This document shows, piece after piece, positions 1 to 64,000 of a stretch of 64,000 nt of DNA. Origin of the DNA: Marinobacterium stanieri (lineage in GTDB: Bacteria > Pseudomonadota > Gammaproteobacteria > Pseudomonadales > Balneatricaceae); NCBI RefSeq assembly GCF_900155945.1, contig NZ_FTMN01000012.1, positions 62,001 through 126,000 on the forward strand, given 5' to 3'. Each line of letters opens with the position of its first letter. The first letter of the stretch is position 1. The translations under genes were made by a program, and so were the position numbers. The notes beneath the pieces were generated by a model. It saw only the letters and a list, made by a program, of their open reading frames with translations. It was not told the DNA's origin and did not search any database.

Positions 1-793
1 CTGCAAACAGACTCAAGTTGACCGGCTCAGTACGAATACGAATACTGCAGGCACCTTCGTACACTGCGCTGCCAATGACAAAATCACGCCCCAGGGTGCT
101 GTTGCACTGCCCGGTGATGTGTACCTGATCATCATCAAGGTCAAACCAGCGAGCGTGAAATTGCTGAATGCTGACAGCACATCCAAGTGCATTGGCGATA
201 ATCCGCTTTAGTCCCAAAGCATGTCGTGGCCGCTTACTGAAGAAGCCTGAGAAATAGAGTGCCTTGGCTTCACTCTCGGTACTCACCGCGCTTACACCCG
301 ATTCATTTCTCAGGCCTGAATAACCCAGAAGCACACGGTGCCCAGTACCTTTTTCGTGCCCTTGCCCCGGTTGCAACTGCTGCTCTTCCCCCAAAGGAAG
401 GCGATTCTTGCGCCAGGCCCGATACATAAAACTGATCGCGCGTGAATTAAAGCCATCCAGCAAACGAATAAAGGCAGCATCTTTAAGCCGATGACGCTCT
501 TTCAACAGTTCGGTGTAGTGGACCGGGAGCACACCGGCCGGACCGGTAAGCCCGAAACAGGCCACATGTAAAAGGTTCTTGGTGTACCCCTGCGACTGCA
601 AGGGTTCCAACCTGACACAGGCCGCATGAGGGAAATCCAGGCTTTGTAAGACCCTGAATTCTGCGAACTCACTGTGCAGTGGATAGTCACGCCCTATGGG
701 TGCAGCATTCCGGCCAACCCTCAGAGCATCGACTTCCAGCCGCCGGAGCAGTTGAAAGAAATGCGTATTCGGCAGTCGTGCTTTCGCAGTCAT
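1..793 (-). CDS. tssG: T6SS baseplate protein TssG (3' end cut by window edge)
   Basis: TssG (ImpH/VasB) is part of the T6SS baseplate wedge with TssE, TssF and TssK in the cytoplasm at the inner membrane. The first about 264 residues are in the window. The N-terminus (TAKARLPNTHFFQLLRRLE) and the later LGYSGLRNESGVSA-type segment fit the family. The ATG at 793-791 overlaps the TGA of tssF (ATGA), which decides the start and suggests translational coupling. I found no stop or frameshift on reading through to base 1. The family is about 330-350 residues, so roughly the last quarter lies outside the window. Confidence 0.9.
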   Translation of the reverse strand, partial: MTAKARLPNTHFFQLLRRLEVDALRVGRNAAPIGRDYPLHSEFAEFRVLQSLDFPHAACVRLEPLQSQGYTKNLLHVACFGLTGPAGVLPVHYTELLKERHRLKDAAFIRLLDGFNSRAISFMYRAWRKNRLPLGEEQQLQPGQGHEKGTGHRVLLGYSGLRNESGVSAVSTESEAKALYFSGFFSKRPRHALGLKRIIANALGCAVSIQQFHARWFDLDDDQVHITGQCNSTLGRDFVIGSAVYEGACSIRIRTEPVNLSLFA

Positions 794-2616
794 ATCAGCG
801 CCTGCTCTCCTGCCCGGGCGGGCCAGACCTTGAGCGGTGTTTCCTCACCATCCAGTTCGACACTAAGCTGGATGAACGCATTTACATGGGTGTACAACCC
901 CAGGAAACGCTCCAGGACAGAGGCAAACAGGAAAGGGCTATTCCCGGAAAAACGGGTAGAATCAATGCCAAGACTGACGCGACTGCCGCGACAGAAAAAG
1001 GGTATCCCGCGCTCATCAACCATGCGCATGGTAGACGGAGCGACACGACTGACTCTAACTGCATCAGCTGCATTGGCATTTTCCCGACTGCGACTGCTGT
1101 TGTAGAGGCTCAGCATTTTGCGCAACACCAAAGTACCAGCTTCATCTGCGGAGAGAGACACGTAGTTCAGATTGAGATGTGAAAGCAGGTTCCAATAAGT
1201 GTCGTCACCCAACTGGGGGCGGACCACATCACTGAACGAGGTTTCCATCAAAATTTTACCAACAGCTGAAGAACCGCTGCTGAGTACTAAAGGTGGCTGG
1301 CTCCACGTCTGGCTCAACCGCTTGGGCAGGTTTCCGTTGAAGCATTTCAAGCGTGTGAGTACGACCGCTTCCTCCTGCTGCGCCATGAGTTCGTCGCTAT
1401 TGATTAACGACAGGAATACCTGGCTACGCGTATTGCCGGTATCCCTCTCTTCGCGACGCGAGTGCCAACTGGCACAAGATTGTTGACTTACATCCCAGCC
1501 ATGGATGCCGAAAAAAGGCCGTACCGTTTCGATTTGACTTTGGTCAGCACTCACCGAAACACTATCAATGCTGTACACCTCCACGCTGTCCGGGTGGCGT
1601 GCATCCGCAATTACCGGATACTCATATTCCTGGTGTGTCAGGCGGGTTGGCTCTGCAAACTGTTCATACAGGTTAAGCAGGGGCGTCGCATTCAGTACAA
1701 AGTTACCGGCATCAACAGTTGCTTCAATATCCGGGAGGCTTTTGTTGAAATAGAGAAATACATCAAATGCCTGGCCGTTCAACTTGGCTTGAGCCGCGTC
1801 ATCAAGTTCAATATCAAAAAACAGAAACTTATCCGTGTAATTGAAGTACTCCGTCAACAGCCGGTACCCCAGAAACGACTGCTCCGGATAGTCAAAAATG
1901 CCCTCGTGCTCGCTGAATCCCACTTGTTGAATGGCATTGCTCGCATCCATGAACACGGCATTGGCATCGTATTGATTATCTGCAACCCCAACCGTCAGTG
2001 CATGATTGTGAATAAGTTCATAAAGCGCAAAGCTGTAGTGCCGGTTCCCCTTGATAAAGAATCTCAGCCTGCTAATACCAGTTGTTTCAAGCTCCACATC
2101 CGGGTTAATGGCTACCAGCCGGAGCTTAAGAGCCGACTCCAGTTCGGATGTCTGGCCTGGAGTTGGCGCATCCACCGGATAGCTCTGCAAACGTGCACTT
2201 TCAAGCTTTAACGGCAAAACCTGTGCGTCATAGACTGTTTTAAATCGACAGGTATATTGCTCGTCAACATCGGCATGAACGTCCTCACCCGCAGGAATAG
2301 AAGCCAGCGTCGACAAATCCTTGTCCGGCTCAAAACTGATGATGGAATAACTGGGCAGCGGCCGCAGAAAGTGTGGATAAATCACATCCATCAGGGTTTG
2401 GCATAACTGGGGAAACTCATCATCCAGTTTTTTTCGGACTCTTGCGTTCAAAAATGCAATGCCCTGAATAATGCGCTCAACATGGGGGTCACGTGCTTGG
2501 TCATCCGTCAGCTGCAGGCGTGCAGCAACCTTAGGAAACTCTTCCGCAAACGCCTCTCCCCTGCGCTTCAGGTAGTTCAGTTCACGCTGATAGTAATCAA
2601 TCAGAACGTTGCTCAT
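790..2616 (-). CDS. tssF: T6SS baseplate protein TssF
   Basis: This 608-residue protein is TssF (ImpG/VasA), the largest baseplate wedge subunit. The typical opening MSNVLIDYYQRELNYLKRRG and the segment HVERIIQGIAFLNARVRKKL (about residues 45-65) are family hallmarks, as is LMDVIYPHFLRPLPSYSI. Length is normal for the family. It overlaps tssE upstream by 4 nt and tssG downstream by 4 nt, the usual E-F-G order of T6SS operons, so it should be co-translated with its complex partners. Confidence 0.96.
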   Translation of the reverse strand: MSNVLIDYYQRELNYLKRRGEAFAEEFPKVAARLQLTDDQARDPHVERIIQGIAFLNARVRKKLDDEFPQLCQTLMDVIYPHFLRPLPSYSIISFEPDKDLSTLASIPAGEDVHADVDEQYTCRFKTVYDAQVLPLKLESARLQSYPVDAPTPGQTSELESALKLRLVAINPDVELETTGISRLRFFIKGNRHYSFALYELIHNHALTVGVADNQYDANAVFMDASNAIQQVGFSEHEGIFDYPEQSFLGYRLLTEYFNYTDKFLFFDIELDDAAQAKLNGQAFDVFLYFNKSLPDIEATVDAGNFVLNATPLLNLYEQFAEPTRLTHQEYEYPVIADARHPDSVEVYSIDSVSVSADQSQIETVRPFFGIHGWDVSQQSCASWHSRREERDTGNTRSQVFLSLINSDELMAQQEEAVVLTRLKCFNGNLPKRLSQTWSQPPLVLSSGSSAVGKILMETSFSDVVRPQLGDDTYWNLLSHLNLNYVSLSADEAGTLVLRKMLSLYNSSRSRENANAADAVRVSRVAPSTMRMVDERGIPFFCRGSRVSLGIDSTRFSGNSPFLFASVLERFLGLYTHVNAFIQLSVELDGEETPLKVWPARAGEQALI

Positions 2617-3089
2617 CGTTGCACCGGCTGAAAGCTGAAGATATTGCGAGAAGGTTCAAATGCCGCTTGAATAACAACCGGTTCAGCATCTGTAAAAATG
2701 CGCAAGCGTGCATCGATTCGAAAGCCCAGACGGTCCTGCTCAGCAGAACGCTCCAGGAGTTCCACCTGCACTTCACTCAAGCGAGGCTCATTGGTTCGAA
2801 TGGTGTCCAGTATTTTCTGACGCAGAGCTTCCCGCCCGCTCAACGCAGAAATGTTGATATGCGCAAAATCAGTCACACCATAGGTCAGCAACATTTCTCC
2901 AGAGCCTGTTACTGCCTCGTCACCATGCCGACAACGATTGTTCAAGAGGTTCTCCAGGTCCCGCATAACACTCTGCTTGTAGGCGCGATAGCGGATGGCC
3001 GGCGAGGAGAAATCATCTGCGGCACGGTCCGGATTATCATCCAGCAGCATCTGCAGAAACGGTGCCTGAAAAGCGTCTTCAGACATCAT
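2613..3089 (-). CDS. tssE: T6SS baseplate protein TssE (gp25-like)
   Basis: This 158-residue protein is TssE (ImpF), homologous to phage T4 gp25, which nucleates sheath polymerisation on the baseplate. The segments RDLENLLNNR (about 44-53), TYGVTDF (about 69-75) and the closing EPRLSEVQVELLE are in the expected gp25 order. The gene starts with two consecutive ATGs (3089 and 3086) that overlap the tagJ stop, so the exact start is uncertain by one codon. It lies between tagJ and tssF with overlaps at both ends. Confidence 0.93.
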   Translation of the reverse strand: MMSEDAFQAPFLQMLLDDNPDRAADDFSSPAIRYRAYKQSVMRDLENLLNNRCRHGDEAVTGSGEMLLTYGVTDFAHINISALSGREALRQKILDTIRTNEPRLSEVQVELLERSAEQDRLGFRIDARLRIFTDAEPVVIQAAFEPSRNIFSFQPVQR

Positions 3090-3928
3090 CCCCGAGCTTC
3101 CTCCCGCTCCAGATTACGAATCTGCAGCAAAGGCACCAGTTCATCCCCCACTAACAGGCATTTCTGACCAACGCCGTGTACTAACCCAGCAGCCTCTGAC
3201 GCTACCCAGTCCGTCAGACGTCCCATACGGGCATTGGCATCGGTAACCGGCGTTTTGGCATAAATTGCCGGGATGTAGACCGGAAGCGGTGCAGCGGAAG
3301 CCTCATCATTCACACGCTTGACCAACGCGCGACGAAACATCAAATCAATCGGCTTTTCATAAGGGAAAAATTCGATACTGCTGATATTTTTCCAGGCCAG
3401 CCAGGCATAGCCACTCTTGGGAGTGAACACTTCCAGGAGTGGCGCTGTTAGATCATCAGGTTCAGCCAAGCTGCCATACTCCGGCTCGTCTTGAGTTTCA
3501 CATTTAAAAGTCAGCTCCTGCCGAGCTCGCTCCAGCAATTGCTCAGTTTCACCAGGGACCAGGGCTCCCTGCTGGTACGCCTGAATCAGCTCATAGGCGG
3601 ACTCGACCCAAACCCTGTCTTCCTCAAACATGATGGGCAGCCCGCCGGCCTGGCTGAAGAATGCCTGGCGGGATATTGCCGCATTGACCAGCTCTGCAAT
3701 CAATTTCAGATTGATATAGGAGGCAGGATCAGCCTGATGGTTGAGCTCCAGTACCGAGAGCTGCTTACTTGCCTTTTCGTATTCACCTACGAAAAGGTAC
3801 AGTTGCAACAACAGACTGCGCCCTTCCTCGCAATCGGGATTATCACGCACATATTCCTTTGCCTGCATGAGTGCAGTTTCGAGATCACCATTCCGAAACT
3901 GATCTCCTATCTCCATGAGATTCATCAT
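3086..3928 (-). CDS. tagJ: T6SS accessory protein TagJ/ImpE
   Basis: This 280-residue protein belongs to the ImpE/TagJ family. Known members have an N-terminal TPR-like helical half (here about 1-140, with GDLETALMQAKEYVRDNPDC) and a C-terminal domain. In Pseudomonas TagJ binds the TssB sheath protein and modulates ClpV-driven disassembly. Its position between tssC and tssE matches clusters that carry it. Two adjacent ATGs (3928, 3925) overlap the stop of the upstream tssC-like gene. It is an accessory rather than a core subunit. Confidence 0.9.
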   Translation of the reverse strand: MMNLMEIGDQFRNGDLETALMQAKEYVRDNPDCEEGRSLLLQLYLFVGEYEKASKQLSVLELNHQADPASYINLKLIAELVNAAISRQAFFSQAGGLPIMFEEDRVWVESAYELIQAYQQGALVPGETEQLLERARQELTFKCETQDEPEYGSLAEPDDLTAPLLEVFTPKSGYAWLAWKNISSIEFFPYEKPIDLMFRRALVKRVNDEASAAPLPVYIPAIYAKTPVTDANARMGRLTDWVASEAAGLVHGVGQKCLLVGDELVPLLQIRNLEREEARG

Positions 3929-5352
3929 GATCCTGTCATCCGATTAGTCACGACCTCGGCACTGAACTGTATCGAGGTTTCAATTGATTCGAGCTGAAAG
4001 TGCGGCTTCAAATGCACCGTGCATTGGTAGGCCCCCTGGCCACCTGCCGGCTCACTCACCTGAACCCGGGCTTCTCTCAACGGGTACTTTGCCAGCAGCA
4101 CTTCACTGGCTTCATCCGTCGACATGACGTACTGCATGATCCAACGCTGCAAGAAATGCTGGCATTCATCGGTTGTCGAAAAAGAACCGACCTTGTCTCT
4201 TACCAATACTTTTAGAAAGTGGGCAAAACGGGAGGTACATAGCACGTATTGCAACATTGCCGAGTAGCGAGCATTGATTTGTGCCTGGGGCGTGTCATAC
4301 CGCGTAGGGCGCTGCAACGAAGACGTGCTGTAAAACACGCCGGGTCCGGCGTGGGCCGAGTAACACAATGGAATAAAGCCCAAATCAGACAAAGAACGCT
4401 CAAGAGCATCCGGTATCATGACCTGGGACGAAATCACTGGCTGGGTATCGACATCAGACGTGTGAATATTCAGGCTGGGCACTACACCTCCACCAAAATA
4501 ACGTTTCCCGGTGATTTCAGCGAGCCAGCCGGTATGCATGAAGCAACGTGCGATAACAGCCCCCAGAGGGAAAATAGCGCCCACTTTGAGGTAGTCTCTT
4601 TCCCCTGTGACCTGTTCCCTGTAAACGAAACGATCGGTTCTCAGGCGGCTGAATGTATAGGGTTTGCGGATAAACACCCCGGGCAGAGCCAACCCAATAA
4701 AACGGACGTCCTCCTGTTCACGCAAGGCATTCCACTTGATGAAGCGCGCCTGCCGGTAGGTCGTATCCAGGTCCAGACCTGTGTGCAGGCCGCTGAAATC
4801 ATCAAGATCCAGTAATGATGGAGATGCATTAAATATAAATGGGGTGAAGCTTGCCGCGCCGACTGCTGCCAGCCCCTGCAGCACACGCAGGTCATCCACA
4901 CCATGGGTCGCTGGCGTCAAGCTGACGTCATGATTACACAGCATAACGCCAAAAGGCTCACCACCTGGCGTGCCGAACTCGGTGCTGTATACCTTGGCAA
5001 AAAGGTCACTTTCCTCAACATCAATCGCGCGTGTCAGGTCACGGTGCAAGTCCCGCCAGGAAACATCCAGCAGTTTCACTTTAACCTGAGGATCGAATGC
5101 CAATTGCTCCAGCAGGTAACGACAACCGCTCCACGCAGACTCCAGTGCCTGAAAATCCGGATGATGCAGTACCTCATCCACCTGACGCTGAAGCAGTTGG
5201 TCAATGTGTGCGATCTGCTGGTTCAAGCTGTGCAAGATCTGTATTTTGGTAGGCTTTTGACGCAAGACGTCATGCCCCACAGCGTCAATCAGCTCCTGCA
5301 GCCACGCATTATCCACAAGCGCTCTCCATCCCTGCTCATCAAGGCCGGGCAA
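3925..5352 (-). CDS. Second TssC-like sheath protein (TssC paralogue, ImpD position)
   Basis: This 475-residue protein is clearly homologous to TssC next to it. It carries the family motif [11 protein letters not shown] (about 125-135) and ends in the conserved sheath core with RYSAMLQYVLCTSRFAHFLKVL-type sequence and YPLREARVQV. It is diverged and lacks the extra N-terminal stretch of the first copy. Tandem TssC genes occur in imp-type clusters (impC, impD; TssC41/TssC40 in Agrobacterium). It sits 31 nt after tssC and overlaps tagJ. Whether it co-assembles in the sheath or acts elsewhere cannot be told from sequence. Confidence 0.9.
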   Translation of the reverse strand: MPGLDEQGWRALVDNAWLQELIDAVGHDVLRQKPTKIQILHSLNQQIAHIDQLLQRQVDEVLHHPDFQALESAWSGCRYLLEQLAFDPQVKVKLLDVSWRDLHRDLTRAIDVEESDLFAKVYSTEFGTPGGEPFGVMLCNHDVSLTPATHGVDDLRVLQGLAAVGAASFTPFIFNASPSLLDLDDFSGLHTGLDLDTTYRQARFIKWNALREQEDVRFIGLALPGVFIRKPYTFSRLRTDRFVYREQVTGERDYLKVGAIFPLGAVIARCFMHTGWLAEITGKRYFGGGVVPSLNIHTSDVDTQPVISSQVMIPDALERSLSDLGFIPLCYSAHAGPGVFYSTSSLQRPTRYDTPQAQINARYSAMLQYVLCTSRFAHFLKVLVRDKVGSFSTTDECQHFLQRWIMQYVMSTDEASEVLLAKYPLREARVQVSEPAGGQGAYQCTVHLKPHFQLESIETSIQFSAEVVTNRMTGS

Positions 5353-5383
5353 CTCAGGCCCGACCTATTCATTCCATTGAAGC

Positions 5384-6883
5384 TTACTTGCCGCCCAATT
5401 GAGGAATACGTGCGACCATACGCATGGAAGCGGTCAACTCCTCCAACTGCAACCAGGGGCGCATCCAGGCGACAACGTTGTAAGCCCCCGGTTGACCCGG
5501 TACTTCCGTTACCTGAACCTTTGCGGCACGCAGCGGATACTTGGCTTTCATATCCTGACCTGAGTCCGGGTTATCATTCACGTAATTGAGCAACCAGCGG
5601 TTAAGCCAGGCTTCAACATCATCCGCTTCCATGAAAGAACCAATCTTGTCGCGCCCCATAACCTTGAGGTAATGAGTGAAACGTGACGTAGCCATCAGGT
5701 AAGGCAGGCGTGCTGAAATAGCCGCGTTGGCAGTCGCTTCAGGGCGGTCATAGCGCGCCGGTTTCTGTGTTGACTGGCCACCAAAGAACACTGCGTAATC
5801 GGTATTCTTATAATGACATAGAGGCAAGAACCCCATTTTGGACAACTCCGCCTCGCGACGGTCTGTAATGCCAATTTCCGTGGGGCACTTCAGATCCAGG
5901 TCACCATCGTCACTGGTGAAGATATGCGTCGGCAGGTTGTCCACCCGACCGCCAGCCTCCGCACCACGAATCGCTGTGCACCAGCCTGTTTTGGAGAAAG
6001 CCTCGGTCAGGCGCGCGCCCATGACATAGGCTGCATTCATCCAGCAGTAGTCATCATGGCTTGCTTCACGGGCAATACCGTCTGAATCGATAGGTGCTTC
6101 TTCGTAGCCGAATGCATCAACCGGGTTGGTTTGCGACCCATAGGGAAGACGGGCCAGCACACGTGGCATGGTAAGGGAAACGAAACGCGAATCTTCTGAC
6201 TCTCGGAAGCTGCGCCACTTGATGTATTCCTTGGAGTCAAAAATCTTCTCAAGATCTTTGGGTCGAGACAGCTCAGTCCAGTTCTCAAGCCCGAATAGCT
6301 CAGCGCCTGCAGCAGAAATGAATGGACAAAATGCCGCTGCCGAAACGTTGGACATTTTGGAAAGCAGTTCAATATCGTTCGGTTTGCTGGTGAATTCATA
6401 ATCACCGATGACAGCCCCAAAGGGTTCACCACCTGGTGTACCGAACTCTTCTTCATACAGCTTCTTGAACATCTCACTCTGGTCAAATTCGACTGCACGG
6501 TCCAAATCCCGGAACAGTTCTTTTTTGCTCAGGTTGAGCACTTTCAGCTTGAGCGAAGAGTTGGTCTCACTATTATCGGTCAGGTATTTGAGCCCGCGCC
6601 AGGATCCTTCCAGTTTGAGAAACTCTTCGGAATGCATCACCGCAGCCAATTGCTCTGACAGCTTTGTATCCAACATGGAGATGGCATGATTGATCGTTTT
6701 GGCAATATTGCGATCCCACACCACGGTCCCTTCAAGCGCTTCATCAATCAGGGTTTTAAGCAGATCTTTGGCTTCATCGCTTTCCGTTTGCTTTGTCGCA
6801 CCAATTACCTGATCCAAAAGACTGGCAGAATCTTCAACCAGTACTGCCGATTCAGACTTCAGAGCTGTAGTTGTTTCACTCAT
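5384..6883 (-). CDS. tssC: T6SS contractile sheath large subunit TssC
   Basis: This 499-residue protein is TssC (ImpC/VipB), which with TssB forms the cytoplasmic contractile sheath. The hallmark [11 protein letters not shown] lies at 146-156. GSWRGLKYL (93-101) and the C-terminal [20 protein letters not shown] are also conserved. It is preceded by tssB with a 16-nt gap and followed by a second, diverged TssC. This copy is the more canonical of the two in length and N-terminus, so it should be the principal TssB partner. Confidence 0.96.
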
Positions 6884-6899
6884 CCTTGGTCACCTGTCC

Positions 6900-7412
6900 T
6901 CAATCGTTCGGTCTGCTGTTGAGCTCTTTGGCAAGCTGTTCCATGTCGTCGGTGTTTTGCAGAACCTTTTCAAGCAGAGATTCCAACTCTTCAGAGCGAT
7001 CTGCCTTGGTCAGCAAGTCACGCAGTTTATTGCGTGTATCAAGCAGCTTTTTCAGTGGTTCAATCTGCTCGACCACTTTCCCGGGTTCAAAGTCATCCAT
7101 TGAGCGGAAATCCAGCTCTACCAACATGGAGCTATCATCATTTTTGAGCTTGTTATCGACCTTGAAGCTCAAACCTGGCTGCATGCGCGCCATGACATCA
7201 TTGAGATTATCGTTATCCACCTGAATAAATTTCCTTTCTTTCAGGCTTTTGGCCGACACACCTGGAGCATTACCGGTGTAATCCCCCATAATGCCCATGA
7301 CAAAGGGCAGTTCTTTCTGAATCACGGCCCCTTCAGTCTCGACATCATAGGTGATGTGTACACGTGGCTTTCGAACCCGGGCAAGTTTCTTGTGAATACT
7401 CTCAATCGCCAT
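6900..7412 (-). CDS. tssB: T6SS contractile sheath small subunit TssB
   Basis: TssB (ImpB/VipA) forms the sheath with TssC. I take the ATG at 7412, giving 170 residues and the family's usual opening ([21 protein letters not shown]). A GAGGGA ribosome binding site sits 6 nt upstream. The reading frame stays open upstream to 7484, but those 24 codons overlap tssA and look non-native. [13 protein letters not shown] (about 35-47) and the [13 protein letters not shown] segment are typical. It is 46 nt downstream of tssA. Confidence 0.95.
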
Positions 7413-7458
7413 TGTTTTCCCTCGCTTGAATTTCCATTTTTGTGCGTGAGCCCATGCC

Positions 7459-8589
7459 TCAAGATTGAGACCCGGACAGACCAATCAATCTGAAGAACTG
7501 CCCACGAACCGCTTCGTCATCCAGTAACTCCTCCATCAGCTCCGCGAGCTCCATACGTCCCCAGCGCTCGACTCTTTCCATTTGATAAGAAAGCGGTGAA
7601 TGAGGCTCAGATTCCTTGAAGTACAAACTCAACCTGGACACCATCACAAGCGCTTCATCTCTGGAGGCCGGCACATAGTGCTCAGGCTCAAATTGAGCTG
7701 CCGTTTTTTGTTGAAGCACTGGTGTCGTTTGTGTATCCGGCGGTTCAACTTCTGCTTGAAGCTCAGTTACAGGCTCCGAATCAGACTCAGTCGATGATTG
7801 CAGAATAGATTCATCTACCTTGGCAAAGCTGCTGAGGGCTTCCCAGGCAAGTGACAGAATATTCTTGATCGCAGAGGTCGGTGGCGCATCATGCCCGCAA
7901 CGCTCGTACAAGAATTGATCAATCGCCGAGAAGCGCTTTCTGCAGGCGTCAATAGCATGAGCTGAAGCACGCAAGCTGTCTCGATCCCGCCCCAAAATCA
8001 ACTGTTGCCACTGCTCAACGGTCTTGGTGCCGTCTTCTATCTTGCGCTTACGGCGCGTTTCATCTTGAATTTGTGCCAACTCACAGGACTTGATGTAGTC
8101 CCAGGTAGAAACAGCTTCGCCCTCGTGGGTGGTCAACACCGGTGCCATTCGAACAGGCATGATCAACGTACCTTCGCCGTTGTCACCGTTCAGACCCGTC
8201 AGTGGAAACAGCGTTGCACTGATGCCTTCGTCATCAGGCAAAGGGTGCAATCCTCCCCAAAAACGCTCCAACATGGTTTCAGCCAGTTCCAGCGACTCCG
8301 CCAAACCTGCAAACCCATCTATGCGCACACTGGCTTCAATAAGCCAAGCCAATATTTCCACGTCTTTTGTACGCGTTTGTAGCAGTTCCAGACACTGTTG
8401 CTTAATAGGCTGCCAATCTGCAGCAAGTGCATAGAGGTCCCCCAAGTCAAGAACCTTACGCTCCTGAGCCCTTATCGCGTTACGCTGATCTCTTAGCGCA
8501 TGAAAATCGACCGACCACTCTGGATGCTCACGCAGGTCTTCACCATGTATACACTCGTCGCTGATAGGTTCGAGTAGAGCTGATTCCAT
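7459..8589 (-). CDS. tssA: T6SS cap/baseplate-priming protein TssA (ImpA N-terminal domain)
   Basis: This 376-residue protein carries the ImpA N-terminal domain in about residues 1-130 ([18 protein letters not shown], then WRALK-like helices). It is followed by a helical middle and a variable Gln/Glu-rich linker (about 265-300). A C-terminal [22 protein letters not shown] region resembles short TssA proteins of the TssA1 class. TssA recruits baseplate components and primes sheath and tube polymerisation. It lies 11 nt after the LysM/TPR lipoprotein gene and just before tssB. Confidence 0.88.
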
Positions 8590-8600
8590 GTGCTTCCCCT

Positions 8601-9752
8601 CTAATCAATTGTCCGCAAACGGTCCAGCAGTTCCTCACAGCGGGCCTTGTACAGTAAGGCCTGCCCATGTTCAGGTTCCACTGAAAGCACCTTGTCAAAC
8701 TCAGCGATCGCCTGATCAAGTCTTTGCGCCTGATACAGCTGCAATCCGCGCGCATATGGCACTTCAACAAGTGATCTTTTCAGTGTGCGATAGAGCGCAT
8801 CCACCTGGCCTTCACGCTGTCCTGGCTGCCCCTTGAGCAGTTCATAGGCAGTCTGAAGATCCCCCCGGCCATATGCCTGAAACGCTAGTGTTTCCTGATC
8901 CGAATACTCAACTTCAGCGATGCCCTGCTCCACTGGTGCTTCATCTTGCTCTGTCTCCTGAGCATCAGCCGTGTCGTCCGCCGCTTCCTCATCTGGTGCG
9001 ACTACTTCGGTATCCGGTTCTTCAACTTCAGAATTTTGCTCGACCGCTTCATCGTCGGCAGCAGGCTCTGATACATTTGCTTCAATCAGCGCTTCGCCTG
9101 TCGGTTCAGACTCGATATTTTCAACCGGAGGTAACTGGGTCTCTTCAGGGTCAGTAGTAACGACAGGGCGAGATACCACAGGCTGACGACGGGCTGGCCT
9201 AACCTCTTTGGCAGGCAGCAACAACGTTTGCCCCGCTACAATGTTCGCCGATTTGAGCGCGTTCATTCGCATCAACAACGGGTAATAATCCGCTTTACCC
9301 AAAAACCGTCGGGACAAAGAAGGCAAACTCTCCCTGGCCTTGACTCTGTATGGCTCAAGCATTTCCGGATCGACATTCAAAGCTTTCAGCTTCTGATCCA
9401 GATCGGCATCCAGTGTGTACATCAGCGTCCTGGCACGCTGATGGTTGGGTACCAGAAACAGTACACGCCCCAGCAGTTTTCTGGCCTGTATATAATCAGC
9501 AGACTCTAACAAGGATTGCTCAGCTTGCTTAAAGGCAGTACGTGAGTCTTCCCCTTCTTCTTTAAGAGCAAGAATCCCAACCTGGTCCAACCCCAGATAG
9601 CTGGTCTGTGGCAGAACTGCAAATTCAGGCTCATGAATCACACCAATAAGGGCCAGCCCTCCATAGGGGGCTTCCTCCTTCTTGGCGTTCATAACACAGC
9701 CCTGCAGTAACAACAAAGACGCTATAAGACTGACTCTCAAACCGACTTTCAT
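8601..9752 (-). CDS. T6SS-associated lipoprotein with LysM-like and TPR regions
   Basis: This is a 383-residue predicted outer-membrane lipoprotein with signal peptide and lipobox (LLQGC, Cys about 19). A TPR-like pair lies at about 85-115 and a LysM-like segment at about 135-180 (YRVKARESLPSLSRRF to NIVAGQTLLLP). A very acidic, Pro/Glu-rich linker follows at about 205-285, then a C-terminal TPR segment. A GTG (9755) directly precedes the ATG; the AGGGA site is better spaced for the ATG. LysM modules bind peptidoglycan, so it may anchor or clear the wall for the T6SS trans-envelope complex. I know no established tag name for it. Confidence 0.72.
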   Translation of the reverse strand: MKVGLRVSLIASLLLLQGCVMNAKKEEAPYGGLALIGVIHEPEFAVLPQTSYLGLDQVGILALKEEGEDSRTAFKQAEQSLLESADYIQARKLLGRVLFLVPNHQRARTLMYTLDADLDQKLKALNVDPEMLEPYRVKARESLPSLSRRFLGKADYYPLLMRMNALKSANIVAGQTLLLPAKEVRPARRQPVVSRPVVTTDPEETQLPPVENIESEPTGEALIEANVSEPAADDEAVEQNSEVEEPDTEVVAPDEEAADDTADAQETEQDEAPVEQGIAEVEYSDQETLAFQAYGRGDLQTAYELLKGQPGQREGQVDALYRTLKRSLVEVPYARGLQLYQAQRLDQAIAEFDKVLSVEPEHGQALLYKARCEELLDRLRTID

Positions 9753-9755
9753 CAC

Positions 9756-10490
9756 TTATTCCCTGTCTACAATCAGCGCGGTGACATTGTCATTGGCCTG
9801 ACGTGCCAAAGCCATGTTGACGAGATTGGCAACCGCCCGTTGCTTGTCCTCGCTGTAATAAAGCGTTTTGCCAAGCTCTAACTGTTCAATCATGTTGGAC
9901 AGCCCGTCACTGCAAAGCAAAAAACGGTCACCAATTTCGAGATCAAGATATTTCAACTCCACACTGGTATGAGTGTTCACACCCAGAGCCCTGGTCAAAA
10001 CATGGCTGGCAGGATGAGTTCCCTCAGGTGTGTCTGTGGAAATAACACCTTGATTGACCAAGGCTTCGTACTGGGTATGGTCTCGGGTAATCAGTTCAAA
10101 GCTATTGCCTCGCATGCGATAAAGTCGCGAGTCTCCGGCCCAAAGCACGGCTGCCTGCTCTTCATGGATAAGTAAGGCTATAACTGTTGTTCCGATAACA
10201 TCGTCGACATAAAAACTTTTGGACATATCGCAAAGCGCAGTGTTTGCCTCATCCAAGACCAGCTGCGCCTTATTGAGCAATTCAGAAAAACTTCTGAACT
10301 CAAGTGCCTCCAGGCTCTCCAGGCTTTGCGTGATCAAGTGACTGGCAATGCTGCCTTCCTTGTGGCCACCCATACCATCAGCGACACACCAAATTCCGCA
10401 GGTGTTAAGACATGCGAAGCTATCCTGATTTTCGCTCCTAACCATGCCTACATCCGTTTGTCCGTGGCCATTCCATCCTGGTGTGGTCAT
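9756..10490 (-). CDS. pppA: PP2C-family Ser/Thr phosphatase, T6SS regulator PppA
   Basis: This 244-residue protein has all main PP2C motifs: RSENQD (18-23), DGMGGH (38-43), GTT (100-102), AGDSR (118-122), CSDGLS (193-198) and DNVT (234-237). The metal-binding aspartates are intact, so it should be active. In Pseudomonas T6SS clusters PppA opposes the kinase PpkA on the FHA protein Fha. Fha is present in this operon but no PpkA gene lies in the window. It is 5 nt downstream of tagF and ends immediately before the lipoprotein gene. Confidence 0.92.
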   Translation of the reverse strand: MTTPGWNGHGQTDVGMVRSENQDSFACLNTCGIWCVADGMGGHKEGSIASHLITQSLESLEALEFRSFSELLNKAQLVLDEANTALCDMSKSFYVDDVIGTTVIALLIHEEQAAVLWAGDSRLYRMRGNSFELITRDHTQYEALVNQGVISTDTPEGTHPASHVLTRALGVNTHTSVELKYLDLEIGDRFLLCSDGLSNMIEQLELGKTLYYSEDKQRAVANLVNMALARQANDNVTALIVDRE

Positions 10491-10495
10491 ACTGC

Positions 10496-11146
10496 TCAGA
10501 ATCCATTCCCGGTTATCAATGCCTCATATTCACTGGCCTGAGGCAGCTCGGCAAAACTGCAAAAAGGCTTGTCCTTGCTGTTCAGCGACATGGATGACCA
10601 CCAGAGGCTCCCACCTACATCACCGACCATGAGATCCAGCACCAGCGGAAGGCGGCGCTGAACCAGTTCGGTACTGTTAGGCAACGTCATCGCATCACCC
10701 AACGCCAGACTGGAGGTTTTCTGCTGAATCAGTAGCTGAAGATCTTTTACATCCAGCTGGCGTTGCAGGGCTTCAATTCCTGACTGTTCAAGAGCAGTCA
10801 ACAAGGGTTCAGCTTCCTTGAACAACCATGCCGTAGGCACTCTTTCGGCATCCAGCTGGAACAACAGAAAGAGAGGAAAATAGCGACCGGCCGCATCTAC
10901 ACTAGGCAGCATCACCCCTGCAGTCGCTTGTGCTGGCTGATCAGGCACAAGCATACAAAAGCGCCATGCAGGTGATACCAAATACGCTTTCAGCCAAGGC
11001 ACCTCCCCCATCTTCGTCCGACTTGCGTAGATCACATCATTGCACCAGTCGTACAAACCTGCCGTCAGTTCGGCATTTGTATGCAGGCTGACAAAATCCC
11101 CATGAGCGGGGAGCTTGCCGTAAATTCCAATTTCTACCCCGGACAT
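10496..11146 (-). CDS. tagF: T6SS-associated protein TagF (ImpM)
   Basis: This 216-residue protein is of the ImpM/TagF family, with the typical opening GIYGKLPAHGDFV (about 7-19), then W-rich PAWRFCMLVP and PSVDAAGRYFPLFLLF. TagF acts as a post-translational repressor of the T6SS in Pseudomonas and Agrobacterium, linked to the Fha/PpkA/PppA pathway. The gene overlaps tssM by 1 nt and precedes pppA, so the regulatory genes form a block inside the structural operon. Confidence 0.93.
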   Translation of the reverse strand: MSGVEIGIYGKLPAHGDFVSLHTNAELTAGLYDWCNDVIYASRTKMGEVPWLKAYLVSPAWRFCMLVPDQPAQATAGVMLPSVDAAGRYFPLFLLFQLDAERVPTAWLFKEAEPLLTALEQSGIEALQRQLDVKDLQLLIQQKTSSLALGDAMTLPNSTELVQRRLPLVLDLMVGDVGGSLWWSSMSLNSKDKPFCSFAELPQASEYEALITGNGF

Positions 11147-14100
11147 CAGTTACACCTCAGCTGTCGCAATTCAGCTAATTGGAACGGGTTGTATACGCTC
11201 CCCGCCTTCACCTCCATTGAAACGCGATAGCGTCCTTTCAGCTGGAAGGTCAATTCATAACGCTCGGCATCCAAACGTTTCACATCAGCACGATCAAAGA
11301 GTCTGAACAACGCCCACTCGCCTTGCTCGGTAATGGATTCCTGACCCTCAAGAGTGACGACCACCAATCGAGCGATACCACGCTTACCAGAAGCCCTGTT
11401 GGCTCCCGGCCAAACAAAACGACGCCCAGTGACCGGACCGTGCGCATATCCCATTTGTTCACCATCGATAGAAAGGCTCATCCGCAAAATCGATTTATCC
11501 ATCCGCACAGGCTTGATTTCAAAGGAAACGGCTGGGCTGTTAGCACCTGTTCTGTAGAAGGTATCGCGAATAGATCGACCCAATTCCAAATGGCGAAGTA
11601 CATCATCGGAGAAGCCCAGGCTGATACCCTGGCTATAGTTCCACCGCCAGGGACGACGGGAAGTATCGATATGGTCTATCACAACATCGTTAAAGTACTG
11701 ATCAAGTGTTCCGCCTGGTGCGAAATAGGCGGTCATGTCATCCAGCGTAATTTCTCGCTGACTGCGCTTGTTGAATGGGTAGCGCCCTTCAATCATTTTC
11801 TTACAGTGTCGCACCACATCGTTTTCCCAGCGCCGGCTCATATATTGCCTTGCATCCGAGGTTGTATGACGCTTCGCGCTCTGGGAAATTTTTCCCATAA
11901 GGCCGGCAAGAAACACGGGCTGTCGTGATGCTTCCGCATCCATATCCTGCAGAACTGAAGAAGATCCCATGGGTTCAGATGAAGCCTGGAATGCAGTACG
12001 TCCTCTGTTCAGAGCGCCATCCATTGCTTTCATCTCAACATAGAGTTCATCCAGCATTCTGATTGTCCCTTCAATCGGTGCCGGCCGATCTTCCTCTGCA
12101 CTGACCAAGACGTTCAAGTCCGCAAAGTACTCAACGACCGGGTTTGGCAAGCGATCTCTAAGTGCAAGTGCCTCACCGGTATTAATCAGATTGGCTGAAG
12201 TATCACCATCTGTTGTGCTGTTATCTACATCAGCAACCTCAGGCAAGCTGGCAAAAGCCTCATCAGATGTGTGATAGGCAATTGCCTTGAGCAGATCAAC
12301 CAAAGGGGAATCCTTACTGGCCAGCTCTCGCAGAACTCCAAGAGTCTCCCGCGGACTGTTCATCGGGGTAAAGTCCACCTGATCCAGATAGTTTCTCCAG
12401 ACCTGAAGGTACTCATCCAAATACATTCCTTCCAGCTGCCGCTCCATCTTGTTTGCACTGACGCCAATAGACTCAAGGCCGTACTCCTGACCCATCACCC
12501 ATTCATCACTCAGATAGCGCCCTAATAAGTCAGCACGCTTCTCCAGGAAATATTTCCTGTAACCCTCACGCGTGAAAAACCCGTTCACATCGGCTGTGAT
12601 CGGCTGGCCATTCCGGAACCTGAACATGTACACAGCCTGGCTGCCGATGGCATCCACTAAACGAAAGGGTGTTAGCTCAGGATCAGCAAGGCCATTTTGT
12701 CGAAGCCGGAAATACAGGCGCCGAGCGGGAGGCAGCGTACTCAGGATTTGACGAACGCCAGCTACAAGCTCGGTATCCGGCTCGACATCTGACTCCTGAG
12801 GCAGGTACTCAAGCAACGCATGTAAATGTGCCTCTAACTGTTCTCGATCATTCCCTCTTGTTCCCTGTGGTAGACGGTGTTCCCATTCACGTTTAAACCA
12901 CCCCTGCACCGCGGTCGATTCAAGATGCTGAGGCGACGTCAGCATCAGATACACCCTCAGTGTTTCATACAAGTAATCGGCGTTGTTTTGACGGTCATGC
13001 AGGCGCTGCTCGACTTGCAACAGCAGGCGTGGGAAAAAGCCCTTATAGAGCAACTGCTGATAAGCCGAAACTGCTCCCTGGCCAATTTTGTCCCCCTGGT
13101 TCAGACCCAGATAGTGCCACCAGGGGATGGAACTGGCTTGCTGGTCGGCATACCCGCCCGGCAATTGCCTTACCTGTTCCAGCGCGGTGGCGGGCGCCAG
13201 CACGCTCTGGTCATAGCGACTTATTTCAGCAATGCTTTCATTCGAAGCCTGGACAGCTGCATTAGCACGCTGAACCAGCCCCTGGTTTTCCACAAAACCA
13301 TAGCCCCAGTAACCAGCCACCCCAAGCGACAGCAGCAAGACAGATGCATATCCCAGCATATGGAAAATAAACATCCGCTTCTCATGCTTGATGTTGGTAC
13401 CGGCTAGACCGGCTTCGGCAAAAATAACCTTCTGGAACAGGTGCCGCAGGAAGTACCCCTTGCCTTTGCCTGGCCTGAGACCTTGCGCTTCAGCCCGAAG
13501 GCCAAACCGTGCACCCAGAGCATTCACTACACGGTCCAAAGTCGTGCCGTCCTGAGTGCCACTGGTGAAATACACCCCTCTCAACATTGGCTGCGTTTCA
13601 AAGCGCGTGGATTTGAATACCTCTTGTAAAAAAGTAACGATAGAGCCCTGCAGCAGACCAAATGAACGGGGAAACAGATAAATCTGATTGCGGCGCCCAA
13701 GATCATTCTCCACCTGCAGGCGCTCAAGCTCTCGTGACTGAATTCGATCCTGTAGGGTGCGAAACTCCGTCAAAAAAGTTGGGACAACATCCTGCTCTTC
13801 ATCACCTTCGTATGGGTAGGTGATACCCCACACCTGCTCCCTTTCTTCTCTGTCCAGATCATCAAAATATTCACTGAACCCAGGCAAAAGGTCACACTTG
13901 GTAAAGCAGATATAAACAGGAAACCGTATCCCGAAACGTTCCTGAAACTCCTGAATACGCTGTTTGATTTGCCTGGCATGCGCAATCAGTTCAGATTCCT
14001 GGAGCTTGAGCAAACTCTCGACAGGAAAGCTGATAATGATGCCATTGATAGGCTTTTGCTTGCGGTAACGCCCAAGCAACTCAAGGAAGCCCTGCCACTC

Positions 14101-14700
14101 CGCTTCATCCTGCTCTGATTGTGAGTCTCGGCTGGTATAACGCCCAGCCGTATCAAGCAACACAGCCTCATCAGTGAACCACCAATCACAGTTACGTGTT
14201 CCTCCGACACCCTTGATTGATGCGCCGACAGAATCTTGCAGTGGGAAGTGCAAATCAGAGTTGACCAAGGCTGTTGTTTTGCCTGCACCGGGTGGGCCTA
14301 TCATCACGTACCAGGGTAAGACATACAGATAGCTGCCGCGCCCACCTTCCCGCGTTTTGACTTTTTTCAACATGGAAAGCGCTGTGTCGAACTTTTCCTT
14401 CAGTTCATCAATTTCACCTTGGGCAGGCTGTGCCTTCTCGGCTTCCGGTTTCGAGGCAATCTCAGACGAAAGCTGTTCATTCTTGCGCTTATTCTGAAAA
14501 TAGGTTTTAGCTTTGTACAACAAGGCCATACCAAACATGCCGGCAATCATTCCACCGCGGGTTAACGCCGAACCGAAGGGGTCATTTCCCCCAATCATTA
14601 CTGCTGGCAGAACAAACCATATCAGCAGTGCAATAACCACCAGCGCCAAAAGGCCAAACAGTGTTTTGAGCCGCGAAGCCAAAGCAGTCAAAAAGCGCAT
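11146..14700 (-). CDS. tssM: T6SS membrane complex protein TssM (IcmF)
   Basis: This 1184-residue inner-membrane protein joins TssL inside and TssJ outside. Two N-terminal membrane segments (about 12-32 and 45-62) are followed by a cytoplasmic NTPase-like domain with a complete Walker A, GPPGAGKT (135-142), and LLDTAGRY (181-188). A third membrane segment lies near 450-470 (MLGYASVLLLSLGVAGYWGYG). The long periplasmic part ends in the TssJ-contacting C-terminal domain. Not all TssM proteins keep the Walker motif; this one does. It overlaps tagF by 1 nt and starts 2 nt after tssL. Confidence 0.96.
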   Translation of the reverse strand: MRFLTALASRLKTLFGLLALVVIALLIWFVLPAVMIGGNDPFGSALTRGGMIAGMFGMALLYKAKTYFQNKRKNEQLSSEIASKPEAEKAQPAQGEIDELKEKFDTALSMLKKVKTREGGRGSYLYVLPWYVMIGPPGAGKTTALVNSDLHFPLQDSVGASIKGVGGTRNCDWWFTDEAVLLDTAGRYTSRDSQSEQDEAEWQGFLELLGRYRKQKPINGIIISFPVESLLKLQESELIAHARQIKQRIQEFQERFGIRFPVYICFTKCDLLPGFSEYFDDLDREEREQVWGITYPYEGDEEQDVVPTFLTEFRTLQDRIQSRELERLQVENDLGRRNQIYLFPRSFGLLQGSIVTFLQEVFKSTRFETQPMLRGVYFTSGTQDGTTLDRVVNALGARFGLRAEAQGLRPGKGKGYFLRHLFQKVIFAEAGLAGTNIKHEKRMFIFHMLGYASVLLLSLGVAGYWGYGFVENQGLVQRANAAVQASNESIAEISRYDQSVLAPATALEQVRQLPGGYADQQASSIPWWHYLGLNQGDKIGQGAVSAYQQLLYKGFFPRLLLQVEQRLHDRQNNADYLYETLRVYLMLTSPQHLESTAVQGWFKREWEHRLPQGTRGNDREQLEAHLHALLEYLPQESDVEPDTELVAGVRQILSTLPPARRLYFRLRQNGLADPELTPFRLVDAIGSQAVYMFRFRNGQPITADVNGFFTREGYRKYFLEKRADLLGRYLSDEWVMGQEYGLESIGVSANKMERQLEGMYLDEYLQVWRNYLDQVDFTPMNSPRETLGVLRELASKDSPLVDLLKAIAYHTSDEAFASLPEVADVDNSTTDGDTSANLINTGEALALRDRLPNPVVEYFADLNVLVSAEEDRPAPIEGTIRMLDELYVEMKAMDGALNRGRTAFQASSEPMGSSSVLQDMDAEASRQPVFLAGLMGKISQSAKRHTTSDARQYMSRRWENDVVRHCKKMIEGRYPFNKRSQREITLDDMTAYFAPGGTLDQYFNDVVIDHIDTSRRPWRWNYSQGISLGFSDDVLRHLELGRSIRDTFYRTGANSPAVSFEIKPVRMDKSILRMSLSIDGEQMGYAHGPVTGRRFVWPGANRASGKRGIARLVVVTLEGQESITEQGEWALFRLFDRADVKRLDAERYELTFQLKGRYRVSMEVKAGSVYNPFQLAELRQLRCN

Positions 14701-14702
14701 GA

Positions 14703-16028
14703 TTATTCTCCCTCACCCGTTCGCCAGACAACGTTGGACAGCAGCACTATCTCTACTCGGCGGTTCTTGGCTCTTCCTTCTGCACTACCGTTGTCGGCAA
14801 CCGGAACGGTGTCGGCCTTTGCTTCCACTTCGAAACGTTCAGATTCACGTGTGTAAGCGGCCAAATGATCGGCCACTTCTTCCGCTCGAGCCAAAGAGAG
14901 ATGCCAATTGGATGGATATTTGAAAGTACTGATTGGCTGACTATCTGAGTGCCCTTCCACCAGAACTTTGCCTTCAACCTCATACAGGGCCTGGGCGATT
15001 CGCTTCAGCAAGGGCTCATAACTGGCAATAATTCCCGCTTGTGCAGAACGGAAAAACAGATCCCCCCGCAAGATTATTCGCACACGGTTATCACGTTCCT
15101 CTACAGCCACCAGGTTTTCATCGATTTCCGGCTTTAGAAAAATACGCAACTTTTGCAGGGCCGAGAGATCAACAACACGTTGGCGTTCGAAAGAAGTACT
15201 TACACTTTCAGCAAGATTCGCTGCATCACGAAACACGGGGGTCGATATTTGGTTTAGCAGGTATAGCAAGGTGAAAAACAATAATGCCAGCACACCTGCC
15301 ATCACCGCTGTAAAAGCCCACAGAGGGACAAACCTGCGAAGGTTTCGATTTGCACTGGCGACACCTTGCCAATGAGGTGAAAGCTGTCGAATGGTCTCAC
15401 CACGCTGGGTCCGAATCACTCGATACAAGCGAGAACGGATCTCTGCAAGCTTTCCCATCCGGTCTGCCTCCAGGGCGTATCGACCTTCAAAGCCAAGTGT
15501 CAGGCAGATATACATTAACTCGAGAAGATCCACATTGGCTCCCGGGTCTTTTTCAAGCCGGGTCAACATGATAAAAAAGTTCTCCCCTCCCCAAGTTTCA
15601 TTATGAAAAATGCTTAGAAGACTGCGTGTTTGCCAATCACTCTGCCCTCCCCAAGGGGTATTCAGAACAACTTCGTCCAGAACTGTGCATAATATATAAC
15701 GCCCCATCATCACAGTTCTGATGTCAACACCTGACTGACGAGCATTATTTTCATACTGCTCAATTTCTTCGCTCATCTGCTGGCGTAACAAACCCGCACT
15801 GGGATTGGAATGTGAGCGCCTGATAGTAGGAATCAGGCTCAACAACTTGAAGGCAGCATTTTCCAGACGATTGAAGCCGGAACTCACCTTGCCATCACAG
15901 TCATCAAAAAGCGTCGACCACTGCCCAGTCGCTCGATCATGAGGGTCCGTTGCAGGTTCAGAAAAGCCTGACTGCCCGCCGGGTGTTGGAATAACGACCG
16001 TACGATCACCGCTGAAATCCATTTCCAC
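14703..16028 (-). CDS. tssL: T6SS membrane protein TssL with C-terminal OmpA-like domain
   Basis: This 441-residue protein has a DotU/TssL cytoplasmic domain (about 45-215, with YILCTVLDEVVLNTPWGG and TWGGENFFIMLTRL). A single membrane segment (about 233-258) leads to a periplasmic OmpA/MotB-like domain (about 320-441). That domain keeps the peptidoglycan-contacting GHSDSQPI and the closing NRRVEIVL. It is the specialised type of TssL that supplies its own cell-wall anchor, so no TagL-like gene is needed. It lies 20 nt after tssK and 2 nt before tssM. Confidence 0.95.
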   Translation of the reverse strand: MEMDFSGDRTVVIPTPGGQSGFSEPATDPHDRATGQWSTLFDDCDGKVSSGFNRLENAAFKLLSLIPTIRRSHSNPSAGLLRQQMSEEIEQYENNARQSGVDIRTVMMGRYILCTVLDEVVLNTPWGGQSDWQTRSLLSIFHNETWGGENFFIMLTRLEKDPGANVDLLELMYICLTLGFEGRYALEADRMGKLAEIRSRLYRVIRTQRGETIRQLSPHWQGVASANRNLRRFVPLWAFTAVMAGVLALLFFTLLYLLNQISTPVFRDAANLAESVSTSFERQRVVDLSALQKLRIFLKPEIDENLVAVEERDNRVRIILRGDLFFRSAQAGIIASYEPLLKRIAQALYEVEGKVLVEGHSDSQPISTFKYPSNWHLSLARAEEVADHLAAYTRESERFEVEAKADTVPVADNGSAEGRAKNRRVEIVLLSNVVWRTGEGE

Positions 16029-16048
16029 CTATTCCATTTACAGCGTGG

Positions 16049-17371
16049 TTATTTGATTGCCCACAATTCCAGTTGAATACCAGGAAACTGGCTGCCAATA
16101 TGCAATGCCAAACCTCTGGACTCACATATCTGTTGCCACAAGACTCCCTGAGTGGCCAACTCGAAGTACACAGCGCCGTTGTAGTAGGGGATTTGACGTG
16201 GAGCGACAGGAAGGGGCTCCAAACGGACACCTGGCAATTGCCGGTTAACCAGACTGGTAATCTGCTCCAACGGACCAATCTTGGCCTGGGCCGGCAACAG
16301 GCTCCTTAGATCCTCCCGCGGCATATCCGCTCTGACACAGAGTACAAACAGAGATTCAGATTCTGTTTCCGGTATATAACCGACGCGGATTCCATACCCT
16401 TTTTCTTCGAGCTCAATCTTGATTGCATTTTGATCAAGCATCGTACCAAGTGGCTGCTGCAATACCGCCTCAAATGCTTCGAATGTCTGTTGAAGATCCT
16501 CATGCTGATAAACCGGTCGGCCTCTCAGCTTCTTGCCTTCCGCAGTAAATGTGGCTAATTCACCGGCATACTGCACAAGCACACGGTACAGCTCAGCCGG
16601 ATGCAGATGATCTGTTTTGGTATAATGCTCAAGTAAAGGTTCTTGCCGGTTCAGCAACTGCAAAAGTAAAAAATCCGCCACCTCGACGGATCCGCCACCT
16701 GCTGCAGAATTAAGTCTATCTGCAAGCGCCATAATTCGCATTTGTGTTAACCCATGCACCTCATTCAAAACTTTTGATATCAAGGTTGAATGCATTGCAT
16801 TCAGGGTTGGCGCCACATAGTTTTCATCCAGCTCAACCGACTGGTTTTTTACTGACCGAATACGTGCAACAGGTATCCCCGTAAACTGGTGATGATATTC
16901 TCGAGCGGGCAGAAGATGCGTTTTCTTTCCTGCAACTTCAATATCTGCCAATGTACTTGATCCTGCGACTACATCGGGAACTTCCAGACTGGATATCCGG
17001 TAGCGGGCATTCGTATCCGCTTGCACCTGACGATCTATATCTTTAGTTCCTGCCCGCCAGATAGGCGTAGCCAAATATACCAGGCTGCCTTCATCCTCAA
17101 CCGTCAGCTCAAGCGGTTCGGGAACATCGTCTTCTGCCGGGATAACAATCAGGCTGCCATCAGGCATGATGGCACGGCACTTCCTGATCACAACCTTACC
17201 CAGGCGCAACGCGGAGTCATCAAACTCCAGCGCACTGACCCCCCATCCATATGGGTGAAGTTGAGCACGTGTCTCACTGAACATTTGCTCTAAATAGCGG
17301 TCCTGCTGTTGAAAATGCTGCGGCCGGATAAACATCCCTTCAAGCCACGCAACCTTGCGATGCCAACTCAT
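16049..17371 (-). CDS. tssK: T6SS baseplate-membrane connector TssK
   Basis: This 440-residue protein is TssK (ImpJ/VasE), the trimeric cytoplasmic adaptor that links the baseplate to the TssL-TssM membrane complex. Its opening (VAWLEGMFIRPQHFQQQDRY) is the strongest family signature. LLPAREYHHQFTGIPVARI is also typical. Length matches the family. It starts 6 nt after tssJ. Confidence 0.96.
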   Translation of the reverse strand: MSWHRKVAWLEGMFIRPQHFQQQDRYLEQMFSETRAQLHPYGWGVSALEFDDSALRLGKVVIRKCRAIMPDGSLIVIPAEDDVPEPLELTVEDEGSLVYLATPIWRAGTKDIDRQVQADTNARYRISSLEVPDVVAGSSTLADIEVAGKKTHLLPAREYHHQFTGIPVARIRSVKNQSVELDENYVAPTLNAMHSTLISKVLNEVHGLTQMRIMALADRLNSAAGGGSVEVADFLLLQLLNRQEPLLEHYTKTDHLHPAELYRVLVQYAGELATFTAEGKKLRGRPVYQHEDLQQTFEAFEAVLQQPLGTMLDQNAIKIELEEKGYGIRVGYIPETESESLFVLCVRADMPREDLRSLLPAQAKIGPLEQITSLVNRQLPGVRLEPLPVAPRQIPYYNGAVYFELATQGVLWQQICESRGLALHIGSQFPGIQLELWAIK

Positions 17372-17377
17372 AATCCT

Positions 17378-17926
17378 TTATTCGCCCTCTACCATTTCAA
17401 TTGCGGACCGTTCCGCCACCACATCGATCCGCATGGCTCTTTGCGAGGAAATAATACGACTCAAAAAACCTCGCGAATCTCGCACCTGCAAAGAGTCACG
17501 CCAGCTAGACTCATCGATATCACGGTACGCCGCGACGACACCTATGTAGCGGGTTCGCGGGTTCAAATCGGTGCTGATACTTTCATTACCTCCGGGAAGC
17601 AATATCAAATACTGCTCATCCAAAAGCCCTTCGGGCTTACTGGCTCCTTGATACAATGAGAAAAAGTCTTTCCGTTGAAAATCATTGATATTTTCAAATT
17701 GGTAAACTCGAACTTCAAGAGGTGATGCCTGCCCACTGTCATCAGGGTTTATATCTGTATTTGCATCAATATACATTTCGAGCTTAATGGGCTTTCCCTT
17801 ATCCACCAAAACTTCCTCAATACCATCAAGTGGATTAAGAATGGCTTCTATAGGGTTCTTGCTGGCACACCCGGCGAGATGCAACACAGCAAAAATTAAA
17901 ACTACCCATTTACAATACAGTTTCAT
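17378..17926 (-). CDS. tssJ: T6SS outer-membrane lipoprotein TssJ
   Basis: This 182-residue lipoprotein has a short signal peptide with lipobox LAGC (Cys 20), followed by a small beta-sandwich domain. Segments EVRVYQFENINDF and ARYIGVVAAYRDID-like sequence are typical of TssJ (SciN/VasD). It tethers the C-terminal domain of TssM to the outer membrane. It overlaps the fha gene by 4 nt and lies just before tssK. Confidence 0.92.
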   Translation of the reverse strand: MKLYCKWVVLIFAVLHLAGCASKNPIEAILNPLDGIEEVLVDKGKPIKLEMYIDANTDINPDDSGQASPLEVRVYQFENINDFQRKDFFSLYQGASKPEGLLDEQYLILLPGGNESISTDLNPRTRYIGVVAAYRDIDESSWRDSLQVRDSRGFLSRIISSQRAMRIDVVAERSAIEMVEGE

Positions 17927-19359
17927 TTCAACTGCCTTAGTCGATCTTCATAAGCTTTACCAAACTCATTGGCAAATAGGCTTTGAAAGTCGTCTTTCAT
18001 GAGAGAGCAAATTTCCTCATAAAAGTCTTTATACTCTTTCCAGTAGTCAATCTGCTCACGCCCCATAATATTTCTGCTTTTGTACCTGGGCCTGCGTGTA
18101 AAACCATCCTCCAGTTGGCCAGGGTCAAACCTTGAAAGCAACTTTTCAAATGCAGATTGGATACCAGACATCATAGCCAATTGATGTGCCTGAACATCAC
18201 GAAACCCCTCCGTAGCCGCAGCAGAAGAGCTCATATATGCAGAAGAACCTGACATAAGCATAATTTTGAGCGCCTCCACACCTGTTGGAGAAAACTTGAG
18301 CGGATTGTTTTCGGAGGGTCTGATCATGGTTTGTTGCAATCTGAACTCACCTTTCACCAGGCTCCGCGTTGCCAAGGCTTCAACAATTCCTTGTAACAGG
18401 ATTCTCAACAATTCACCCAGTTCCTTTGCGACCTCACTTGTATCTTTATCGCTTCGGTTGAGCTCAGCTGAAACACCAGCAGACTCAAGAAACAACTCAA
18501 AGTCACTTTTTGAGTTATTACACGGATTAGTGTTTGCCGCTCGCGCCTCAGAAAGCTCAACCTGTGGAGTGCTTGTAAAAGCCTCGGAGGAGCCCTCAGT
18601 CTCTACAACAGGCGTCCGATTCAAATCCTGCTGCACAAACGCTTCAGTATCATGCTGGGTTTGAAAATCTGGCTCGTCGGCCATACCTGTAACGGCTGTT
18701 GACCCGCCTGAAGCGATTACAGGGGGAACTGTTGTTCCTTCCAACTGGTCAAGCCAGTTCTCGGGAATTGCCCCGCTAACTGGCGTATCAACTCGCTCAT
18801 CGGGTGGCCCGCTGAATGCTGGTGAAACCTCGGAGGCAGACGGCACCCTGAAAGTTTCCTTTTCAGGAGGAACCACTTTCTGTGCTATACGGTTAATCTG
18901 GGGACTATCTAAATGAGCGCCGTGAGAACCCAGATCAGGAACTGGCGCAATGATTTTGGCAAAGTCAGGTGTTTCTCCGATAGGGGAATCCATTGACAAC
19001 AACTCATCAAAAGATTCACCGACGCTCTCAGGCGCACCAACATCTGAGAGCTCTGCTTTGATTTCGAAGCCCCCTACAGTAAATAAGTCACCCTGCTTCA
19101 AGACGATACTTGAACCACGACCAACAGGCTCATCTGCTCCATTCAGGAACACACCGTTGGTACTAATATCAGTTAAATGGAACTCGTTGTTTTTGCGATG
19201 AATGACACAATGCTTACTAGAGATATGCAGGTCGGGGTCAGGCAATACCCAAGAATTATCCGTGCCTCGACCGATAGAAAAAACATCCACATCGACCAAA
19301 ACACTCTCGGCGCCCGAGCCAAAATGTTGCCCATTGACGACTATTAAATTCAGTTCCAT
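17923..19359 (-). CDS. fha: T6SS FHA-domain scaffold protein (Fha/TagH)
   Basis: This 478-residue protein has an N-terminal FHA domain (about 24-95). Its phosphothreonine-binding pattern is GRGTDNSW, SSKHC and TDISTNGVFLNG. A low-complexity Ser/Pro/Glu linker (about 105-285) leads to the ImpI/VasC C-terminal domain (about 290-478, with RPRYKSRNIMG). In other bacteria Fha is phosphorylated by PpkA and dephosphorylated by PppA to trigger assembly. It is the first gene of the cluster, with an AGGA ribosome site about 10 nt before the ATG. A long AT-rich region lies upstream. Confidence 0.92.
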   Translation of the reverse strand: MELNLIVVNGQHFGSGAESVLVDVDVFSIGRGTDNSWVLPDPDLHISSKHCVIHRKNNEFHLTDISTNGVFLNGADEPVGRGSSIVLKQGDLFTVGGFEIKAELSDVGAPESVGESFDELLSMDSPIGETPDFAKIIAPVPDLGSHGAHLDSPQINRIAQKVVPPEKETFRVPSASEVSPAFSGPPDERVDTPVSGAIPENWLDQLEGTTVPPVIASGGSTAVTGMADEPDFQTQHDTEAFVQQDLNRTPVVETEGSSEAFTSTPQVELSEARAANTNPCNNSKSDFELFLESAGVSAELNRSDKDTSEVAKELGELLRILLQGIVEALATRSLVKGEFRLQQTMIRPSENNPLKFSPTGVEALKIMLMSGSSAYMSSSAAATEGFRDVQAHQLAMMSGIQSAFEKLLSRFDPGQLEDGFTRRPRYKSRNIMGREQIDYWKEYKDFYEEICSLMKDDFQSLFANEFGKAYEDRLRQLK

Positions 19360-19630
19360 TGAATTAATTCCTGGTAGCCCAGTTTAAAATCGTGCTACAT
19401 GTTAATTCAGCAGAATACTGTTTTAAAGAGTATTTTTTAAAATTAAAAATCAGAACATGTTGCCAAATGGTGTCGAAAATCAAAAATGTCGCACCACTGC
19501 AACGATAAGCACTATTATGGTATATAAATATGCGCAGGAGGGAATGATATTTGAAATATTAAAGAAAAACCTTAATAACAATTTAACTAAAGGTTAATTA
19601 TATTTAAGTTTAGTCCTAGATAAAAATTAT
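19360..19630. promoter_or_regulatory. AT-rich intergenic region upstream of the T6SS operon
   Basis: About 270 nt of strikingly AT-rich sequence separate fha from the fliS terminator. It contains no ORF I can support. As fha is the first gene of the minus-strand T6SS operon, the operon promoter should be here. I could not assign -35/-10 or -24/-12 boxes with confidence. The AT richness would suit binding by H-NS/MvaT-type silencers, but that is inference. Confidence 0.45.
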
Positions 19631-19652
19631 AAAAAAACCGGGCTATGCCCGG
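19631..19652 (-). terminator. Rho-independent terminator after fliS
   Basis: Read on the minus strand, CCGGGC-ATA-GCCCGG forms a 6-bp GC stem directly followed by seven T residues (19637-19631). It begins about 30 nt after the fliS stop and should end the flaG-fliD-fliS transcript. It insulates the T6SS operon behind it. Confidence 0.9.
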
Positions 19653-19682
19653 CTTCGAGTAAATACAGCACAACCTATCAAC

Positions 19683-20093
19683 TCAGCCTTCCTTGTAGGA
19701 AGTAGTCTGGTGTTCTTCAGCCGGAATCTGTGACCAGCCTTCAGAGATGGTAACGATCAGCTCGCTGATTTCCTTGGCCTTGGCAGCATCGTTTTCACGG
19801 TTGGCTTGCATCAAGGTACGCAGCATGTAGTCGTAAAGGCCATCCAGGTTTTCAGCAACTTCACCCCCCTCTTCAAGGTTCAAACTGCCTTTCAGAGTAA
19901 CGATGATCTCGCTGGCCTTGTTAATCTGCTGCGTACGCAGCTGAATATCCTTACGCTCAATAGCACCAGCCGCTTTGGCAAGAGCTTCCAGTGCACCACG
20001 GAACAACATGCTGATCAACTGGTGCGGGCTTGCTGCCTCGACAGCGGTATTCAGATCGACGCTTTTGTACTGGTTAAGGGCTTTGTTGATCAT
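19683..20093 (-). CDS. fliS: Flagellin export chaperone FliS
   Basis: This 136-residue cytoplasmic chaperone binds the C-terminal helix of flagellin before export. The N-terminal ALNQYKSVDLNTAVEAASPH and LISMLFRGALEALAKA are standard FliS sequence. Length is normal. It follows fliD by 38 nt and is followed by a strong terminator. In many relatives fliT comes next, but here the next gene cluster is the T6SS. Confidence 0.95.
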   Translation of the reverse strand: MINKALNQYKSVDLNTAVEAASPHQLISMLFRGALEALAKAAGAIERKDIQLRTQQINKASEIIVTLKGSLNLEEGGEVAENLDGLYDYMLRTLMQANRENDAAKAKEISELIVTISEGWSQIPAEEHQTTSYKEG

Positions 20094-20131
20094 GCGCTAA
20101 AAATCTCGTGATTGGGAAAACGGTTCTAGAA

Positions 20132-22198
20132 CTAGTTGTTTTGTGCAGTAAATGGCAACCTGTCAAGAATACCATCCAGGGAGTCTCCTGTAGCATTCAG
20201 GCTGCTTATAATCCGTTCCATGGCGAGGAATTGGGCGCTAATACGCGTCTCATACTGCTCCATACGGCGGTCAAGATCCTCACGATCAGATGCGATACCA
20301 TCCAATTGATTATCCATATTATCTTCACGTGTCGATATGGCCCCATCGCTGGCAAGAAAGCGATCAATCAGAGAGCTGAGCTCCCCGCCCATACCTCGAG
20401 AGAAGCCGACCGTAAAGCTGCCTAAAGCAGCAGACCCTGGCTTGGCAGTGAAGTTAAGACCGTAACCAGAGGAACCAAGAGCAGGCAGTAAGACCTCACC
20501 TGCACCAAAGCCCTCTTCACCATTAATGGTGCCAGCAACATCCTGACCTGCCGTACTGACAACACCAGACGCTGCCCCCAAACCAAGCGCGTCCATAGAC
20601 GCAGACTGGTTACTGATATTGACCGTAGAGGTATCGCCGTATTCCCTCGACGTAAAACTGAATTGACCTGTGACCGCATCAAAGCCAACATCTACCGCAG
20701 CATTGGAAGACTTAAGATTGCTGTCGCCATTGATTAATGACTGCAGATCAGCCCTGAGCTCTTCGGCTGAATTATAAATCCCATCAAGGGTAATTGTACT
20801 TGAGGCAACTCCGTTGACCTCCAAGCTGAAAGTATAGCCACCACCGGTTGTATCCAGAGGCGTATCAAACAGGTTCTGGATATCTGCACCAACCAGTTCA
20901 CCTTTAGCCGGGTCCTGAGTAATGACGACCTCATAGCTACCAGGCTGAGCTCCATTACCCCGGGTGCCGACACCCACCTCCAGAAAACTGCTACTGGAGG
21001 ATGTTTTCTGAGCAAATAGGTCCGCAACCAGGTCGAAGTTGTCATTCATGGCCGAGCTGAACTCGGCTTCATTGATCGACAAGGTACCATCAAGCTCAGT
21101 ACGAATCCCCAGGTTCGTCAACGCGGTGAAACCCGATTCGACCCCCTCAACCTCAGAGCCTATTACCGAACGTAGTTGGCTCAACAAGGATTTGGCCGTA
21201 CCGTCAGTGGCAAGATCACCCCGAATTGTCTGGTTGTTTTCGTCCTTGCTGTACCCGGTAAGGTTTTTCGCCGTCTCATAGAAGCTGTTGTAAGCTTCAA
21301 CAAAATCACGAATCGCCTGATCAGCGACACTGGAATCCGACTCGACCGAGAAATTGATACTTTCCCCGACACTTGCTTTGTTGACCGTGAAATTGAATCC
21401 ATCAATAACATCATCAATTTCATTGGTTTCTCGGCGAACTTCCAGGCCATTGATCTTTAGAACTGCATCACTGCCCTGCTGAGTCTCAGTAACGCCAGCG
21501 GACAGGCCGGCCTCGTTAAAGTTAAGTCCCTGCAAGAAAGTTGCGTCCGTACCGGTGCCATCATCAGTACCCGTTACAGACATTGCATTGTCTTCGCCTG
21601 ATGGCGCGGTCAACATCAGCTGATATTGGTCGTCCACTTTCATGACACTGGCCTGGACACCAGAGTCACTGCCATTGATCTTCTCAGCCAGAGTTGCAAG
21701 TGTATCGTCTGCTTCAACCTCAATGTTCAACGCTGGCTTATCAGCATTAACACCGAAAGTGTCCGGGTTTCCGGATGCATATGTCCAGGTACCAAACTGA
21801 ATGCTCAGCTCACCGCTTGCCCCCAGAGCAGCATCTTTATCACTATTGGCTGCCATAACGAGGGTCTGCGCCTGAGCAACGTCCAGCACTTCGATCTGAT
21901 AACTACCTGCTTGAGCCCCTGGATCCAGAGAATTTGGTGTGATCAGGTCAGTATCAGGAAAGGCAACCGAGCGCGCGGCAAAGGTATCCGGGTTTGCCAG
22001 AGGCGATAGCATGCTCTGAAACTCAGACATGGCACTCTTCAAAGTGCCATACGCTGATATTTGTGCTTCGAGTTTTTCCTGACGGCTATTGAGGCGGTTT
22101 TCCTGAGGTGCGCGCTCAAGCTCGGTTAGCTGAGTGACCAGGTTCGACGTATCTATCCCTGACCCGCCACCAAGGGAAGAAATAATATTATTTGCCAC
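20132..22198 (-). CDS. fliD: Flagellar filament cap protein FliD (enlarged)
   Basis: This 688-residue protein is FliD (HAP2), the pentameric cap that guides flagellin folding at the filament tip. The N-terminal domain (IISSLGGGSGIDTSNLVTQL, about 4-23) and the coiled C-terminal segment (REDLDRRMEQYETRISAQF, about 635-655) are canonical. Most FliD proteins have about 450-480 residues. The extra about 200 lie in the middle (roughly 410-600), rich in Gly/Ser/Asp with a QPGSYEVVITQDPAKGE unit resembling an earlier AGSYQIEVLDVAQAQ unit. This suggests an internal domain duplication exposed on the cap surface. Confidence 0.93.
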   Translation of the reverse strand: MANNIISSLGGGSGIDTSNLVTQLTELERAPQENRLNSRQEKLEAQISAYGTLKSAMSEFQSMLSPLANPDTFAARSVAFPDTDLITPNSLDPGAQAGSYQIEVLDVAQAQTLVMAANSDKDAALGASGELSIQFGTWTYASGNPDTFGVNADKPALNIEVEADDTLATLAEKINGSDSGVQASVMKVDDQYQLMLTAPSGEDNAMSVTGTDDGTGTDATFLQGLNFNEAGLSAGVTETQQGSDAVLKINGLEVRRETNEIDDVIDGFNFTVNKASVGESINFSVESDSSVADQAIRDFVEAYNSFYETAKNLTGYSKDENNQTIRGDLATDGTAKSLLSQLRSVIGSEVEGVESGFTALTNLGIRTELDGTLSINEAEFSSAMNDNFDLVADLFAQKTSSSSSFLEVGVGTRGNGAQPGSYEVVITQDPAKGELVGADIQNLFDTPLDTTGGGYTFSLEVNGVASSTITLDGIYNSAEELRADLQSLINGDSNLKSSNAAVDVGFDAVTGQFSFTSREYGDTSTVNISNQSASMDALGLGAASGVVSTAGQDVAGTINGEEGFGAGEVLLPALGSSGYGLNFTAKPGSAALGSFTVGFSRGMGGELSSLIDRFLASDGAISTREDNMDNQLDGIASDREDLDRRMEQYETRISAQFLAMERIISSLNATGDSLDGILDRLPFTAQNN

Positions 22199-22244
22199 AA
22201 TTAACCTCCTGGACTCTCAAACGCCAAATTCCGCTTTGGCAAGC

Positions 22245-22640
22245 CTATGCACGTTCATCAAAGATGAGACCGACCATTCCTTCAAGAAACTCAGAAAACT
22301 TCAAAGTTTCTTCCGAAGGAATCTGTCGTACAACCTCATCTGTATCTCGATCCACAACCTTAATCACCACATCCTCCGTAGAATCATCTACCGAGAACTG
22401 AAGCGAGCGGTTGTAGCTATCCATGAGCTGGTTCATTTTCTCAACAGCTTCCTGCAAGTCTTCAATCGAAGCCGCAGTTTTCTCAGTAGCGTTCGTCTGC
22501 TGCACTGATTCAGACGAAGCATTAACCGTTTGAACCGGTACTGCCGATGCATTCGTCGACCCGGCATCTGCCATCTGACGAGAAGATGTACCCTGCTGTA
22601 TTGCCTGGGCGCTACCTACGCCCGAAGAGTCGATATTCAT
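22245..22640 (-). CDS. flaG: Flagellar protein FlaG
   Basis: This 131-residue protein has a low-complexity N-terminal half and a C-terminal FlaG domain (about 60-128). The domain carries FSVDDSTEDVVIKVVDRDT and VVRQIPSEETLKFSEFLEG, the typical signature. FlaG affects filament length in several bacteria. It is the first gene of the flaG-fliD-fliS unit and has a sigma-28 promoter about 110 nt upstream. Confidence 0.93.
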   Translation of the reverse strand: MNIDSSGVGSAQAIQQGTSSRQMADAGSTNASAVPVQTVNASSESVQQTNATEKTAASIEDLQEAVEKMNQLMDSYNRSLQFSVDDSTEDVVIKVVDRDTDEVVRQIPSEETLKFSEFLEGMVGLIFDERA

Positions 22641-22751
22641 ATGACCCCCAGTGATCTACTGTTATTCATACAAGCAAGAATCCCATTATGACACACCCGG
22701 CTCCGCTTGCCCCAGTTACAGGCAGATGAAACGCACTGCCCCGTAGCCTCT

Positions 22752-22778
22752 ATGTCGGCCACCAAGAGACTATCTTTA
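22752..22778 (-). promoter_or_regulatory. Sigma-28 (FliA) promoter for flaG-fliD-fliS
   Basis: Read on the minus strand: TAAAGATA (22778-22771), an 11-nt spacer, GCCGACAT (22759-22752). The consensus is TAAAGTTT-N11-GCCGATAA. The match is good in the -35 box and in GCCGA of the -10 box. It lies after the fliC terminator and upstream of flaG. Confidence 0.75.
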
Positions 22779-22793
22779 GCTTATTTTTTATAC

Positions 22794-22816
22794 AAAAAAG
22801 CCACCCGAAGGTGGCC
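22794..22816 (-). terminator. Rho-independent terminator after fliC
   Basis: On the minus strand GGCCACC-TTCG-GGTGGC forms a stable stem with a UUCG tetraloop, followed by TTTTTT. It starts about 26 nt after the fliC stop codon and ends the highly expressed flagellin transcript. Confidence 0.92.
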
Positions 22817-22841
22817 TTTTCTTTTTAGCTCTGTCGAAGGC

Positions 22842-24932
22842 TTACTGGAGCAGAGACAGTACCTGCTGGGGAGCGGCATTGGCCTGCGCCAGCATGGAAG
22901 TACCAGCCTGCTGCAATACCTGAGCACGGGACAGGTTTGCTGATTCCTGTGCAAAGTCAGCGTCTTCGATACGTGAACGAGCTGCAGACACGTTCTCGGA
23001 GATGTTGGACAGGTTATTCATAGTGAAGTCCAGACGGTTCTGAACCGCACCCAAATCACCGCGAGTCTCGTTGATCTTTTCCAGCGCGTTATCGATTGCG
23101 CCAATTGCTTTCTGAGCACCTGCAGCAGTACTGATGTCGATGTTGGCAATAGATGAGCCATCTTCACCGCCGCCGTAAGTACCCACCTTCAAGCCCGAAT
23201 TGGCAATATTACCTGTAGACCCGTTGGAAACAGTAATCTCGCTATCAGACTTGAGAGTAAACTCACCAATAAAGGTAGAGTTTGCTGCCACACCAACTTC
23301 GGAGCCGTTGGTAACATTCAGTTCAATATTACGGCCATCTTCGGCAATCAGCTGCACACCGCCGCCTGCGGTAGTGCCGTCTTCACCTGTATCGACAGCA
23401 GTCACGCCTGTTTGATCAGAAATAGCATTCACTGCATCAACGAAAGTCTGACGGTTAATGCTGTTGTCTGTGGTACTTGTGAATGCTTGAATTGAAACAC
23501 CGTTGATGGTGCCGGACACCGCTGCACTACCTGCATTGGTCTGAGCTGTATCGTTATTAACGATATTTTCATTTACGACAGCTGTAACACCTGTCTTGTC
23601 AGAGACCTCGTTAATGGCAGCAGCTTTGGAAATCGCACTCGCATCCTTATTGACACTAGAGGCTGTATCATCAACAGCTGACGAGGCACCAATAGACACG
23701 CCATTGATCACAACATCTCCGGCAACCAGCGCTGTTGTACTGTCATTCAAATTTGAAGAAACCTGAGAAGCGGCGCCACTGTAGGAGCCTTCCTGGAAAC
23801 CAGCATCAGCAGCACTACCTGTTGCGCCAGATTCAATAGTGATATCACTTCCACTGTCAGAAACAAGCGTTACAGTGCCAGTAGCAATTCGAGCCGCGCC
23901 ATCATTACCACCCAGACCAGTCTGAGCGGATGTGACACCAGCAAGCTCCAAGGCAATATTACGGCCGTCATCAGCAACCAAAGTGATACCGCCATCGTCA
24001 CTGTCGGTGTTGACGGCACGGACACCAGTACGATCACTTTCAGCGTTAATTGCGTCAGTAATCGCAGCACGGGTAGTTGCGGCATCTGCGGTAGTTTCAA
24101 CGCTGATTGCAACGCCGTTTACAGTAACGGTACCAGCCGCGTCACCCGCGGTCATTGATGCACCGCCAAGAGTAGTTTCACCTACGACTGCAGTAACGCC
24201 TGTCTGGTCCGATTTTTCATTGATTGCCGCAGCAGTAGAAAGAGCACTGCCAGTTTTACCCGCTGAAGATGCATTGTCTGCTGAAGAGTCAGCTGCATCA
24301 ATGGAAACACCATTAATAACCAGGTCACCGGTGCCCAGCTGAGTCATATTTGTAACCGCAGTGGCAACATCTGCTCCATCTGCAGTCCGGCTAATTGAAC
24401 CAACACCCGCAGAATCGGAAACACCCAAGTTTTCAGAGTCAAGTGCACCGATGCTGAAATCAATAGTCTGATTCGCTTCTGAGCCAACCTGCAGAGAGAT
24501 ATCTCCCAACGTACCGTCAAGAATTTTTTGACCGTTGAAGCTGGTAGTTTCAGCAATTCGAGTCAGTTCTTCTTTCAGCTGTTCAACTTCGGCATTCAAG
24601 GTTGAGCGGTTACCAGTATCATAGGTTCCGTTCGCGGACTGGATTGACAGCTCACGCATACGCTGAAGAATGTTGGTAGACTCGTCCAGTGCACCTTCCG
24701 CGGTCTGGATCAGAGAAACACCATCATTAGCGTTACGAACCGCCTGATCCAAGCCTCGGACCTGAGAGGTCATACGGTTTGCGATGGACAGACCTGCCGC
24801 GTCGTCAGCAGCGGAGTTGATCCGCTTACCACTGGTCAGGCGCTCCATCGAGGTGTTCAGGTCATTCTGGCTCTTGTTCAGCTGATTCTGAGCATTGAGC
24901 GACATGATGTTTGAGTTGATTACCATTGCCAT
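22842..24932 (-). CDS. fliC: Flagellin FliC with duplicated central region
   Basis: This 696-residue flagellin has canonical D0/D1 ends ([19 protein letters not shown]-terminal about 600-696 with [20 protein letters not shown] and closing VLSLLQ). Between them lie two related units of about 180 residues (about 202-381 and 404-584). Each begins GD-VING-SI, has AAAIN-SD-TGVTAVV near its middle and ends in a DDGRNI/EDGRNI segment, so they are Flagellin_IN-type repeats. The Ser/Thr-rich insert is the likely surface-exposed, glycosylated part. The start has a GAGGAG site 8 nt upstream. It has a sigma-28 promoter and strong terminator, with a glycosyltransferase gene divergent to it. Confidence 0.97.
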
Positions 24933-25016
24933 GAGTCGTTCTCCTCAATAGGGCAGCCTGTTCGGCCATTGTGCAATGAAGTATAAATTGAGCAGCATTG
25001 TCTGCTTGTGATCCTG

Positions 25017-25043
25017 TTATCGGCACCCTGCAGCAGGGCTTTA
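25017..25043 (-). promoter_or_regulatory. Sigma-28 (FliA) promoter for fliC
   Basis: Read on the minus strand: TAAAGCCC (25043-25036), an 11-nt spacer, and GCCGATAA (25024-25017), a perfect -10 box with ideal spacing. It leaves an untranslated leader of about 75 nt before fliC. This late-class promoter is the expected control of flagellin. Confidence 0.93.
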
Positions 25044-25196
25044 GAAAAAATTCAGATTGATTTCACACCTCTGCTTGGATCGAGAGAAGTTCCACAGGAT
25101 CCACGCCAGTAGTTACTCCAGAACAGCGCATCTAGCGTTCATTTAAATGGAATTTTTAAGTAACCTTTGAGCAAAGATAAGGGCAGGATCTAATTC

Positions 25197-28100
25197 ATGG
25201 CTAAGAAAGCGCGTAACAGGAAACAACAAGCAACAAGAACTGCTCAGACGAATCAGGGGCAGAGTCTGTTAAAGCAGCTAGAACAGCAGTGCAAACGCCT
25301 CCCTAACAATCCCGCCGTTTGGAAAGGGCTTGCAGCCTGGCACTTACAAGAGGGTGACATCGCACGTGCCTTATCACCAGCGAAACGTGCATTTGAACTA
25401 GCCCCTGAAGATGCATCTATTGCGGTGCAATACGCTGCAGCACTTCGCAGAGCCGACCAAATAAACAAAGCAATTGAAGTCTTATCACTGGCATATAACA
25501 CCAACCAAAAAGATGCAAAGCTCTGTAATGACCTTGCACTTATGCATTACAACATAGGCCAATACCAAGCAGCCCTGAACGTCTGCGACTCTTGCTTGGG
25601 AACGAACCTCGAGCAACCAGGGTTACTTCAGCTAAAAGCCTCAGCCCTAAAGGCCCTTCACCGGCTGGAAAAAGCCAAAGGCTTATTTGAACACCTTGCC
25701 AAACTCCAGCCAGCCGACTTCAGGCACTGGATGGACATTGGTAATATTGAACGAGATCTGGGCAATCTGGATCGCGCTCTAGAGTGCTATCAGCAGGCGA
25801 TGACACTCAGCGGCGATGATGCTTCAGCGTACTCAAATTACCTGACAACCTTGCACTATCATCCAGACAAATCCAGAGACGAAATTTTTAAAGCCTGCAA
25901 GTTATGGCAAGAACAATACGCTCCTGCATGGCAGGAAACAGAGCATAAGCATCTCAGCATGGAGCCGGAAAAGAAGCTCCGTATTGGTTTGATATCGGAT
26001 GGTTTCAAACGCAGCCCAGTAGGACAGATGATAACCTCGGTTCTGGAAGCCTTCCCAAAAGAACAAGCAGACTTTATTGCATTCAGTAGCAATGATGCGA
26101 GAGACGACATCACTACTCGTATAGCAAATTGCTGTAGTGAATGGCACCGTATAACACAGCTGTTTGGTCCTGAGCTATTTGAGCATATAAAAAGCCAAAA
26201 AATCGACATCCTTATAGACCTTGCAGGACACAATAACGGCTCCAGAATGTCAGCTATTGCAATGAAGCCTGCCCCCATTATCATAAAATGGGTCGGTGGC
26301 CTCATTAACACCACGGCAGTGGATGCCATCGACTACTTGCTCAGTGACCACATTGAGACGCCGACAGGGCACGATCAATATTATACAGAAAAACTGATCA
26401 AAATGCCTCATGACTATATTTGTTATGATCCCCCAGAATACACACCTGCTGTCAATACGCTACCAGCACTAAATAACGAATACATAACTTTCGGTTGTTT
26501 TAACAATCCAACTAAAATAAATAAAGTCATACTTTCGTGCTGGGCTGACATCATGCACTTGACGCCCAATTCACGTTTGTTGTTAAAAAGCTTCCAATTT
26601 AATAGTCCTGAGTTAGTAAAACGCATAACCCAAGAAATGGAAGCTATGGGAATAGACAAGGACCGACTTATTCTGGAAGGACCGTCCCCACACCAAGAGC
26701 TTCTGCGCTCATATAACCGTGTTGATATAGCATTAGATACTTGGCCATATTCGGGTGGACTTACAACTTGTGAAGCCATGTTAATGGGCGTCCCTGTTGT
26801 GACTTGTACAGGGCCAACTTTTGCAGGTCGACATTCTGCATCACATATCAAGAACGCAGGTATGTACGAGCTAGTTACTGACAGTTTTTCCCAATATAAG
26901 ACCAGGGTTTTAGAACTGACATCAGACTTATCCAGCCTATCTATAATAAGAGAAAACTTGCGTACAATATTTTTACAATCTAATGTTTGTGCAGATAAGG
27001 AGTACGCAAATACACTTTCTATTGTGTTAAGAACAATTTGGAGAAGACATGCTAAAGGACTTGCCACGGAAAGCATTTCTTGCACAGAGACACGTGATAA
27101 AGTCCAGCAAGATTTATCACCCCCCCTTCAAAGTGAAGAGAAAAAAAGTAGAGAAATCTCATCAATCAACCCTAACAAGAAAACTTTTGTCCATTTATGC
27201 TTTAATAATATGCACAGTGAACCACTTCTAGACACTCTGAGTAATGGAAAATATATAGAAGATTATAATAGTATTATCTTTATTGAAAAGACACGAGCAG
27301 TGGTCAACTATGATGTAGATATAACGAAAAACAATTCAGCATATTTTTTTAATGCCTCAGATGATCTACACGATGTCATAAAAACGTGTCTACATTCAAA
27401 CGTTACAGCCGTTTTTATTCATGGAATATTCTTTGAATGGCAACTTAAAGCAATTGAAAAGATAAATGGGGAAAAACCATGTATATGGACATTATGGGGA
27501 GGTGATCTATATGGCAATTTGAATAACAATGATTTTATTGGATTTGTGAATAATAATATTAGTTACGTAGCAACTAGCCTCGATGATGAGATTAGAATTT
27601 TCAATGATACGTTTTCACCCAAGCCATCTTTAGAAATAAAATATGACTTTGGGTACGAAGACATATCTGTTCCAGAAATAAAAGAAAAATTAATCTTTGT
27701 TGGTAATAGCGGAGACCCATCAAATAACCATATTGATATTCTGAGGTCACTCGCTTTAAAACAAGACATAAAAAACTACACTGTTATAATTCCGTATACA
27801 TACAATGGAAATGATGAGTCACTCATTAGCATTAAAGAAGAAATTAAAAACCTAGGTATAAAAAATGTTCACATTTTAACAAAACATATAAAAAAATCTG
27901 ATTACTACAAGGTTTTAGGGTCTGCAGAAATCTATATATCGGCTCATAACAGACAACAAGGATTTGGGCATGTTGCTGCATGTTTTTATTTTGGTGTCAG
28001 CGTGGTAATGAGAAAAGAAATAACGGTTTCAGGGCTTAAGTCATTAAACCCAGTATGGTCTCGAGTAATTCTGAAGCAAGGTTTTTTTGCGCATGACTAT

Positions 28101-28250
28101 GAGGAATTTAAAAAAGCCCATACAATTGAAAGCATGAATAATTCTGAGCTTACCCAAAGAAACAAATCACTATCACGTAGAATATATGGAAGACAATCCT
28201 CTGCCGATACTTTTGCTCAAGCATATAAGCAATTATCTGATGCAGTGTGA
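25197..28250 (+). CDS. Bifunctional glycosyltransferase: TPR/GT41 (SPINDLY/OGT-like) fused to WecF-like GT56; probable flagellin O-glycosyltransferase
   Basis: This 1017-residue cytoplasmic protein has three parts. (1) TPR repeats about 37-215. (2) A GT41 domain about 258-620 with ISDGFKRSPVG (266-276), ILIDLAGHNNGSRM (338-351), TFGCFNNPTKI (431-441) and DTWPYSGGLTTCEAM (514-528), the signature set of SPINDLY/O-GlcNAc-transferase-like enzymes. (3) After a polar linker, about 662-1010 resembles WecF, the dTDP-Fuc4NAc transferase: HGIFFEW (742-748), LWGGDLY (766-772), FVGNSGDPSNNHI (834-846) and NRQQGFGH (918-925). It is divergent to fliC and convergent with the dTDP-sugar operon ending in wecE. 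I infer it puts a sugar on flagellin and extends it with a Fuc4N-type sugar. DNA of the third part is much more AT-rich. Confidence 0.85.
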   Translation: MAKKARNRKQQATRTAQTNQGQSLLKQLEQQCKRLPNNPAVWKGLAAWHLQEGDIARALSPAKRAFELAPEDASIAVQYAAALRRADQINKAIEVLSLAYNTNQKDAKLCNDLALMHYNIGQYQAALNVCDSCLGTNLEQPGLLQLKASALKALHRLEKAKGLFEHLAKLQPADFRHWMDIGNIERDLGNLDRALECYQQAMTLSGDDASAYSNYLTTLHYHPDKSRDEIFKACKLWQEQYAPAWQETEHKHLSMEPEKKLRIGLISDGFKRSPVGQMITSVLEAFPKEQADFIAFSSNDARDDITTRIANCCSEWHRITQLFGPELFEHIKSQKIDILIDLAGHNNGSRMSAIAMKPAPIIIKWVGGLINTTAVDAIDYLLSDHIETPTGHDQYYTEKLIKMPHDYICYDPPEYTPAVNTLPALNNEYITFGCFNNPTKINKVILSCWADIMHLTPNSRLLLKSFQFNSPELVKRITQEMEAMGIDKDRLILEGPSPHQELLRSYNRVDIALDTWPYSGGLTTCEAMLMGVPVVTCTGPTFAGRHSASHIKNAGMYELVTDSFSQYKTRVLELTSDLSSLSIIRENLRTIFLQSNVCADKEYANTLSIVLRTIWRRHAKGLATESISCTETRDKVQQDLSPPLQSEEKKSREISSINPNKKTFVHLCFNNMHSEPLLDTLSNGKYIEDYNSIIFIEKTRAVVNYDVDITKNNSAYFFNASDDLHDVIKTCLHSNVTAVFIHGIFFEWQLKAIEKINGEKPCIWTLWGGDLYGNLNNNDFIGFVNNNISYVATSLDDEIRIFNDTFSPKPSLEIKYDFGYEDISVPEIKEKLIFVGNSGDPSNNHIDILRSLALKQDIKNYTVIIPYTYNGNDESLISIKEEIKNLGIKNVHILTKHIKKSDYYKVLGSAEIYISAHNRQQGFGHVAACFYFGVSVVMRKEITVSGLKSLNPVWSRVILKQGFFAHDYEEFKKAHTIESMNNSELTQRNKSLSRRIYGRQSSADTFAQAYKQLSDAV

Positions 28251-28564
28251 TACCTCCCATTTCAATCAGGTAAGCTGTAAGCCTGCCCATGGCAGCCTAT
28301 AAAGAATTCAATGTGACCGCACACGCCATATCAGATGACCTTGCAAGCGGCCACACTATTCGAGAATAAAGCGATTCAATGCGGGCTTCCAATTTCAGAT
28401 CTACAACGTAGATTTACTGGAAGCCTGCTGTGCAGTGAGGGGGACTACTTTCAGTTCACTGTCATCCTTTAAGAAGAGCTTCCGCCGCATGTTATCAATG
28501 CAGGGGGTCACTCAATAATCGTAGGAGTTACACAATCAGATTTACAGGCCCGATGTAAGGGTAC
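28251..28564. other. Gene-free gap between convergent genes, with a nested inverted repeat
   Basis: This 314-nt gap separates the 3' ends of the glycosyltransferase and wecE. It holds an inverted repeat at 28384-28425 (GGCTTCCA ... TGGAAGCC) enclosing a second one (ATCTAC-AAC-GTAGAT). No T-tract follows on either strand, so it is not a standard terminator. A 26-codon ORF near 28290 has no recognisable product. Nothing else is evident. Confidence 0.5.
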
Positions 28565-29698
28565 TTACCGGTAAAAAAGTTCTACCTGCTCAATCACGCG
28601 ATCAACCTCTTCGAATGTAATGCCATACCATAGAGGCAATCTCAGCAAGCATTCGCTGCCAGAGGTTGTGTATAGGTCATAGCCAGAAAAGTAGCCATAC
28701 CTTTGCCCGGCCAATGAGCTGTGTAAGGGGGTATAATGAAACGTCGCCTGTATCCCTTGTGTAGCTAAATATTGTCGCAATGTTTCGCGCTCAGAAAGAC
28801 TATGAGCCTTCAGGTAGAATATGTGGCCATTGTGCCGACAGGATGGCGGCACCCTTGGCAGCCTAAGTTTTCCACTATTGGCCAGAGCAAGCAGGCCATC
28901 ATAATAACGCTGCCAAACCGCTAGGCGGTATTGGGTGATCTCTTCAGCCCCTTCCAGCTGCGCCCACAAATATGCGGCCTGCAGGTCTGAAGCCAGATGA
29001 CTGCCGCCAACATCAACCCAGCTGTACTTATCCACCTCCCCCCGAATGAACTGACTGCGGTTGGTGCCTTTTTCCCGAATGATTTCAGCACGCTCAATGA
29101 AACGACTGTCATTGACGATCAACAGCCCACCTTCTCCTCCACTGCTGATGTTTTTGGTCTCGTGGAAACTCAAGGTACCCAGATGACCAATACTTCCAAG
29201 GCTCTGCCCCTTGTAGCTAGACAGTATCCCCTGAGCCGCATCCTCGATCACAACCAGCCCGTAGCGCTCGGCAACCGACAGGATAGCCTCCATGTTGCAA
29301 CCCACTCCGGCATAGTGAACCGGTACTATCGCTCGGGTCTTATCCGTTACCGCCGCTTCGATCTTGCTCGCATCAATGTTCATGGTGTCCGGGCACACAT
29401 CGACGAAAACAATTCTAGCCCCACGCAAGACAAAGGCATTGGCCGTACTGACAAATGTGAAGCTTGGCATGATGACCTCGTCCCCGGCCTGGATATCCGC
29501 CAGAATTGCCGCCATTTCCAGTGCTGACGTGCACGAGGGAGTCATCAGCACCCTCTGGGCGGGTAGCTGCCGTTCAAACCAGCCATGACAGCGCTGGGTA
29601 TAGTTACCATCGCCAGCCAAGCGATGGTCATGGATGGCCGAAAGGACATATTGCTCTTCCTTGCCGGTGTGAGGGGGGTTGTTAAAAGGAATGTTCAT
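28565..29698 (-). CDS. wecE: dTDP-4-amino-4,6-dideoxygalactose transaminase (WecE/RffA-like)
   Basis: This 377-residue PLP-dependent DegT/DnrJ/EryC1 aminotransferase is closely similar to E. coli WecE across its length. Shared segments include LMTPSCTSALEMAA (51-64), DEVIMPSFTFVSTANAFVLR (73-92), the lysine segment SFHETKN (Lys 182 forms the Schiff base) and IREKGTNRSQF. It would convert dTDP-4-keto-6-deoxyglucose to dTDP-Fuc4N using glutamate. It is the last gene of the rmlB-rmlA operon, overlapping wbqC by 4 nt. A related sugar such as viosamine cannot be excluded, but WecE is the best fit. Confidence 0.9.
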   Translation of the reverse strand: MNIPFNNPPHTGKEEQYVLSAIHDHRLAGDGNYTQRCHGWFERQLPAQRVLMTPSCTSALEMAAILADIQAGDEVIMPSFTFVSTANAFVLRGARIVFVDVCPDTMNIDASKIEAAVTDKTRAIVPVHYAGVGCNMEAILSVAERYGLVVIEDAAQGILSSYKGQSLGSIGHLGTLSFHETKNISSGGEGGLLIVNDSRFIERAEIIREKGTNRSQFIRGEVDKYSWVDVGGSHLASDLQAAYLWAQLEGAEEITQYRLAVWQRYYDGLLALANSGKLRLPRVPPSCRHNGHIFYLKAHSLSERETLRQYLATQGIQATFHYTPLHSSLAGQRYGYFSGYDLYTTSGSECLLRLPLWYGITFEEVDRVIEQVELFYR

Positions 29699-30390
29699 TC
29701 ACTGAAGCTCTTCATGTACCTTCTTGCGTCCGGGCCGGTATTGAACAACAGGTCAAGAATTGTTACGCCATGTTCAAATGGAGGGTAAAGCTGGGGGTAT
29801 TCAGGGTAGCCGCCATAGTCCATCCATTCAACCGTTACTCCCATGCTTTGGGCAAGGCCTTCATCGAAATAGGCCTGCGCGGTCGGGCCACTCAGATAGG
29901 CTGTACCGCCGACTTGCTTGCAAATATCCAATAGCCGCTCAGTACGCCCCTGTTCCATAACAAAGTCCGAGGAGTTCAGTATCGTTGTACCAATGCCAAG
30001 AATACGATTTATCAGGGAAATAGCTTCTTTGTTGATATCACTGAGGTATTTATGGCCGCAGCTCAGATAAAACATCTCAAACTGTTCGGCATAGAGCGAA
30101 AAATAAGGCGTTTTCCCGTATAGACGCTTTATTTCCTCCCAGTGCCGAATATTCCAAAGCGGATCTGACACTTGGGTTTCATTAATTTTCTGAAGATATT
30201 TCCCTTTGACATCAACGGGAATTGTCAACCACTTCACGCCCGTGGATGTTTTGACCTTGTTTCGATTTCTCCAGTCACGCCTTGTATATTGGACATCATC
30301 GTACAGCACAAAAACGTCAACCGAATTGATCAAGTCAAAGTACCCTTTCCAGGGTATGTAGTTCGATTGAGAGATAGCAACCCTTTTCAT
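29695..30390 (-). CDS. WbqC family protein
   Basis: This 231-residue protein is of the WbqC-like family, identified by the opening ISQSNYIPWKGYFDLI (about 6-21), the RDWRNRNKVKT segment (about 38-48) and the closing YPEYPQLYPPFEHGVTILDL region. Family members sit in O-antigen and flagellin-glycan gene clusters and are thought to act in modification of amino sugars, but their reaction is not established. It overlaps the FAD oxidoreductase gene and wecE by 4 nt each, so it is made with the amino-sugar enzymes. Confidence 0.85.
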   Translation of the reverse strand: MKRVAISQSNYIPWKGYFDLINSVDVFVLYDDVQYTRRDWRNRNKVKTSTGVKWLTIPVDVKGKYLQKINETQVSDPLWNIRHWEEIKRLYGKTPYFSLYAEQFEMFYLSCGHKYLSDINKEAISLINRILGIGTTILNSSDFVMEQGRTERLLDICKQVGGTAYLSGPTAQAYFDEGLAQSMGVTVEWMDYGGYPEYPQLYPPFEHGVTILDLLFNTGPDARRYMKSFSE

Positions 30391-31787
30391 TTTTCGGCTG
30401 CTATATAGCCATTTCGATACAAATCATATAACTCAGGATGAACGCCCCAATCCTTCGCTCCTAAGCTGTCATGGAATGACTCGACCTCAGTTCGTATGCT
30501 TTCTGTCAGCTCAGCCAGCATGGCGCTCTTGGGCGGCACAAAGTCATGCTGATACATGGCACTCAGTTTATGCTTTACAATTTCGGTAACCGCTTTCTCA
30601 CGGGTATATGTCCTGATCAGTGCTCTTTCAGGCTTCCACTCCGAGAAAAGCTCATCAAGCTCAGAGTTTCCATTCAACAGCAGGTCGGAAATATAGTCGG
30701 AGAGAATGGGTGACATGTGAAACCCGTCGCGCTTGGTCCCACTGGCAACGACCAGGTTTTCAATGCTTAACTTCCCCAGTACAGGGTAAGTATCCTCACT
30801 GGTTGGTCTCCAGCCCACACGCGGGTTGACCAATTCTGCATTGTAGAAATCTCTGTTCAACTGCTCCATGGTCCCTTTCATCAGGCTTTCAAGGCTGCCG
30901 ATTCTGGGATAATCCAATGCATAGTCCGCCACATAATTACTGGCACCGATGACAACAGTATCCTGGGTCCGAGGGGCACTATAAATACCGCAGGCCAACC
31001 CCCTGTTCGGGGTTCGAACGCAGTTTGAGAGCTTCGATTCCCGGGGCCGTATTTCGATGGAAACACCGCTGCCATAGAATATTTTTGGCATTTCAACATC
31101 AATGCCTGAGTCAGACATCAGCTTGGTAAGATTGGCTCCGAGGGCAAGCAAGTAGCTATCGGCCTTAACACACTCACCAGACCTCAGTTGTACCGAGGAT
31201 ATTATCCCTGATGTCATCTCCAGCGATGCCGCGCAGTCATCGATAAAACTGACCCCCATATTTTCCAGAGCACATTCGACATACTGAATGACTTGTTCAC
31301 TGTTGACGAAGTTCTCACGCTCAATATAAATCGCGCGCAGTGCCCGCCCTGATGCTGCAGGCGAATAACCCGGTATCTCCGTAGGCCTGACCCACTGGTA
31401 AGCCTCATTAAACTCTTCAAGGTAATCGACAATGGCATCAAAGCTTTCGTCTTCTGAAACGTCCGTGCTGCCGTTATTCAGCACAAAGGTGCCTTTGCCA
31501 ATGCCAGGTCTGGAGACCTCATACTCGGGCATTTCAGCAAGGAAATCGCTCCAGGCACGGGCAGCTAACTGGCTTACACTAAATTTCTTGCGGTCGATAG
31601 GATGGTCAAGAGATCCCATAACCAGTTCAGCAAAGCTATTGAGCATCGCTGGAGCAGCAAGAGACGCAGACCCTGTACGTGCCTTGGGCCCGATGATGGT
31701 CACCCTGGCAGCAGGGTTTTTCTGAAGGACTCTCCAGGCAGAAGCAAGCGACAGAATCCCATTACCAACAATTGCAATCCGGTCCAT
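30387..31787 (-). CDS. FAD-dependent oxidoreductase (DAO-like) in the sugar operon
   Basis: This 466-residue protein begins with a Rossmann FAD-binding motif (IAIVGNGILSLASAW, about 4-18). It has the general layout of the DAO/glycine-oxidase family (middle substrate domain; VGWRPTSEDTYPVLG and ASGTKRDGFHMSPILSD near 345-385, which matches the C-terminal FAD contact). About 90 extra residues follow. Such enzymes oxidise C-N bonds of amino acids or amines. Its substrate here may be an amino-acid-derived substituent of the sugar, but that is inference. The ATG at 31787 overlaps the previous stop (TGATG) with AGGAG 5 nt upstream; a GTG at 31790 is the alternative. Confidence 0.75.
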   Translation of the reverse strand: MDRIAIVGNGILSLASAWRVLQKNPAARVTIIGPKARTGSASLAAPAMLNSFAELVMGSLDHPIDRKKFSVSQLAARAWSDFLAEMPEYEVSRPGIGKGTFVLNNGSTDVSEDESFDAIVDYLEEFNEAYQWVRPTEIPGYSPAASGRALRAIYIERENFVNSEQVIQYVECALENMGVSFIDDCAASLEMTSGIISSVQLRSGECVKADSYLLALGANLTKLMSDSGIDVEMPKIFYGSGVSIEIRPRESKLSNCVRTPNRGLACGIYSAPRTQDTVVIGASNYVADYALDYPRIGSLESLMKGTMEQLNRDFYNAELVNPRVGWRPTSEDTYPVLGKLSIENLVVASGTKRDGFHMSPILSDYISDLLLNGNSELDELFSEWKPERALIRTYTREKAVTEIVKHKLSAMYQHDFVPPKSAMLAELTESIRTEVESFHDSLGAKDWGVHPELYDLYRNGYIAAEK

Positions 31788-32551
31788 CACGACTCCTTAA
31801 CAAAGTAAACAAGAGAAGGATAGGTCTTGCACATTTTAAGGGTACCCTTGATTTTTTCAGCTATAAGCTCAAGGTATACTCGACTTTCAGCTTGAATTTC
31901 TTCACGACCAAATTGCCATAACGCAATAACACCACCGTTGTTTAACCGAGGCAGTATTGATCGCATCACTTTTTCCGTAGGTTCATAACAGTTCAAATCG
32001 AAAAAAACATGAGAAAGCGTTAGACCGGGGTTTTGGGACAGGACTTCATCGATTTTTTCATCAGCTAACCCCCTAATTACTTTATGTTTCCCATTTATGC
32101 TACCCAAGACATTATTTCGCTCATGGATATTTAGAAGTTTACCAAGTAAAACTTCATAATTTTCCTCAACGGAATATTTCCCATCCGATATATTATCGAC
32201 TTGGACCTCCTCTTGGGTGAACCCAGAGTAGCCTTCGAACGTATCAAAGGCATAGATACGCCTTTGCGTATTCATAGGCTCATAAACAGCTCTCAGGTTT
32301 TCGCATAGTACGGGAATCATGCCCCGCCAAGTGCCAAAATCCATGATGCACCCAGGGGTTTTCATACCAGCCAGAAACACTTCCTGAACTGCCAGAACCC
32401 TGGCTAGCAGCGACGCTCTCATGAACAGAGGAAGACTTCTTTCCAACTCATTTTGGGGAGCCTGGTAGCTTTGATACAGCTCGAATAACTCGTCTCGTGC
32501 CTGTAACTGGCCAATGTCGGACGATGTAAAAACACTGGGATCATAGCTCAT
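31787..32551 (-). CDS. SAM-dependent methyltransferase-like protein (TylF-like fold)
   Basis: This 254-residue protein has a methyltransferase-like core: CIMDFGTWRGM (about 77-87) in the motif I place, then RIYAFDTFEGYSGF (about 107-120), VIRGLADE, and SHVFFDLNCYEPTEKVM with a metal-site-like Asp. This resembles TylF/MycF-type macrocin or sugar O-methyltransferases found in glycan clusters. GT-cluster context and overlap with its neighbours argue for a sugar or acyl-substituent methylation role. The substrate is not deducible. Confidence 0.7.
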   Translation of the reverse strand: MSYDPSVFTSSDIGQLQARDELFELYQSYQAPQNELERSLPLFMRASLLARVLAVQEVFLAGMKTPGCIMDFGTWRGMIPVLCENLRAVYEPMNTQRRIYAFDTFEGYSGFTQEEVQVDNISDGKYSVEENYEVLLGKLLNIHERNNVLGSINGKHKVIRGLADEKIDEVLSQNPGLTLSHVFFDLNCYEPTEKVMRSILPRLNNGGVIALWQFGREEIQAESRVYLELIAEKIKGTLKMCKTYPSLVYFVKES

Positions 32552-32555
32552 GTGA

Positions 32556-33170
32556 TCAAGTCCTCACTATGATCGTAAATTCATATAGATCATAGTCATG
32601 TATAAGTGATACGTTTCTTGAATACTTGGTTTTACACAAGTGGAAAAGATCAAGAGCGTTAGCATAGTAAAGATCGGGTCTTTTCTTGTCTTCGTCTGAA
32701 TAACTTGTCAAGCAGTTAAATGCGAACCCCTTCTTACTGCTTTCAAACAGGTTATCCAGTACACTCTCGACATATTCACTCCATGCCTCGTCATCCATAC
32801 CCAGCCGTACGTTAAAGATTCCACTGGCAACAGAATAGTCTGCCCCCTGCTGTATGCTGGCAGACTTGGTCAGCTGCATATCGGTATCGGGGTAAGCCTT
32901 AATGCACTCCACCAGCATTTTTTCGGATATGTCATAGCCGCTATAGGCCACCTCATAACCTCTGTCCACCAAGTAGCCATAGAGAGCACCGTAACCGCAG
33001 CCCAAGTCATTCAGCGAGAACACAGTATCCGTCTTGAACAGGGGCAGAAACTGCTCAAACCTTAATGCATGCCCCTGCTCATCCTTCCAGTCCACCCCTT
33101 TTGAGCTAGCACCATGCTGCGTAATTTTTCCGGTGTAGTACTGATTTATAGGTGACAAATCTATCGTCAT
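32556..33170 (-). CDS. Class I SAM-dependent methyltransferase
   Basis: This 204-residue protein has a clear SAM-binding motif I ([15 protein letters not shown], about 53-67), then [11 protein letters not shown] (motif II with the acidic residue) and a C-terminal [22 protein letters not shown] segment. That segment is common in small methyltransferases of polysaccharide and flagellin-glycan clusters. It overlaps rmlA by 4 nt upstream and lies 4 nt before the next methyltransferase gene. It probably methylates the sugar or its N-acyl group; O- versus N-methylation cannot be told. Confidence 0.82.
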
Positions 33171-34033
33171 AGCGTTACAACTCGCTCCAGATATTGTCCA
33201 TAAATGCTGCTGGACAGTCTTTCAGCGGCCATGAGCACATCCTGATCTGAAATCCAGCCCTGGCGCCAAGCAATTTCTTCGAGGCAGGCGATCTTGAAAC
33301 CTTGCCGCTTCTCAATAGTTTCCACAAACTGGGCGGCCTCCAGCAAACTTTCATGGGTGCCCGTATCCAGCCATGCAAAACCACGCCCTAGCAGCTCAAC
33401 ATTCAGGGAGCCTCGCTGGAGGTAAGCTTGGTTGATACTGGTGATCTCCAGCTCTCCCCGGTTCGACGGAACAACAGACCTGGCGATTTCGATAACCTCA
33501 TTGTCATAGAAATAGAGGCCGGTGACAGCATAGTTCGATTTGGGCTGCAGCGGCTTTTCCTCAATAGAAATCGCCCGATAGCCCGTATCAAATTCCACGA
33601 CACCAAACCTTTCAGGATCCTTTACCTGATAACCAAAAACCGTCGCGCCTTGCGTACGGGCGACCGCTTCACGTAACTTGGGTGTAAATCCCTGGCCATA
33701 AAAAATATTGTCGCCCAGCACAAGACATACCCTGTCACCGCCGATAAAGTCTTCACCTATGGTAAAAGCCTGGGCCAAGCCATCCGGGTTTGGCTGGACC
33801 GCATAGCTCAGCTCTATGCCAAACTCTCTGCCATCGCCCAGCAGTCGTTCAAAGCTGTGGATATCTTCGGGAGTGGTAATAAGAAGAATTTCCCGGATTC
33901 CAGCCAGCATCAGGACAGACAAGGGGTAGTAGACCATAGGCTTGTCGTAAATGGGCAAGAGTTGCTTGGACACTCCTTTGGTAATCGGGTAGAGGCGTGT
34001 ACCGCTGCCTCCTGCGAGAATGATACCTTTCAT
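33167..34033 (-). CDS. rmlA: Glucose-1-phosphate thymidylyltransferase RmlA
   Basis: This 288-residue enzyme makes dTDP-glucose from glucose-1-phosphate and dTTP. The nucleotide-binding signature [20 protein letters not shown] lies at about 8-27. [23 protein letters not shown] and [15 protein letters not shown] are all canonical. I choose the ATG at 34033 (AGGAGG 6 nt upstream) over the GTG directly before it. It lies 14 nt after rmlB and begins the dTDP-sugar pathway feeding wecE. Confidence 0.96.
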
Positions 34034-34047
34034 CACTGCCCTCCTGT

Positions 34048-35130
34048 TTACGCAGGCGTGTTATTTTCAACGACACGTTGGCACCATTCGAGATTATTCA
34101 GATACCAGCGAACCGTCTTTTCTATCCCGCTTTCGAATGTTTCCTGCGGTACCCAGCCCAGAGTGCGCTGAATTTTTCCGGTATCAATGGCATAGCGACG
34201 ATCATGGCCGGCCCTATCTTCAACATGTTGGATCAGGTCCCGATATTTGATGGCACCTTCGTGCATATGGGTGGCAGAGATTACCGGGGGTAACAGCTTC
34301 TGCAGTATGTCGCAGATCACCCCGACAACTTCTATATTTCGTTTCTCACTGTGGCCACCAATGTTATAGGTTTCGCCAACATTACCCCGGGTAATCACCG
34401 CATATAGCGCCCTGACATGATCGTCCACGTATAGCCAGTCACGAATCTGATTTCCTGTACCATAAACAGGTATTGGCTTGCCACTGAGAGCATTCAAGAT
34501 CACCAACGGGATCAGCTTTTCCGGGTACTGACAGGGACCATAGTTGTTGGAACAGTTTGACACCAGAACCGGCAAACCATAGGTTCTTCCCCAAGCCCTA
34601 ATCAAGTGATCTGAACTGGCCTTGCTGGCAGAGTAAGGTGAACTGGGCGCATAGGCAGTCTCTTCCCGGAAGAGATGCTCGCGAGCCTGCGGATCATCAT
34701 CCGGGTGTGGCAGGTCACCATATACTTCATCTGTAGACACATGGTGAAAACGGAAAGTAATCTGCCTATCAGGGGACAACTGCTGCCAATACTCCCTGCT
34801 CACGTCCAGCATTGTATAGGTACCGACCACATTGGTTTCTATAAAAGCTGCAGGACCGTCAATCGAACGGTCAACGTGACTTTCAGCTGCAAGGTGCATG
34901 ACCATGTCGGGCTGGTAATGATTAAAAATTTCTTTTACTGCTCTACGGTCACAGACATCTGCCTGTTCAAAGGCATAACGATTTGAGTCAGCAACTGAAA
35001 CCAGATTGAGATCATTGCCAGCATAGGTGAGTTTATCGAGGTTGACTACACAGTGCTGTGTCGATTGAATGAGATAGCGGATCAAGGCAGATCCAATAAA
35101 GCCTGCGCCGCCGGTAACCAAAATTTGCAC
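34048..35130 (-). CDS. rmlB: dTDP-glucose 4,6-dehydratase RmlB
   Basis: This 360-residue short-chain dehydrogenase/reductase converts dTDP-glucose to dTDP-4-keto-6-deoxyglucose. It has the NAD-binding GGAGFIGS (7-14), the catalytic TDE (133-135) and YSASK (166-170), and the C-terminal [16 protein letters not shown] typical of RmlB/RffG. No rmlC or rmlD follows, so the product is directed to amination by WecE rather than to rhamnose within this operon. It is the first gene of the operon. Confidence 0.96.
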
Positions 35131-35153
35131 TGCCGTAGACCTCTCTTTTTTGA

Positions 35154-35169
35154 ATTCAATCTATTGAAT
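35154..35169. repeat. Perfect palindrome between rmlB and the FliT-like gene
   Basis: ATTCAAT-CT-ATTGAAT (7-bp arms) lies in the 98-nt divergent region upstream of rmlB, with a related half-site ATTCAAC further right (near 35182). It may be an operator controlling the sugar operon or simply AT-rich chance symmetry. Confidence 0.35.
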
Positions 35170-35228
35170 AAAAAGACAAAAATTCAACGACGCTCTTTCA
35201 CCATGATATTAAGAAGGCCTAAAAGCTG

Positions 35229-35546
35229 ATGAAACCAATTCAGGAATGTGCTCTTAGACTACTACAATCCACCCTGGCTCTTGTTGACGCGGCCAAGGCA
35301 GGAGAACTCAGTAGTATCGATAGTATTCAACAGCAACGTCAGCATCTCATTGCCGAACTTGATCTCCTCAGCCACCAACCGGACGATGAAGAAACTCTGC
35401 TTCAGATCCGGCGAATCATTGAGCAGTCTCGTGAGCTGGAAAACCAAGCTTCATCTCTTCTTCAGCAGCAACGAGATGAAGCTAACCGGACACTTAGTAA
35501 ACTCAAGGTCAGCAAAAAGGCCCGTAAAGCATATGGTGAGTTTTGA
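35229..35546 (+). CDS. FliT-like small flagellar chaperone (tentative)
   Basis: This 105-residue, wholly helical protein ends in SKKARKAYGEF, resembling the gkka-AY ending of FliT-type FliD chaperones. Its size (FliT about 100-120) and heptad-like Gln/Leu pattern also fit. It lies 6 nt from the convergent end of flgL and divergent from rmlB, inside the flagellar locus. fliS, which normally precedes fliT, is about 15 kb away and lacks fliT beside it. No sigma-28 box was found upstream. An unrelated coiled-coil protein is the alternative. Confidence 0.5.
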   Translation: MKPIQECALRLLQSTLALVDAAKAGELSSIDSIQQQRQHLIAELDLLSHQPDDEETLLQIRRIIEQSRELENQASSLLQQQRDEANRTLSKLKVSKKARKAYGEF

Positions 35547-35551
35547 ATTCC

Positions 35552-36796
35552 CTAAATGTAGTTAAAAAGACTCATTTCTTTAATTTTTGAGAAGCTTTGA
35601 TATGCAGCTCCCAGCACATTTTGCTGAAGCGCAAAACGGCTTATAGCCTCTGCATAGTCAAGGTCTTCGAACGATGACAATGTTTCCTTAGTAAACAGCT
35701 GGTAGTCAGTATTAACGGTTTCCTGCTGTTCCAATGCGTTGATACGGGCGCCCAGCGAGGTCCTCGCCTGAATATTGCTTTCTTCTGCCTGGGTTAGCGT
35801 ATCCAGCGTATCAGCTACTAAGGTTCGAAATGCTTCTTTTTGTTCAGGGTCGCTCAAGTCCAGGCCTTCTAGACCTTCTTGCAATTTCAGCGCTATGTTC
35901 AACGGATTAGTCTTCTCTGCGCGCAAGTCTACTTCGGCACTGAAGGGGCCCGTCGGCGCTGGGGGCACACTTGGATTTATCCCCAGGCTGATGCCTAATT
36001 CATTGCCTAGCTGGTTTTGCGGGTCGGTAGGATCAGCACTGTTATCAAACAAAACAGTGCCTGCAGCATCTTCGATAAGAAGCGTAGGCGGTACAGTACT
36101 TGTATCCTGCACGGTGATATCAAGCGGCAGCTCCTTATCAGCCATGACCTCTTCCAACTTATCCCGATTAACCAGGGATACACCGTTGAGAACACCTTCA
36201 GGGTTATTGCTGACATAGGGCAGCTCTGGGGCCTGAATTTGCTCAAACAGCTTCTGGCCGGAATCGGTAGACGCGATTCGATTGTCCGGGCCTACTTGAA
36301 TCAATCGTTGCCCACTATCGCCCTGAAAAACATATTGTTCTGATGCTTCATCATAGGCATAGGCAGCCGTATCGCCCTTGTAGCCTGAAAAGAGATACTC
36401 TCCCTGAACATCCTTGGTGTTCATCAGACCAAGCATTTGCTGAGTCATCTCGTCAACTTCTGCCGCGAGCGACTTCCTGTCAGCTGCGGTTAAGACTTCA
36501 CTACCAGCCTTAATGGTAATCTCTCGCAAACGAATATTGATATTGTTCAACTGATCCAGCGCAATTTCTTCCTGCTCAAGGCGGCGCTGGGAAACATCGA
36601 TATTGCCCTGGAATTGGTCATTACGGGCAATCTCTTTCTTCAACTTTATGATCTGCGCTGCAGCCAAAGGATCATCGGACGGCTGTAAAACGTTTTTACC
36701 CGTGGATAATTGCTGTTGTGTCTTGAACAGGTCAGCGTTGTTCCGACTGATATTATCCAGGTTGGACATGAAGACTTGAGAAGTTGAAATACGCAT
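35552..36796 (-). CDS. flgL: Hook-filament junction protein FlgL
   Basis: This 414-residue protein is FlgL (HAP3). The N-terminal helix RISTSQVFMSNLDNISRNNADL leads to QQQLSTGKNVLQPSDDP (about 27-43), and the C-terminal flagellin-like helix ends in LGAAYQSFSKIKEMSLFNYI-type sequence. It forms the second junction ring between hook and filament and is exported by the flagellar type III system. It follows flgK by 11 nt and ends the flgF-L transcription unit. Confidence 0.94.
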   Translation of the reverse strand: MRISTSQVFMSNLDNISRNNADLFKTQQQLSTGKNVLQPSDDPLAAAQIIKLKKEIARNDQFQGNIDVSQRRLEQEEIALDQLNNINIRLREITIKAGSEVLTAADRKSLAAEVDEMTQQMLGLMNTKDVQGEYLFSGYKGDTAAYAYDEASEQYVFQGDSGQRLIQVGPDNRIASTDSGQKLFEQIQAPELPYVSNNPEGVLNGVSLVNRDKLEEVMADKELPLDITVQDTSTVPPTLLIEDAAGTVLFDNSADPTDPQNQLGNELGISLGINPSVPPAPTGPFSAEVDLRAEKTNPLNIALKLQEGLEGLDLSDPEQKEAFRTLVADTLDTLTQAEESNIQARTSLGARINALEQQETVNTDYQLFTKETLSSFEDLDYAEAISRFALQQNVLGAAYQSFSKIKEMSLFNYI

Positions 36797-36807
36797 AAGG
36801 CCTCCGT

Positions 36808-38880
36808 TTACACAGCGCCAATCAGGGCATCGAATATGGTTTGAGAGGCTCTGATCAGCTGGGCTGAAGCCGAATAGGCCTGCTGAAACTGGATCAGTTT
36901 GGTCGCCTCTTCGTCCAAGTTGACACCACTAATGCTTGAGCGAGCTTGTATATTACTATCCAGCACAGACTTGCTTGCCTGAGCATTAATTTGTGCCACA
37001 GCGGTCTGGGTCCCAACTCGCTCAATCAATTGACCATATCGGTCCTGATAAGAGGCATTATCCACCGTTGTTTTGTCAAACTGGAGATCCGACATGATCA
37101 GTGCATTTCGGTTATCTGAAACGCCACCTTCGTTATATGTAACATCAAAGGTATCGCCCGCAGCCGGCTGATTGTTAATCACGACCTCATAACCGTAATC
37201 AGCTGGTAATTGCAGTGGTTCCCCGGCTGCAAATACCTGAGGCTGGATAGGCGTCAACGGGTCAGCATCGTCGTCAATTTCGACGGGGTTACTGAGGTCT
37301 GTCACATCAAATACGCGATATACCGTCTCTACATTTCCAGACCCAGCCGGAACCTCCGCCTCACTGAATTCAATACGAATGGGTGGAGTGAGTACCTGGC
37401 TGTCTTGATCAACACTCGCTTCCAAGACAGCACGATCAATGACAGCAATACTGGCTACACCAGTTCCTGCATTGCTGCCATTAGCTTCTACTTTTACCGG
37501 TGCCGCCAATGCAAGATCACGGGCGTCCTGTATCACAGTATCAATATCTGAAGCAGCCGTTCGCATCGGTTGGATCAGGTACTGATCGCCAGATGCGAAA
37601 CCTCCACTCTGGGGCTCCATCGATAAGGTGAAGCCATCAACACGCAATGTCAGCTCGCCCGTCGTAGCATCAACATGAAACTCTCGATCAGCATCCACAT
37701 CGGAAGAGGCTCCCATCTCCTGATTGAAATCGGACGAGTCCCAACGTTTTCCGTCACTCTCGCGAATGAGTGTAAAGTCATCCTCAGAGTTCATCACCAG
37801 GCGATATTCACTGGCCTTCAGCTCACCAGTATCTTCAATACGAACCAGCGCACTACTGATGTTGGCTGTATTTCGACCATCACTCAGAACACGGTTACTC
37901 ATGGCAGAGGCGGAATTGATATCAGTGAACAATCGTCCACCCAACTCACCATCCAAATCCATACCCTGCATATGCTGCTGGTTCATGGTGTCAGCAAACG
38001 CAAGCGTGATAACGCCAACTTGATCTCGAGCTGTATCCAAAATGGTGTCACGGTAGTCCAACAAACCACCAATTTCGCCACCACCGATCTGGCCAGTAAT
38101 ATCACTGATATTATTGCCGATTCTGAGCGAAATATTACGTTTACTGGCATCAGCAGGGTCTTGGGTAGCCACCAGTTCGTTGGCATCTTTTCCAATGACC
38201 AAGGGTTCGCCATTACCGACAAATACGCTCATCGCACCCGTGCCGGTATCTTCGATAGTCGTAAAATTTACCAGCTCCGCCAACTGATCAAGCGCGGCAT
38301 CACGTTTATCCAGTAACTCATTTACCTCTGTGCCAGCAGCTGATGCAATGCGAAGCTTATCGTTAATCTGTGCAAGGTTACGTGCCACTGCGTTTACTTC
38401 GGACGCCCCACTTTCCAGACGACCATTCAGGCTTTCATTCTGACGGGACAGGTTCGCATCCATATCGTTCAGCCGCTGTACCAATGCCTGAGCTTCAGCG
38501 ACAAAAAGTTCACGATTGGGAATACTGGTAGGGTCATCCACAGCGGTCTGTAGCGCACCGAAATAGTTATCCATGGCTGTGGATATACTGGTGGCTTCCG
38601 AAGCAAGAAGGTTATCCAGTTCTTCCGCGTAGGTTTTGTAGATATCAGAGCTGTTATAGGAGGAAGAGTCTGCCCAGATCTGCTTGTTGAGGAACTGGTC
38701 GGCGATGCGCGCAATGTCGTAGACCTCCACGCCACCTATGTTTTCACGCGAAGCAAACTCCGGGCGTTGGCGACTATAGCCATCCGTATTGACGTTGGCG
38801 ATGTTCTGACCGACGACGTTCAGGGCTGTTTGATTGGATGTCAGTGCCTGGCTACCCAGGTTCAGCAAACCGTAACTCAT
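36808..38880 (-). CDS. flgK: Hook-filament junction protein FlgK
   Basis: This 690-residue protein is FlgK (HAP1). I choose the ATG at 38880, which gives the canonical opening SYGLLNLGSQALTSNQTALN followed by VVGQNIANVNTDGYSRQ. It has GGAGGA just upstream. Eight further in-frame codons to 38904 are unlikely to be used. The C-terminal helix (EEATKLIQFQQAYSASAQLI) is standard. Length is close to Pseudomonas-type FlgK, and it forms the first junction ring on the hook. Confidence 0.95.
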   Translation of the reverse strand: MSYGLLNLGSQALTSNQTALNVVGQNIANVNTDGYSRQRPEFASRENIGGVEVYDIARIADQFLNKQIWADSSSYNSSDIYKTYAEELDNLLASEATSISTAMDNYFGALQTAVDDPTSIPNRELFVAEAQALVQRLNDMDANLSRQNESLNGRLESGASEVNAVARNLAQINDKLRIASAAGTEVNELLDKRDAALDQLAELVNFTTIEDTGTGAMSVFVGNGEPLVIGKDANELVATQDPADASKRNISLRIGNNISDITGQIGGGEIGGLLDYRDTILDTARDQVGVITLAFADTMNQQHMQGMDLDGELGGRLFTDINSASAMSNRVLSDGRNTANISSALVRIEDTGELKASEYRLVMNSEDDFTLIRESDGKRWDSSDFNQEMGASSDVDADREFHVDATTGELTLRVDGFTLSMEPQSGGFASGDQYLIQPMRTAASDIDTVIQDARDLALAAPVKVEANGSNAGTGVASIAVIDRAVLEASVDQDSQVLTPPIRIEFSEAEVPAGSGNVETVYRVFDVTDLSNPVEIDDDADPLTPIQPQVFAAGEPLQLPADYGYEVVINNQPAAGDTFDVTYNEGGVSDNRNALIMSDLQFDKTTVDNASYQDRYGQLIERVGTQTAVAQINAQASKSVLDSNIQARSSISGVNLDEEATKLIQFQQAYSASAQLIRASQTIFDALIGAV

Positions 38881-38937
38881 AGTTCCTCCGGTGACCGGCT
38901 CCACTGCCGATCAGACATGTATCTTATCGGCCAGACA

Positions 38938-40002
38938 TCAGCCTTCTTGAGCGTTCTGACCCAGCGCTGCCAGCAGATCACCGTTAAAAATGCGCTCGAT
39001 TTTATTGGCGTATTCCGGGTCAGTCGCATAGCCGGCAGCATGCAGTTCACGTACAAAACTACTCGGATCTTCAGCCTGCTCCAGGGCTTGCTGGTAGCGT
39101 GGGTTGCTCTGCAGGAAATCCACGTAATCATTGAAGCTGCCTGCATAGTCTTGATAGGCACGGAAGCGAGCCTGTTCCCTCTCCGGCACACCACCACGGT
39201 ATTCCAGTGTCTGCACTTGAACGGCATCACCTTGCCAGCGACTGTCGGCCTTGATGTTGAACAGGTTAAAACTGCTCTTGCCGCTTCCAGTGTCACGGGT
39301 AACGAACTTGCCCCAGCCTGTTTCCAGTGCCGCTTGCGCCAACAGGACTGTAGGTGCGACCCCCAATGCATTGGCAGCCTTTTCGGCCAGCGGCATTAAT
39401 GCCTGTACAAACTCAGCAGGGGTTTCAAAACGCTGATGCTGTGTTTGCTGTTCACTCTCTGATTGAGCTGAGGCGACTTCCGGCTTTGACTCATCATCAA
39501 CCGGATCACCAGTTTCATTCTCATTGGCGCTGGTTTCAGCAACCGGCGCAGTATAGGCAAAACCGGCTGGCTGGCTGACCGGCCCCGTATTAAGGGCACG
39601 GTTTAACATCTGCTCTGTCAGGTTCTGCTTGGATGCATCTTCGTCTTCGTGGTCTGAAGAGGGGCTGACTACTCCATCAGCTCTCTGACTCAGCTGCTTA
39701 ACGATGATATCGGCCAAGCCAATGCTATCTTTGCGCGCCAGGTCCAGCGTCATCTGCTGGTCGAACATTTCCTGATAAAACTTCACATCACCCGAGTTGA
39801 ACGGGCTATCTGAGGCCAAGACATCACTGGCCTGACGCATGCTCTTGAGCATCATGTTCATGAAAAGCTGCTCAAACTCTTTCGCTACGCCTTTAAGCGC
39901 AGCCTGCTCATCACTACCCGCCTGGTTCTTAAGCTGACTCAGCTGGTTCAGATCGGTATAGAGCCCTGCTGTGGATGGGTCAAAGCCACTTTTAATCGCC
40001 AT
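38938..40002 (-). CDS. flgJ: Flagellar rod assembly protein / muramidase FlgJ
   Basis: This 354-residue, dual-domain FlgJ has an N-terminal rod-cap domain (about 1-115, with LKGVAKEFEQLFMNMMLKSMR) and a variable acidic/Gln linker (about 120-170). A C-terminal glucosaminidase domain follows (about 175-345), with VLLAQAALETGWGKFV holding the catalytic Glu, plus SFNLFNIKAD and Y-rich motifs. It locally opens peptidoglycan for the rod. It overlaps the flgI stop by 1 nt. Confidence 0.95.
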   Translation of the reverse strand: MAIKSGFDPSTAGLYTDLNQLSQLKNQAGSDEQAALKGVAKEFEQLFMNMMLKSMRQASDVLASDSPFNSGDVKFYQEMFDQQMTLDLARKDSIGLADIIVKQLSQRADGVVSPSSDHEDEDASKQNLTEQMLNRALNTGPVSQPAGFAYTAPVAETSANENETGDPVDDESKPEVASAQSESEQQTQHQRFETPAEFVQALMPLAEKAANALGVAPTVLLAQAALETGWGKFVTRDTGSGKSSFNLFNIKADSRWQGDAVQVQTLEYRGGVPEREQARFRAYQDYAGSFNDYVDFLQSNPRYQQALEQAEDPSSFVRELHAAGYATDPEYANKIERIFNGDLLAALGQNAQEG

Positions 40003-41102
40003 CAGATCACCACCAGTTCAGCCTTGAGCGCGCCGGCCTGTTTAAGCGCTTCCAGAATCGCCATCAAATCGCCCGGTGCAGCACCAACCTGATTCACCGC
40101 TTCTACGATGTCACTCAGGGTTGCACCCGGTGCAAACTCGAACATGCGCCCAGAGCCTTCGTCGATTTCAATTTCACTGCGCGGAGTCACTACAGTCTGA
40201 CCACCGCCCAGTACATTGGGCTGGTTCACATCCAGGTTTTCGCTGATCGCCACTGTCAGACCACCATGGGTAATGGCGACGGGTGACACACGCACATTCG
40301 AGCCAATAATGATGGTACCGGTGCGGGAATTGATGATGACCTTGGCAGTCTCCTGGCCTGGGTCTACTTCCAGGTTTTCCAATACAGAAAGAAAGGATAC
40401 GCGCTGTGAGGGGTCGCGGGGTGCTCGGACACGAATAGACGCCGCATCCAGCGCCTGCGCCATATCCGGGCCCAGCAAGCCATTAATCTGTTCGGCAACG
40501 CGTCGTGCGGTGGTGAAATCTGGATGATTAAGGTTGAACATCAGGCTGTCACCACGGGCAAAGGCATTGGGTACGGTGCGTTCGACCGTGGCGCCATTTG
40601 GGATTCGGCCGACACTGGGAACATTCACCGACAGGCGCGAACCGTCATTGCCTTCAGCACCAAAGCCCGACACTACCAGGTTCCCTTGTGCCATCGCGTA
40701 AATGTTGCCGTCAGCACCTTTCAAGGGCGCCATCAGCAGACTGCCACCCCTGAGGCTATCTGCATCTCCGATGGTTGATACCGTGATATCAATGGTCTGG
40801 CCCGGTTTGGCAAATGGCGGAAGCTGAGCATGAATCGCCACGGCGGCGATATTATCGGAGTCCGGATCTACCCCATCCGGAATCGCAACACCAAAGTTGT
40901 TAAGCATGTTGCGGAAGGTCTGTGACGTGAAGTTGGTACCATCACCTGTGCCATCCAGACCTACAACCAGACCATAGCCCACCAGCTGGTTGCTGCGCAC
41001 CCCCGCCACGCTGGTAATGTCTTTTAAACGCTCTGCTTGTACTGAAAATGCAGTGAGCGTGAGAACCAAGACAGCTGTAAGTGACTTCAATAGAGTACGC
41101 AT
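40002..41102 (-). CDS. flgI: Flagellar P-ring protein FlgI
   Basis: This 366-residue periplasmic protein has a Sec signal peptide (about 1-23, cleaved after VQA). [20 protein letters not shown] and VVGLDGTGD follow at once, which are definitive for FlgI. The C-terminal [21 protein letters not shown]-type segment is conserved. It forms the P ring around the rod with FlgA as chaperone (encoded at 49136). It lies 10 nt after flgH. Confidence 0.97.
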
Positions 41103-41112
41103 GTCAGACTCC

Positions 41113-41790
41113 TCAGAACGGCCAAAGCGGGCTGATAAAAAAACGTGACATCCAGCCCATCACATTGGCGTCATGTGCAGCACCCGTGCCGCTGTAGGAA
41201 ATGCGCGCATCAGCCAGACGGGTAGACTCTACGCTGTTGTTCGGCCCGATATCCTGGCGTCTGACCAACCCGCTGATGCGAATGTACTCATCGCCCTGGT
41301 TCAACGTCAGCCACTTTTCACCGCGTACAAGCATGGTGCCATTGGGTAACACCTGGTGGACCGTAACGGTAATATTACCACTCAGGCTGTTACTCATATC
41401 AGAGCTGCCATCGCCATCGAAGCTGCTGCTGGACTCGGCTGAAGCACTGAGCGGATTACCAAACACACTCAGATCTCGGCCCAGCACATTAGGTGCGCCA
41501 ATAGAGAGACTGTTGTCTTTGCCCACTGAAGTCGATGCACTCTTTGACGACTGGGTGTTTTCGGTCAGCTCAACCGTCAGAATATCGCCCACACGATAGG
41601 CCCGGCCGTCACTGTACAGATCCATGCCCGCACCGGCCTGGTAAATGGCCCCATCAATTGCCTTGGGTTGCTGCATTTGTGCAGGCTGGATTGGCGCATA
41701 ATAGGGATTATCCGGCTCAGGCGGCTTATTCACACACCCAGCCAGCCCTGTTACAGCCAACAAAACACCTACCCGCATCAACGATTTCAT
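41113..41790 (-). CDS. flgH: Flagellar L-ring lipoprotein FlgH
   Basis: This 225-residue outer-membrane lipoprotein has lipobox LAGC (Cys about 19). The L-ring signature [23 protein letters not shown] leads to [17 protein letters not shown], and [19 protein letters not shown] is also conserved. I take the ATG at 41790; a GTG at 41796 in frame is possible but is too close to the GGGG ribosome site. It lies 24 nt after flgG. Confidence 0.95.
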
Positions 41791-41814
41791 TCTCACACCC
41801 CAGGACTTAATACG

Positions 41815-42600
41815 TTAGAGCTGCTGGCTTACGTAGCCAAGCATTTCATCCGCTGTAGAAATGACTTTGGAGTTCATTTCATAGGCACGCTGAGTGGTAA
41901 TCATATCCACCAGTTCTTCCACTGCATTAACATTGGAGCCTTCCAGCATGCCCTGTTTCATAATGCCCCGACCGTCTTCACCCGGCACACCAATAATGGG
42001 CGCGCCACTGGCGCCGGTTTCTGTAAACAGGTTTTGGCCTATTGCCAGCAGCCCCTGCGGATTCACAAAGTCAGCTGTTTCCAGCTGCCCCAGAACGGTA
42101 GGCTCAGGGTCTCCGGCCACTGATACGCTGACAGTGCCATCACCACCCACCGAGAAGTTGGTCACTTCTCCTGGAAGGGTAATCTCTGGCTCAATCGGAT
42201 ACCCCTCTGCCGTCACCAAGCGGTTTTCGCTGTCCAAGTGCAGCTCACCGTTGCGGGTATAACCAATTTCGCCGTTAGGCATCTGCACCTGCAGAAAACC
42301 ACGGCCATTTATCGCCAGATCAAAAGGCTGGTCGGTGATCTGCATATCGCCGGTAAAGAAGAGCTTCTGAGTACCTACCGTGCGAACCCCGCTGCCGACC
42401 TGTAAACCTGACGGCAGTTGAGAGTCGGCGCCGGTCTCGGCACCTGGCTGACGGCGCACCTGATACAGCAGATCTTCAAATTCCAGGCGATCTTTTTTAA
42501 AACCAACGGTACTGACATTTGCCAGGTTATTGGAGATGACCTTGAGCTGGGTATCCTGAGCGCTCAGGCCTGTTTTTGCGACGTGCAGTGCACCATGCAT
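41815..42600 (-). CDS. flgG: Distal rod protein FlgG
   Basis: This 261-residue rod protein begins LHVAKTGLSAQDTQLKVISN, then NLANVSTVGFKKDRLEFEDLLYQ. The latter is the FlgG-specific rod insert region that keeps the rod straight. It ends EELVDMITTQRAYEMNSKVI, the C-terminal rod/hook motif. Length is exactly typical of FlgG. It follows flgF by 15 nt. Confidence 0.97.
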   Translation of the reverse strand: MHGALHVAKTGLSAQDTQLKVISNNLANVSTVGFKKDRLEFEDLLYQVRRQPGAETGADSQLPSGLQVGSGVRTVGTQKLFFTGDMQITDQPFDLAINGRGFLQVQMPNGEIGYTRNGELHLDSENRLVTAEGYPIEPEITLPGEVTNFSVGGDGTVSVSVAGDPEPTVLGQLETADFVNPQGLLAIGQNLFTETGASGAPIIGVPGEDGRGIMKQGMLEGSNVNAVEELVDMITTQRAYEMNSKVISTADEMLGYVSQQL

Positions 42601-42615
42601 GTTGTTAACTCCTTA

Positions 42616-43359
42616 TCAGCTCAGGCTCAGCACTTCGGCGGCCTTGGATGAATTCTCTTCGGCGGTTTTCATCATTTTCACCTGCATTTCGAACTGGCGA
42701 GACAGGCTGATCATCGATGTCAGATCATCCACCGCATTTACGTTACTGGCTTCCAGGTAACCGGAACGTACTTGCACATTCAGTCCGGGCGGCAAAGGCA
42801 CATCGTTATCAGTATGCATAAAGCCATCCTGCCCCTTGTACAAGGCGCCTTGCTCAGGCTGAACCAGCTTAAGCTGGTCAATCAACGCAATATCCACCGC
42901 ATTCTCGCCCAGGGGACGAATGGAAATGCTGCCGTCCGTTGCGATTTCAACTTTTTCCGCAGGGGGTATCACGATGGGCGCACCGCCGGCACCCATAACC
43001 GGCAAGCCACTGCCCGTTACCAACTGATTGGCGGCATTGATCTGCAGAGCACCGTTACGGGTATAAACTTCATTACCATCAGGACCAATCACCGCCAACC
43101 AGCCATCACCATCTACAGCAATATCCAGATCACGCCCCGTTTGCATCAAGGTGCCGGATTCCATATTGCTGCCTGGGCGCTCGCTCATGGAATACACGCG
43201 CGACTCATAGCCATCGCCTAATACACGCATGGAACGGGCCTGTTCAAGATCACTCTTGAAGGCAGTGGTAGTGGCATTAGCCAGATTGTTGGCATGTGCC
43301 TGCTGGGCCCGCATGTTTTCGCGTGCGCCCGTCATGGCAACGTAAAGTACCTTGTCCAT
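42616..43359 (-). CDS. flgF: Proximal rod protein FlgF
   Basis: This 247-residue protein is FlgF, with MDKVLYVAMTGARENMRAQQ at the start and ANNLANATTTAFKSDLEQARSM after it. The C-terminal NAVDDLTSMISLSRQFEMQVK is the usual rod-helix motif. The ATG at 43359 is preferred to a TTG one codon upstream. It is the first gene of the flgFGHIJKL unit, with a sigma-54 promoter about 50 nt upstream. Confidence 0.96.
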   Translation of the reverse strand: MDKVLYVAMTGARENMRAQQAHANNLANATTTAFKSDLEQARSMRVLGDGYESRVYSMSERPGSNMESGTLMQTGRDLDIAVDGDGWLAVIGPDGNEVYTRNGALQINAANQLVTGSGLPVMGAGGAPIVIPPAEKVEIATDGSISIRPLGENAVDIALIDQLKLVQPEQGALYKGQDGFMHTDNDVPLPPGLNVQVRSGYLEASNVNAVDDLTSMISLSRQFEMQVKMMKTAEENSSKAAEVLSLS

Positions 43360-43408
43360 CAACTGCTCCGGTAAAGGATTGCCGTTTTGGTGGCTTTAGC
43401 AGATATAA

Positions 43409-43424
43409 AGCAAAGTACATGCCA
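43409..43424 (-). promoter_or_regulatory. Sigma-54 promoter for flgFGHIJKL
   Basis: Read on the minus strand: TGGCATG-TACT-TTGC-T, with GG and GC exactly 10 nt apart (consensus TGGCACG-N4-TTGCW). It lies between the flgE terminator and flgF. It is nearly identical to the promoter before flgB, so both units should respond to the same sigma-54 activator. Confidence 0.88.
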
Positions 43425-43429
43425 TAAAC

Positions 43430-43453
43430 GAAAAAACCGGGCCAAAGCCCGGT
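43430..43453 (-). terminator. Rho-independent terminator after flgE
   Basis: On the minus strand ACCGGGC-TTTG-GCCCGGT forms a 7-bp stem followed by a run of T. It begins about 27 nt after the flgE stop. It separates the flgBCDE and flgFGHIJKL transcripts. Confidence 0.92.
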
Positions 43454-43480
43454 TTAGTAGAATTCGATACTGCCGAATTG

Positions 43481-45514
43481 TTAGATCTGCAGAATCGCCT
43501 GTGTAATCGTGTTCATGGTTTCCAGCGTCTTGGAGTTGGCCTGGTAGTTACGCTGACCTTCAATCAGCTTCACCAACTCTTCAGACAGGTCCACGTTCGA
43601 CGCTTCAAGGGCAGCAGAGCGGAGCGTGCCATTCAGGCCGGTACCTGGAGGGTTAACAATTGCAGCACCGGAGTCCAATGTCGCTATCCACTCGGTATCA
43701 CCGCTCGGCTGCAGGCCATCCTGGTTTTCGAAAGTAGCCAATGCCACAACACCCAGGGACTGGTTTTCACCATTGCTGTATGAAGCAATCATTTCACCAG
43801 TACCGGCAAATGTCACCCCAATCAGGTCACCTTTGGTATAGCCATCCTGCTGTGATGCTTTCACAATAGAAGCTGATGCGAACTGAGTAGTACCCGCCAG
43901 ATCCAGGGAAATTTCTGTCAGCTCATTGGCCGGATCAGCACCGCTGATCGTAATTGATGGCACCTGGCCACCAGCCGGGAAATCTTCGCCATTAATAGAT
44001 TGCAGCAAACCATTCGAGGGGTTAAAGCTGATCAAAATAGGTCCAGGCTCACTCTCCAGCCCTTCACCCGGATCCTGCAGCTTACCGATATCCAACAGCT
44101 CTTCATTGTTAAGGTAAGCATACATGCGATAGTTACCCTGATAGCTGTTATCGCCCTGCACCACTGAATCAAAGCCAATTGCCTGGTCGGTCACCTGTCC
44201 ACTGGCATTATTAATGGTTTGATCACCGATAACCAAATCGCCAGAAGCCGCAGGAATTGCCGCATCGGTGGAAATTTTGGGAATAAAATTGTTCGCACTG
44301 TCATCCACATTACCTTCATCAGCCTTGAAGCGGATGGTGAAAGTCGGAACTGTGCCACTGGTATCGATCGCAATGGATTCAACTTCCGGGTTGCGGTCCA
44401 GAATCTGGGCTTCCCGGTTTTTAATGGCCGTTACAATTTCTTCGGCATTATCTGTAGAGGAGATAGGGATGCTGACACCAGCAATTTCTATACTGCCATC
44501 CACACCGAGCTCGGTACTTTTGTCACCATTGATAGAAATGTTGTAAGTACGCGTTTCATTGGCGTCACGGTACATGTCATCAACATCGGTATTAATTTGG
44601 GTCGCTTCTGCCAGAGCGCCATCCCGCACTACAAGGTCACCCAGGTCACTCGCCCAGGATTTAAGCTCGAAACTCAAACGCCCTGTTGCAGCATCATAAT
44701 TCAAGGTCGACAAATCAATTCGATCATCAGCCAAAGCCAGATCATCATAACCGGTCGTCGTTGGGGAATTATCAATCAAAGCACCTGTTGCAGCATCGAA
44801 ATCACCTGCTACAAGGGTTACACCTGAAATGGTTGGGTATCCTGCTGCCGGATCCAGCGCATAGTCATATACCTGACGCACCGGGCGCTGCTCGGCAAAG
44901 TTATACTTGATGGTGTGCTCGTTACCCAGACTATCAAAGGTTCGATCAGTCGTAGTGTAGGTAAAAGAACCTGGCTCATCCTTGTTGTATACAGGTAGAA
45001 GGCCCCCTGCATCTTCTCGTGAGTCAATGTTAAACGACAAATCAATATTTTCTGTTGCCTTGGGCGGACTTTCCTTTTCCGTCACCTTCATGTTCTCTAC
45101 CGGCAACCGGTTACCGTCGGCATCCAACCCATAACCCTGCAAGAACTTACCGGTTTTGGAGACAATATTACCTTCTTTATCCAGCTCAAATGCGCCAGAG
45201 CGTGTATATGTCACGCCACCCTGACCATCATCCAGTTTAAAAAAACCTGAACCATTGATCGCCAGATCAAGGTTATTGTTGGTGAATTCGATGGTACCGG
45301 CACTGAAATCCTGCGCGATATCGGTAACCGTCACACCTGACCCCGGGGTATTCGAGGAGCCAGCGCCAACAACAGCGGTTGAATAGATGTCTCCGAACTC
45401 GGTGCGGGAGGCTTTAAAACCAACAGTGCTTGAGTTGGCGATGTTGTTACCGGCCACATCCAGCATGGTAGTAGATGCCTTCAGACCTGTAACTGCTGTA
45501 CTGAAACCTGCCAT
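43481..45514 (-). CDS. flgE: Flagellar hook protein FlgE (long form)
   Basis: This 677-residue hook protein has N-terminal FSTAVTGLKASTTMLDVAGN, then NIANSSTVGFKASRTEFGDIY. It ends SEELVKLIEGQRNYQANSKT, all diagnostic. The enterobacterial protein has about 400 residues and pseudomonad ones about 460. The extra length here is in the surface domains (roughly 200-450), including Flagellin_IN-like repeats of the SI-GDKSTELGVDGSIEIAGV kind. It follows flgD by 14 nt and is followed by a terminator. Confidence 0.95.
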   Translation of the reverse strand: MAGFSTAVTGLKASTTMLDVAGNNIANSSTVGFKASRTEFGDIYSTAVVGAGSSNTPGSGVTVTDIAQDFSAGTIEFTNNNLDLAINGSGFFKLDDGQGGVTYTRSGAFELDKEGNIVSKTGKFLQGYGLDADGNRLPVENMKVTEKESPPKATENIDLSFNIDSREDAGGLLPVYNKDEPGSFTYTTTDRTFDSLGNEHTIKYNFAEQRPVRQVYDYALDPAAGYPTISGVTLVAGDFDAATGALIDNSPTTTGYDDLALADDRIDLSTLNYDAATGRLSFELKSWASDLGDLVVRDGALAEATQINTDVDDMYRDANETRTYNISINGDKSTELGVDGSIEIAGVSIPISSTDNAEEIVTAIKNREAQILDRNPEVESIAIDTSGTVPTFTIRFKADEGNVDDSANNFIPKISTDAAIPAASGDLVIGDQTINNASGQVTDQAIGFDSVVQGDNSYQGNYRMYAYLNNEELLDIGKLQDPGEGLESEPGPILISFNPSNGLLQSINGEDFPAGGQVPSITISGADPANELTEISLDLAGTTQFASASIVKASQQDGYTKGDLIGVTFAGTGEMIASYSNGENQSLGVVALATFENQDGLQPSGDTEWIATLDSGAAIVNPPGTGLNGTLRSAALEASNVDLSEELVKLIEGQRNYQANSKTLETMNTITQAILQI

Positions 45515-45528
45515 AATTCTGTCCTCGC

Positions 45529-46212
45529 TTAACCGAGCTGTTTCACATCACTCATATCGATAGAACCGATATTGGTGTTCACTTTCATACCAATTCCGTT
45601 CTGCCCCAGAGTGACGCTATTAATGTTGAAACCCATGTACGTGGCCACTTCTTCGTAGCTGCCATCAGCTCCTGTAGCCGCTTCGGCAACAATCTTGTAA
45701 TTGCCTGCCGGCAAGTCCTCATGAGCCTGCCATACAAAGTTATGATCACCAGCAGGCATTGCCCCCATGCTGACCTGATCGACCAGGTTGTTACTGCCGT
45801 CCATGATGGAGATGCGAATATCACCAGCGCTGATATCGGTGGAAACCAGGCCATCGACTGTACCGCCCTGCTGCGGTAACTGGGCAATATTGGTATTTAC
45901 ATAGGCTCGCTGCCCCACCATGGAAGAAGCCTGCAGCGCAGCCTGACTACTGAGCATGGTGCTACTCATGTTTTCCATAGTGCTGGCAAGATTCTGGATA
46001 CTTTCCACGTTGCTGAGGGTTGAAATCTGCTGCATGAAATCAGCCGGATCAGCAGGGCTGGTCGGATCCTGGTTCTGAAGCTGTGCAATAAGCAGCTTCA
46101 TGAACATCTGGCTGTCTTCAGACTGACTATCCAAGGCCTTTGACTGGCTCTGGTTTGTCTGGTTGATCTGGTCGTAAATATTGTTATTGCCGACGCCGTT
46201 TACGTTACTCAT
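45529..46212 (-). CDS. flgD: Flagellar hook capping protein FlgD
   Basis: This 227-residue scaffold caps the growing hook. The conserved block MFMKLLIAQLQNQDPTSPAD (about 36-55) and FMQQISTLSNVESIQNL are typical of FlgD. The C-terminal half has Ig-like and tudor-like parts (HNFVWQAHEDLPAGNYKI). It follows flgC by 20 nt and precedes flgE. Confidence 0.95.
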   Translation of the reverse strand: MSNVNGVGNNNIYDQINQTNQSQSKALDSQSEDSQMFMKLLIAQLQNQDPTSPADPADFMQQISTLSNVESIQNLASTMENMSSTMLSSQAALQASSMVGQRAYVNTNIAQLPQQGGTVDGLVSTDISAGDIRISIMDGSNNLVDQVSMGAMPAGDHNFVWQAHEDLPAGNYKIVAEAATGADGSYEEVATYMGFNINSVTLGQNGIGMKVNTNIGSIDMSDVKQLG

Positions 46213-46232
46213 GGCGCAATCCTCTTACTGCC

Positions 46233-46667
46233 TTACTGGCCCAGCGTCAGCGTACGCTGCAGCATCTGTTTGGCCGTATTCATAATATCGGCGTTGATCT
46301 GGAAAGAGCGGGACGCCGATATCATGTCCGCCATCTCTTCAACCACATTCACATTGGGGTAGTACACGTAGCCGCGCTCGTCCGCCATCGGGTGGTTGGG
46401 TTCGTATGCCATGCGCAGCGGCGCTTCACTTTCCACGATTTCGTCAATCTGAACACCCTGCCCCGGCACCAGCGACTGATAATCTTCCGGCATCTGCTCC
46501 TGGGTGATTTCCTTGAGCGAGAACACCGGCTTGCGAGCACGGTAGGTCTCTTCTTCGCTGGAGCTGACACTTTCGGCATTGGCCATGTTGCTGGCCGTGG
46601 TGTTAAGACGCACAGTCTGGGCAGTCATGGCGGAGCCGGCGATGTCGAATACATTACTCAGTGACAT
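46233..46667 (-). CDS. flgC: Proximal rod protein FlgC
   Basis: This 144-residue rod protein begins SLSNVFDIAGSAMTAQTVRL, followed by NTTASNMANAESV. It has VYYPNVNVVEEMADMISASR, the FlgC signature, near its C-terminus. Length is typical. It starts 2 nt after the flgB stop and precedes flgD. Confidence 0.96.
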   Translation of the reverse strand: MSLSNVFDIAGSAMTAQTVRLNTTASNMANAESVSSSEEETYRARKPVFSLKEITQEQMPEDYQSLVPGQGVQIDEIVESEAPLRMAYEPNHPMADERGYVYYPNVNVVEEMADMISASRSFQINADIMNTAKQMLQRTLTLGQ

Positions 46668-46669
46668 GC

Positions 46670-47071
46670 TTATTCACCCTTGATCGCAGATGTCAGTCCC
46701 TTGAACTTGCTGTTCAGGAACTGGAAAGAAGCCTGGTAGCGGATGGCGTTATCGGTGTAACGCGCCATTTCTTCCTGCAGCTCGACCGTATTGCCGTCCA
46801 CCGATGGCTGAACCGCTGTACGGAACATCAAGTCCGCTGCGGTGTCAGGTGACAGAAATGCATCCTGGTGCCCGGTTGAGGTCTGCTCCAGAGACAGTTC
46901 ATAGCTATCGCTTTGCTCACCGGCCAAAACGGCAGCAAAGTCGATATCACGTGCCTTGAAGTTGGGGGTATCTGCGTTGGCAATGTTGTTGGCCAGCACT
47001 TCTGCACGGCGGCCACGTAATGCCAGCGCATCATCATGTACACCCAGTGCTGAATCGAAGTTGATCGCCAT
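46670..47071 (-). CDS. flgB: Proximal rod protein FlgB
   Basis: This 133-residue rod protein has LALRGRRAEVLANNIANADT (about 17-36) with PNFKARDIDF, and a C-terminal EEMARYTDNAIRYQASFQFL segment, all typical FlgB. It is the first gene of the flgBCDE operon. A sigma-54 promoter lies about 50 nt upstream. Confidence 0.96.
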   Translation of the reverse strand: MAINFDSALGVHDDALALRGRRAEVLANNIANADTPNFKARDIDFAAVLAGEQSDSYELSLEQTSTGHQDAFLSPDTAADLMFRTAVQPSVDGNTVELQEEMARYTDNAIRYQASFQFLNSKFKGLTSAIKGE

Positions 47072-47118
47072 TCACATGCCTCCAGAAGATTGCCGCTACC
47101 CGTTTTGCCATTAAATAA

Positions 47119-47134
47119 AGCAATCAGCATGCCA
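47119..47134 (-). promoter_or_regulatory. Sigma-54 promoter for flgBCDE
   Basis: Read on the minus strand: TGGCATG-CTGA-TTGC-T, with GG and GC exactly 10 nt apart. It matches the sigma-54 consensus closely and mirrors the flgF promoter (same TGGCATG and TTGCTTTA). The leader before flgB is about 35-40 nt. Confidence 0.9.
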
Positions 47135-47207
47135 ACAGAGAAGAATCACGTTATTACTGGGCTATAGCGAAACCGGAGGAGTAAATGACGGCAAATGGAG
47201 GTAAAAA

Positions 47208-47255
47208 GCGGCAAGAGCGGGCCGGCAAGGCGGCAAGAGCGGCACTTGCCGCTCT
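47208..47255. repeat. GC-rich direct and inverted repeats between cheR and flgB
   Basis: GCGGCAAGAGCGG occurs twice (47208-47220 and 47230-47242). The second copy runs into a perfect 9-bp palindrome, AGAGCGGCA-CT-TGCCGCTCT (47236-47255). It begins 9 nt past the cheR stop. It may serve as a terminator-like or mRNA-stabilising hairpin for cheR, although no T-tract follows. Confidence 0.6.
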
Positions 47256-47263
47256 GAATGAGA

Positions 47264-48103
47264 TCAGATCGCCTGGTAGATAATACCCGGACGGCAGTGG
47301 ATCATTTTGTAGAGGTCGTTCAGTCCGGACAGGGATTCTGAAGCTCCCAGCAGAAGGTAGCCGCCAGGACGCAGCTGTTTGTGCATCTTGCGCAGAATCT
47401 CCAACTTCACATCGGAGGAAAAATAGATCAGCACATTTCGACAAAAGATCAGGTCGAACTGACCCAGAGTACTGTACTGCCCCAGCAGGTTCAGGCTCTG
47501 GAAACGTACACGGCTCTTGATGTTCGGCTTCACCGTCCAACTACCCTGAGGCGAGGACTGGAAGAACTTGTGCAGGCGATCCTGAGACAGCCCGCGTCCC
47601 AGAGCCAGCATTTCATATTCACCACGTCGTGCCTGTTCAAGCACCGTGGAAGAGATATCGGTCGCCAGAATTTCTTCGCCAGACGAAAATGAACCTGGAT
47701 TGCCCTGCTTGAACTCGTCAATCACCATGCTGATTGAATAGGGCTCTTGCCCCGTCGAGCAGGCCGCTGACCAGATACGCAGTTTCTGGAATCGATTTTC
47801 AGCTTTCAGCTCTGGCAGCAGCTTGTTACGCAGAATTTCATAGGGATGAATATCGCGGAACCACAGGGTCTCGTTGGTGGTCATCGCATCGATGACCTGC
47901 TCCTTCAGCGTGTTGCCGCCGGGCCGGTTGAGGCGCATCACCAGGTCGCTGAGACCACCGCAGCCCTGCTGTTGCATGATCTTGCTCAAGCGGCTCTGCA
48001 CCAGGTACTGCTTGTGTTCCGCCAACAGAATACCGCAGCTTTTCTCCAGAAAAGCGCTGAACTCCTTAAACTCTGTCGGCGTAATGCTGAAGCCACTGCT
48101 CAC
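47264..48103 (-). CDS. cheR: Chemotaxis protein methyltransferase CheR
   Basis: This 279-residue enzyme methylates glutamates of chemoreceptors with SAM. It has an N-terminal helical domain (about 1-75, ending DAMTTNETLWFRD) and a SAM domain with RIWSAACSTGQEPYSI. FDLIFCRNVLIYF (about 215-227) and GGYLLLGASESL are also typical. It follows cheV by 24 nt. A pairing of cheV, cheR and flgB in this order is common in Vibrio- and Pseudomonas-like flagellar loci. Confidence 0.96.
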   Translation of the reverse strand: MSSGFSITPTEFKEFSAFLEKSCGILLAEHKQYLVQSRLSKIMQQQGCGGLSDLVMRLNRPGGNTLKEQVIDAMTTNETLWFRDIHPYEILRNKLLPELKAENRFQKLRIWSAACSTGQEPYSISMVIDEFKQGNPGSFSSGEEILATDISSTVLEQARRGEYEMLALGRGLSQDRLHKFFQSSPQGSWTVKPNIKSRVRFQSLNLLGQYSTLGQFDLIFCRNVLIYFSSDVKLEILRKMHKQLRPGGYLLLGASESLSGLNDLYKMIHCRPGIIYQAI

Positions 48104-48127
48104 AGGCCGGGTCCCTTTGTGTATAAC

Positions 48128-49069
48128 TTACTGTGCAGATTCGACCTGACGGATACGGTTTACCACCACACCTGCCAGATCATTGGGGTTGAACTTGGCC
48201 AGGAAGCCATCGGCACCGACCTTCTTCACCATGGAAACGTTGAAACCACCGCTTAGAGACGTATGCAAAACGACATGCAACTTGGCCATACGCGTGTCTT
48301 CCCGAATCATCGAAGTCAGCGTGTAGCCATCCATCTCCGGCATTTCGATATCGGAAATCACCATCAGGAACAGTTTTTCCACATCGACCTGACGGTCCAG
48401 CAGCTCATGCAGCATTTCCAGCGCCTGGCGGCCATTATTGGCCACGGATACCTTCACACCCAAGTCTTCAAGACTGCGCTGCATCTGGTTTCGCGCAACA
48501 GCCGAGTCATCGACAATGAGTACATGATGCTCGCGAGCACGCTCACGCACATCATGAGTTGCCACTTCATCACTCACGTCGGTGGACATGGGATAAAGAT
48601 CGGCCAGGATCTGCTCTACGTCCAGAATTTCAACCAGTTTCTTCTCGTACTCAAACACGGCCGTCAGATAGTTTTCGTTGCCGATCTCCTTCGGCGGCGC
48701 CATGATCTGATCCCATTGGGTATTCAGAATACGGTCTACCTTGCGCACCATGAACGCGAGGGTGCGGCGGTTATATTCAGCAACGATGAGAAAGCACTTG
48801 GCTTGGTCTTCATGGGGGATAGGCGCCCGGCCGATCGCCTCCGAAAGGTCCAGCACCGGAATGGTCTCGCCACGAATATGCGCCATACCCTTGATAGAAG
48901 AGGTCTGTCGCGGCACTTCGGTTAGATCGGGGCATTGCAGCACTTCACGCACTTTGAACACGTTAATGCCATATCTCTGACTGGTTTCCAGGCCAAAGAG
49001 CAACAGCTCCAGGCGGTTTTGGCCCACCATCTGCGTGCGCAGGTTTACAGTATCCAGGATCCCTGACAT
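48128..49069 (-). CDS. cheV: Chemotaxis coupling protein CheV
   Basis: This 313-residue protein has an N-terminal CheW domain (about 10-165, with LLFGLETSQRYGINVFKVRE and IRGETIPVLDLSEAIG). A response-regulator receiver domain follows (about 180-308, with HVLIVDDSAVARNQM and the phospho-acceptor in VISDIEMPEMDGY). It links chemoreceptors to CheA and tunes adaptation. It is transcribed divergently from flgA with 66 nt between them. Confidence 0.96.
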   Translation of the reverse strand: MSGILDTVNLRTQMVGQNRLELLLFGLETSQRYGINVFKVREVLQCPDLTEVPRQTSSIKGMAHIRGETIPVLDLSEAIGRAPIPHEDQAKCFLIVAEYNRRTLAFMVRKVDRILNTQWDQIMAPPKEIGNENYLTAVFEYEKKLVEILDVEQILADLYPMSTDVSDEVATHDVRERAREHHVLIVDDSAVARNQMQRSLEDLGVKVSVANNGRQALEMLHELLDRQVDVEKLFLMVISDIEMPEMDGYTLTSMIREDTRMAKLHVVLHTSLSGGFNVSMVKKVGADGFLAKFNPNDLAGVVVNRIRQVESAQ

Positions 49070-49135
49070 GATCTAACCAACCCCGAGGTCGTTGATAAAA
49101 AGTTTAGCCCGGCTTCGCTCAGCCAGGACACCCGC

Positions 49136-49840
49136 GTGAGTACTTCCAATTTAACACCAGTTACCGCTGCATTGGCCATAGTCTTATCGTGGCTATTCGC
49201 CGTTTCAGCTTCAGCTAATACTATCTCAGAACAGATCAACGTTCAGGTGTCTGAAGCCATTAAACAACACTTTCTCACCAAAGTACCAGACAGCCGACTA
49301 CAGATTCAGCTCAACCCCATCCCCTCACAGCTGCGCTTGTCACCCTGCAGAAACCCTTTACAGGTCAAACTGCCTTTTCACAGCGGCCAGCGCATCACGG
49401 CAAAGGTCAGTTGTAATCAACCGCGGTGGAGCCTGTTTGTTACCGGTACAGTCAAGCACTACAAAACGATTGTGGTCGCCACCAGCCCGATCGTCAAAGG
49501 CAGCCGTCTGTCCGCCGGCAAGCTGACACTGCGTGAACGCGAGATCAGCAATCTCAGAGGTGACTATTTTCAGCGCCAGCAGGATGTCGTTGGGCGTGTC
49601 GCCCGCATCAGCATCGGTACTGATACCGCCATCACGCCTCGCATGCTGACGCAGGCACAGGCGGTCCAGCGAGGCGACCCGGTAGTCATAGAAACAAGGC
49701 GTGGCAGTGTCGTGATCCGCACCGAAGGGATTGCTCAAGAAAATGGCAAGGAAGGTGAAGTGATATCGGTGCTCAACCGTCGCTCCAATATCGAAATTCG
49801 GGCACGCATCACCGGCCCGGGCAGGGTCCAGGTTCCCTGA
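49136..49840 (+). CDS. flgA: Flagellar P-ring assembly chaperone FlgA
   Basis: This 234-residue periplasmic protein has a Sec signal peptide (about 1-27, ending SASA) and the SAF/FlgA C-terminal domain. Conserved segments are IVKGSRLSAGKLTLREREI and IGTDTAITPRMLTQAQAVQRGD-like sequence. It has a GTG start with AGGA 7 nt upstream. FlgA helps FlgI polymerise into the P ring. It is separated from flgM by 149 nt that contain the flgM promoter. Confidence 0.93.
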   Translation: MSTSNLTPVTAALAIVLSWLFAVSASANTISEQINVQVSEAIKQHFLTKVPDSRLQIQLNPIPSQLRLSPCRNPLQVKLPFHSGQRITAKVSCNQPRWSLFVTGTVKHYKTIVVATSPIVKGSRLSAGKLTLREREISNLRGDYFQRQQDVVGRVARISIGTDTAITPRMLTQAQAVQRGDPVVIETRRGSVVIRTEGIAQENGKEGEVISVLNRRSNIEIRARITGPGRVQVP

Positions 49841-49929
49841 TCAACTCGCTAGGCTGCTATCATTTCGCTATACTCAACGGAGTGTTCAAGTGCTCTCGGA
49901 TGCACTTATTGACCAGCAACAAAAAATAT

Positions 49930-49956
49930 TAAAGTTTTCTTCAAGGCGACCGATAC
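49930..49956 (+). promoter_or_regulatory. Sigma-28 (FliA) promoter for flgM
   Basis: TAAAGTTT (49930-49937) is a perfect -35 box. It is followed by an 11-nt spacer and ACCGATAC (49949-49956), which matches GCCGATAA at six of eight positions. flgM starts 34 nt downstream. This gives the usual feedback in which FliA drives its own anti-sigma factor. Confidence 0.9.
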
Positions 49957-49989
49957 CCTTGCACAGAACAGATTGCGAGGAAATTTAAA

Positions 49990-50313
49990 ATGGCTATCGA
50001 TTTTCCCGGCCTGTCCCCGGCTTCGTCGGCTGGCAACCGTGGCAAAGTCAGCGACCAGCAGAGCAGCACCCCGTCAGGCGCCGCCGGCCAGCCAGCGACA
50101 ACACCAGAGCGAGGCGAGCGTGCGGATACCGTGCGAATCAGTGATACCGCACAGGCTCTGCAGCGTTCGTCTGTAGACAGCTCCGATAACGGTGGTGTCG
50201 ACAGTGACCGTGTTGCTCGTATTCGTGCAGCGATTGAAGACGGCTCTTACCAGATCAATAACGAGCGTATTGCCGATAGTATGCTTGAGCTCGACAGCCT
50301 TTTAGGTGAATAA
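49990..50313 (+). CDS. flgM: Anti-sigma-28 factor FlgM
   Basis: This 107-residue protein has a disordered, Ser/Gly/Gln-rich N-terminal half. The C-terminal FliA-binding region (about 47-107) contains TVRISDTAQALQ, SDRVARIRAAIEDGSYQIN and ERIADSMLELDSLL, the FlgM signature. It holds FliA inactive until the hook is complete and is then exported. It precedes flgN by 5 nt. Confidence 0.96.
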   Translation: MAIDFPGLSPASSAGNRGKVSDQQSSTPSGAAGQPATTPERGERADTVRISDTAQALQRSSVDSSDNGGVDSDRVARIRAAIEDGSYQINNERIADSMLELDSLLGE

Positions 50314-50318
50314 CGCTG

Positions 50319-50819
50319 ATGTCAGCCAACGTGCCCGATGCCAATTTCAGTGCCCAGCTGGGAAGCCTGCTGGACCAGAGCACCAAGCTGCTTGAACAGC
50401 TTGAACCGCTGCTGGAAACAGAGCTGCAGGCTCTGCAGGACCGTGACACCGGTGCGCTGACTCAGAATAACGAGCAAAAGGTAACCTGCCTGTCCGAACT
50501 CGACCGTGTCATCAAGGCACGTGATGAGATGCTGCGTCAGTATCAGGTCGCGTCTACGTCCGAGTCCGTCCTTACCTTCTTCGCCAGCTTGCCGGCACCA
50601 GCCGATAAGCTGTTGACTCAGGCCTGGGAGAAACTGGAGCAGCAATTCGACACGATCAAAAAACTCAACCTGCGCAACGAGCAGGTTTTGTTACGCAGTA
50701 AACAAAATACCGACCAACTGTTGGCGCTACTTCAGGGCCATGCCCGCAGCAACACAGTCTACAACAACCAGGGTGACGAGGGCCGCTACGAAGGCCAGCG
50801 AAGCCTGGGTAAAGCCTAG
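50319..50819 (+). CDS. flgN: Flagellar export chaperone FlgN
   Basis: This 166-residue helical protein is of the FlgN family: an N-terminal long coiled-coil (about 8-100, with LLDQSTKLLEQLEPLLETEL) and C-terminal NLRNEQVLLRSKQNTDQLLA. It ends in the commonly Tyr/Gly-rich YNNQGDEGRYEGQRSLGKA-type tail. It escorts FlgK and FlgL to the export gate. It is co-transcribed with flgM. Confidence 0.92.
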   Translation: MSANVPDANFSAQLGSLLDQSTKLLEQLEPLLETELQALQDRDTGALTQNNEQKVTCLSELDRVIKARDEMLRQYQVASTSESVLTFFASLPAPADKLLTQAWEKLEQQFDTIKKLNLRNEQVLLRSKQNTDQLLALLQGHARSNTVYNNQGDEGRYEGQRSLGKA

Positions 50820-50854
50820 TAAAAACACCTGCTTAGCGTTAGAATCCTGTGCGT

Positions 50855-50931
50855 GCCTCAGTAGCTCAGTTGTATAGAGCAGCCCCCTCCTAAGGGGCAG
50901 GTCGCAGGTTAGAGTCCTGCCTGGGGCGCCA
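50855..50931 (+). tRNA. tRNA-Arg, anticodon CCT
   Basis: The 77-nt cloverleaf has acceptor GCCTCAG/CTGGGGC (one T-G wobble) and D stem GCTC/GAGC. The anticodon stem GCCCC/GGGGC carries loop CTCCTAA (anticodon CCT, reads AGG). The T stem GCAGG/CCTGC has loop TTAGAGT, and CCA is encoded. Position 19 is T instead of the near-invariant G, and position 56 is A instead of C, so the D-loop/T-loop tertiary pair appears swapped from G-C to U-A. Confidence 0.93.
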
Positions 50932-50976
50932 TTTCATACCCCTTATATGTCCCTTTTCGAATACATAATGTCTTAA

Positions 50977-51001
50977 TTTTGAGCCACATCAAGGCTCAAA
51001 A
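50977..51001. repeat. 9-bp inverted repeat after tRNA-Arg
   Basis: TTTTGAGCC and GGCTCAAAA are separated by 7 nt. It lies about 45 nt past the tRNA. The arms are AT-rich at the base, so it could form a weak terminator hairpin for either strand. Confidence 0.5.
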
Positions 51002-51278
51002 ATTGGCAGACGAGGTTTTTTGCTGCTACTATCACCCTAGGTTTGGCTGTGTCAGCGATCCGACTTATTACTCCAGCGAAAGAATCTCTCCCGAAAAGGC
51101 AACTGCCCCAAGAGCGGCAGACGCAAAGCCAAGGGCCAATTGGATTGGCTGCCTGGCTACCGAAAGAGAGATTCACCCTAATCGCTCCTTTTGGTCGCAA
51201 CTGGCCATCTTTTTGTACGTGTACCATTTACCTGTCATCTGTAAACAGTCTGCTTAGGCTGCAGCTACAGTGCAGGAT

Positions 51279-51302
51279 CTGCTTGTCTGCTTGTCTGCTT
51301 GG
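51279..51302. repeat. Short tandem repeat, three 8-nt units
   Basis: CTGCTTGT is repeated twice and followed by CTGCTTGG, in the gene-free region. A unit of 8 nt would shift frame on slippage, but it lies in no gene. Confidence 0.7.
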
Positions 51303-51681
51303 CCCGTGATACCTGTTTCAAGCACACCCTCTTCTATTATCCGTTTCTTGATTGCTCAGCTTACTGTCGCCCCCAGGCGCTTCCCTTGTAAATGCCCGCT
51401 TCGCATCAAGCTTGGTTCGGCTTCGTCATAAGAATACCTGCGGCTATGTCATTTCAATCTTGATCAATGTCTCCAATTAGATACACTATAACAATCCTTA
51501 CAGCGAACATCCGGACTGATGAAGAGCTGTCTGGAACTCTCCAGCCGTGGGTGACCTGTGCCGGCACCCACACCCTCACTTTCATCCCTCATTCAGCCAT
51601 CGCTGGATAGACTCGCGCCAGAACCAACGCCTAAACAGCCTTGCAGACCAGCATCCGCGCTGTGTCCTGGAGAGAATTTCC

Positions 51682-52482
51682 ATGCATACATCCAAAGGTA
51701 CGCTTCGCCGCGCCTTCTCTTTAGTATTGTTTGCCGCTCTGCTCAGTGCCTGCAGCCACGACCGTTATCTGTTTATCGAGCGGGCCGACCTGAACCAGCT
51801 GAATCAGCAACTGCATCAACAGCAGAGCCGCCTGGAGACTCTGGCCGCCGTAAACCAGCAACAGCTGGATACGCTGAACCAGACCCAGCGCTATCAACAC
51901 CAGGAAATGAGTGCTGCGCTGAAAGAGCAAAGCCGTTCTCTGGCTCAACTCCAGTACACGCGCCCGCCGGCTCGCCCGGCGAATCCTTCACCCACTACCA
52001 ATCAGACCAGTGGCCGTTACCAGGGCAAGCTGGTGGTCGGGGAAGTAGAGAAATTTTTCCTGGCAACACCTGGGTTAATCTTTGATGCACGTATCGATAG
52101 CGGTGCAACAACCTCATCCCTGCACGCCACCAACATTCAGCCCTTTGAGCGTGACGGCGAAGACTGGGTCAGATTTGAGATCGCCCACCCCGAAGCAGAG
52201 GAGCCCATCGTGCTGGAGCGCCCCCTGTCCCGACGCGCCCGCATTATTCAGGCCAACAGTGAAGAAGCTGAACGCCGTCCGGTTGTCGAATTGCCGTTTG
52301 TCATTGGCGACCATCGCCAGAGTGCCGAATTTACCCTCAATGATCGTGGCCACCTGACCTATCCGGTATTGATTGGCCGCAACGTCCTGCGCGATGTCAT
52401 GTTGATCGATGTCGGGCGGGAACACGTCACTCAGTTGCCCGAAGGGCTCAAGACACCTGATAGCCAGGAAGACTCACAATGA
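51682..52482 (+). CDS. Retropepsin-like aspartic protease lipoprotein (ATP-dependent zinc protease family)
   Basis: This 266-residue predicted lipoprotein has lipobox LSAC (Cys 24), a coiled-coil (about 31-90), a Pro/Thr linker, and a C-terminal domain of the family misnamed zinc protease. That domain carries FDARIDSGATTSSLHA (DSG at 139-141), the retropepsin active-site loop, and YPVLIGRNVL. The ATG at 51682 has GGAGAG 8 nt upstream; the frame is open further upstream to 51547, but only this start gives a signal peptide. It overlaps the next gene by 4 nt. It is part of a conserved three-gene set with a 7TM transglutaminase-like protein and an ATP-grasp ligase. Confidence 0.88.
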   Translation: MHTSKGTLRRAFSLVLFAALLSACSHDRYLFIERADLNQLNQQLHQQQSRLETLAAVNQQQLDTLNQTQRYQHQEMSAALKEQSRSLAQLQYTRPPARPANPSPTTNQTSGRYQGKLVVGEVEKFFLATPGLIFDARIDSGATTSSLHATNIQPFERDGEDWVRFEIAHPEAEEPIVLERPLSRRARIIQANSEEAERRPVVELPFVIGDHRQSAEFTLNDRGHLTYPVLIGRNVLRDVMLIDVGREHVTQLPEGLKTPDSQEDSQ

Positions 52483-54002
52483 TTCGTCGTTCACGTGCCC
52501 CCTTTTACCTGGCCGTCATGTTGCTGATTCTGGCGGGCCTGACATTGGCCGTCATTCGTCATGTCCAGATGGGTGTGCCCTGGCTGCCCGGCAAGCAGCA
52601 ACCCGTCTGGCTGGTCGAAGCGCGAATCGACTTTGAAGCCTGGGGTGAACCCGTCAAAGTTAATTTGAACATCCCCGAGCAGCCGCCCGGTTTTTATACA
52701 TTGACCGAGCAAGCCGCTTCACCCGGCTATGGCTTTGCCATCACCGAACAGCAGAAAGACCGCCGCGCCGAATGGACTATTCGTAATGCCAGCGGCCCAC
52801 AGACACTCTATTTCAAGACGCGTCTGATTCCTGATGCCTATGCTCAGGAAGCACCATTGGAGCCCGGCCCGGTAGATGCCACCGAAGTGTTTCTGGAAGA
52901 GCCCGCTGCCACAGCCGCCAGCGCACTGCTGCAACAGGCTGAAGCGCGTTCAAGTGGCCCTGCCAGCCTGACACGTGAGCTGATCACCCTGTTGACCAGC
53001 CAAACACCAGACCAGAACACCCGCCTGCTGCTCGGCCAGGAATCGTTATCCAGCACGCTGGTGCAACTGCTCAACTCGGCCGGAATTCCGGCGCGCATTG
53101 CCGATGGCCTGAAACTGGAAGACGCACGCCGCCAGCAGACGCTTGAACCCTGGCTGCAGGTGCATGATGGCGACCGCTGGCTCACCTTTGACCCCCGTAC
53201 CGGTGCCCAGGGTGTTCCCGAAGACGTCCTGCTGTGGCGCCAGACCCAGGGCCCTCTGCTGGATGTGATGGGCGGTTCAGGCTCGCGGGTACACTTTTCC
53301 ATGCTGCGACAGACCCTGCCGGCACTGCAGATTCTGCGCTCGGAAGCCAGCAGCGACCGCAGCTTTGGCGCCCTGAGCCTGTACCAGCTTCCGGTTGAGC
53401 AGCAGAGCATGTTCCGAATGCTGTTATTGCTGCCGCTGGGAGCTCTCGTGGTCTGCCTGATGCGCATTCTGGTGGGCATCAAAACCTCCGGCACCTTCAT
53501 GCCGGTCCTGATTGCGGTGGCCTTTGTGCAAACATCGCTGGTACCGGGGCTTGCTGCATTTATCAGCGTGGTAACACTGGGGCTTGTGATGCGGGGCTAC
53601 CTGTCCAGCCTCAACCTGCTGCTGGTCTCGCGTATCTCGGCGCTGATTATTCTGGTGCTGTTCATTACGGCCGGCATCAGCATCATCGGCTACCAGATGG
53701 GCTTCAGCACCGGCATGACGGTCACCTTCTTCCCCATGGTCATCCTCGCCTGGACCATCGAGCGCATGTCGATCCTGTGGGAAGAGGAAGGCGCTCATGA
53801 GGTTCTGATCCAGGGTGCAGGCAGCCTGCTGGTGGCCATACTGGCCTACCTTGTCATGCGTTCGCCGCTGGCCGAGCACCTCAGTTTCAACTTCCCGGAA
53901 CTGCATTTGGTCGTACTGGGCATCATCCTGCTGCTGGGGCAGTACACCGGCTACAAACTGACAGAGCTGCGCCGTTTCGCGCCCATGAAGGGGTATCACT
54001 GA
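52479..54002 (+). CDS. Inactive transglutaminase fused to seven membrane helices
   Basis: This 507-residue membrane protein has an N-terminal anchor (about 8-30) and an extracytoplasmic region. That region contains a transglutaminase-like fold (about 165-270, with LNSAGIPARIADGL and WLTFDPRTG) and is followed by about seven membrane segments (about 310-500). The position of the catalytic Cys holds Ser-rich sequence and the usual active-site His is not in place, so it should be enzymatically dead and perhaps a substrate or peptide binder. It overlaps both neighbours (ATGA upstream, TGATG-type downstream), so the three products likely act together. Confidence 0.88.
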   Translation: MIRRSRAPFYLAVMLLILAGLTLAVIRHVQMGVPWLPGKQQPVWLVEARIDFEAWGEPVKVNLNIPEQPPGFYTLTEQAASPGYGFAITEQQKDRRAEWTIRNASGPQTLYFKTRLIPDAYAQEAPLEPGPVDATEVFLEEPAATAASALLQQAEARSSGPASLTRELITLLTSQTPDQNTRLLLGQESLSSTLVQLLNSAGIPARIADGLKLEDARRQQTLEPWLQVHDGDRWLTFDPRTGAQGVPEDVLLWRQTQGPLLDVMGGSGSRVHFSMLRQTLPALQILRSEASSDRSFGALSLYQLPVEQQSMFRMLLLLPLGALVVCLMRILVGIKTSGTFMPVLIAVAFVQTSLVPGLAAFISVVTLGLVMRGYLSSLNLLLVSRISALIILVLFITAGISIIGYQMGFSTGMTVTFFPMVILAWTIERMSILWEEEGAHEVLIQGAGSLLVAILAYLVMRSPLAEHLSFNFPELHLVVLGIILLLGQYTGYKLTELRRFAPMKGYH

Positions 54003-55006
54003 TGTTTGACTGGATTAGACCAAGGGAACTGAAGCAGCTGGGCATGCTCAGCATGAACAAGCGCAACATCGACTATATCGCTCGCTACAACGACCGCAGT
54101 GCCTTCCCGCTGGTGGATAACAAACTGCTTACCAAACAGATTGTCGATGAGTATGAGGTGGCAAGCCCCAGCCTGCTGCAGGTCGTGCGTGAGCAACATG
54201 AGATCGCCCACTTTCGCGAGCAGGTCGCCAACCTGGACGGTTTTGCCATCAAGCCCGCCAAAGGCTCGGGCGGCAAGGGGATACTGGTGATCACGGGGCG
54301 CGAAGGCGAAGATTTCCTGAAGCCTTCCGGCAGCCGCATCAGCCTGGCCGATATTGAGCGCCACCTGTCGAACATTCTGGCCGGGCTCTATTCGCTGGGC
54401 GGCTCACCGGATGTTGCCGTCATTGAAGCTCTGGTACGCAGCGAGCCAAGGCTTTCCGCCTACTCCCATCAGGGCGTGCCCGATATCCGCATCGTCGTCT
54501 TCAAAGGCTACCCGGTGATGGCCATGTTACGCTTGGCAACCCAGGCATCCGATGGCAAGGCGAACCTGCACCAGGGCGCGGTCGGCGTTGGCCTCAATCT
54601 GGCCAATGGCCATGCGCTCAATGCCGTACAGTTTGACCGTCCCATCAGCGAGCACCCGGATAATGGCCTGCGACTGAGCGATATCCGCATCGATAACTGG
54701 CGCTACCTGCTGGGGATGGCCAGCCGCTGCTACGAGGCGACAGGGCTGGGCTACATGGGCGTCGACCTGGTGGTGGATGAAACTCGCGGGCCGCTGCTGC
54801 TGGAACTGAACGCACGCCCCGGGCTGGCGATTCAGATCGCTAACGGCCAGGGACTGTTGCCCCGCCTGCATGCGGTGGAAGCGTTGAAGCGCCCACATCT
54901 AACGCCGGAGGAGCGCGTGCATTGGGCGATGGGAGAGGCCGGTGCTGAGGAAATTATGCAGCCGCGACCGCTGGAAACCTCATTTGCGCCGGCACTGCAT
55001 GCCTAA
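54002..55006 (+). CDS. RimK-like ATP-grasp ligase (alpha-L-glutamate ligase-like)
   Basis: This 334-residue ATP-grasp protein resembles RimK-type amino-acid ligases. It has FAIKPAKGSGGKGILVI (about 80-96, nucleotide-binding loop) and YMGVDLVVDETRGPLLLELN (about 248-267, metal-binding Glu and Asn), with ARPGLAIQIANGQGL after that. It should form an amide bond on an unknown substrate. The conserved neighbourhood with the inactive transglutaminase and the retropepsin suggests a peptide or protein modification system in which one member ligates and another cleaves. The reaction itself is unproven. Confidence 0.85.
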   Translation: MFDWIRPRELKQLGMLSMNKRNIDYIARYNDRSAFPLVDNKLLTKQIVDEYEVASPSLLQVVREQHEIAHFREQVANLDGFAIKPAKGSGGKGILVITGREGEDFLKPSGSRISLADIERHLSNILAGLYSLGGSPDVAVIEALVRSEPRLSAYSHQGVPDIRIVVFKGYPVMAMLRLATQASDGKANLHQGAVGVGLNLANGHALNAVQFDRPISEHPDNGLRLSDIRIDNWRYLLGMASRCYEATGLGYMGVDLVVDETRGPLLLELNARPGLAIQIANGQGLLPRLHAVEALKRPHLTPEERVHWAMGEAGAEEIMQPRPLETSFAPALHA

Positions 55007-55014
55007 GGACGGAC

Positions 55015-56226
55015 TCAGAGCAAACGTCCAACCCGCGTTACCAAGACAACACCCAGCGCAGAAAGACAACCGGTGGCGACCCAGGTCAGTTGCCAGCCAC
55101 CGGCCCAGCCTGCCAAAGCGCCAATCAATGGCGGCGTGACAAACTGGCCCAATGCAGACAGCTGCAACATCCAGCCTACCGCCGTGGACACCACACTGGT
55201 ATCCGGTGCCAGCCGCACAGCCAGGGAGAACAGCACCCCTGGAATCACGCCACTTACGGAAGAAAACACCAAAACGGCCGCATAACGTAGCCAGGGCAAG
55301 TCAGCCGTGACATCCGAAAACGCGGTCCAGGTCGTGAGCGTCATCACGGCAAAACCGAAATACAGCAGTTGACGCGGCCCCACACCGGCCTGCAACAATC
55401 GCCCGGAGGCAGCGTTGCCGACCACATTGGCAACCGCGGCAAAGGCGGTCAGCACGCCCACCAGACTGCCTTCCAAGCCTGCTTGTGTGTAAATAGATGG
55501 CAGAAAGCCGATCACCGACAACCACTGCCCTGAGTAAGCCGCGAAGATCATTGCCACCAGCCAGGGGCCGGGACTGCCGAGGATAATTTTAAGCCGTGCC
55601 AGAATGGCGCGCAGCCCCGCCATCGGCGAGCCCGAACGCGGATTATTATTGCGCTGGTCGGCCGGTACCCTCAGCAACACCAGGCTCAGCATCACCAGCG
55701 TCACTGCAGCAATCAGCCACCACCAGCCCTGCCAGCCCAGCTGCTGCATAAGCCAGGGGCCGATCAGCAAACCCGTGCCCGTGCCAAAGCCCATATAACA
55801 GCCCCACCAGCCCAGGCTCACACTCAGTTTTTCCGCTGTCACCAATTGGCGCAGCAGACCGGGGCCTGACAGGGTCACCAGCAGGAAGCCAAAACCTTCA
55901 AAGCCGCGCAAGACCAGCAACTCGGTGGCTGAACTGGCAAAGCCACCCAACACACTGGTCAGGGTCAAAATTCCCAGGCCCGTGAGAATACTGCGCCTCA
56001 AGCCGGCGCTATCAGCCAATACACCGATCAACGCCCCTGCCAGCATGCCTGCCAGTTGAACCAGCGACAGCATGAACCCGGCCTGCACCAGGCTGACTCC
56101 CAGCTCATCCTGCAACACCGGAATCGCCGGAGGCAATTTACCGATATGCAAGGCAGCGGTAATTCCGGCCAACATCACCAGAATTTCGGGGGGGAGCCTG
56201 CGGGGGCGGGCGGCTATCTTATTCAA
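55015..56226 (-). CDS. MFS transporter
   Basis: This is a major facilitator superfamily permease with 12 predicted membrane helices. ALIGVLADSAGLRR between helices 2 and 3 is the MFS motif A, and a central loop carries DQRNNNPRSGSP. I choose a TTG at 56226 (403 residues, near-normal for the family). The frame is open to 56400, but the added codons would overlap the divergent glutathione peroxidase gene and are not membrane-like. An ATG at 56175 is an alternative. The substrate is unknown. It converges on the ATP-grasp gene with 8 nt between them. Confidence 0.8.
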   Translation of the reverse strand: MNKIAARPRRLPPEILVMLAGITAALHIGKLPPAIPVLQDELGVSLVQAGFMLSLVQLAGMLAGALIGVLADSAGLRRSILTGLGILTLTSVLGGFASSATELLVLRGFEGFGFLLVTLSGPGLLRQLVTAEKLSVSLGWWGCYMGFGTGTGLLIGPWLMQQLGWQGWWWLIAAVTLVMLSLVLLRVPADQRNNNPRSGSPMAGLRAILARLKIILGSPGPWLVAMIFAAYSGQWLSVIGFLPSIYTQAGLEGSLVGVLTAFAAVANVVGNAASGRLLQAGVGPRQLLYFGFAVMTLTTWTAFSDVTADLPWLRYAAVLVFSSVSGVIPGVLFSLAVRLAPDTSVVSTAVGWMLQLSALGQFVTPPLIGALAGWAGGWQLTWVATGCLSALGVVLVTRVGRLL

Positions 56227-56329
56227 TGTAAAAGACCTGTCACTAAAAACAGCGCATTGTACGCCCCGTCGCACTGAACCAAAATGGCTTGCGGGCGTAC
56301 AAAGCCTATATAAATAAACGGAGACAGCC

Positions 56330-56872
56330 ATGAAACGCCTGATGTCATCCATCCTCGGGCTATGCCTCAGCCACACGGCAACTGCTGCCGAGCCGAACAC
56401 TGACGCCCTTTTCGATCATCAACTGAAACGACTACATGCCGATGAAAGGGTTGATATGCGGGCAGCCTTTTCCGGGCATCCGATGCTGGTGATTAATACC
56501 GCCAGCCACTGCGGCTTTACACCTCAGTTTGAAGGCCTTGAAAGCCTGCACCAGCGCTACAAGGACAAAGGATTGAAAGTGGTCGGCTTCCCGTCCAACG
56601 ACTTCATGCAGGAAGCCAAGGATGAAGCCAAAATCGCCAAGGTATGCCGCTATAACTTCGGCGTAACCTTCGACATGTTCAGCCCCATTGCCGTTCGCGG
56701 TAGTGATGCACACCCCATATTCCAGGAAATCGCACGACAAACTGACAAGCCGCCGCGCTGGAATTTCTACAAGTATGTTATCGACGCTGAAGGGAATGTG
56801 ACTGCAGCCTTCTCCAGCATGACAGCACCGGATGATGAAGACCTGCGCAAGGCGATAGAAGCGGTCCTCTGA
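56330..56872 (+). CDS. Exported glutathione peroxidase family protein
   Basis: This 180-residue protein has a Sec signal peptide (about 1-20, ending TATAA) and a thioredoxin-fold peroxidase domain. The peroxidatic Cys 61 lies in INTASHCGFTPQF. WNFYKYVID (about 144-152) gives the active-site Trp and Asn. The loop that usually reads NQF-x-QE is here NDFMQE, so the catalytic Gln appears replaced by Asp. It probably reduces peroxides in the periplasm, likely with a thiol other than glutathione. Its end directly abuts the convergent RNase Z gene. Confidence 0.85.
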   Translation: MKRLMSSILGLCLSHTATAAEPNTDALFDHQLKRLHADERVDMRAAFSGHPMLVINTASHCGFTPQFEGLESLHQRYKDKGLKVVGFPSNDFMQEAKDEAKIAKVCRYNFGVTFDMFSPIAVRGSDAHPIFQEIARQTDKPPRWNFYKYVIDAEGNVTAAFSSMTAPDDEDLRKAIEAVL

Positions 56873-57844
56873 TCATGGCTCCAGGCGCTGAACCCGGCCA
56901 TCGCGACCAATGCAGAAGGTATCAAAGTCTTCAGCCAAAAACAGGTCGCCCTGATACTGGCTCAGCGCTTCACTGCGTAGGTCTTCCAGTGAAGCATCGC
57001 CTGAGCGCCGCGGCACCTTGCGGTAGCGCGGGCTGAAATGGGTCAGAATCAGTGCCGGTATACTCTGCGACTGAGCAAACTGGGCCACACGAAGCGCACT
57101 GCTATGCTGCGGCTCAGGGCCCACTTTCTGCAATACCGGTTCGGTGTAGGTAGCTTCATGCACCAACGCATGCACGCCCTCACAGGCACCAGCCAAAAGG
57201 TCAGGACGGTCATTATCACCACCGACCACAAGCGAGCGTGCGGCATAGGCCGGCACAGCGTAATCTTCACCATTCAGCTCGCGCCCATCGTCCAGCGTTA
57301 CCCGTTCGCCCTTCTGCAGACGCCCATACACCGGCGATGGCGGCACGCCTTCACGCTGAAGGCGTTCGGTATCCAGCCCTGTGGGAACCTGACGCTCATC
57401 CAGCCGATAGGCCCAGCATTCGACACGATGACTCAGCCGCGTTGCCGTAACACCACATTCATCCAGTTCCAGCGCCAGCTGCGATGACACCTCCACAAAC
57501 TCAAGCGGATACTCAATGCGCAACTCCGTGTGCTTGATAACCGCCTGCAAATACGCCCACACGGATGCCGGGCCAACCAGCACCAGGGGTTCAGTACGCC
57601 CGTTCAACTGACAGGACGCCAACAGCCCCGGCAAGCCATAACAGTGGTCACCGTGGATATGTGTGATCAGGATCGCTTTCAACTTGAGCGGCGATAACCG
57701 AGTACGCTGTAACTGATGCTGAGTCGCTTCACCACAATCCACCAACACCCAGCCCCTTCCCGTTTCAGGATGAATGGCTGTCGCACTGACGTTCCGCTGG
57801 CGTGTAGGCGCACCGGATGAGGTGCCCAGGAAGGTGATATTCAT
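56873..57844 (-). CDS. rnz: Ribonuclease Z
   Basis: This 323-residue metallo-beta-lactamase-fold nuclease matures tRNA 3' ends. FLGTSSGAPTRQRNVSA (about 5-21), the zinc motif ITHIHGDHCYGLPG (about 59-72) and the late HEATY and LTHFSPRY motifs identify tRNase Z. Length fits the short bacterial form. It is encoded convergently with the peroxidase gene. CCA is encoded in the window's tRNA, in which case RNase Z may act mainly on CCA-less precursors or other RNAs. Confidence 0.93.
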   Translation of the reverse strand: MNITFLGTSSGAPTRQRNVSATAIHPETGRGWVLVDCGEATQHQLQRTRLSPLKLKAILITHIHGDHCYGLPGLLASCQLNGRTEPLVLVGPASVWAYLQAVIKHTELRIEYPLEFVEVSSQLALELDECGVTATRLSHRVECWAYRLDERQVPTGLDTERLQREGVPPSPVYGRLQKGERVTLDDGRELNGEDYAVPAYAARSLVVGGDNDRPDLLAGACEGVHALVHEATYTEPVLQKVGPEPQHSSALRVAQFAQSQSIPALILTHFSPRYRKVPRRSGDASLEDLRSEALSQYQGDLFLAEDFDTFCIGRDGRVQRLEP

Positions 57845-57909
57845 GAGGGGAGTTTAACCCAGCTGCACACGCCTGTTGATGGCGATAAGGAATCAATTTT
57901 GGCCGAAGC

Positions 57910-58200
57910 TCAACCCCGTCTCTGCTTCCCCACCCAGGCGATATGCTTCTGCACGGCAGGGTCAGCCAGTAATTTTTCCAGCGTGTAGTAGTCCCGCGCA
58001 AGTGTCATTTCATCAAACAGCTTGTGGATACCACGGTGGCAGGCCTGGCACACCCAGATACCTTGGTTAAGCTCATCACGTGTATACGCCTTTTTAAAGC
58101 GAGGGCGGCGGTGCATCTTGCGCGGGATCAGATGATGAAAGGTCAGCGGGATGGCCCGGTTACAAAGTTCACAGTGTTCAAAGGAAGCGCGCTGGCGCAT
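57910..58200 (-). CDS. Small HNH endonuclease
   Basis: This 96-residue protein is a minimal HNH nuclease. CELCNR (zinc Cys 10 and 13), HHLIPR (22-27, the catalytic His pair) and CQACHRGIHK (51-60) form a complete zinc-stabilised beta-beta-alpha site. No extra DNA-binding or immunity domain is present. Its role is unknown; similar stand-alone HNH proteins are widespread in gammaproteobacterial chromosomes. It lies 65 nt from rnz on the same strand. Confidence 0.85.
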   Translation of the reverse strand: MRQRASFEHCELCNRAIPLTFHHLIPRKMHRRPRFKKAYTRDELNQGIWVCQACHRGIHKLFDEMTLARDYYTLEKLLADPAVQKHIAWVGKQRRG

Positions 58201-58284
58201 GTGATGGGTTTCCTTACTGGTATCGACTAGTATTACGCCTGCCTGCGGCTATCTGATCAAGAGGTGTCGATGGGTTTTAACTAT

Positions 58285-58311
58285 TCAAGTTTTTCCAGGG
58301 CGAGTCGATAA
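58285..58311 (+). promoter_or_regulatory. Sigma-28 (FliA) promoter for the DUF5610 gene
   Basis: TCAAGTTT (58285-58292), an 11-nt spacer, and GTCGATAA (58304-58311) match TAAAGTTT-N11-GCCGATAA at 14 of 16 positions. The gene starts 34 nt downstream, the same distance as at flgM. Its quality equals the fliC and flgM promoters in this window, placing this non-flagellar-looking gene in the late flagellar regulon. Confidence 0.88.
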
Positions 58312-58345
58312 CCTTGCCAGTGCAACCCCAAGTGTCGAGGCCATC

Positions 58346-59521
58346 ATGAAAGTGCTCGTTTCCACCCCACAGTTATACAATTCACGCCCCCAGTCTGGAG
58401 TCGAGGGTTCTCAACAGCAGCAAGGTGCATCCAAGGATGCCAACCAGGTACTGCTGGGCAAACTCGCAGAAAAGATTCCGGGCATGAGTGCGGAAAAACT
58501 GTCCGGTCTGGAAGCCGAGGATTTCACCCCCGATAAGGTCGCCGGCCGTATCAGCGACTTTGTTGCCCAGGGACTGGAAGCGGCCCGTTCACGCGGTGCC
58601 TCCGAAGAACGTCTTACCGAGATGTACAACGCGGCGGTCAAGGGCGTTGAGAAGGGGTTTGCCGAAGCACGCGAAATTCTGGATGAGCTGAGCATGCTGA
58701 GCGAGCCCATCGCCGCTCAGATAGATGAAACCGAGCAGCTCACCTTTGATGCTCTGGCCGGTATAGCCCCGGGCAGCGCCGCACAAACTTCACCGGTCTC
58801 TCAGGTTGCACTGGGCGGGGCCGAGCGTTTCCGTAATGCCGAAGACATGTCGCTGAGCGTGCGCACCCGTGACGGCGATGAAGTCACCATCAACTTCAGC
58901 CGCAACCAGAGCTACGATGCCACCTACGGCGCAGGCGCCGACAGTGAGGGCAACTCGGTAGCCTGGATGAATGTCAGCCGAAGTGAAAGCAGCCAGTACG
59001 AGTTCAGCGTTAAAGGCGAGCTGGATGAAGGTGAGCTGGACGCACTGCAGCAGATGATCCGCGATGTCTCCAGTGTGGCGGACGAGTTCTTCAACGGCGA
59101 CGTACAGAAGGCGTTTGAAGACAGCGCTGATATCAGCTTTGATGCCAGCGAACTCCAGTCCATGCAGCTGGACATGAGCTATACCCGCAGCCTGGCACAG
59201 GCCTCTACCTATGAACAGGTAGGCGGTCTTGATCAGCCGGTGGATAAACCCGGCAAGCGTCTGGGTCAGCTGATGAAGGATCTGGCAGACAGCGTGGGCG
59301 CGCCCTCACTGGGCTTCCTGCAGTCACCGGCTCAGGCTGGCCGAGACCTGATGACCGGTCTGGTCGAGCAGGACAGCCGCTTTAATGAAGCGCTGGAATC
59401 CGTGCAGGATGTGTTCAGCAAGCACCTGCAGGATCTGCTGGATAAGGTGCTGCCGGTTGAAGATCAGGTGGTAAACCCTGCCAATGAAGAGCAGGATTCC
59501 GACCTGCCTGCCGCTGAATAA
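58346..59521 (+). CDS. DUF5610-containing protein, probable flagellar-regulon member
   Basis: This is a 391-residue acidic protein without signal peptide or membrane segment. The N-terminal part (about 33-120, with LAEKIPGMSAEKLSGLEAEDF and VKGVEKGFAEAREIL) matches my recollection of the DUF5610 domain. The middle (about 160-235) is beta-like with SLSVRTRDGDEVTINFSRNQ, and the rest is helical. The opening KVLVSTPQLYN and Gln-rich stretch resemble proteins with disordered N-terminal ends used for export. It has a sigma-28 promoter and its own terminator, so it is a single-gene unit. Function unknown; a link to motility or chemotaxis is inferred only from the promoter. Confidence 0.72.
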   Translation: MKVLVSTPQLYNSRPQSGVEGSQQQQGASKDANQVLLGKLAEKIPGMSAEKLSGLEAEDFTPDKVAGRISDFVAQGLEAARSRGASEERLTEMYNAAVKGVEKGFAEAREILDELSMLSEPIAAQIDETEQLTFDALAGIAPGSAAQTSPVSQVALGGAERFRNAEDMSLSVRTRDGDEVTINFSRNQSYDATYGAGADSEGNSVAWMNVSRSESSQYEFSVKGELDEGELDALQQMIRDVSSVADEFFNGDVQKAFEDSADISFDASELQSMQLDMSYTRSLAQASTYEQVGGLDQPVDKPGKRLGQLMKDLADSVGAPSLGFLQSPAQAGRDLMTGLVEQDSRFNEALESVQDVFSKHLQDLLDKVLPVEDQVVNPANEEQDSDLPAAE

Positions 59522-59544
59522 ACCGCCAATACACAGAACACACC

Positions 59545-59570
59545 AAGGCCCGGCAGTTATCGGGCCTTTT
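59545..59570 (+). terminator. Rho-independent terminator after the DUF5610 gene
   Basis: AAGGCCCG and CGGGCCTT form an 8-bp stem with an 8-nt loop followed by TTTT. It begins 24 nt after the stop codon. It also lies downstream of the convergent pxpA gene, where the A-rich side could act in the other direction. Confidence 0.88.
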
Positions 59571-59593
59571 GCGTTTTAAAGCGGAATGATTTT

Positions 59594-60355
59594 TCAGCCT
59601 TGAGCAGCGTAATACTGATCCAGCGCCTCGCGGATATGGCGCACGGCATTCACCGACTGCTCATTGTCACCGTGAACACAGAGCGTATCGGCCTGCAGTG
59701 CCACTTCAGTGCCATCCAGGGTGGTCACTACTCCTTCCCGCGCCAGTCGCAGAGACTGATCAATGATACGCGCCTCATCGTGATAGACAGAACCTTCAAC
59801 GCGACGCGGCACGAGAAAGCCCTGAGCATCATAGGCACGATCCGCAAAGGCCTCGAACAGTAAGGTAGCGCCAAACTCTTCGGCGATACGCTCCACCTCG
59901 GTATTATCCGCCGTGGCCATCAACATTAACGGCAGACTGGCGTCATAGCGGGTCACCCCTTCCAGCACGGCACGCAGAATGCTGTGGTCTTTCATCATGT
60001 CGTTGTAGAGCGCACCATGAGGCTTTACGTAACTCAGCACCATGCCCTGAGCCTGAGCAATTCCGGCCAATGCGCCTGTCTGATACTGGACCATGGCCAC
60101 CACTTCCTGTGGATGGCAGTGCATGCTGCGACGGCCAAAGCCCACCAGGTCCGGGTAGCTTGGATGTGCGCCGATGCGGGCGCCGGCATGTTTTGCCAGC
60201 AGCACCGTGCGGGTCATGGTGACGGGGTCTGAGGCATGAAAGCCACAGGCCACGTTGGCCATATCCACCAGCGGCATCACCTGGTCATCCAGCCCCATGT
60301 TCCAGGAACCGAAGCTTTCGCCCATATCACAGTTCAACAGCAATCGTTTTGGCAT
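59594..60355 (-). CDS. pxpA: 5-oxoprolinase subunit A (LamB/YcsF family)
   Basis: This 253-residue protein is PxpA. It has [11 protein letters not shown] (about 5-15), [13 protein letters not shown] (about 31-43), [16 protein letters not shown] and [11 protein letters not shown], all strongly conserved. With PxpB and PxpC it hydrolyses 5-oxoproline to glutamate using ATP. pxpB and pxpC are not nearby, so they are elsewhere or this copy works alone. I choose ATG 60355 over the GTG one codon upstream. It lies 31 nt after the omega-amidase gene on the same strand. Confidence 0.93.
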
Positions 60356-60386
60356 CACGCCCTCTCAACACACTCGCTTAATCCGC

Positions 60387-61175
60387 TCAGGCTTTCTGCA
60401 GCTCAAAGGCATCTGCATCCTGCCAGGCCGGAAACTTGTCACGGAACTGGTGCAAGGCCTCGGCATTCAGCAGCCCGGTCTTGATATAGGGCTCGCCCGC
60501 CGGACCATCCAACAGGGCTTCGCCTTTGAAATCCACCAGCAGGCTATCGCCAGCGTAGCTAAGCCCCTTGGAATCTTCCCCGACGCGGTTCACACCAATA
60601 ACATAGCTCTGATTTTCAATGGCACGCGCCTGCAGCAAGGTGCGCCAGGCATGACGCCGGGGCGCCGGCCAGTTGGCCACACAGAGCATCAGGTCGTAGT
60701 CATCCCGATTACGACACCAGACCGGGAAACGCAGGTCGTAACAGACCTGAGGCAAAATGCGCCAGCCTTTGTACTCGAACAGGTCGCGTTGCTCACCTGC
60801 AGCATAGTGATGGTGTTCATCACCCATGCGGAACAGGTGACGTTTGTCATAGAACTGCACTTCGCCATCCGGTGATACAAACAGGAAGCGGTTGCGATAG
60901 CCTTCATCTTCAACCGCCAGGCTGCCACAAATGGCGGCGCCCAGGTCAGCGGCCTGTGTCTGCAGCCATGCCAGCGTCGGCCCCCGCATGGGTTCGGCGA
61001 CTTCCTCCGGTGACATGGTAAAACCTGTGGTAAACATTTCCGGCAATACAATCAGGTCTGTTTGCCCTTCCAGCGGCGCCATCAGGCCTGCCAGTCGTTG
61101 ACGGTTGGCATCGGGTGCGTGCCAGTCCAGGTGAGTCTGCACCAGACTGGTTCTCAGGTTCTGTCGGCTTGTCAT
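60387..61175 (-). CDS. Omega-amidase-type carbon-nitrogen hydrolase (YafV/NIT2-like)
   Basis: This is a 262-residue nitrilase-superfamily enzyme. The catalytic triad is Glu 46 (LIVLPEMFTTGF), Lys 111 (YDKRHLFRMGDE) and Cys 145 (LPQVCYDLRFP). Similarity to YafV and NIT2 points to hydrolysis of alpha-ketoglutaramate or alpha-ketosuccinamate. The ATG at 61175 overlaps the TGA of the aminotransferase gene (ATGA), indicating coupling; an ATG at 61184 is possible. A glutamine transaminase plus omega-amidase pair is a known route for salvaging keto-methylthiobutyrate and other 2-oxo acids. Confidence 0.9.
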   Translation of the reverse strand: MTSRQNLRTSLVQTHLDWHAPDANRQRLAGLMAPLEGQTDLIVLPEMFTTGFTMSPEEVAEPMRGPTLAWLQTQAADLGAAICGSLAVEDEGYRNRFLFVSPDGEVQFYDKRHLFRMGDEHHHYAAGEQRDLFEYKGWRILPQVCYDLRFPVWCRNRDDYDLMLCVANWPAPRRHAWRTLLQARAIENQSYVIGVNRVGEDSKGLSYAGDSLLVDFKGEALLDGPAGEPYIKTGLLNAEALHQFRDKFPAWQDADAFELQKA

Positions 61176-62320
61176 ATCGTGCATAACCTCTCGGCGGCCT
61201 GTTCCAGTGTGGATTCATTTTTGGCGAAGCAGAAGCGTACCAGCTTCATCTCGGGTGGCTGCTGGCAGAACACCGACAGCGGGATCGCCACAACGCCTGC
61301 CTGCTCTACCAGGCAAAGCACAAACTCGGTATCCGGCAGGTCACTGATAGCAGAGTAGTCCATCACCTGGAAATACGTGCCCCCGGCAGGCGTAAAGCGA
61401 AAGCGGCTGTCCGCCATCAGGGCGTTAAAGTGATCCCGCTTGGCCTGATAAAACGCGGGCAGTGCCTGATCGTGGGAGGAGTCGGCATTGAGATAATCCG
61501 CCAGCGCCAGCTGGAAGGGAGTGCTGGTACTGAAGGTGAGGTACTGGTGTACCTTGCGCAGCTCGGCACTCAGCGGAGCCGGCGCCACACAGTAACCCAC
61601 TTTCCAGCCGGTGGTGTGATAGGTCTTGCCGAACGAGGACACCACAAAACTGCGTTTGGCCAGATCAGGATAGCGATTCATGCTCTGATGGGCGGCACCA
61701 TCAAAGACGATGTGCTCATATACTTCGTCTGCCAATAGCAGAATATCCGTGCCTTCAACCAGACGGCTCAGCGCCTGCATATCCGCTTCACTCAGTACCT
61801 GCCCGATCGGGTTGTGAGGCGTATTGAGGATAATCATGCGCGTGCTCGGGTTAATGGCACGCGCCACTTCATCCCAATCGATACCGAACGCAGGTGGCTG
61901 CAGCTGCAAATGCACTGCCTTGCCTCCATTGAGTCTGACCGCCGGATCGTAGCTGTCATAGGCGGGATCAAACACGATCACTTCATCGCCGGGCCGCACA
62001 ACAGCCGCAATGGCAGCAAACAAGGCTTCCGTCGCGCCGGAGGTGACCGTCACTTCTGAAGCGGCATCCACCTGGCGACCATAGCAACGCTGAACCTTGG
62101 CCGCGATCGCTGCGGTCAGGGCAGGCACCCCATTCATCGGCGCATACTGGTTGGCACCGGCACGAATATGGTGATCTACCCGGGCCAGCAATGCCTCGGG
62201 ACCGTCAAAGTCGGGAAAACCCTGCGACAGGTTAATGGCCTGATGGGCTTGCGCCAGTGCAGACATCTGCGCAAAGATCGTGGTGCCGACACCCGGCAGT
62301 TTGGTTTCGGGATAACGCAT
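61172..62320 (-). CDS. Methionine/glutamine aminotransferase (YbdL-like)
   Basis: This 382-residue PLP enzyme is of aminotransferase class I. INLSQGFPDFDGP (29-41), NQYAPMNGVPAL, ILNTPHNPIGQVL (164-176), ADEVYEHIVFD and SSFGKTYHTTGWK (228-240, Lys 232 binds PLP) match YbdL and kynurenine/glutamine transaminases. I choose ATG 62320; the frame runs to 62368, but the extra 16 codons do not fit the family. It is coupled to the omega-amidase gene, which favours glutamine or methionine as amino donor or substrate. Confidence 0.9.
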   Translation of the reverse strand: MRYPETKLPGVGTTIFAQMSALAQAHQAINLSQGFPDFDGPEALLARVDHHIRAGANQYAPMNGVPALTAAIAAKVQRCYGRQVDAASEVTVTSGATEALFAAIAAVVRPGDEVIVFDPAYDSYDPAVRLNGGKAVHLQLQPPAFGIDWDEVARAINPSTRMIILNTPHNPIGQVLSEADMQALSRLVEGTDILLLADEVYEHIVFDGAAHQSMNRYPDLAKRSFVVSSFGKTYHTTGWKVGYCVAPAPLSAELRKVHQYLTFSTSTPFQLALADYLNADSSHDQALPAFYQAKRDHFNALMADSRFRFTPAGGTYFQVMDYSAISDLPDTEFVLCLVEQAGVVAIPLSVFCQQPPEMKLVRFCFAKNESTLEQAAERLCTI

Positions 62321-62412
62321 GACCCACTCACAACTGATGAAACCGACGATAGTACCGGAGAGACGCAAGCCGGCTCAACAAAGGTACGTTTTGCAATCTG
62401 AGCAAGGGTAGA

Positions 62413-62511
62413 ATGGGAATGTTGGACTGGATTCTGACGCATAACGGTTTCATTATTGAAGCAATCATACTGGGCCTTGTTGTTGTGTATGTAGGCCTGA
62501 AAATCAAATAA
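62413..62511 (+). CDS. Small single-helix membrane peptide
   Basis: A 32-residue ORF encodes one hydrophobic helix: a short N-terminal stretch (MGMLDWILTHNGF), about 17 apolar residues (IIEAIILGLVVVYVGL) and a KIK tail. AAGGG lies 6 nt before the ATG at 62413; a second ATG two codons later is possible. It ends 29 nt before the TonB-receptor gene on the same strand, so it may be co-transcribed. I do not recognise a family. The good ribosome site and membrane-like pattern are the only support. Confidence 0.5.
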   Translation: MGMLDWILTHNGFIIEAIILGLVVVYVGLKIK

Positions 62512-62540
62512 CCTGTTGTTTTATATTATCCGGAGTCGCC

Positions 62541-64000
62541 ATGAATGTGCCGCTTGCCTCTAACCGCTTGATCCCCCTGCTGCTGGTTAGCGCACCTGTT
62601 TTTGCCAGTGAAGAGCTGTACCTGAGTGAACAGGATTTCTTCACGGATATCCCGGAAATCACCTCTGCTACCCGCCTTACGCAGAAACTGACCGACTCCC
62701 CCGCCTCCATCAGCATCATTGATCGTGACATGATCACCGGTTCAGGTGCGCGCAACATCCCCGATCTGCTGCGCCTGGTACCCGGTTTCCAGTCGGCACA
62801 CGTCAGCGTGAACAAGTTTGCCACCACCTACCACGGCGTCAGCGACAACTTTCCTCGCCGCATGGAAGTGATGGTGGATGGCCGCTCCGTGTATGTCCCC
62901 ATGCTGGGAACGGTGGACTGGACCTCTCTGGGCCTGAATATGGATGATATTGCTCGCATCGAAGTGGTTCGAGGCTCCAACGTCCCCACTCAGGGAGCCA
63001 ATGCTTTCATGGGTTCCATCAACATTATTACCCGTGAACCGGCTGCACAAAGCGGCGGCTACGTCACCGCAGGCGCCGGCAGTCTCGACAGCCAGGCCGT
63101 CACCGCCAGTCACAGTGACAGCCTGGCCAACTGGAACTACCGTATCTCGGGCGGCCACGAACAAAACGATCACGAAGACATTTATCATGACCGTCTGCGC
63201 CGCAACTACCTGAGCGTCAGCGGCAGCTACACGCCCTCACTGACCGAAACCCTGCGTTTTCAGGCCGGTATCGACCGCGGCATGACCAACGTGGGCCAGG
63301 CTGATGATCTGGATTACGAGTATGTGCGCCGCAAGCATGAGTCCAACTACCAGTATTTGCGCTACCAGAACCTGTACTCCGACACCGGAACCCTGCAGAT
63401 ATCCGCCTTCCATAATTACCTGAATCTGGAAACGCCGCTGACCAGCCTGTCAGACCTGACGGCCCTGCTGGCCGATGAACTGGGTTATACGCCGGAAGAC
63501 GCCTTCGTGCGCCATTTTCAGGCGTTGAACAGAACCCGGGACGACGTAGAGCACGGCAAAACACATACCTACGATGCCGAAATCCAGCTCACCGAGCAGC
63601 TGGATCAGGTCAGCCTGGTCGCCGGGCTTGGCTACCGCATGGAAGAAGCCGTCAGTGATGTGCTGTTTCAGGCGGGCGAGGAGCAGGAAGAGCGCTGGCG
63701 CGGCTTTGCCAACGTCAACTGGGCCTGGCACCCCGAATGGCAGCTCAACTCGGGGGTCATGTATGAGCACAGTTCGGAAAACGCGGATGCCTTCTCCTAC
63801 CGTCATGCTTTGATCCATCACCCGAGTCAGCAGAGCAGCATTCGCCTGGGCTACTCGCTCAGTGAGCGCCTGCCGTCACTGCAGGAGCGCTTCGGCAACA
63901 ATGCCATTTATGCACCACCGATTCCCGGCCTCACCGATCAGGTGACCCTGTTTGACCAGATCACCGGAAGCAATCCTGACCTGCAACCGGAACGCAACCG
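62541..64000 (+). CDS. TonB-dependent outer-membrane receptor (3' end cut by window edge)
   Basis: The first about 486 residues of a TonB-dependent receptor are present. A signal peptide (about 1-22, ending VFA) is followed by an acidic stretch with ITSATRLTQKLTDSPASISI (TonB-box/plug start). The plug domain (about 45-165) has IPDLLRLVPGFQ, VMVDGRSVYVPM, IARIEVVRGSNVP and GANAFMGSINIITR, and barrel strands follow. GGAG lies 6 nt before the ATG. The substrate is unknown. The plug style resembles receptors annotated for iron or vitamin uptake, but no cofactor gene is nearby in the window. Confidence 0.92.
   Translation, partial: MNVPLASNRLIPLLLVSAPVFASEELYLSEQDFFTDIPEITSATRLTQKLTDSPASISIIDRDMITGSGARNIPDLLRLVPGFQSAHVSVNKFATTYHGVSDNFPRRMEVMVDGRSVYVPMLGTVDWTSLGLNMDDIARIEVVRGSNVPTQGANAFMGSINIITREPAAQSGGYVTAGAGSLDSQAVTASHSDSLANWNYRISGGHEQNDHEDIYHDRLRRNYLSVSGSYTPSLTETLRFQAGIDRGMTNVGQADDLDYEYVRRKHESNYQYLRYQNLYSDTGTLQISAFHNYLNLETPLTSLSDLTALLADELGYTPEDAFVRHFQALNRTRDDVEHGKTHTYDAEIQLTEQLDQVSLVAGLGYRMEEAVSDVLFQAGEEQEERWRGFANVNWAWHPEWQLNSGVMYEHSSENADAFSYRHALIHHPSQQSSIRLGYSLSERLPSLQERFGNNAIYAPPIPGLTDQVTLFDQITGSNPDLQPERN

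Follow-up and report, generated by a model that had tools for sequence, protein, structure and literature searches.

Several described systems resemble parts of the locus analyzed here; statements on them refer to excerpts of the papers cited. First, flagellin glycosyltransferases with a GT41 SPINDLY domain and fused methyltransferases are encoded on enterobacterial islands for flagellin glycosylation (De Maayer and Cowan 2016, PMC4875605). These share with our protein a SPINDLY-type GT41 domain, a flagellar locus and a C-terminal tailoring domain, but their tails are methyltransferase domains, and the excerpted text mentions no GT56 tail. Second, FlmG of Caulobacter (PMC7591256) is soluble and joins an N-terminal TPR part, which binds flagellins, to a C-terminal GT-B domain; unlike our protein, it has a single transferase domain, uses pseudaminic acid as its donor and is 596 aa long. 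Third, VioT of Pseudomonas syringae is a second transferase that adds a modified dTDP-4-amino-4,6-dideoxyhexose to the flagellin glycan (PMC3927599). As far as its published description goes, the VioT/VioA system resembles our locus in having dedicated aminotransferase and methyltransferase genes, whereas VioT itself is a separate 1173-aa protein and the sugar is viosamine on rhamnose. Finally, an insertion between fliA and fliC in Dickeya zeae WH1 places genes for WbqC, a DegT aminotransferase and a methyltransferase next to fliC, as here, but no GT41-GT56 fusion is mentioned in the excerpted part of that report (PMC9650423).

WecF of enterobacterial common antigen shares with our locus the Pfam GT56 family, the landmark motifs and the rml-wecE partners. 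The tail described below nevertheless differs in being just 19% identical overall to E. coli WecF, in belonging to a separate clade, in being joined to a protein glycosyltransferase and in occurring in a genome (98.67% complete) without a match to WzyE (PF06899; the E. coli control was positive). To our knowledge, GT56 is known only from lipid-linked polysaccharides. The original prediction had confined WecF-type enzymes to enterobacterial common antigen, which proved too narrow: in three congeners (G002, G003 and G007), free-standing GT56 genes lie within O-antigen-like rml-DegT cassettes. One of these congeners, G003, combines its GT56 gene with a DegT gene scoring just 164 bits and has no WecE above the cutoff.

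The window, i.e., the whole 64,000-nucleotide stretch of Marinobacterium stanieri DNA that was analyzed (contig NZ_FTMN01000012.1, positions 62,001 to 126,000), contains a gene confirmed to encode TPR repeats, a GT41 domain and a WecF-like GT56 domain in one chain (Table 1).

Table 1. Features of the fusion gene and its neighborhood, in window coordinates
Feature	Coordinates	Strand	Basis or remark
fliC, flagellin, 696 aa	22842..24932	-	By sequence; presumed acceptor
TPR-GT41-GT56 fusion gene	25197..28250	+	1017 aa; fliC divergent
TPR superhelix, residues 1-241	25197..25919	+	TPR families; presumed flagellin-binding part, by analogy with FlmG (PMC7591256, excerpt)
GT41 (SPINDLY/OGT-like) domain, ~residues 255-620	25959..27056	+	Pfam, homology, model
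S273 codon, position of SPINDLY H495	26013..26015	+	His in 48/50 relatives
Linker, ~residues 621-655	27057..27161	+	Mostly low model confidence
GT56 (WecF-like) domain, residues 656-1017	27162..28247	+	Pfam, fold, landmarks
WecF landmark 1, WTLWGGDLY, residues 764-772	27486..27512	+	Alignment
WecF landmark 2, GNSGDPSNNH, residues 836-845	27702..27731	+	Alignment
WecF landmark 3, RQQGFG, residues 919-924	27951..27968	+	Alignment
wecE, dTDP-4-amino-4,6-dideoxygalactose transaminase	28565..29698	-	TIGR02379 605 bits (cutoff 435), PRK11706 590 (375)
WbqC-like protein	29695..30390	-	PF08889 254 bits
FAD-dependent oxidoreductase (DAO family)	30387..31790	-	PF01266 102 bits
TylF-like O-methyltransferase	31787..32551	-	PF05711 30 bits (cutoff 23)
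SAM methyltransferase-like protein	32556..33170	-	Pfam matches all below cutoff
rmlA, glucose-1-phosphate thymidylyltransferase	33167..34036	-	TIGR01207 510 bits (cutoff 361)
rmlB, dTDP-glucose 4,6-dehydratase	34048..35130	-	TIGR01181 488 bits (cutoff 365)

The domain assignment of the original prediction was borne out by Pfam, with 138.1 bits for GT41 (PF13844) and 59.1 bits for GT56 (PF07429), each against a curated cutoff of 25. The TPR repeats precede a catalytic domain related to those of the solved SPINDLY and OGT structures (phmmer match to SPINDLY 7y4i, E = 2e-74), and the structure prediction shows TPR helical hairpins at residues 39 to 241, mostly with a pLDDT above 90. The proposed glycosyltransferase nature of the C-terminal domain also agrees with its model, a predicted GT-B fold (pLDDT 81); one search on this fold brought no entry titled GT56 or WecF to notice, which is not counterevidence. 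GT56 comes right after GT41, the region that usually follows GT41 being missing. Block means of pLDDT across residues 631 to 660 are 48, 33 and 58. The relative placement of the two domains is not fixed in the model (pTM 0.64). While the tail shares its landmark motifs with E. coli WecF, it scores far below the NCBIfam WecF equivalog cutoffs (79 bits versus 457 and 61 versus 525), and this, together with the low identity, means that its donor may differ. A scan of positions 24900 to 25250 found no promoter or terminator sites.

The glycosyltransferase and sugar genes sit in a flagellar cluster adjoining fliC, as expected of a flagellin glycosylation island. Judged from sequence, rmlB, rmlA and wecE, the first and last being the sole copies above the cutoff in the genome, form a putative gene set for dTDP-Fuc4N, in line with the Fuc4N-type sugar that had been predicted. 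We consider it probable that the fusion protein is a cytoplasmic flagellin glycosyltransferase that unites two catalytic steps in one chain, with GT56 as a mobile module. The TPR superhelix would grip FliC ahead of export, the GT41 domain would place a first sugar on Ser/Thr, and the flexibly linked GT56 domain would then extend it from a modified dTDP-4-amino-4,6-dideoxyhexose. The added sugar would most likely be derived from Fuc4N, produced via RmlA-RmlB-WecE and tailored by the adjacent WbqC, DAO, TylF and methyltransferase-like products. The activity of both domains, the two-step chemistry, its order, the acceptor and the identity of both sugars are what we infer. If this is right, one polypeptide performs two successive flagellin glycosylation steps, the terminal sugar can be predicted from the sequence of its tail, and GT56 probably also acts on glycans linked to protein.

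The GT41 motif set, described as full in the original prediction, is complete in K440 and Y518 (SPINDLY K665 and Y744; retained in 49/49) but not in the active-site histidine, which is replaced by Ser273. By alignment numbering and the account of SPINDLY in PMC9715652 (excerpt), this position is not that of OGT H498 but that of SPINDLY H495, which is equated there with OGT H558. In the same account, the H495A and H495F variants of SPINDLY were dead and K665 was essential. Hence, with one active-site histidine missing, activity of the GT41 half is not a given, and this half might mainly be a scaffold of lost or changed activity, with GT56 itself glycosylating flagellin or extending the sugar of another enzyme. 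The histidine was lost twice on the tree, in the M. stanieri protein and, to Asn, at L082 (an Oceanospirillaceae metagenome-assembled genome, on a branch flagged as long), and both loci have GT56 and a WecE above the cutoff, as such a scaffold role would have it. The M. stanieri protein departs at 6 and L082 at 5 of the 80 columns that are invariant in the 48 core rows, more than any core row does (3 at most in a leave-one-out comparison), which weighs against the mechanism that we favor. We nevertheless find the scaffold explanation rather unlikely: besides K440 and Y518, the M. stanieri protein retains 74 of those 80 columns, and L082, with its domains on separate genes, has kept its GT41 gene nonetheless. 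Moreover, the histidine is kept at three loci with fused proteins, L083, L063 and L065 (Bordetella genomosp. 13), the last of which has the same sugar genes. The rule that the histidine is lost wherever WecE accompanies GT56 was dropped on account of L065.

The same substitution could mean that the donor of GT41 has changed, such that the TPR-GT41 part itself would put the 4-amino-4,6-dideoxyhexose on Ser/Thr, leaving GT56 to attach a second sugar, equal or different. That just one sugar product is evident from the locus, and that the substitution is restricted to two loci with a WecE above the cutoff, would fit such a change; we regard it as distinctly unlikely, since the DegT gene stays with the GT56 module even where the GT41 partners are unrelated and since L065 combines a WecE homologue with an unchanged histidine.

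A search for the same fusion near fliC in other genomes, proposed in the original prediction, showed that it recurs in other genera. Among the relatives compared (the best 80 of at least 458 confirmed), the fusion is rare but recurrent, being found in Halomonas sp. M20, Oceanisphaera pacifica, Bordetella genomosp. 13 and the genome G497; at L082, platform and GT56 are encoded by adjacent, separate genes. All five fused TPR-GT41-GT56 proteins (M. stanieri, L063, L083, L065 and G497) are encoded at flagellar loci. The GT56 domain could still work, like WecF, on a sugar that is linked to a lipid or belongs to LPS, in a fusion that lies beside fliC without any role on flagellin, much as the free-standing GT56 genes of the congeners lie in O-antigen-like cassettes. 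However, apart from the flagellar setting of all five fusions, the M. stanieri protein has no stretch whose hydrophobicity would suffice for a membrane helix (the mean over 19 residues peaks at 1.28), no flippase was found among seven neighbors scanned, and the genome is without WzyE, all of which makes such a role very unlikely.

The fusion at L065 is a 1603-aa frame beneath a larger antisense frame (platform score, 488 bits) and carries an FkbM domain in addition to GT56 (58.4 bits). Directly after it follow homologues of five of the seven M. stanieri sugar genes (identities: WbqC, 50%; WecE, 57%; TylF, 43%; DAO, 44%; RmlA, 61%); across the 83 stretches compared by tblastn, WbqC, DAO and TylF were matched at these two loci only. 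At L063 and L083, the aminotransferase resembles DesI and scores below the cutoff, so the sugar at those loci may be Qui4N instead of Fuc4N. No sugar gene was found in the 11 kb examined around the G497 fusion, whose contig stops 0.7 kb beyond the gene.

With respect to the origin of the tail, a single clade (100/99) unites the GT56 domains of M. stanieri, L083, L063, L065 and L082 but excludes that of G497, whereas the corresponding five GT41 halves are scattered (single clade rejected; AU test, P = 8e-9). Once G497 is added, the GT41 tree needs six changes, all forced by starred branches. The GT56 module has thus moved between enzymes of the flagellin TPR-GT41 platform, and a gene of the 4-aminotransferase type occurs at the same loci. 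A DegT-type aminotransferase gene is present at 5/5 GT56 platform loci, versus 1/45 other platform loci (Fisher's test, P = 2.8e-6); the single exception, L076, was still counted against the association, although its RmlA- and RmlB-like genes are only 26 to 27% identical. A tree-aware sign test had five independent pairs and a median P of 0.0625, a setting in which 0.05 is unreachable. The flagellar setting that had been predicted extends to the family as a whole: tblastn detected FliC homology near the platform genes at 50/50 loci, compared with 5/33 other GT41 loci, and one of those five (L080) itself belongs to the platform by tblastn, as a fragment on a contig of 3 kb.

GC3 amounts to 26% in GT56, 39% in GT41 and 48% in the TPR part, and to 43 to 58% in the adjacent sugar genes, so joint arrival of GT56 and these genes is not required. 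This mosaic, together with the fact that the M. stanieri protein is the only fusion above the cutoff among 390 genomes of its order, might point to a recent chimera without function. We consider this very unlikely, as the frame is open, the landmarks are retained, further fusions and a split pair exist in other genera, and many genes of the family are compositionally mosaic: an in-gene GC3 break, scored per gene when beyond all 200 shuffles, was present in 24/50 genes, and mosaicism therefore is a family trait. For that reason, the break was rejected as a mark of GT56 alone; it occurs in the M. stanieri, L083, L063 and G497 genes and is absent from L065, and the strongest break in the M. stanieri gene, at codon 504, falls inside GT41, off the domain junction.

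In the open-licence literature, we found no report of a GT56 module on such an enzyme and no enzyme of this architecture, as the original prediction had supposed. GT41-methyltransferase flagellin enzymes had already been published (PMC4875605, excerpt). Nor does the fusion stand alone: the flagellin GT41 platform is widespread and bears several exchangeable tails, of which GT56 is one. In a congener, an FkbM methyltransferase takes the place of this tail, and other relatives have GT2 or sulfotransferase tails. We see about an even chance that TPR-GT41 enzymes constitute a polymorphic flagellin-glycan assembly system, comparable to polymorphic toxins, in which flagellin recognition and the start of the glycan fall to a conserved head, while exchangeable tails (GT56, GT2, FkbM methyltransferase, sulfotransferase or several at once) spread horizontally with matching sugar genes, as is suggested by the GT56 tail and WbqC-WecE-TylF-DAO-RmlA set common to M. 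stanieri and Bordetella genomosp. 13. If so, the flagellar coat could be changed by one recombination event. The platform family offers naturally occurring module swaps on a shared head: in four Chromohalobacter proteins, residues 1 to ~912 are 83 to 92% identical, after which the proteins continue into tails of different makeup. Such a set could serve to test flagellar glycan diversification by enzyme-module exchange, for example, under phage or host pressure. Platform relatives were also recovered from Brenneria, Kosakonia, Pantoea and Siccibacter.

The TPR-GT41-GT56 protein belongs to a widespread platform of flagellin TPR-GT41 enzymes with exchangeable tails. One genome per species was scanned with an alignment of the window's protein and two congeners, and the best 80 of 458 confirmed relatives were kept; 47 of these loci, together with the window and the congeners G004 and G005, matched window residues 1 to 645 at at least 400 bits and make up the platform set (n = 50). 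FliC homology was detected by tblastn within the stretch compared at 50/50 platform loci versus 5/33 other loci. A region of ~280 amino acids (aa) following GT41, FkbM-like by BLAST, was common to 45 of the 49 platform proteins compared and missing only in the window, L062, L070, and L082 (an Oceanospirillaceae MAG); although conserved, it is unnamed in most Pfam scans. Pfam searches, on the C-terminal region alone or inside the whole protein, covered 49 of the 50 platform proteins (L082 is without such a region) and gave over-cut-off GT56 tails in four (the window, Halomonas sp. M20 [L083], Oceanisphaera pacifica [L063], and Bordetella genomosp. 13 [L065]), FkbM in 10, GT2 in 5, and sulfotransferase in 6, while 30 regions contained no over-cut-off family. 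SPINDLY-type flagellin GT41 enzymes with fused methyltransferase domains are already known in enterobacteria (PMC4875605). Four Chromohalobacter proteins (L046, L047, L048, and L050) are 83 to 92% identical over residues 1 to ~912 and divergent beyond; L046, whose tail is a sulfotransferase match, shares a further 198-aa block with L047, lying after a longer insert in L046. The sulfotransferase fusions (L045, L046, L050, L055, L069, and L081) suggest sulfated flagellar glycans. Finally, G004 and G005 carry their platform genes between fliC and flgL, in the same position as in the window; the tail of G005 consists of FkbM and a further methyltransferase domain, that of G004 is without any Pfam family, and their GT41 parts group with Marinobacterium lutimaris (99/99), suggesting Marinobacterium or a near genus as the source of the window.

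The GT56 profile (PF07429) matched in 15 of 390 genomes of the order, 14 over cut-off, and the only long intact frame among these matches was the window's own; the below-cut-off match in genome G170 falls in a frame of 736 aa that was read across a TGA. A second profile, built from four tails (A2), matched 6 of 369 genomes of the class, with fusions in the window's genome and G497, and 27 of 398 genomes of the phylum, with the window's fusion only (the three genome sets overlap). The original prediction had proposed looking for the same fusion near fliC in other genomes. The fusion recurs in L083 (1275 aa; GT56 at 56 bits), L063 (1528 aa; GT56 at 59 bits, preceded by FkbM), L065 (1603 aa; GT56 at 58 bits, also preceded by FkbM), and G497 (1012 aa, with the window's architecture; GT41 at 108 bits and GT56 at 58 bits). 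The G497 gene is adjoined by open reading frames (ORFs) read by eye as fleQ, fleS, fleR, fliE, and fliF, and the contig ends 0.7 kb further. In L082, the arrangement is split, a 593-aa platform gene being followed 32 bases on by a separate 341-aa GT56 gene (67 bits).

The GT41-part tree (52 rows) requires six changes to account for its six GT56 bearers, the same number as is forced by the starred branches alone; uniting the GT41 halves of the window, L063, L083, L082, and L065 was rejected (log-likelihood 220.6 lower; AU p = 8e-9). Two Bordetella ansorpii proteins with GT2 tails form a group (100/100) with L065, which is 71% identical to L077. On the GT56-domain tree (36 domains), these same five form one clade (100/99), apart from WecF of enterobacterial common antigen (ECA) synthesis and from O-antigen-like, free-standing GT56. 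The G497 domain falls outside this clade in the best tree, and the starred branches alone still permit a single origin of all six. Both trees flag the L082 branch as long, which makes its placement the least sure.

Within the window's fusion gene, GC3 is 48% in the TPR part, 39% in GT41, and 26% in GT56, the mean being 58% for window ORFs of >200 aa outside the fusion locus and 43 to 58% for the sugar genes. Of the 50 platform genes, 24 have an in-gene GC3 break beyond all 200 shuffles; the window, L083, L063, and G497 fusions are among them, and L065 is not. The largest break in the family (Marinobacter azerbaijanicus, L043; 0.73 to 0.31 at codon 923) is in a gene whose protein has an FkbM domain at 1258 to 1410. 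Breaks in so many platform genes therefore support exchange across the family generally, rather than acquisition of the tail together with its sugar genes by the window.

Seven minus-strand genes separate the fusion gene from flgL. Counted from the fusion gene, the first is wecE (605 bits in a profile search, above cut-off) and the last two are rmlA (510 bits) and rmlB (488 bits); between them come WbqC, an FAD enzyme of the DAO family, a methyltransferase resembling TylF, and another methyltransferase-like gene. RmlA, RmlB, and WecE together lead to dTDP-Fuc4N. Genome-wide, the sole over-cut-off copies of WecE, RmlB, and GT56 are at this locus, and no WzyE was found; no RffC-type N-acetyltransferase was found among the seven neighbor genes scanned. 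In Dickeya zeae WH1, fliC is likewise adjoined by WbqC, DegT, and methyltransferase genes (PMC9650423). Elsewhere in the window, type VI secretion genes (IcmF, DotU, VasE/ImpJ, and an FHA protein) directly adjoin the flagellar cluster.

A WecE-like (DegT) gene was present at 5/5 GT56 platform loci versus 1/45 others (L076) (tblastn, some stretches short; Fisher p = 2.8e-6, on rows related by descent). A tree-aware sign test gave a median p of 0.0625 from five independent pairs, with 0.05 unreachable and all differing pairs in the same direction. WecE is over cut-off in L082 (644 bits), as in the window, and the aminotransferases of L063 and L083 are DesI-like and below cut-off, so that what these loci share is probably a 4-aminotransferase for a dTDP-4-keto-6-deoxyhexose; our best guess for the sugar is Fuc4N in the window and Qui4N in L063 and L083. 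In L065, whose WecE-like protein is 57% identical to the window's, WbqC, WecE, TylF, DAO, and RmlA homologues lie within 6.5 kb after the fusion gene; RmlB was not found in the stretch searched, which ends ~0.5 kb past RmlA. A search of six genus genomes gave over-cut-off WecE in G000, G002, and G007, all with GT56; G003 has GT56 and a below-cut-off DegT gene, and G004 and G005 have neither GT56 nor over-cut-off WecE. In G002 and G007, GT56 is free-standing and part of a gene run (RmlB-RmlA-GT56-...-WecE) after which comes an ORF read by eye as flippase-like; this pattern suggests that flagellin glycosylation may have recruited its GT56, with the accompanying sugar genes, from a polysaccharide pathway. 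Separately, a sulfotransferase gene adjoins the DesI-like aminotransferase in both L063 and L083, and in L082 an ATP-grasp gene, resembled by an ORF in L128, adjoins the GT56 and DegT genes; its product is possibly an amino-acid ligase acting on the 4-amino group.

Coordinates of the features discussed
Locus	Position	Feature
Window	25197..28250 (+)	Fusion gene (1017 aa)
Window	11146-19359	Type VI secretion genes beside the flagellar cluster
L043	2687-6967	Platform gene with largest GC3 break
L063	14640-15488	Sulfotransferase gene
L083	14313-15161	Sulfotransferase gene
L082	12394-13617	ATP-grasp gene (Pfam)
L128	10784-11977	ATP-grasp-like ORF (by eye)

By analogy with FlmG, a precedent for flagellin binding by a TPR part (PMC7591256), the TPR part would bind flagellin; GT41 would start the glycan, and GT56 would then extend it with a 4-amino-4,6-dideoxyhexose, an extension for which VioT is a functional precedent (PMC3927599). 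No earlier report of GT56/WecF with flagellin was found in the open-licence literature; as only open-licence papers were covered, absence in print is not proven.

With respect to the GT41 active site, Ser273 of the window's protein aligns with SPINDLY H495, a position held by His in 48/50 relatives and by Asn in L082. The H495 A and F mutants of SPINDLY are inactive, perhaps for structural reasons, and K665 is essential (PMC9715652); the Lys at the latter position (K440) is kept in 49/49 platform proteins. Across the 80 alignment columns that do not vary among 48 core rows, the window departs at 6, L082 at 5, G497 at 17, and L063 at 1, with no departures in L065 and L083 and a core maximum of 3 (leave-one-out). 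Loss of the His takes two changes on the GT41 tree, and, judging from the alignment, the window and L082 would have either an altered GT41 step or a dispensable His.
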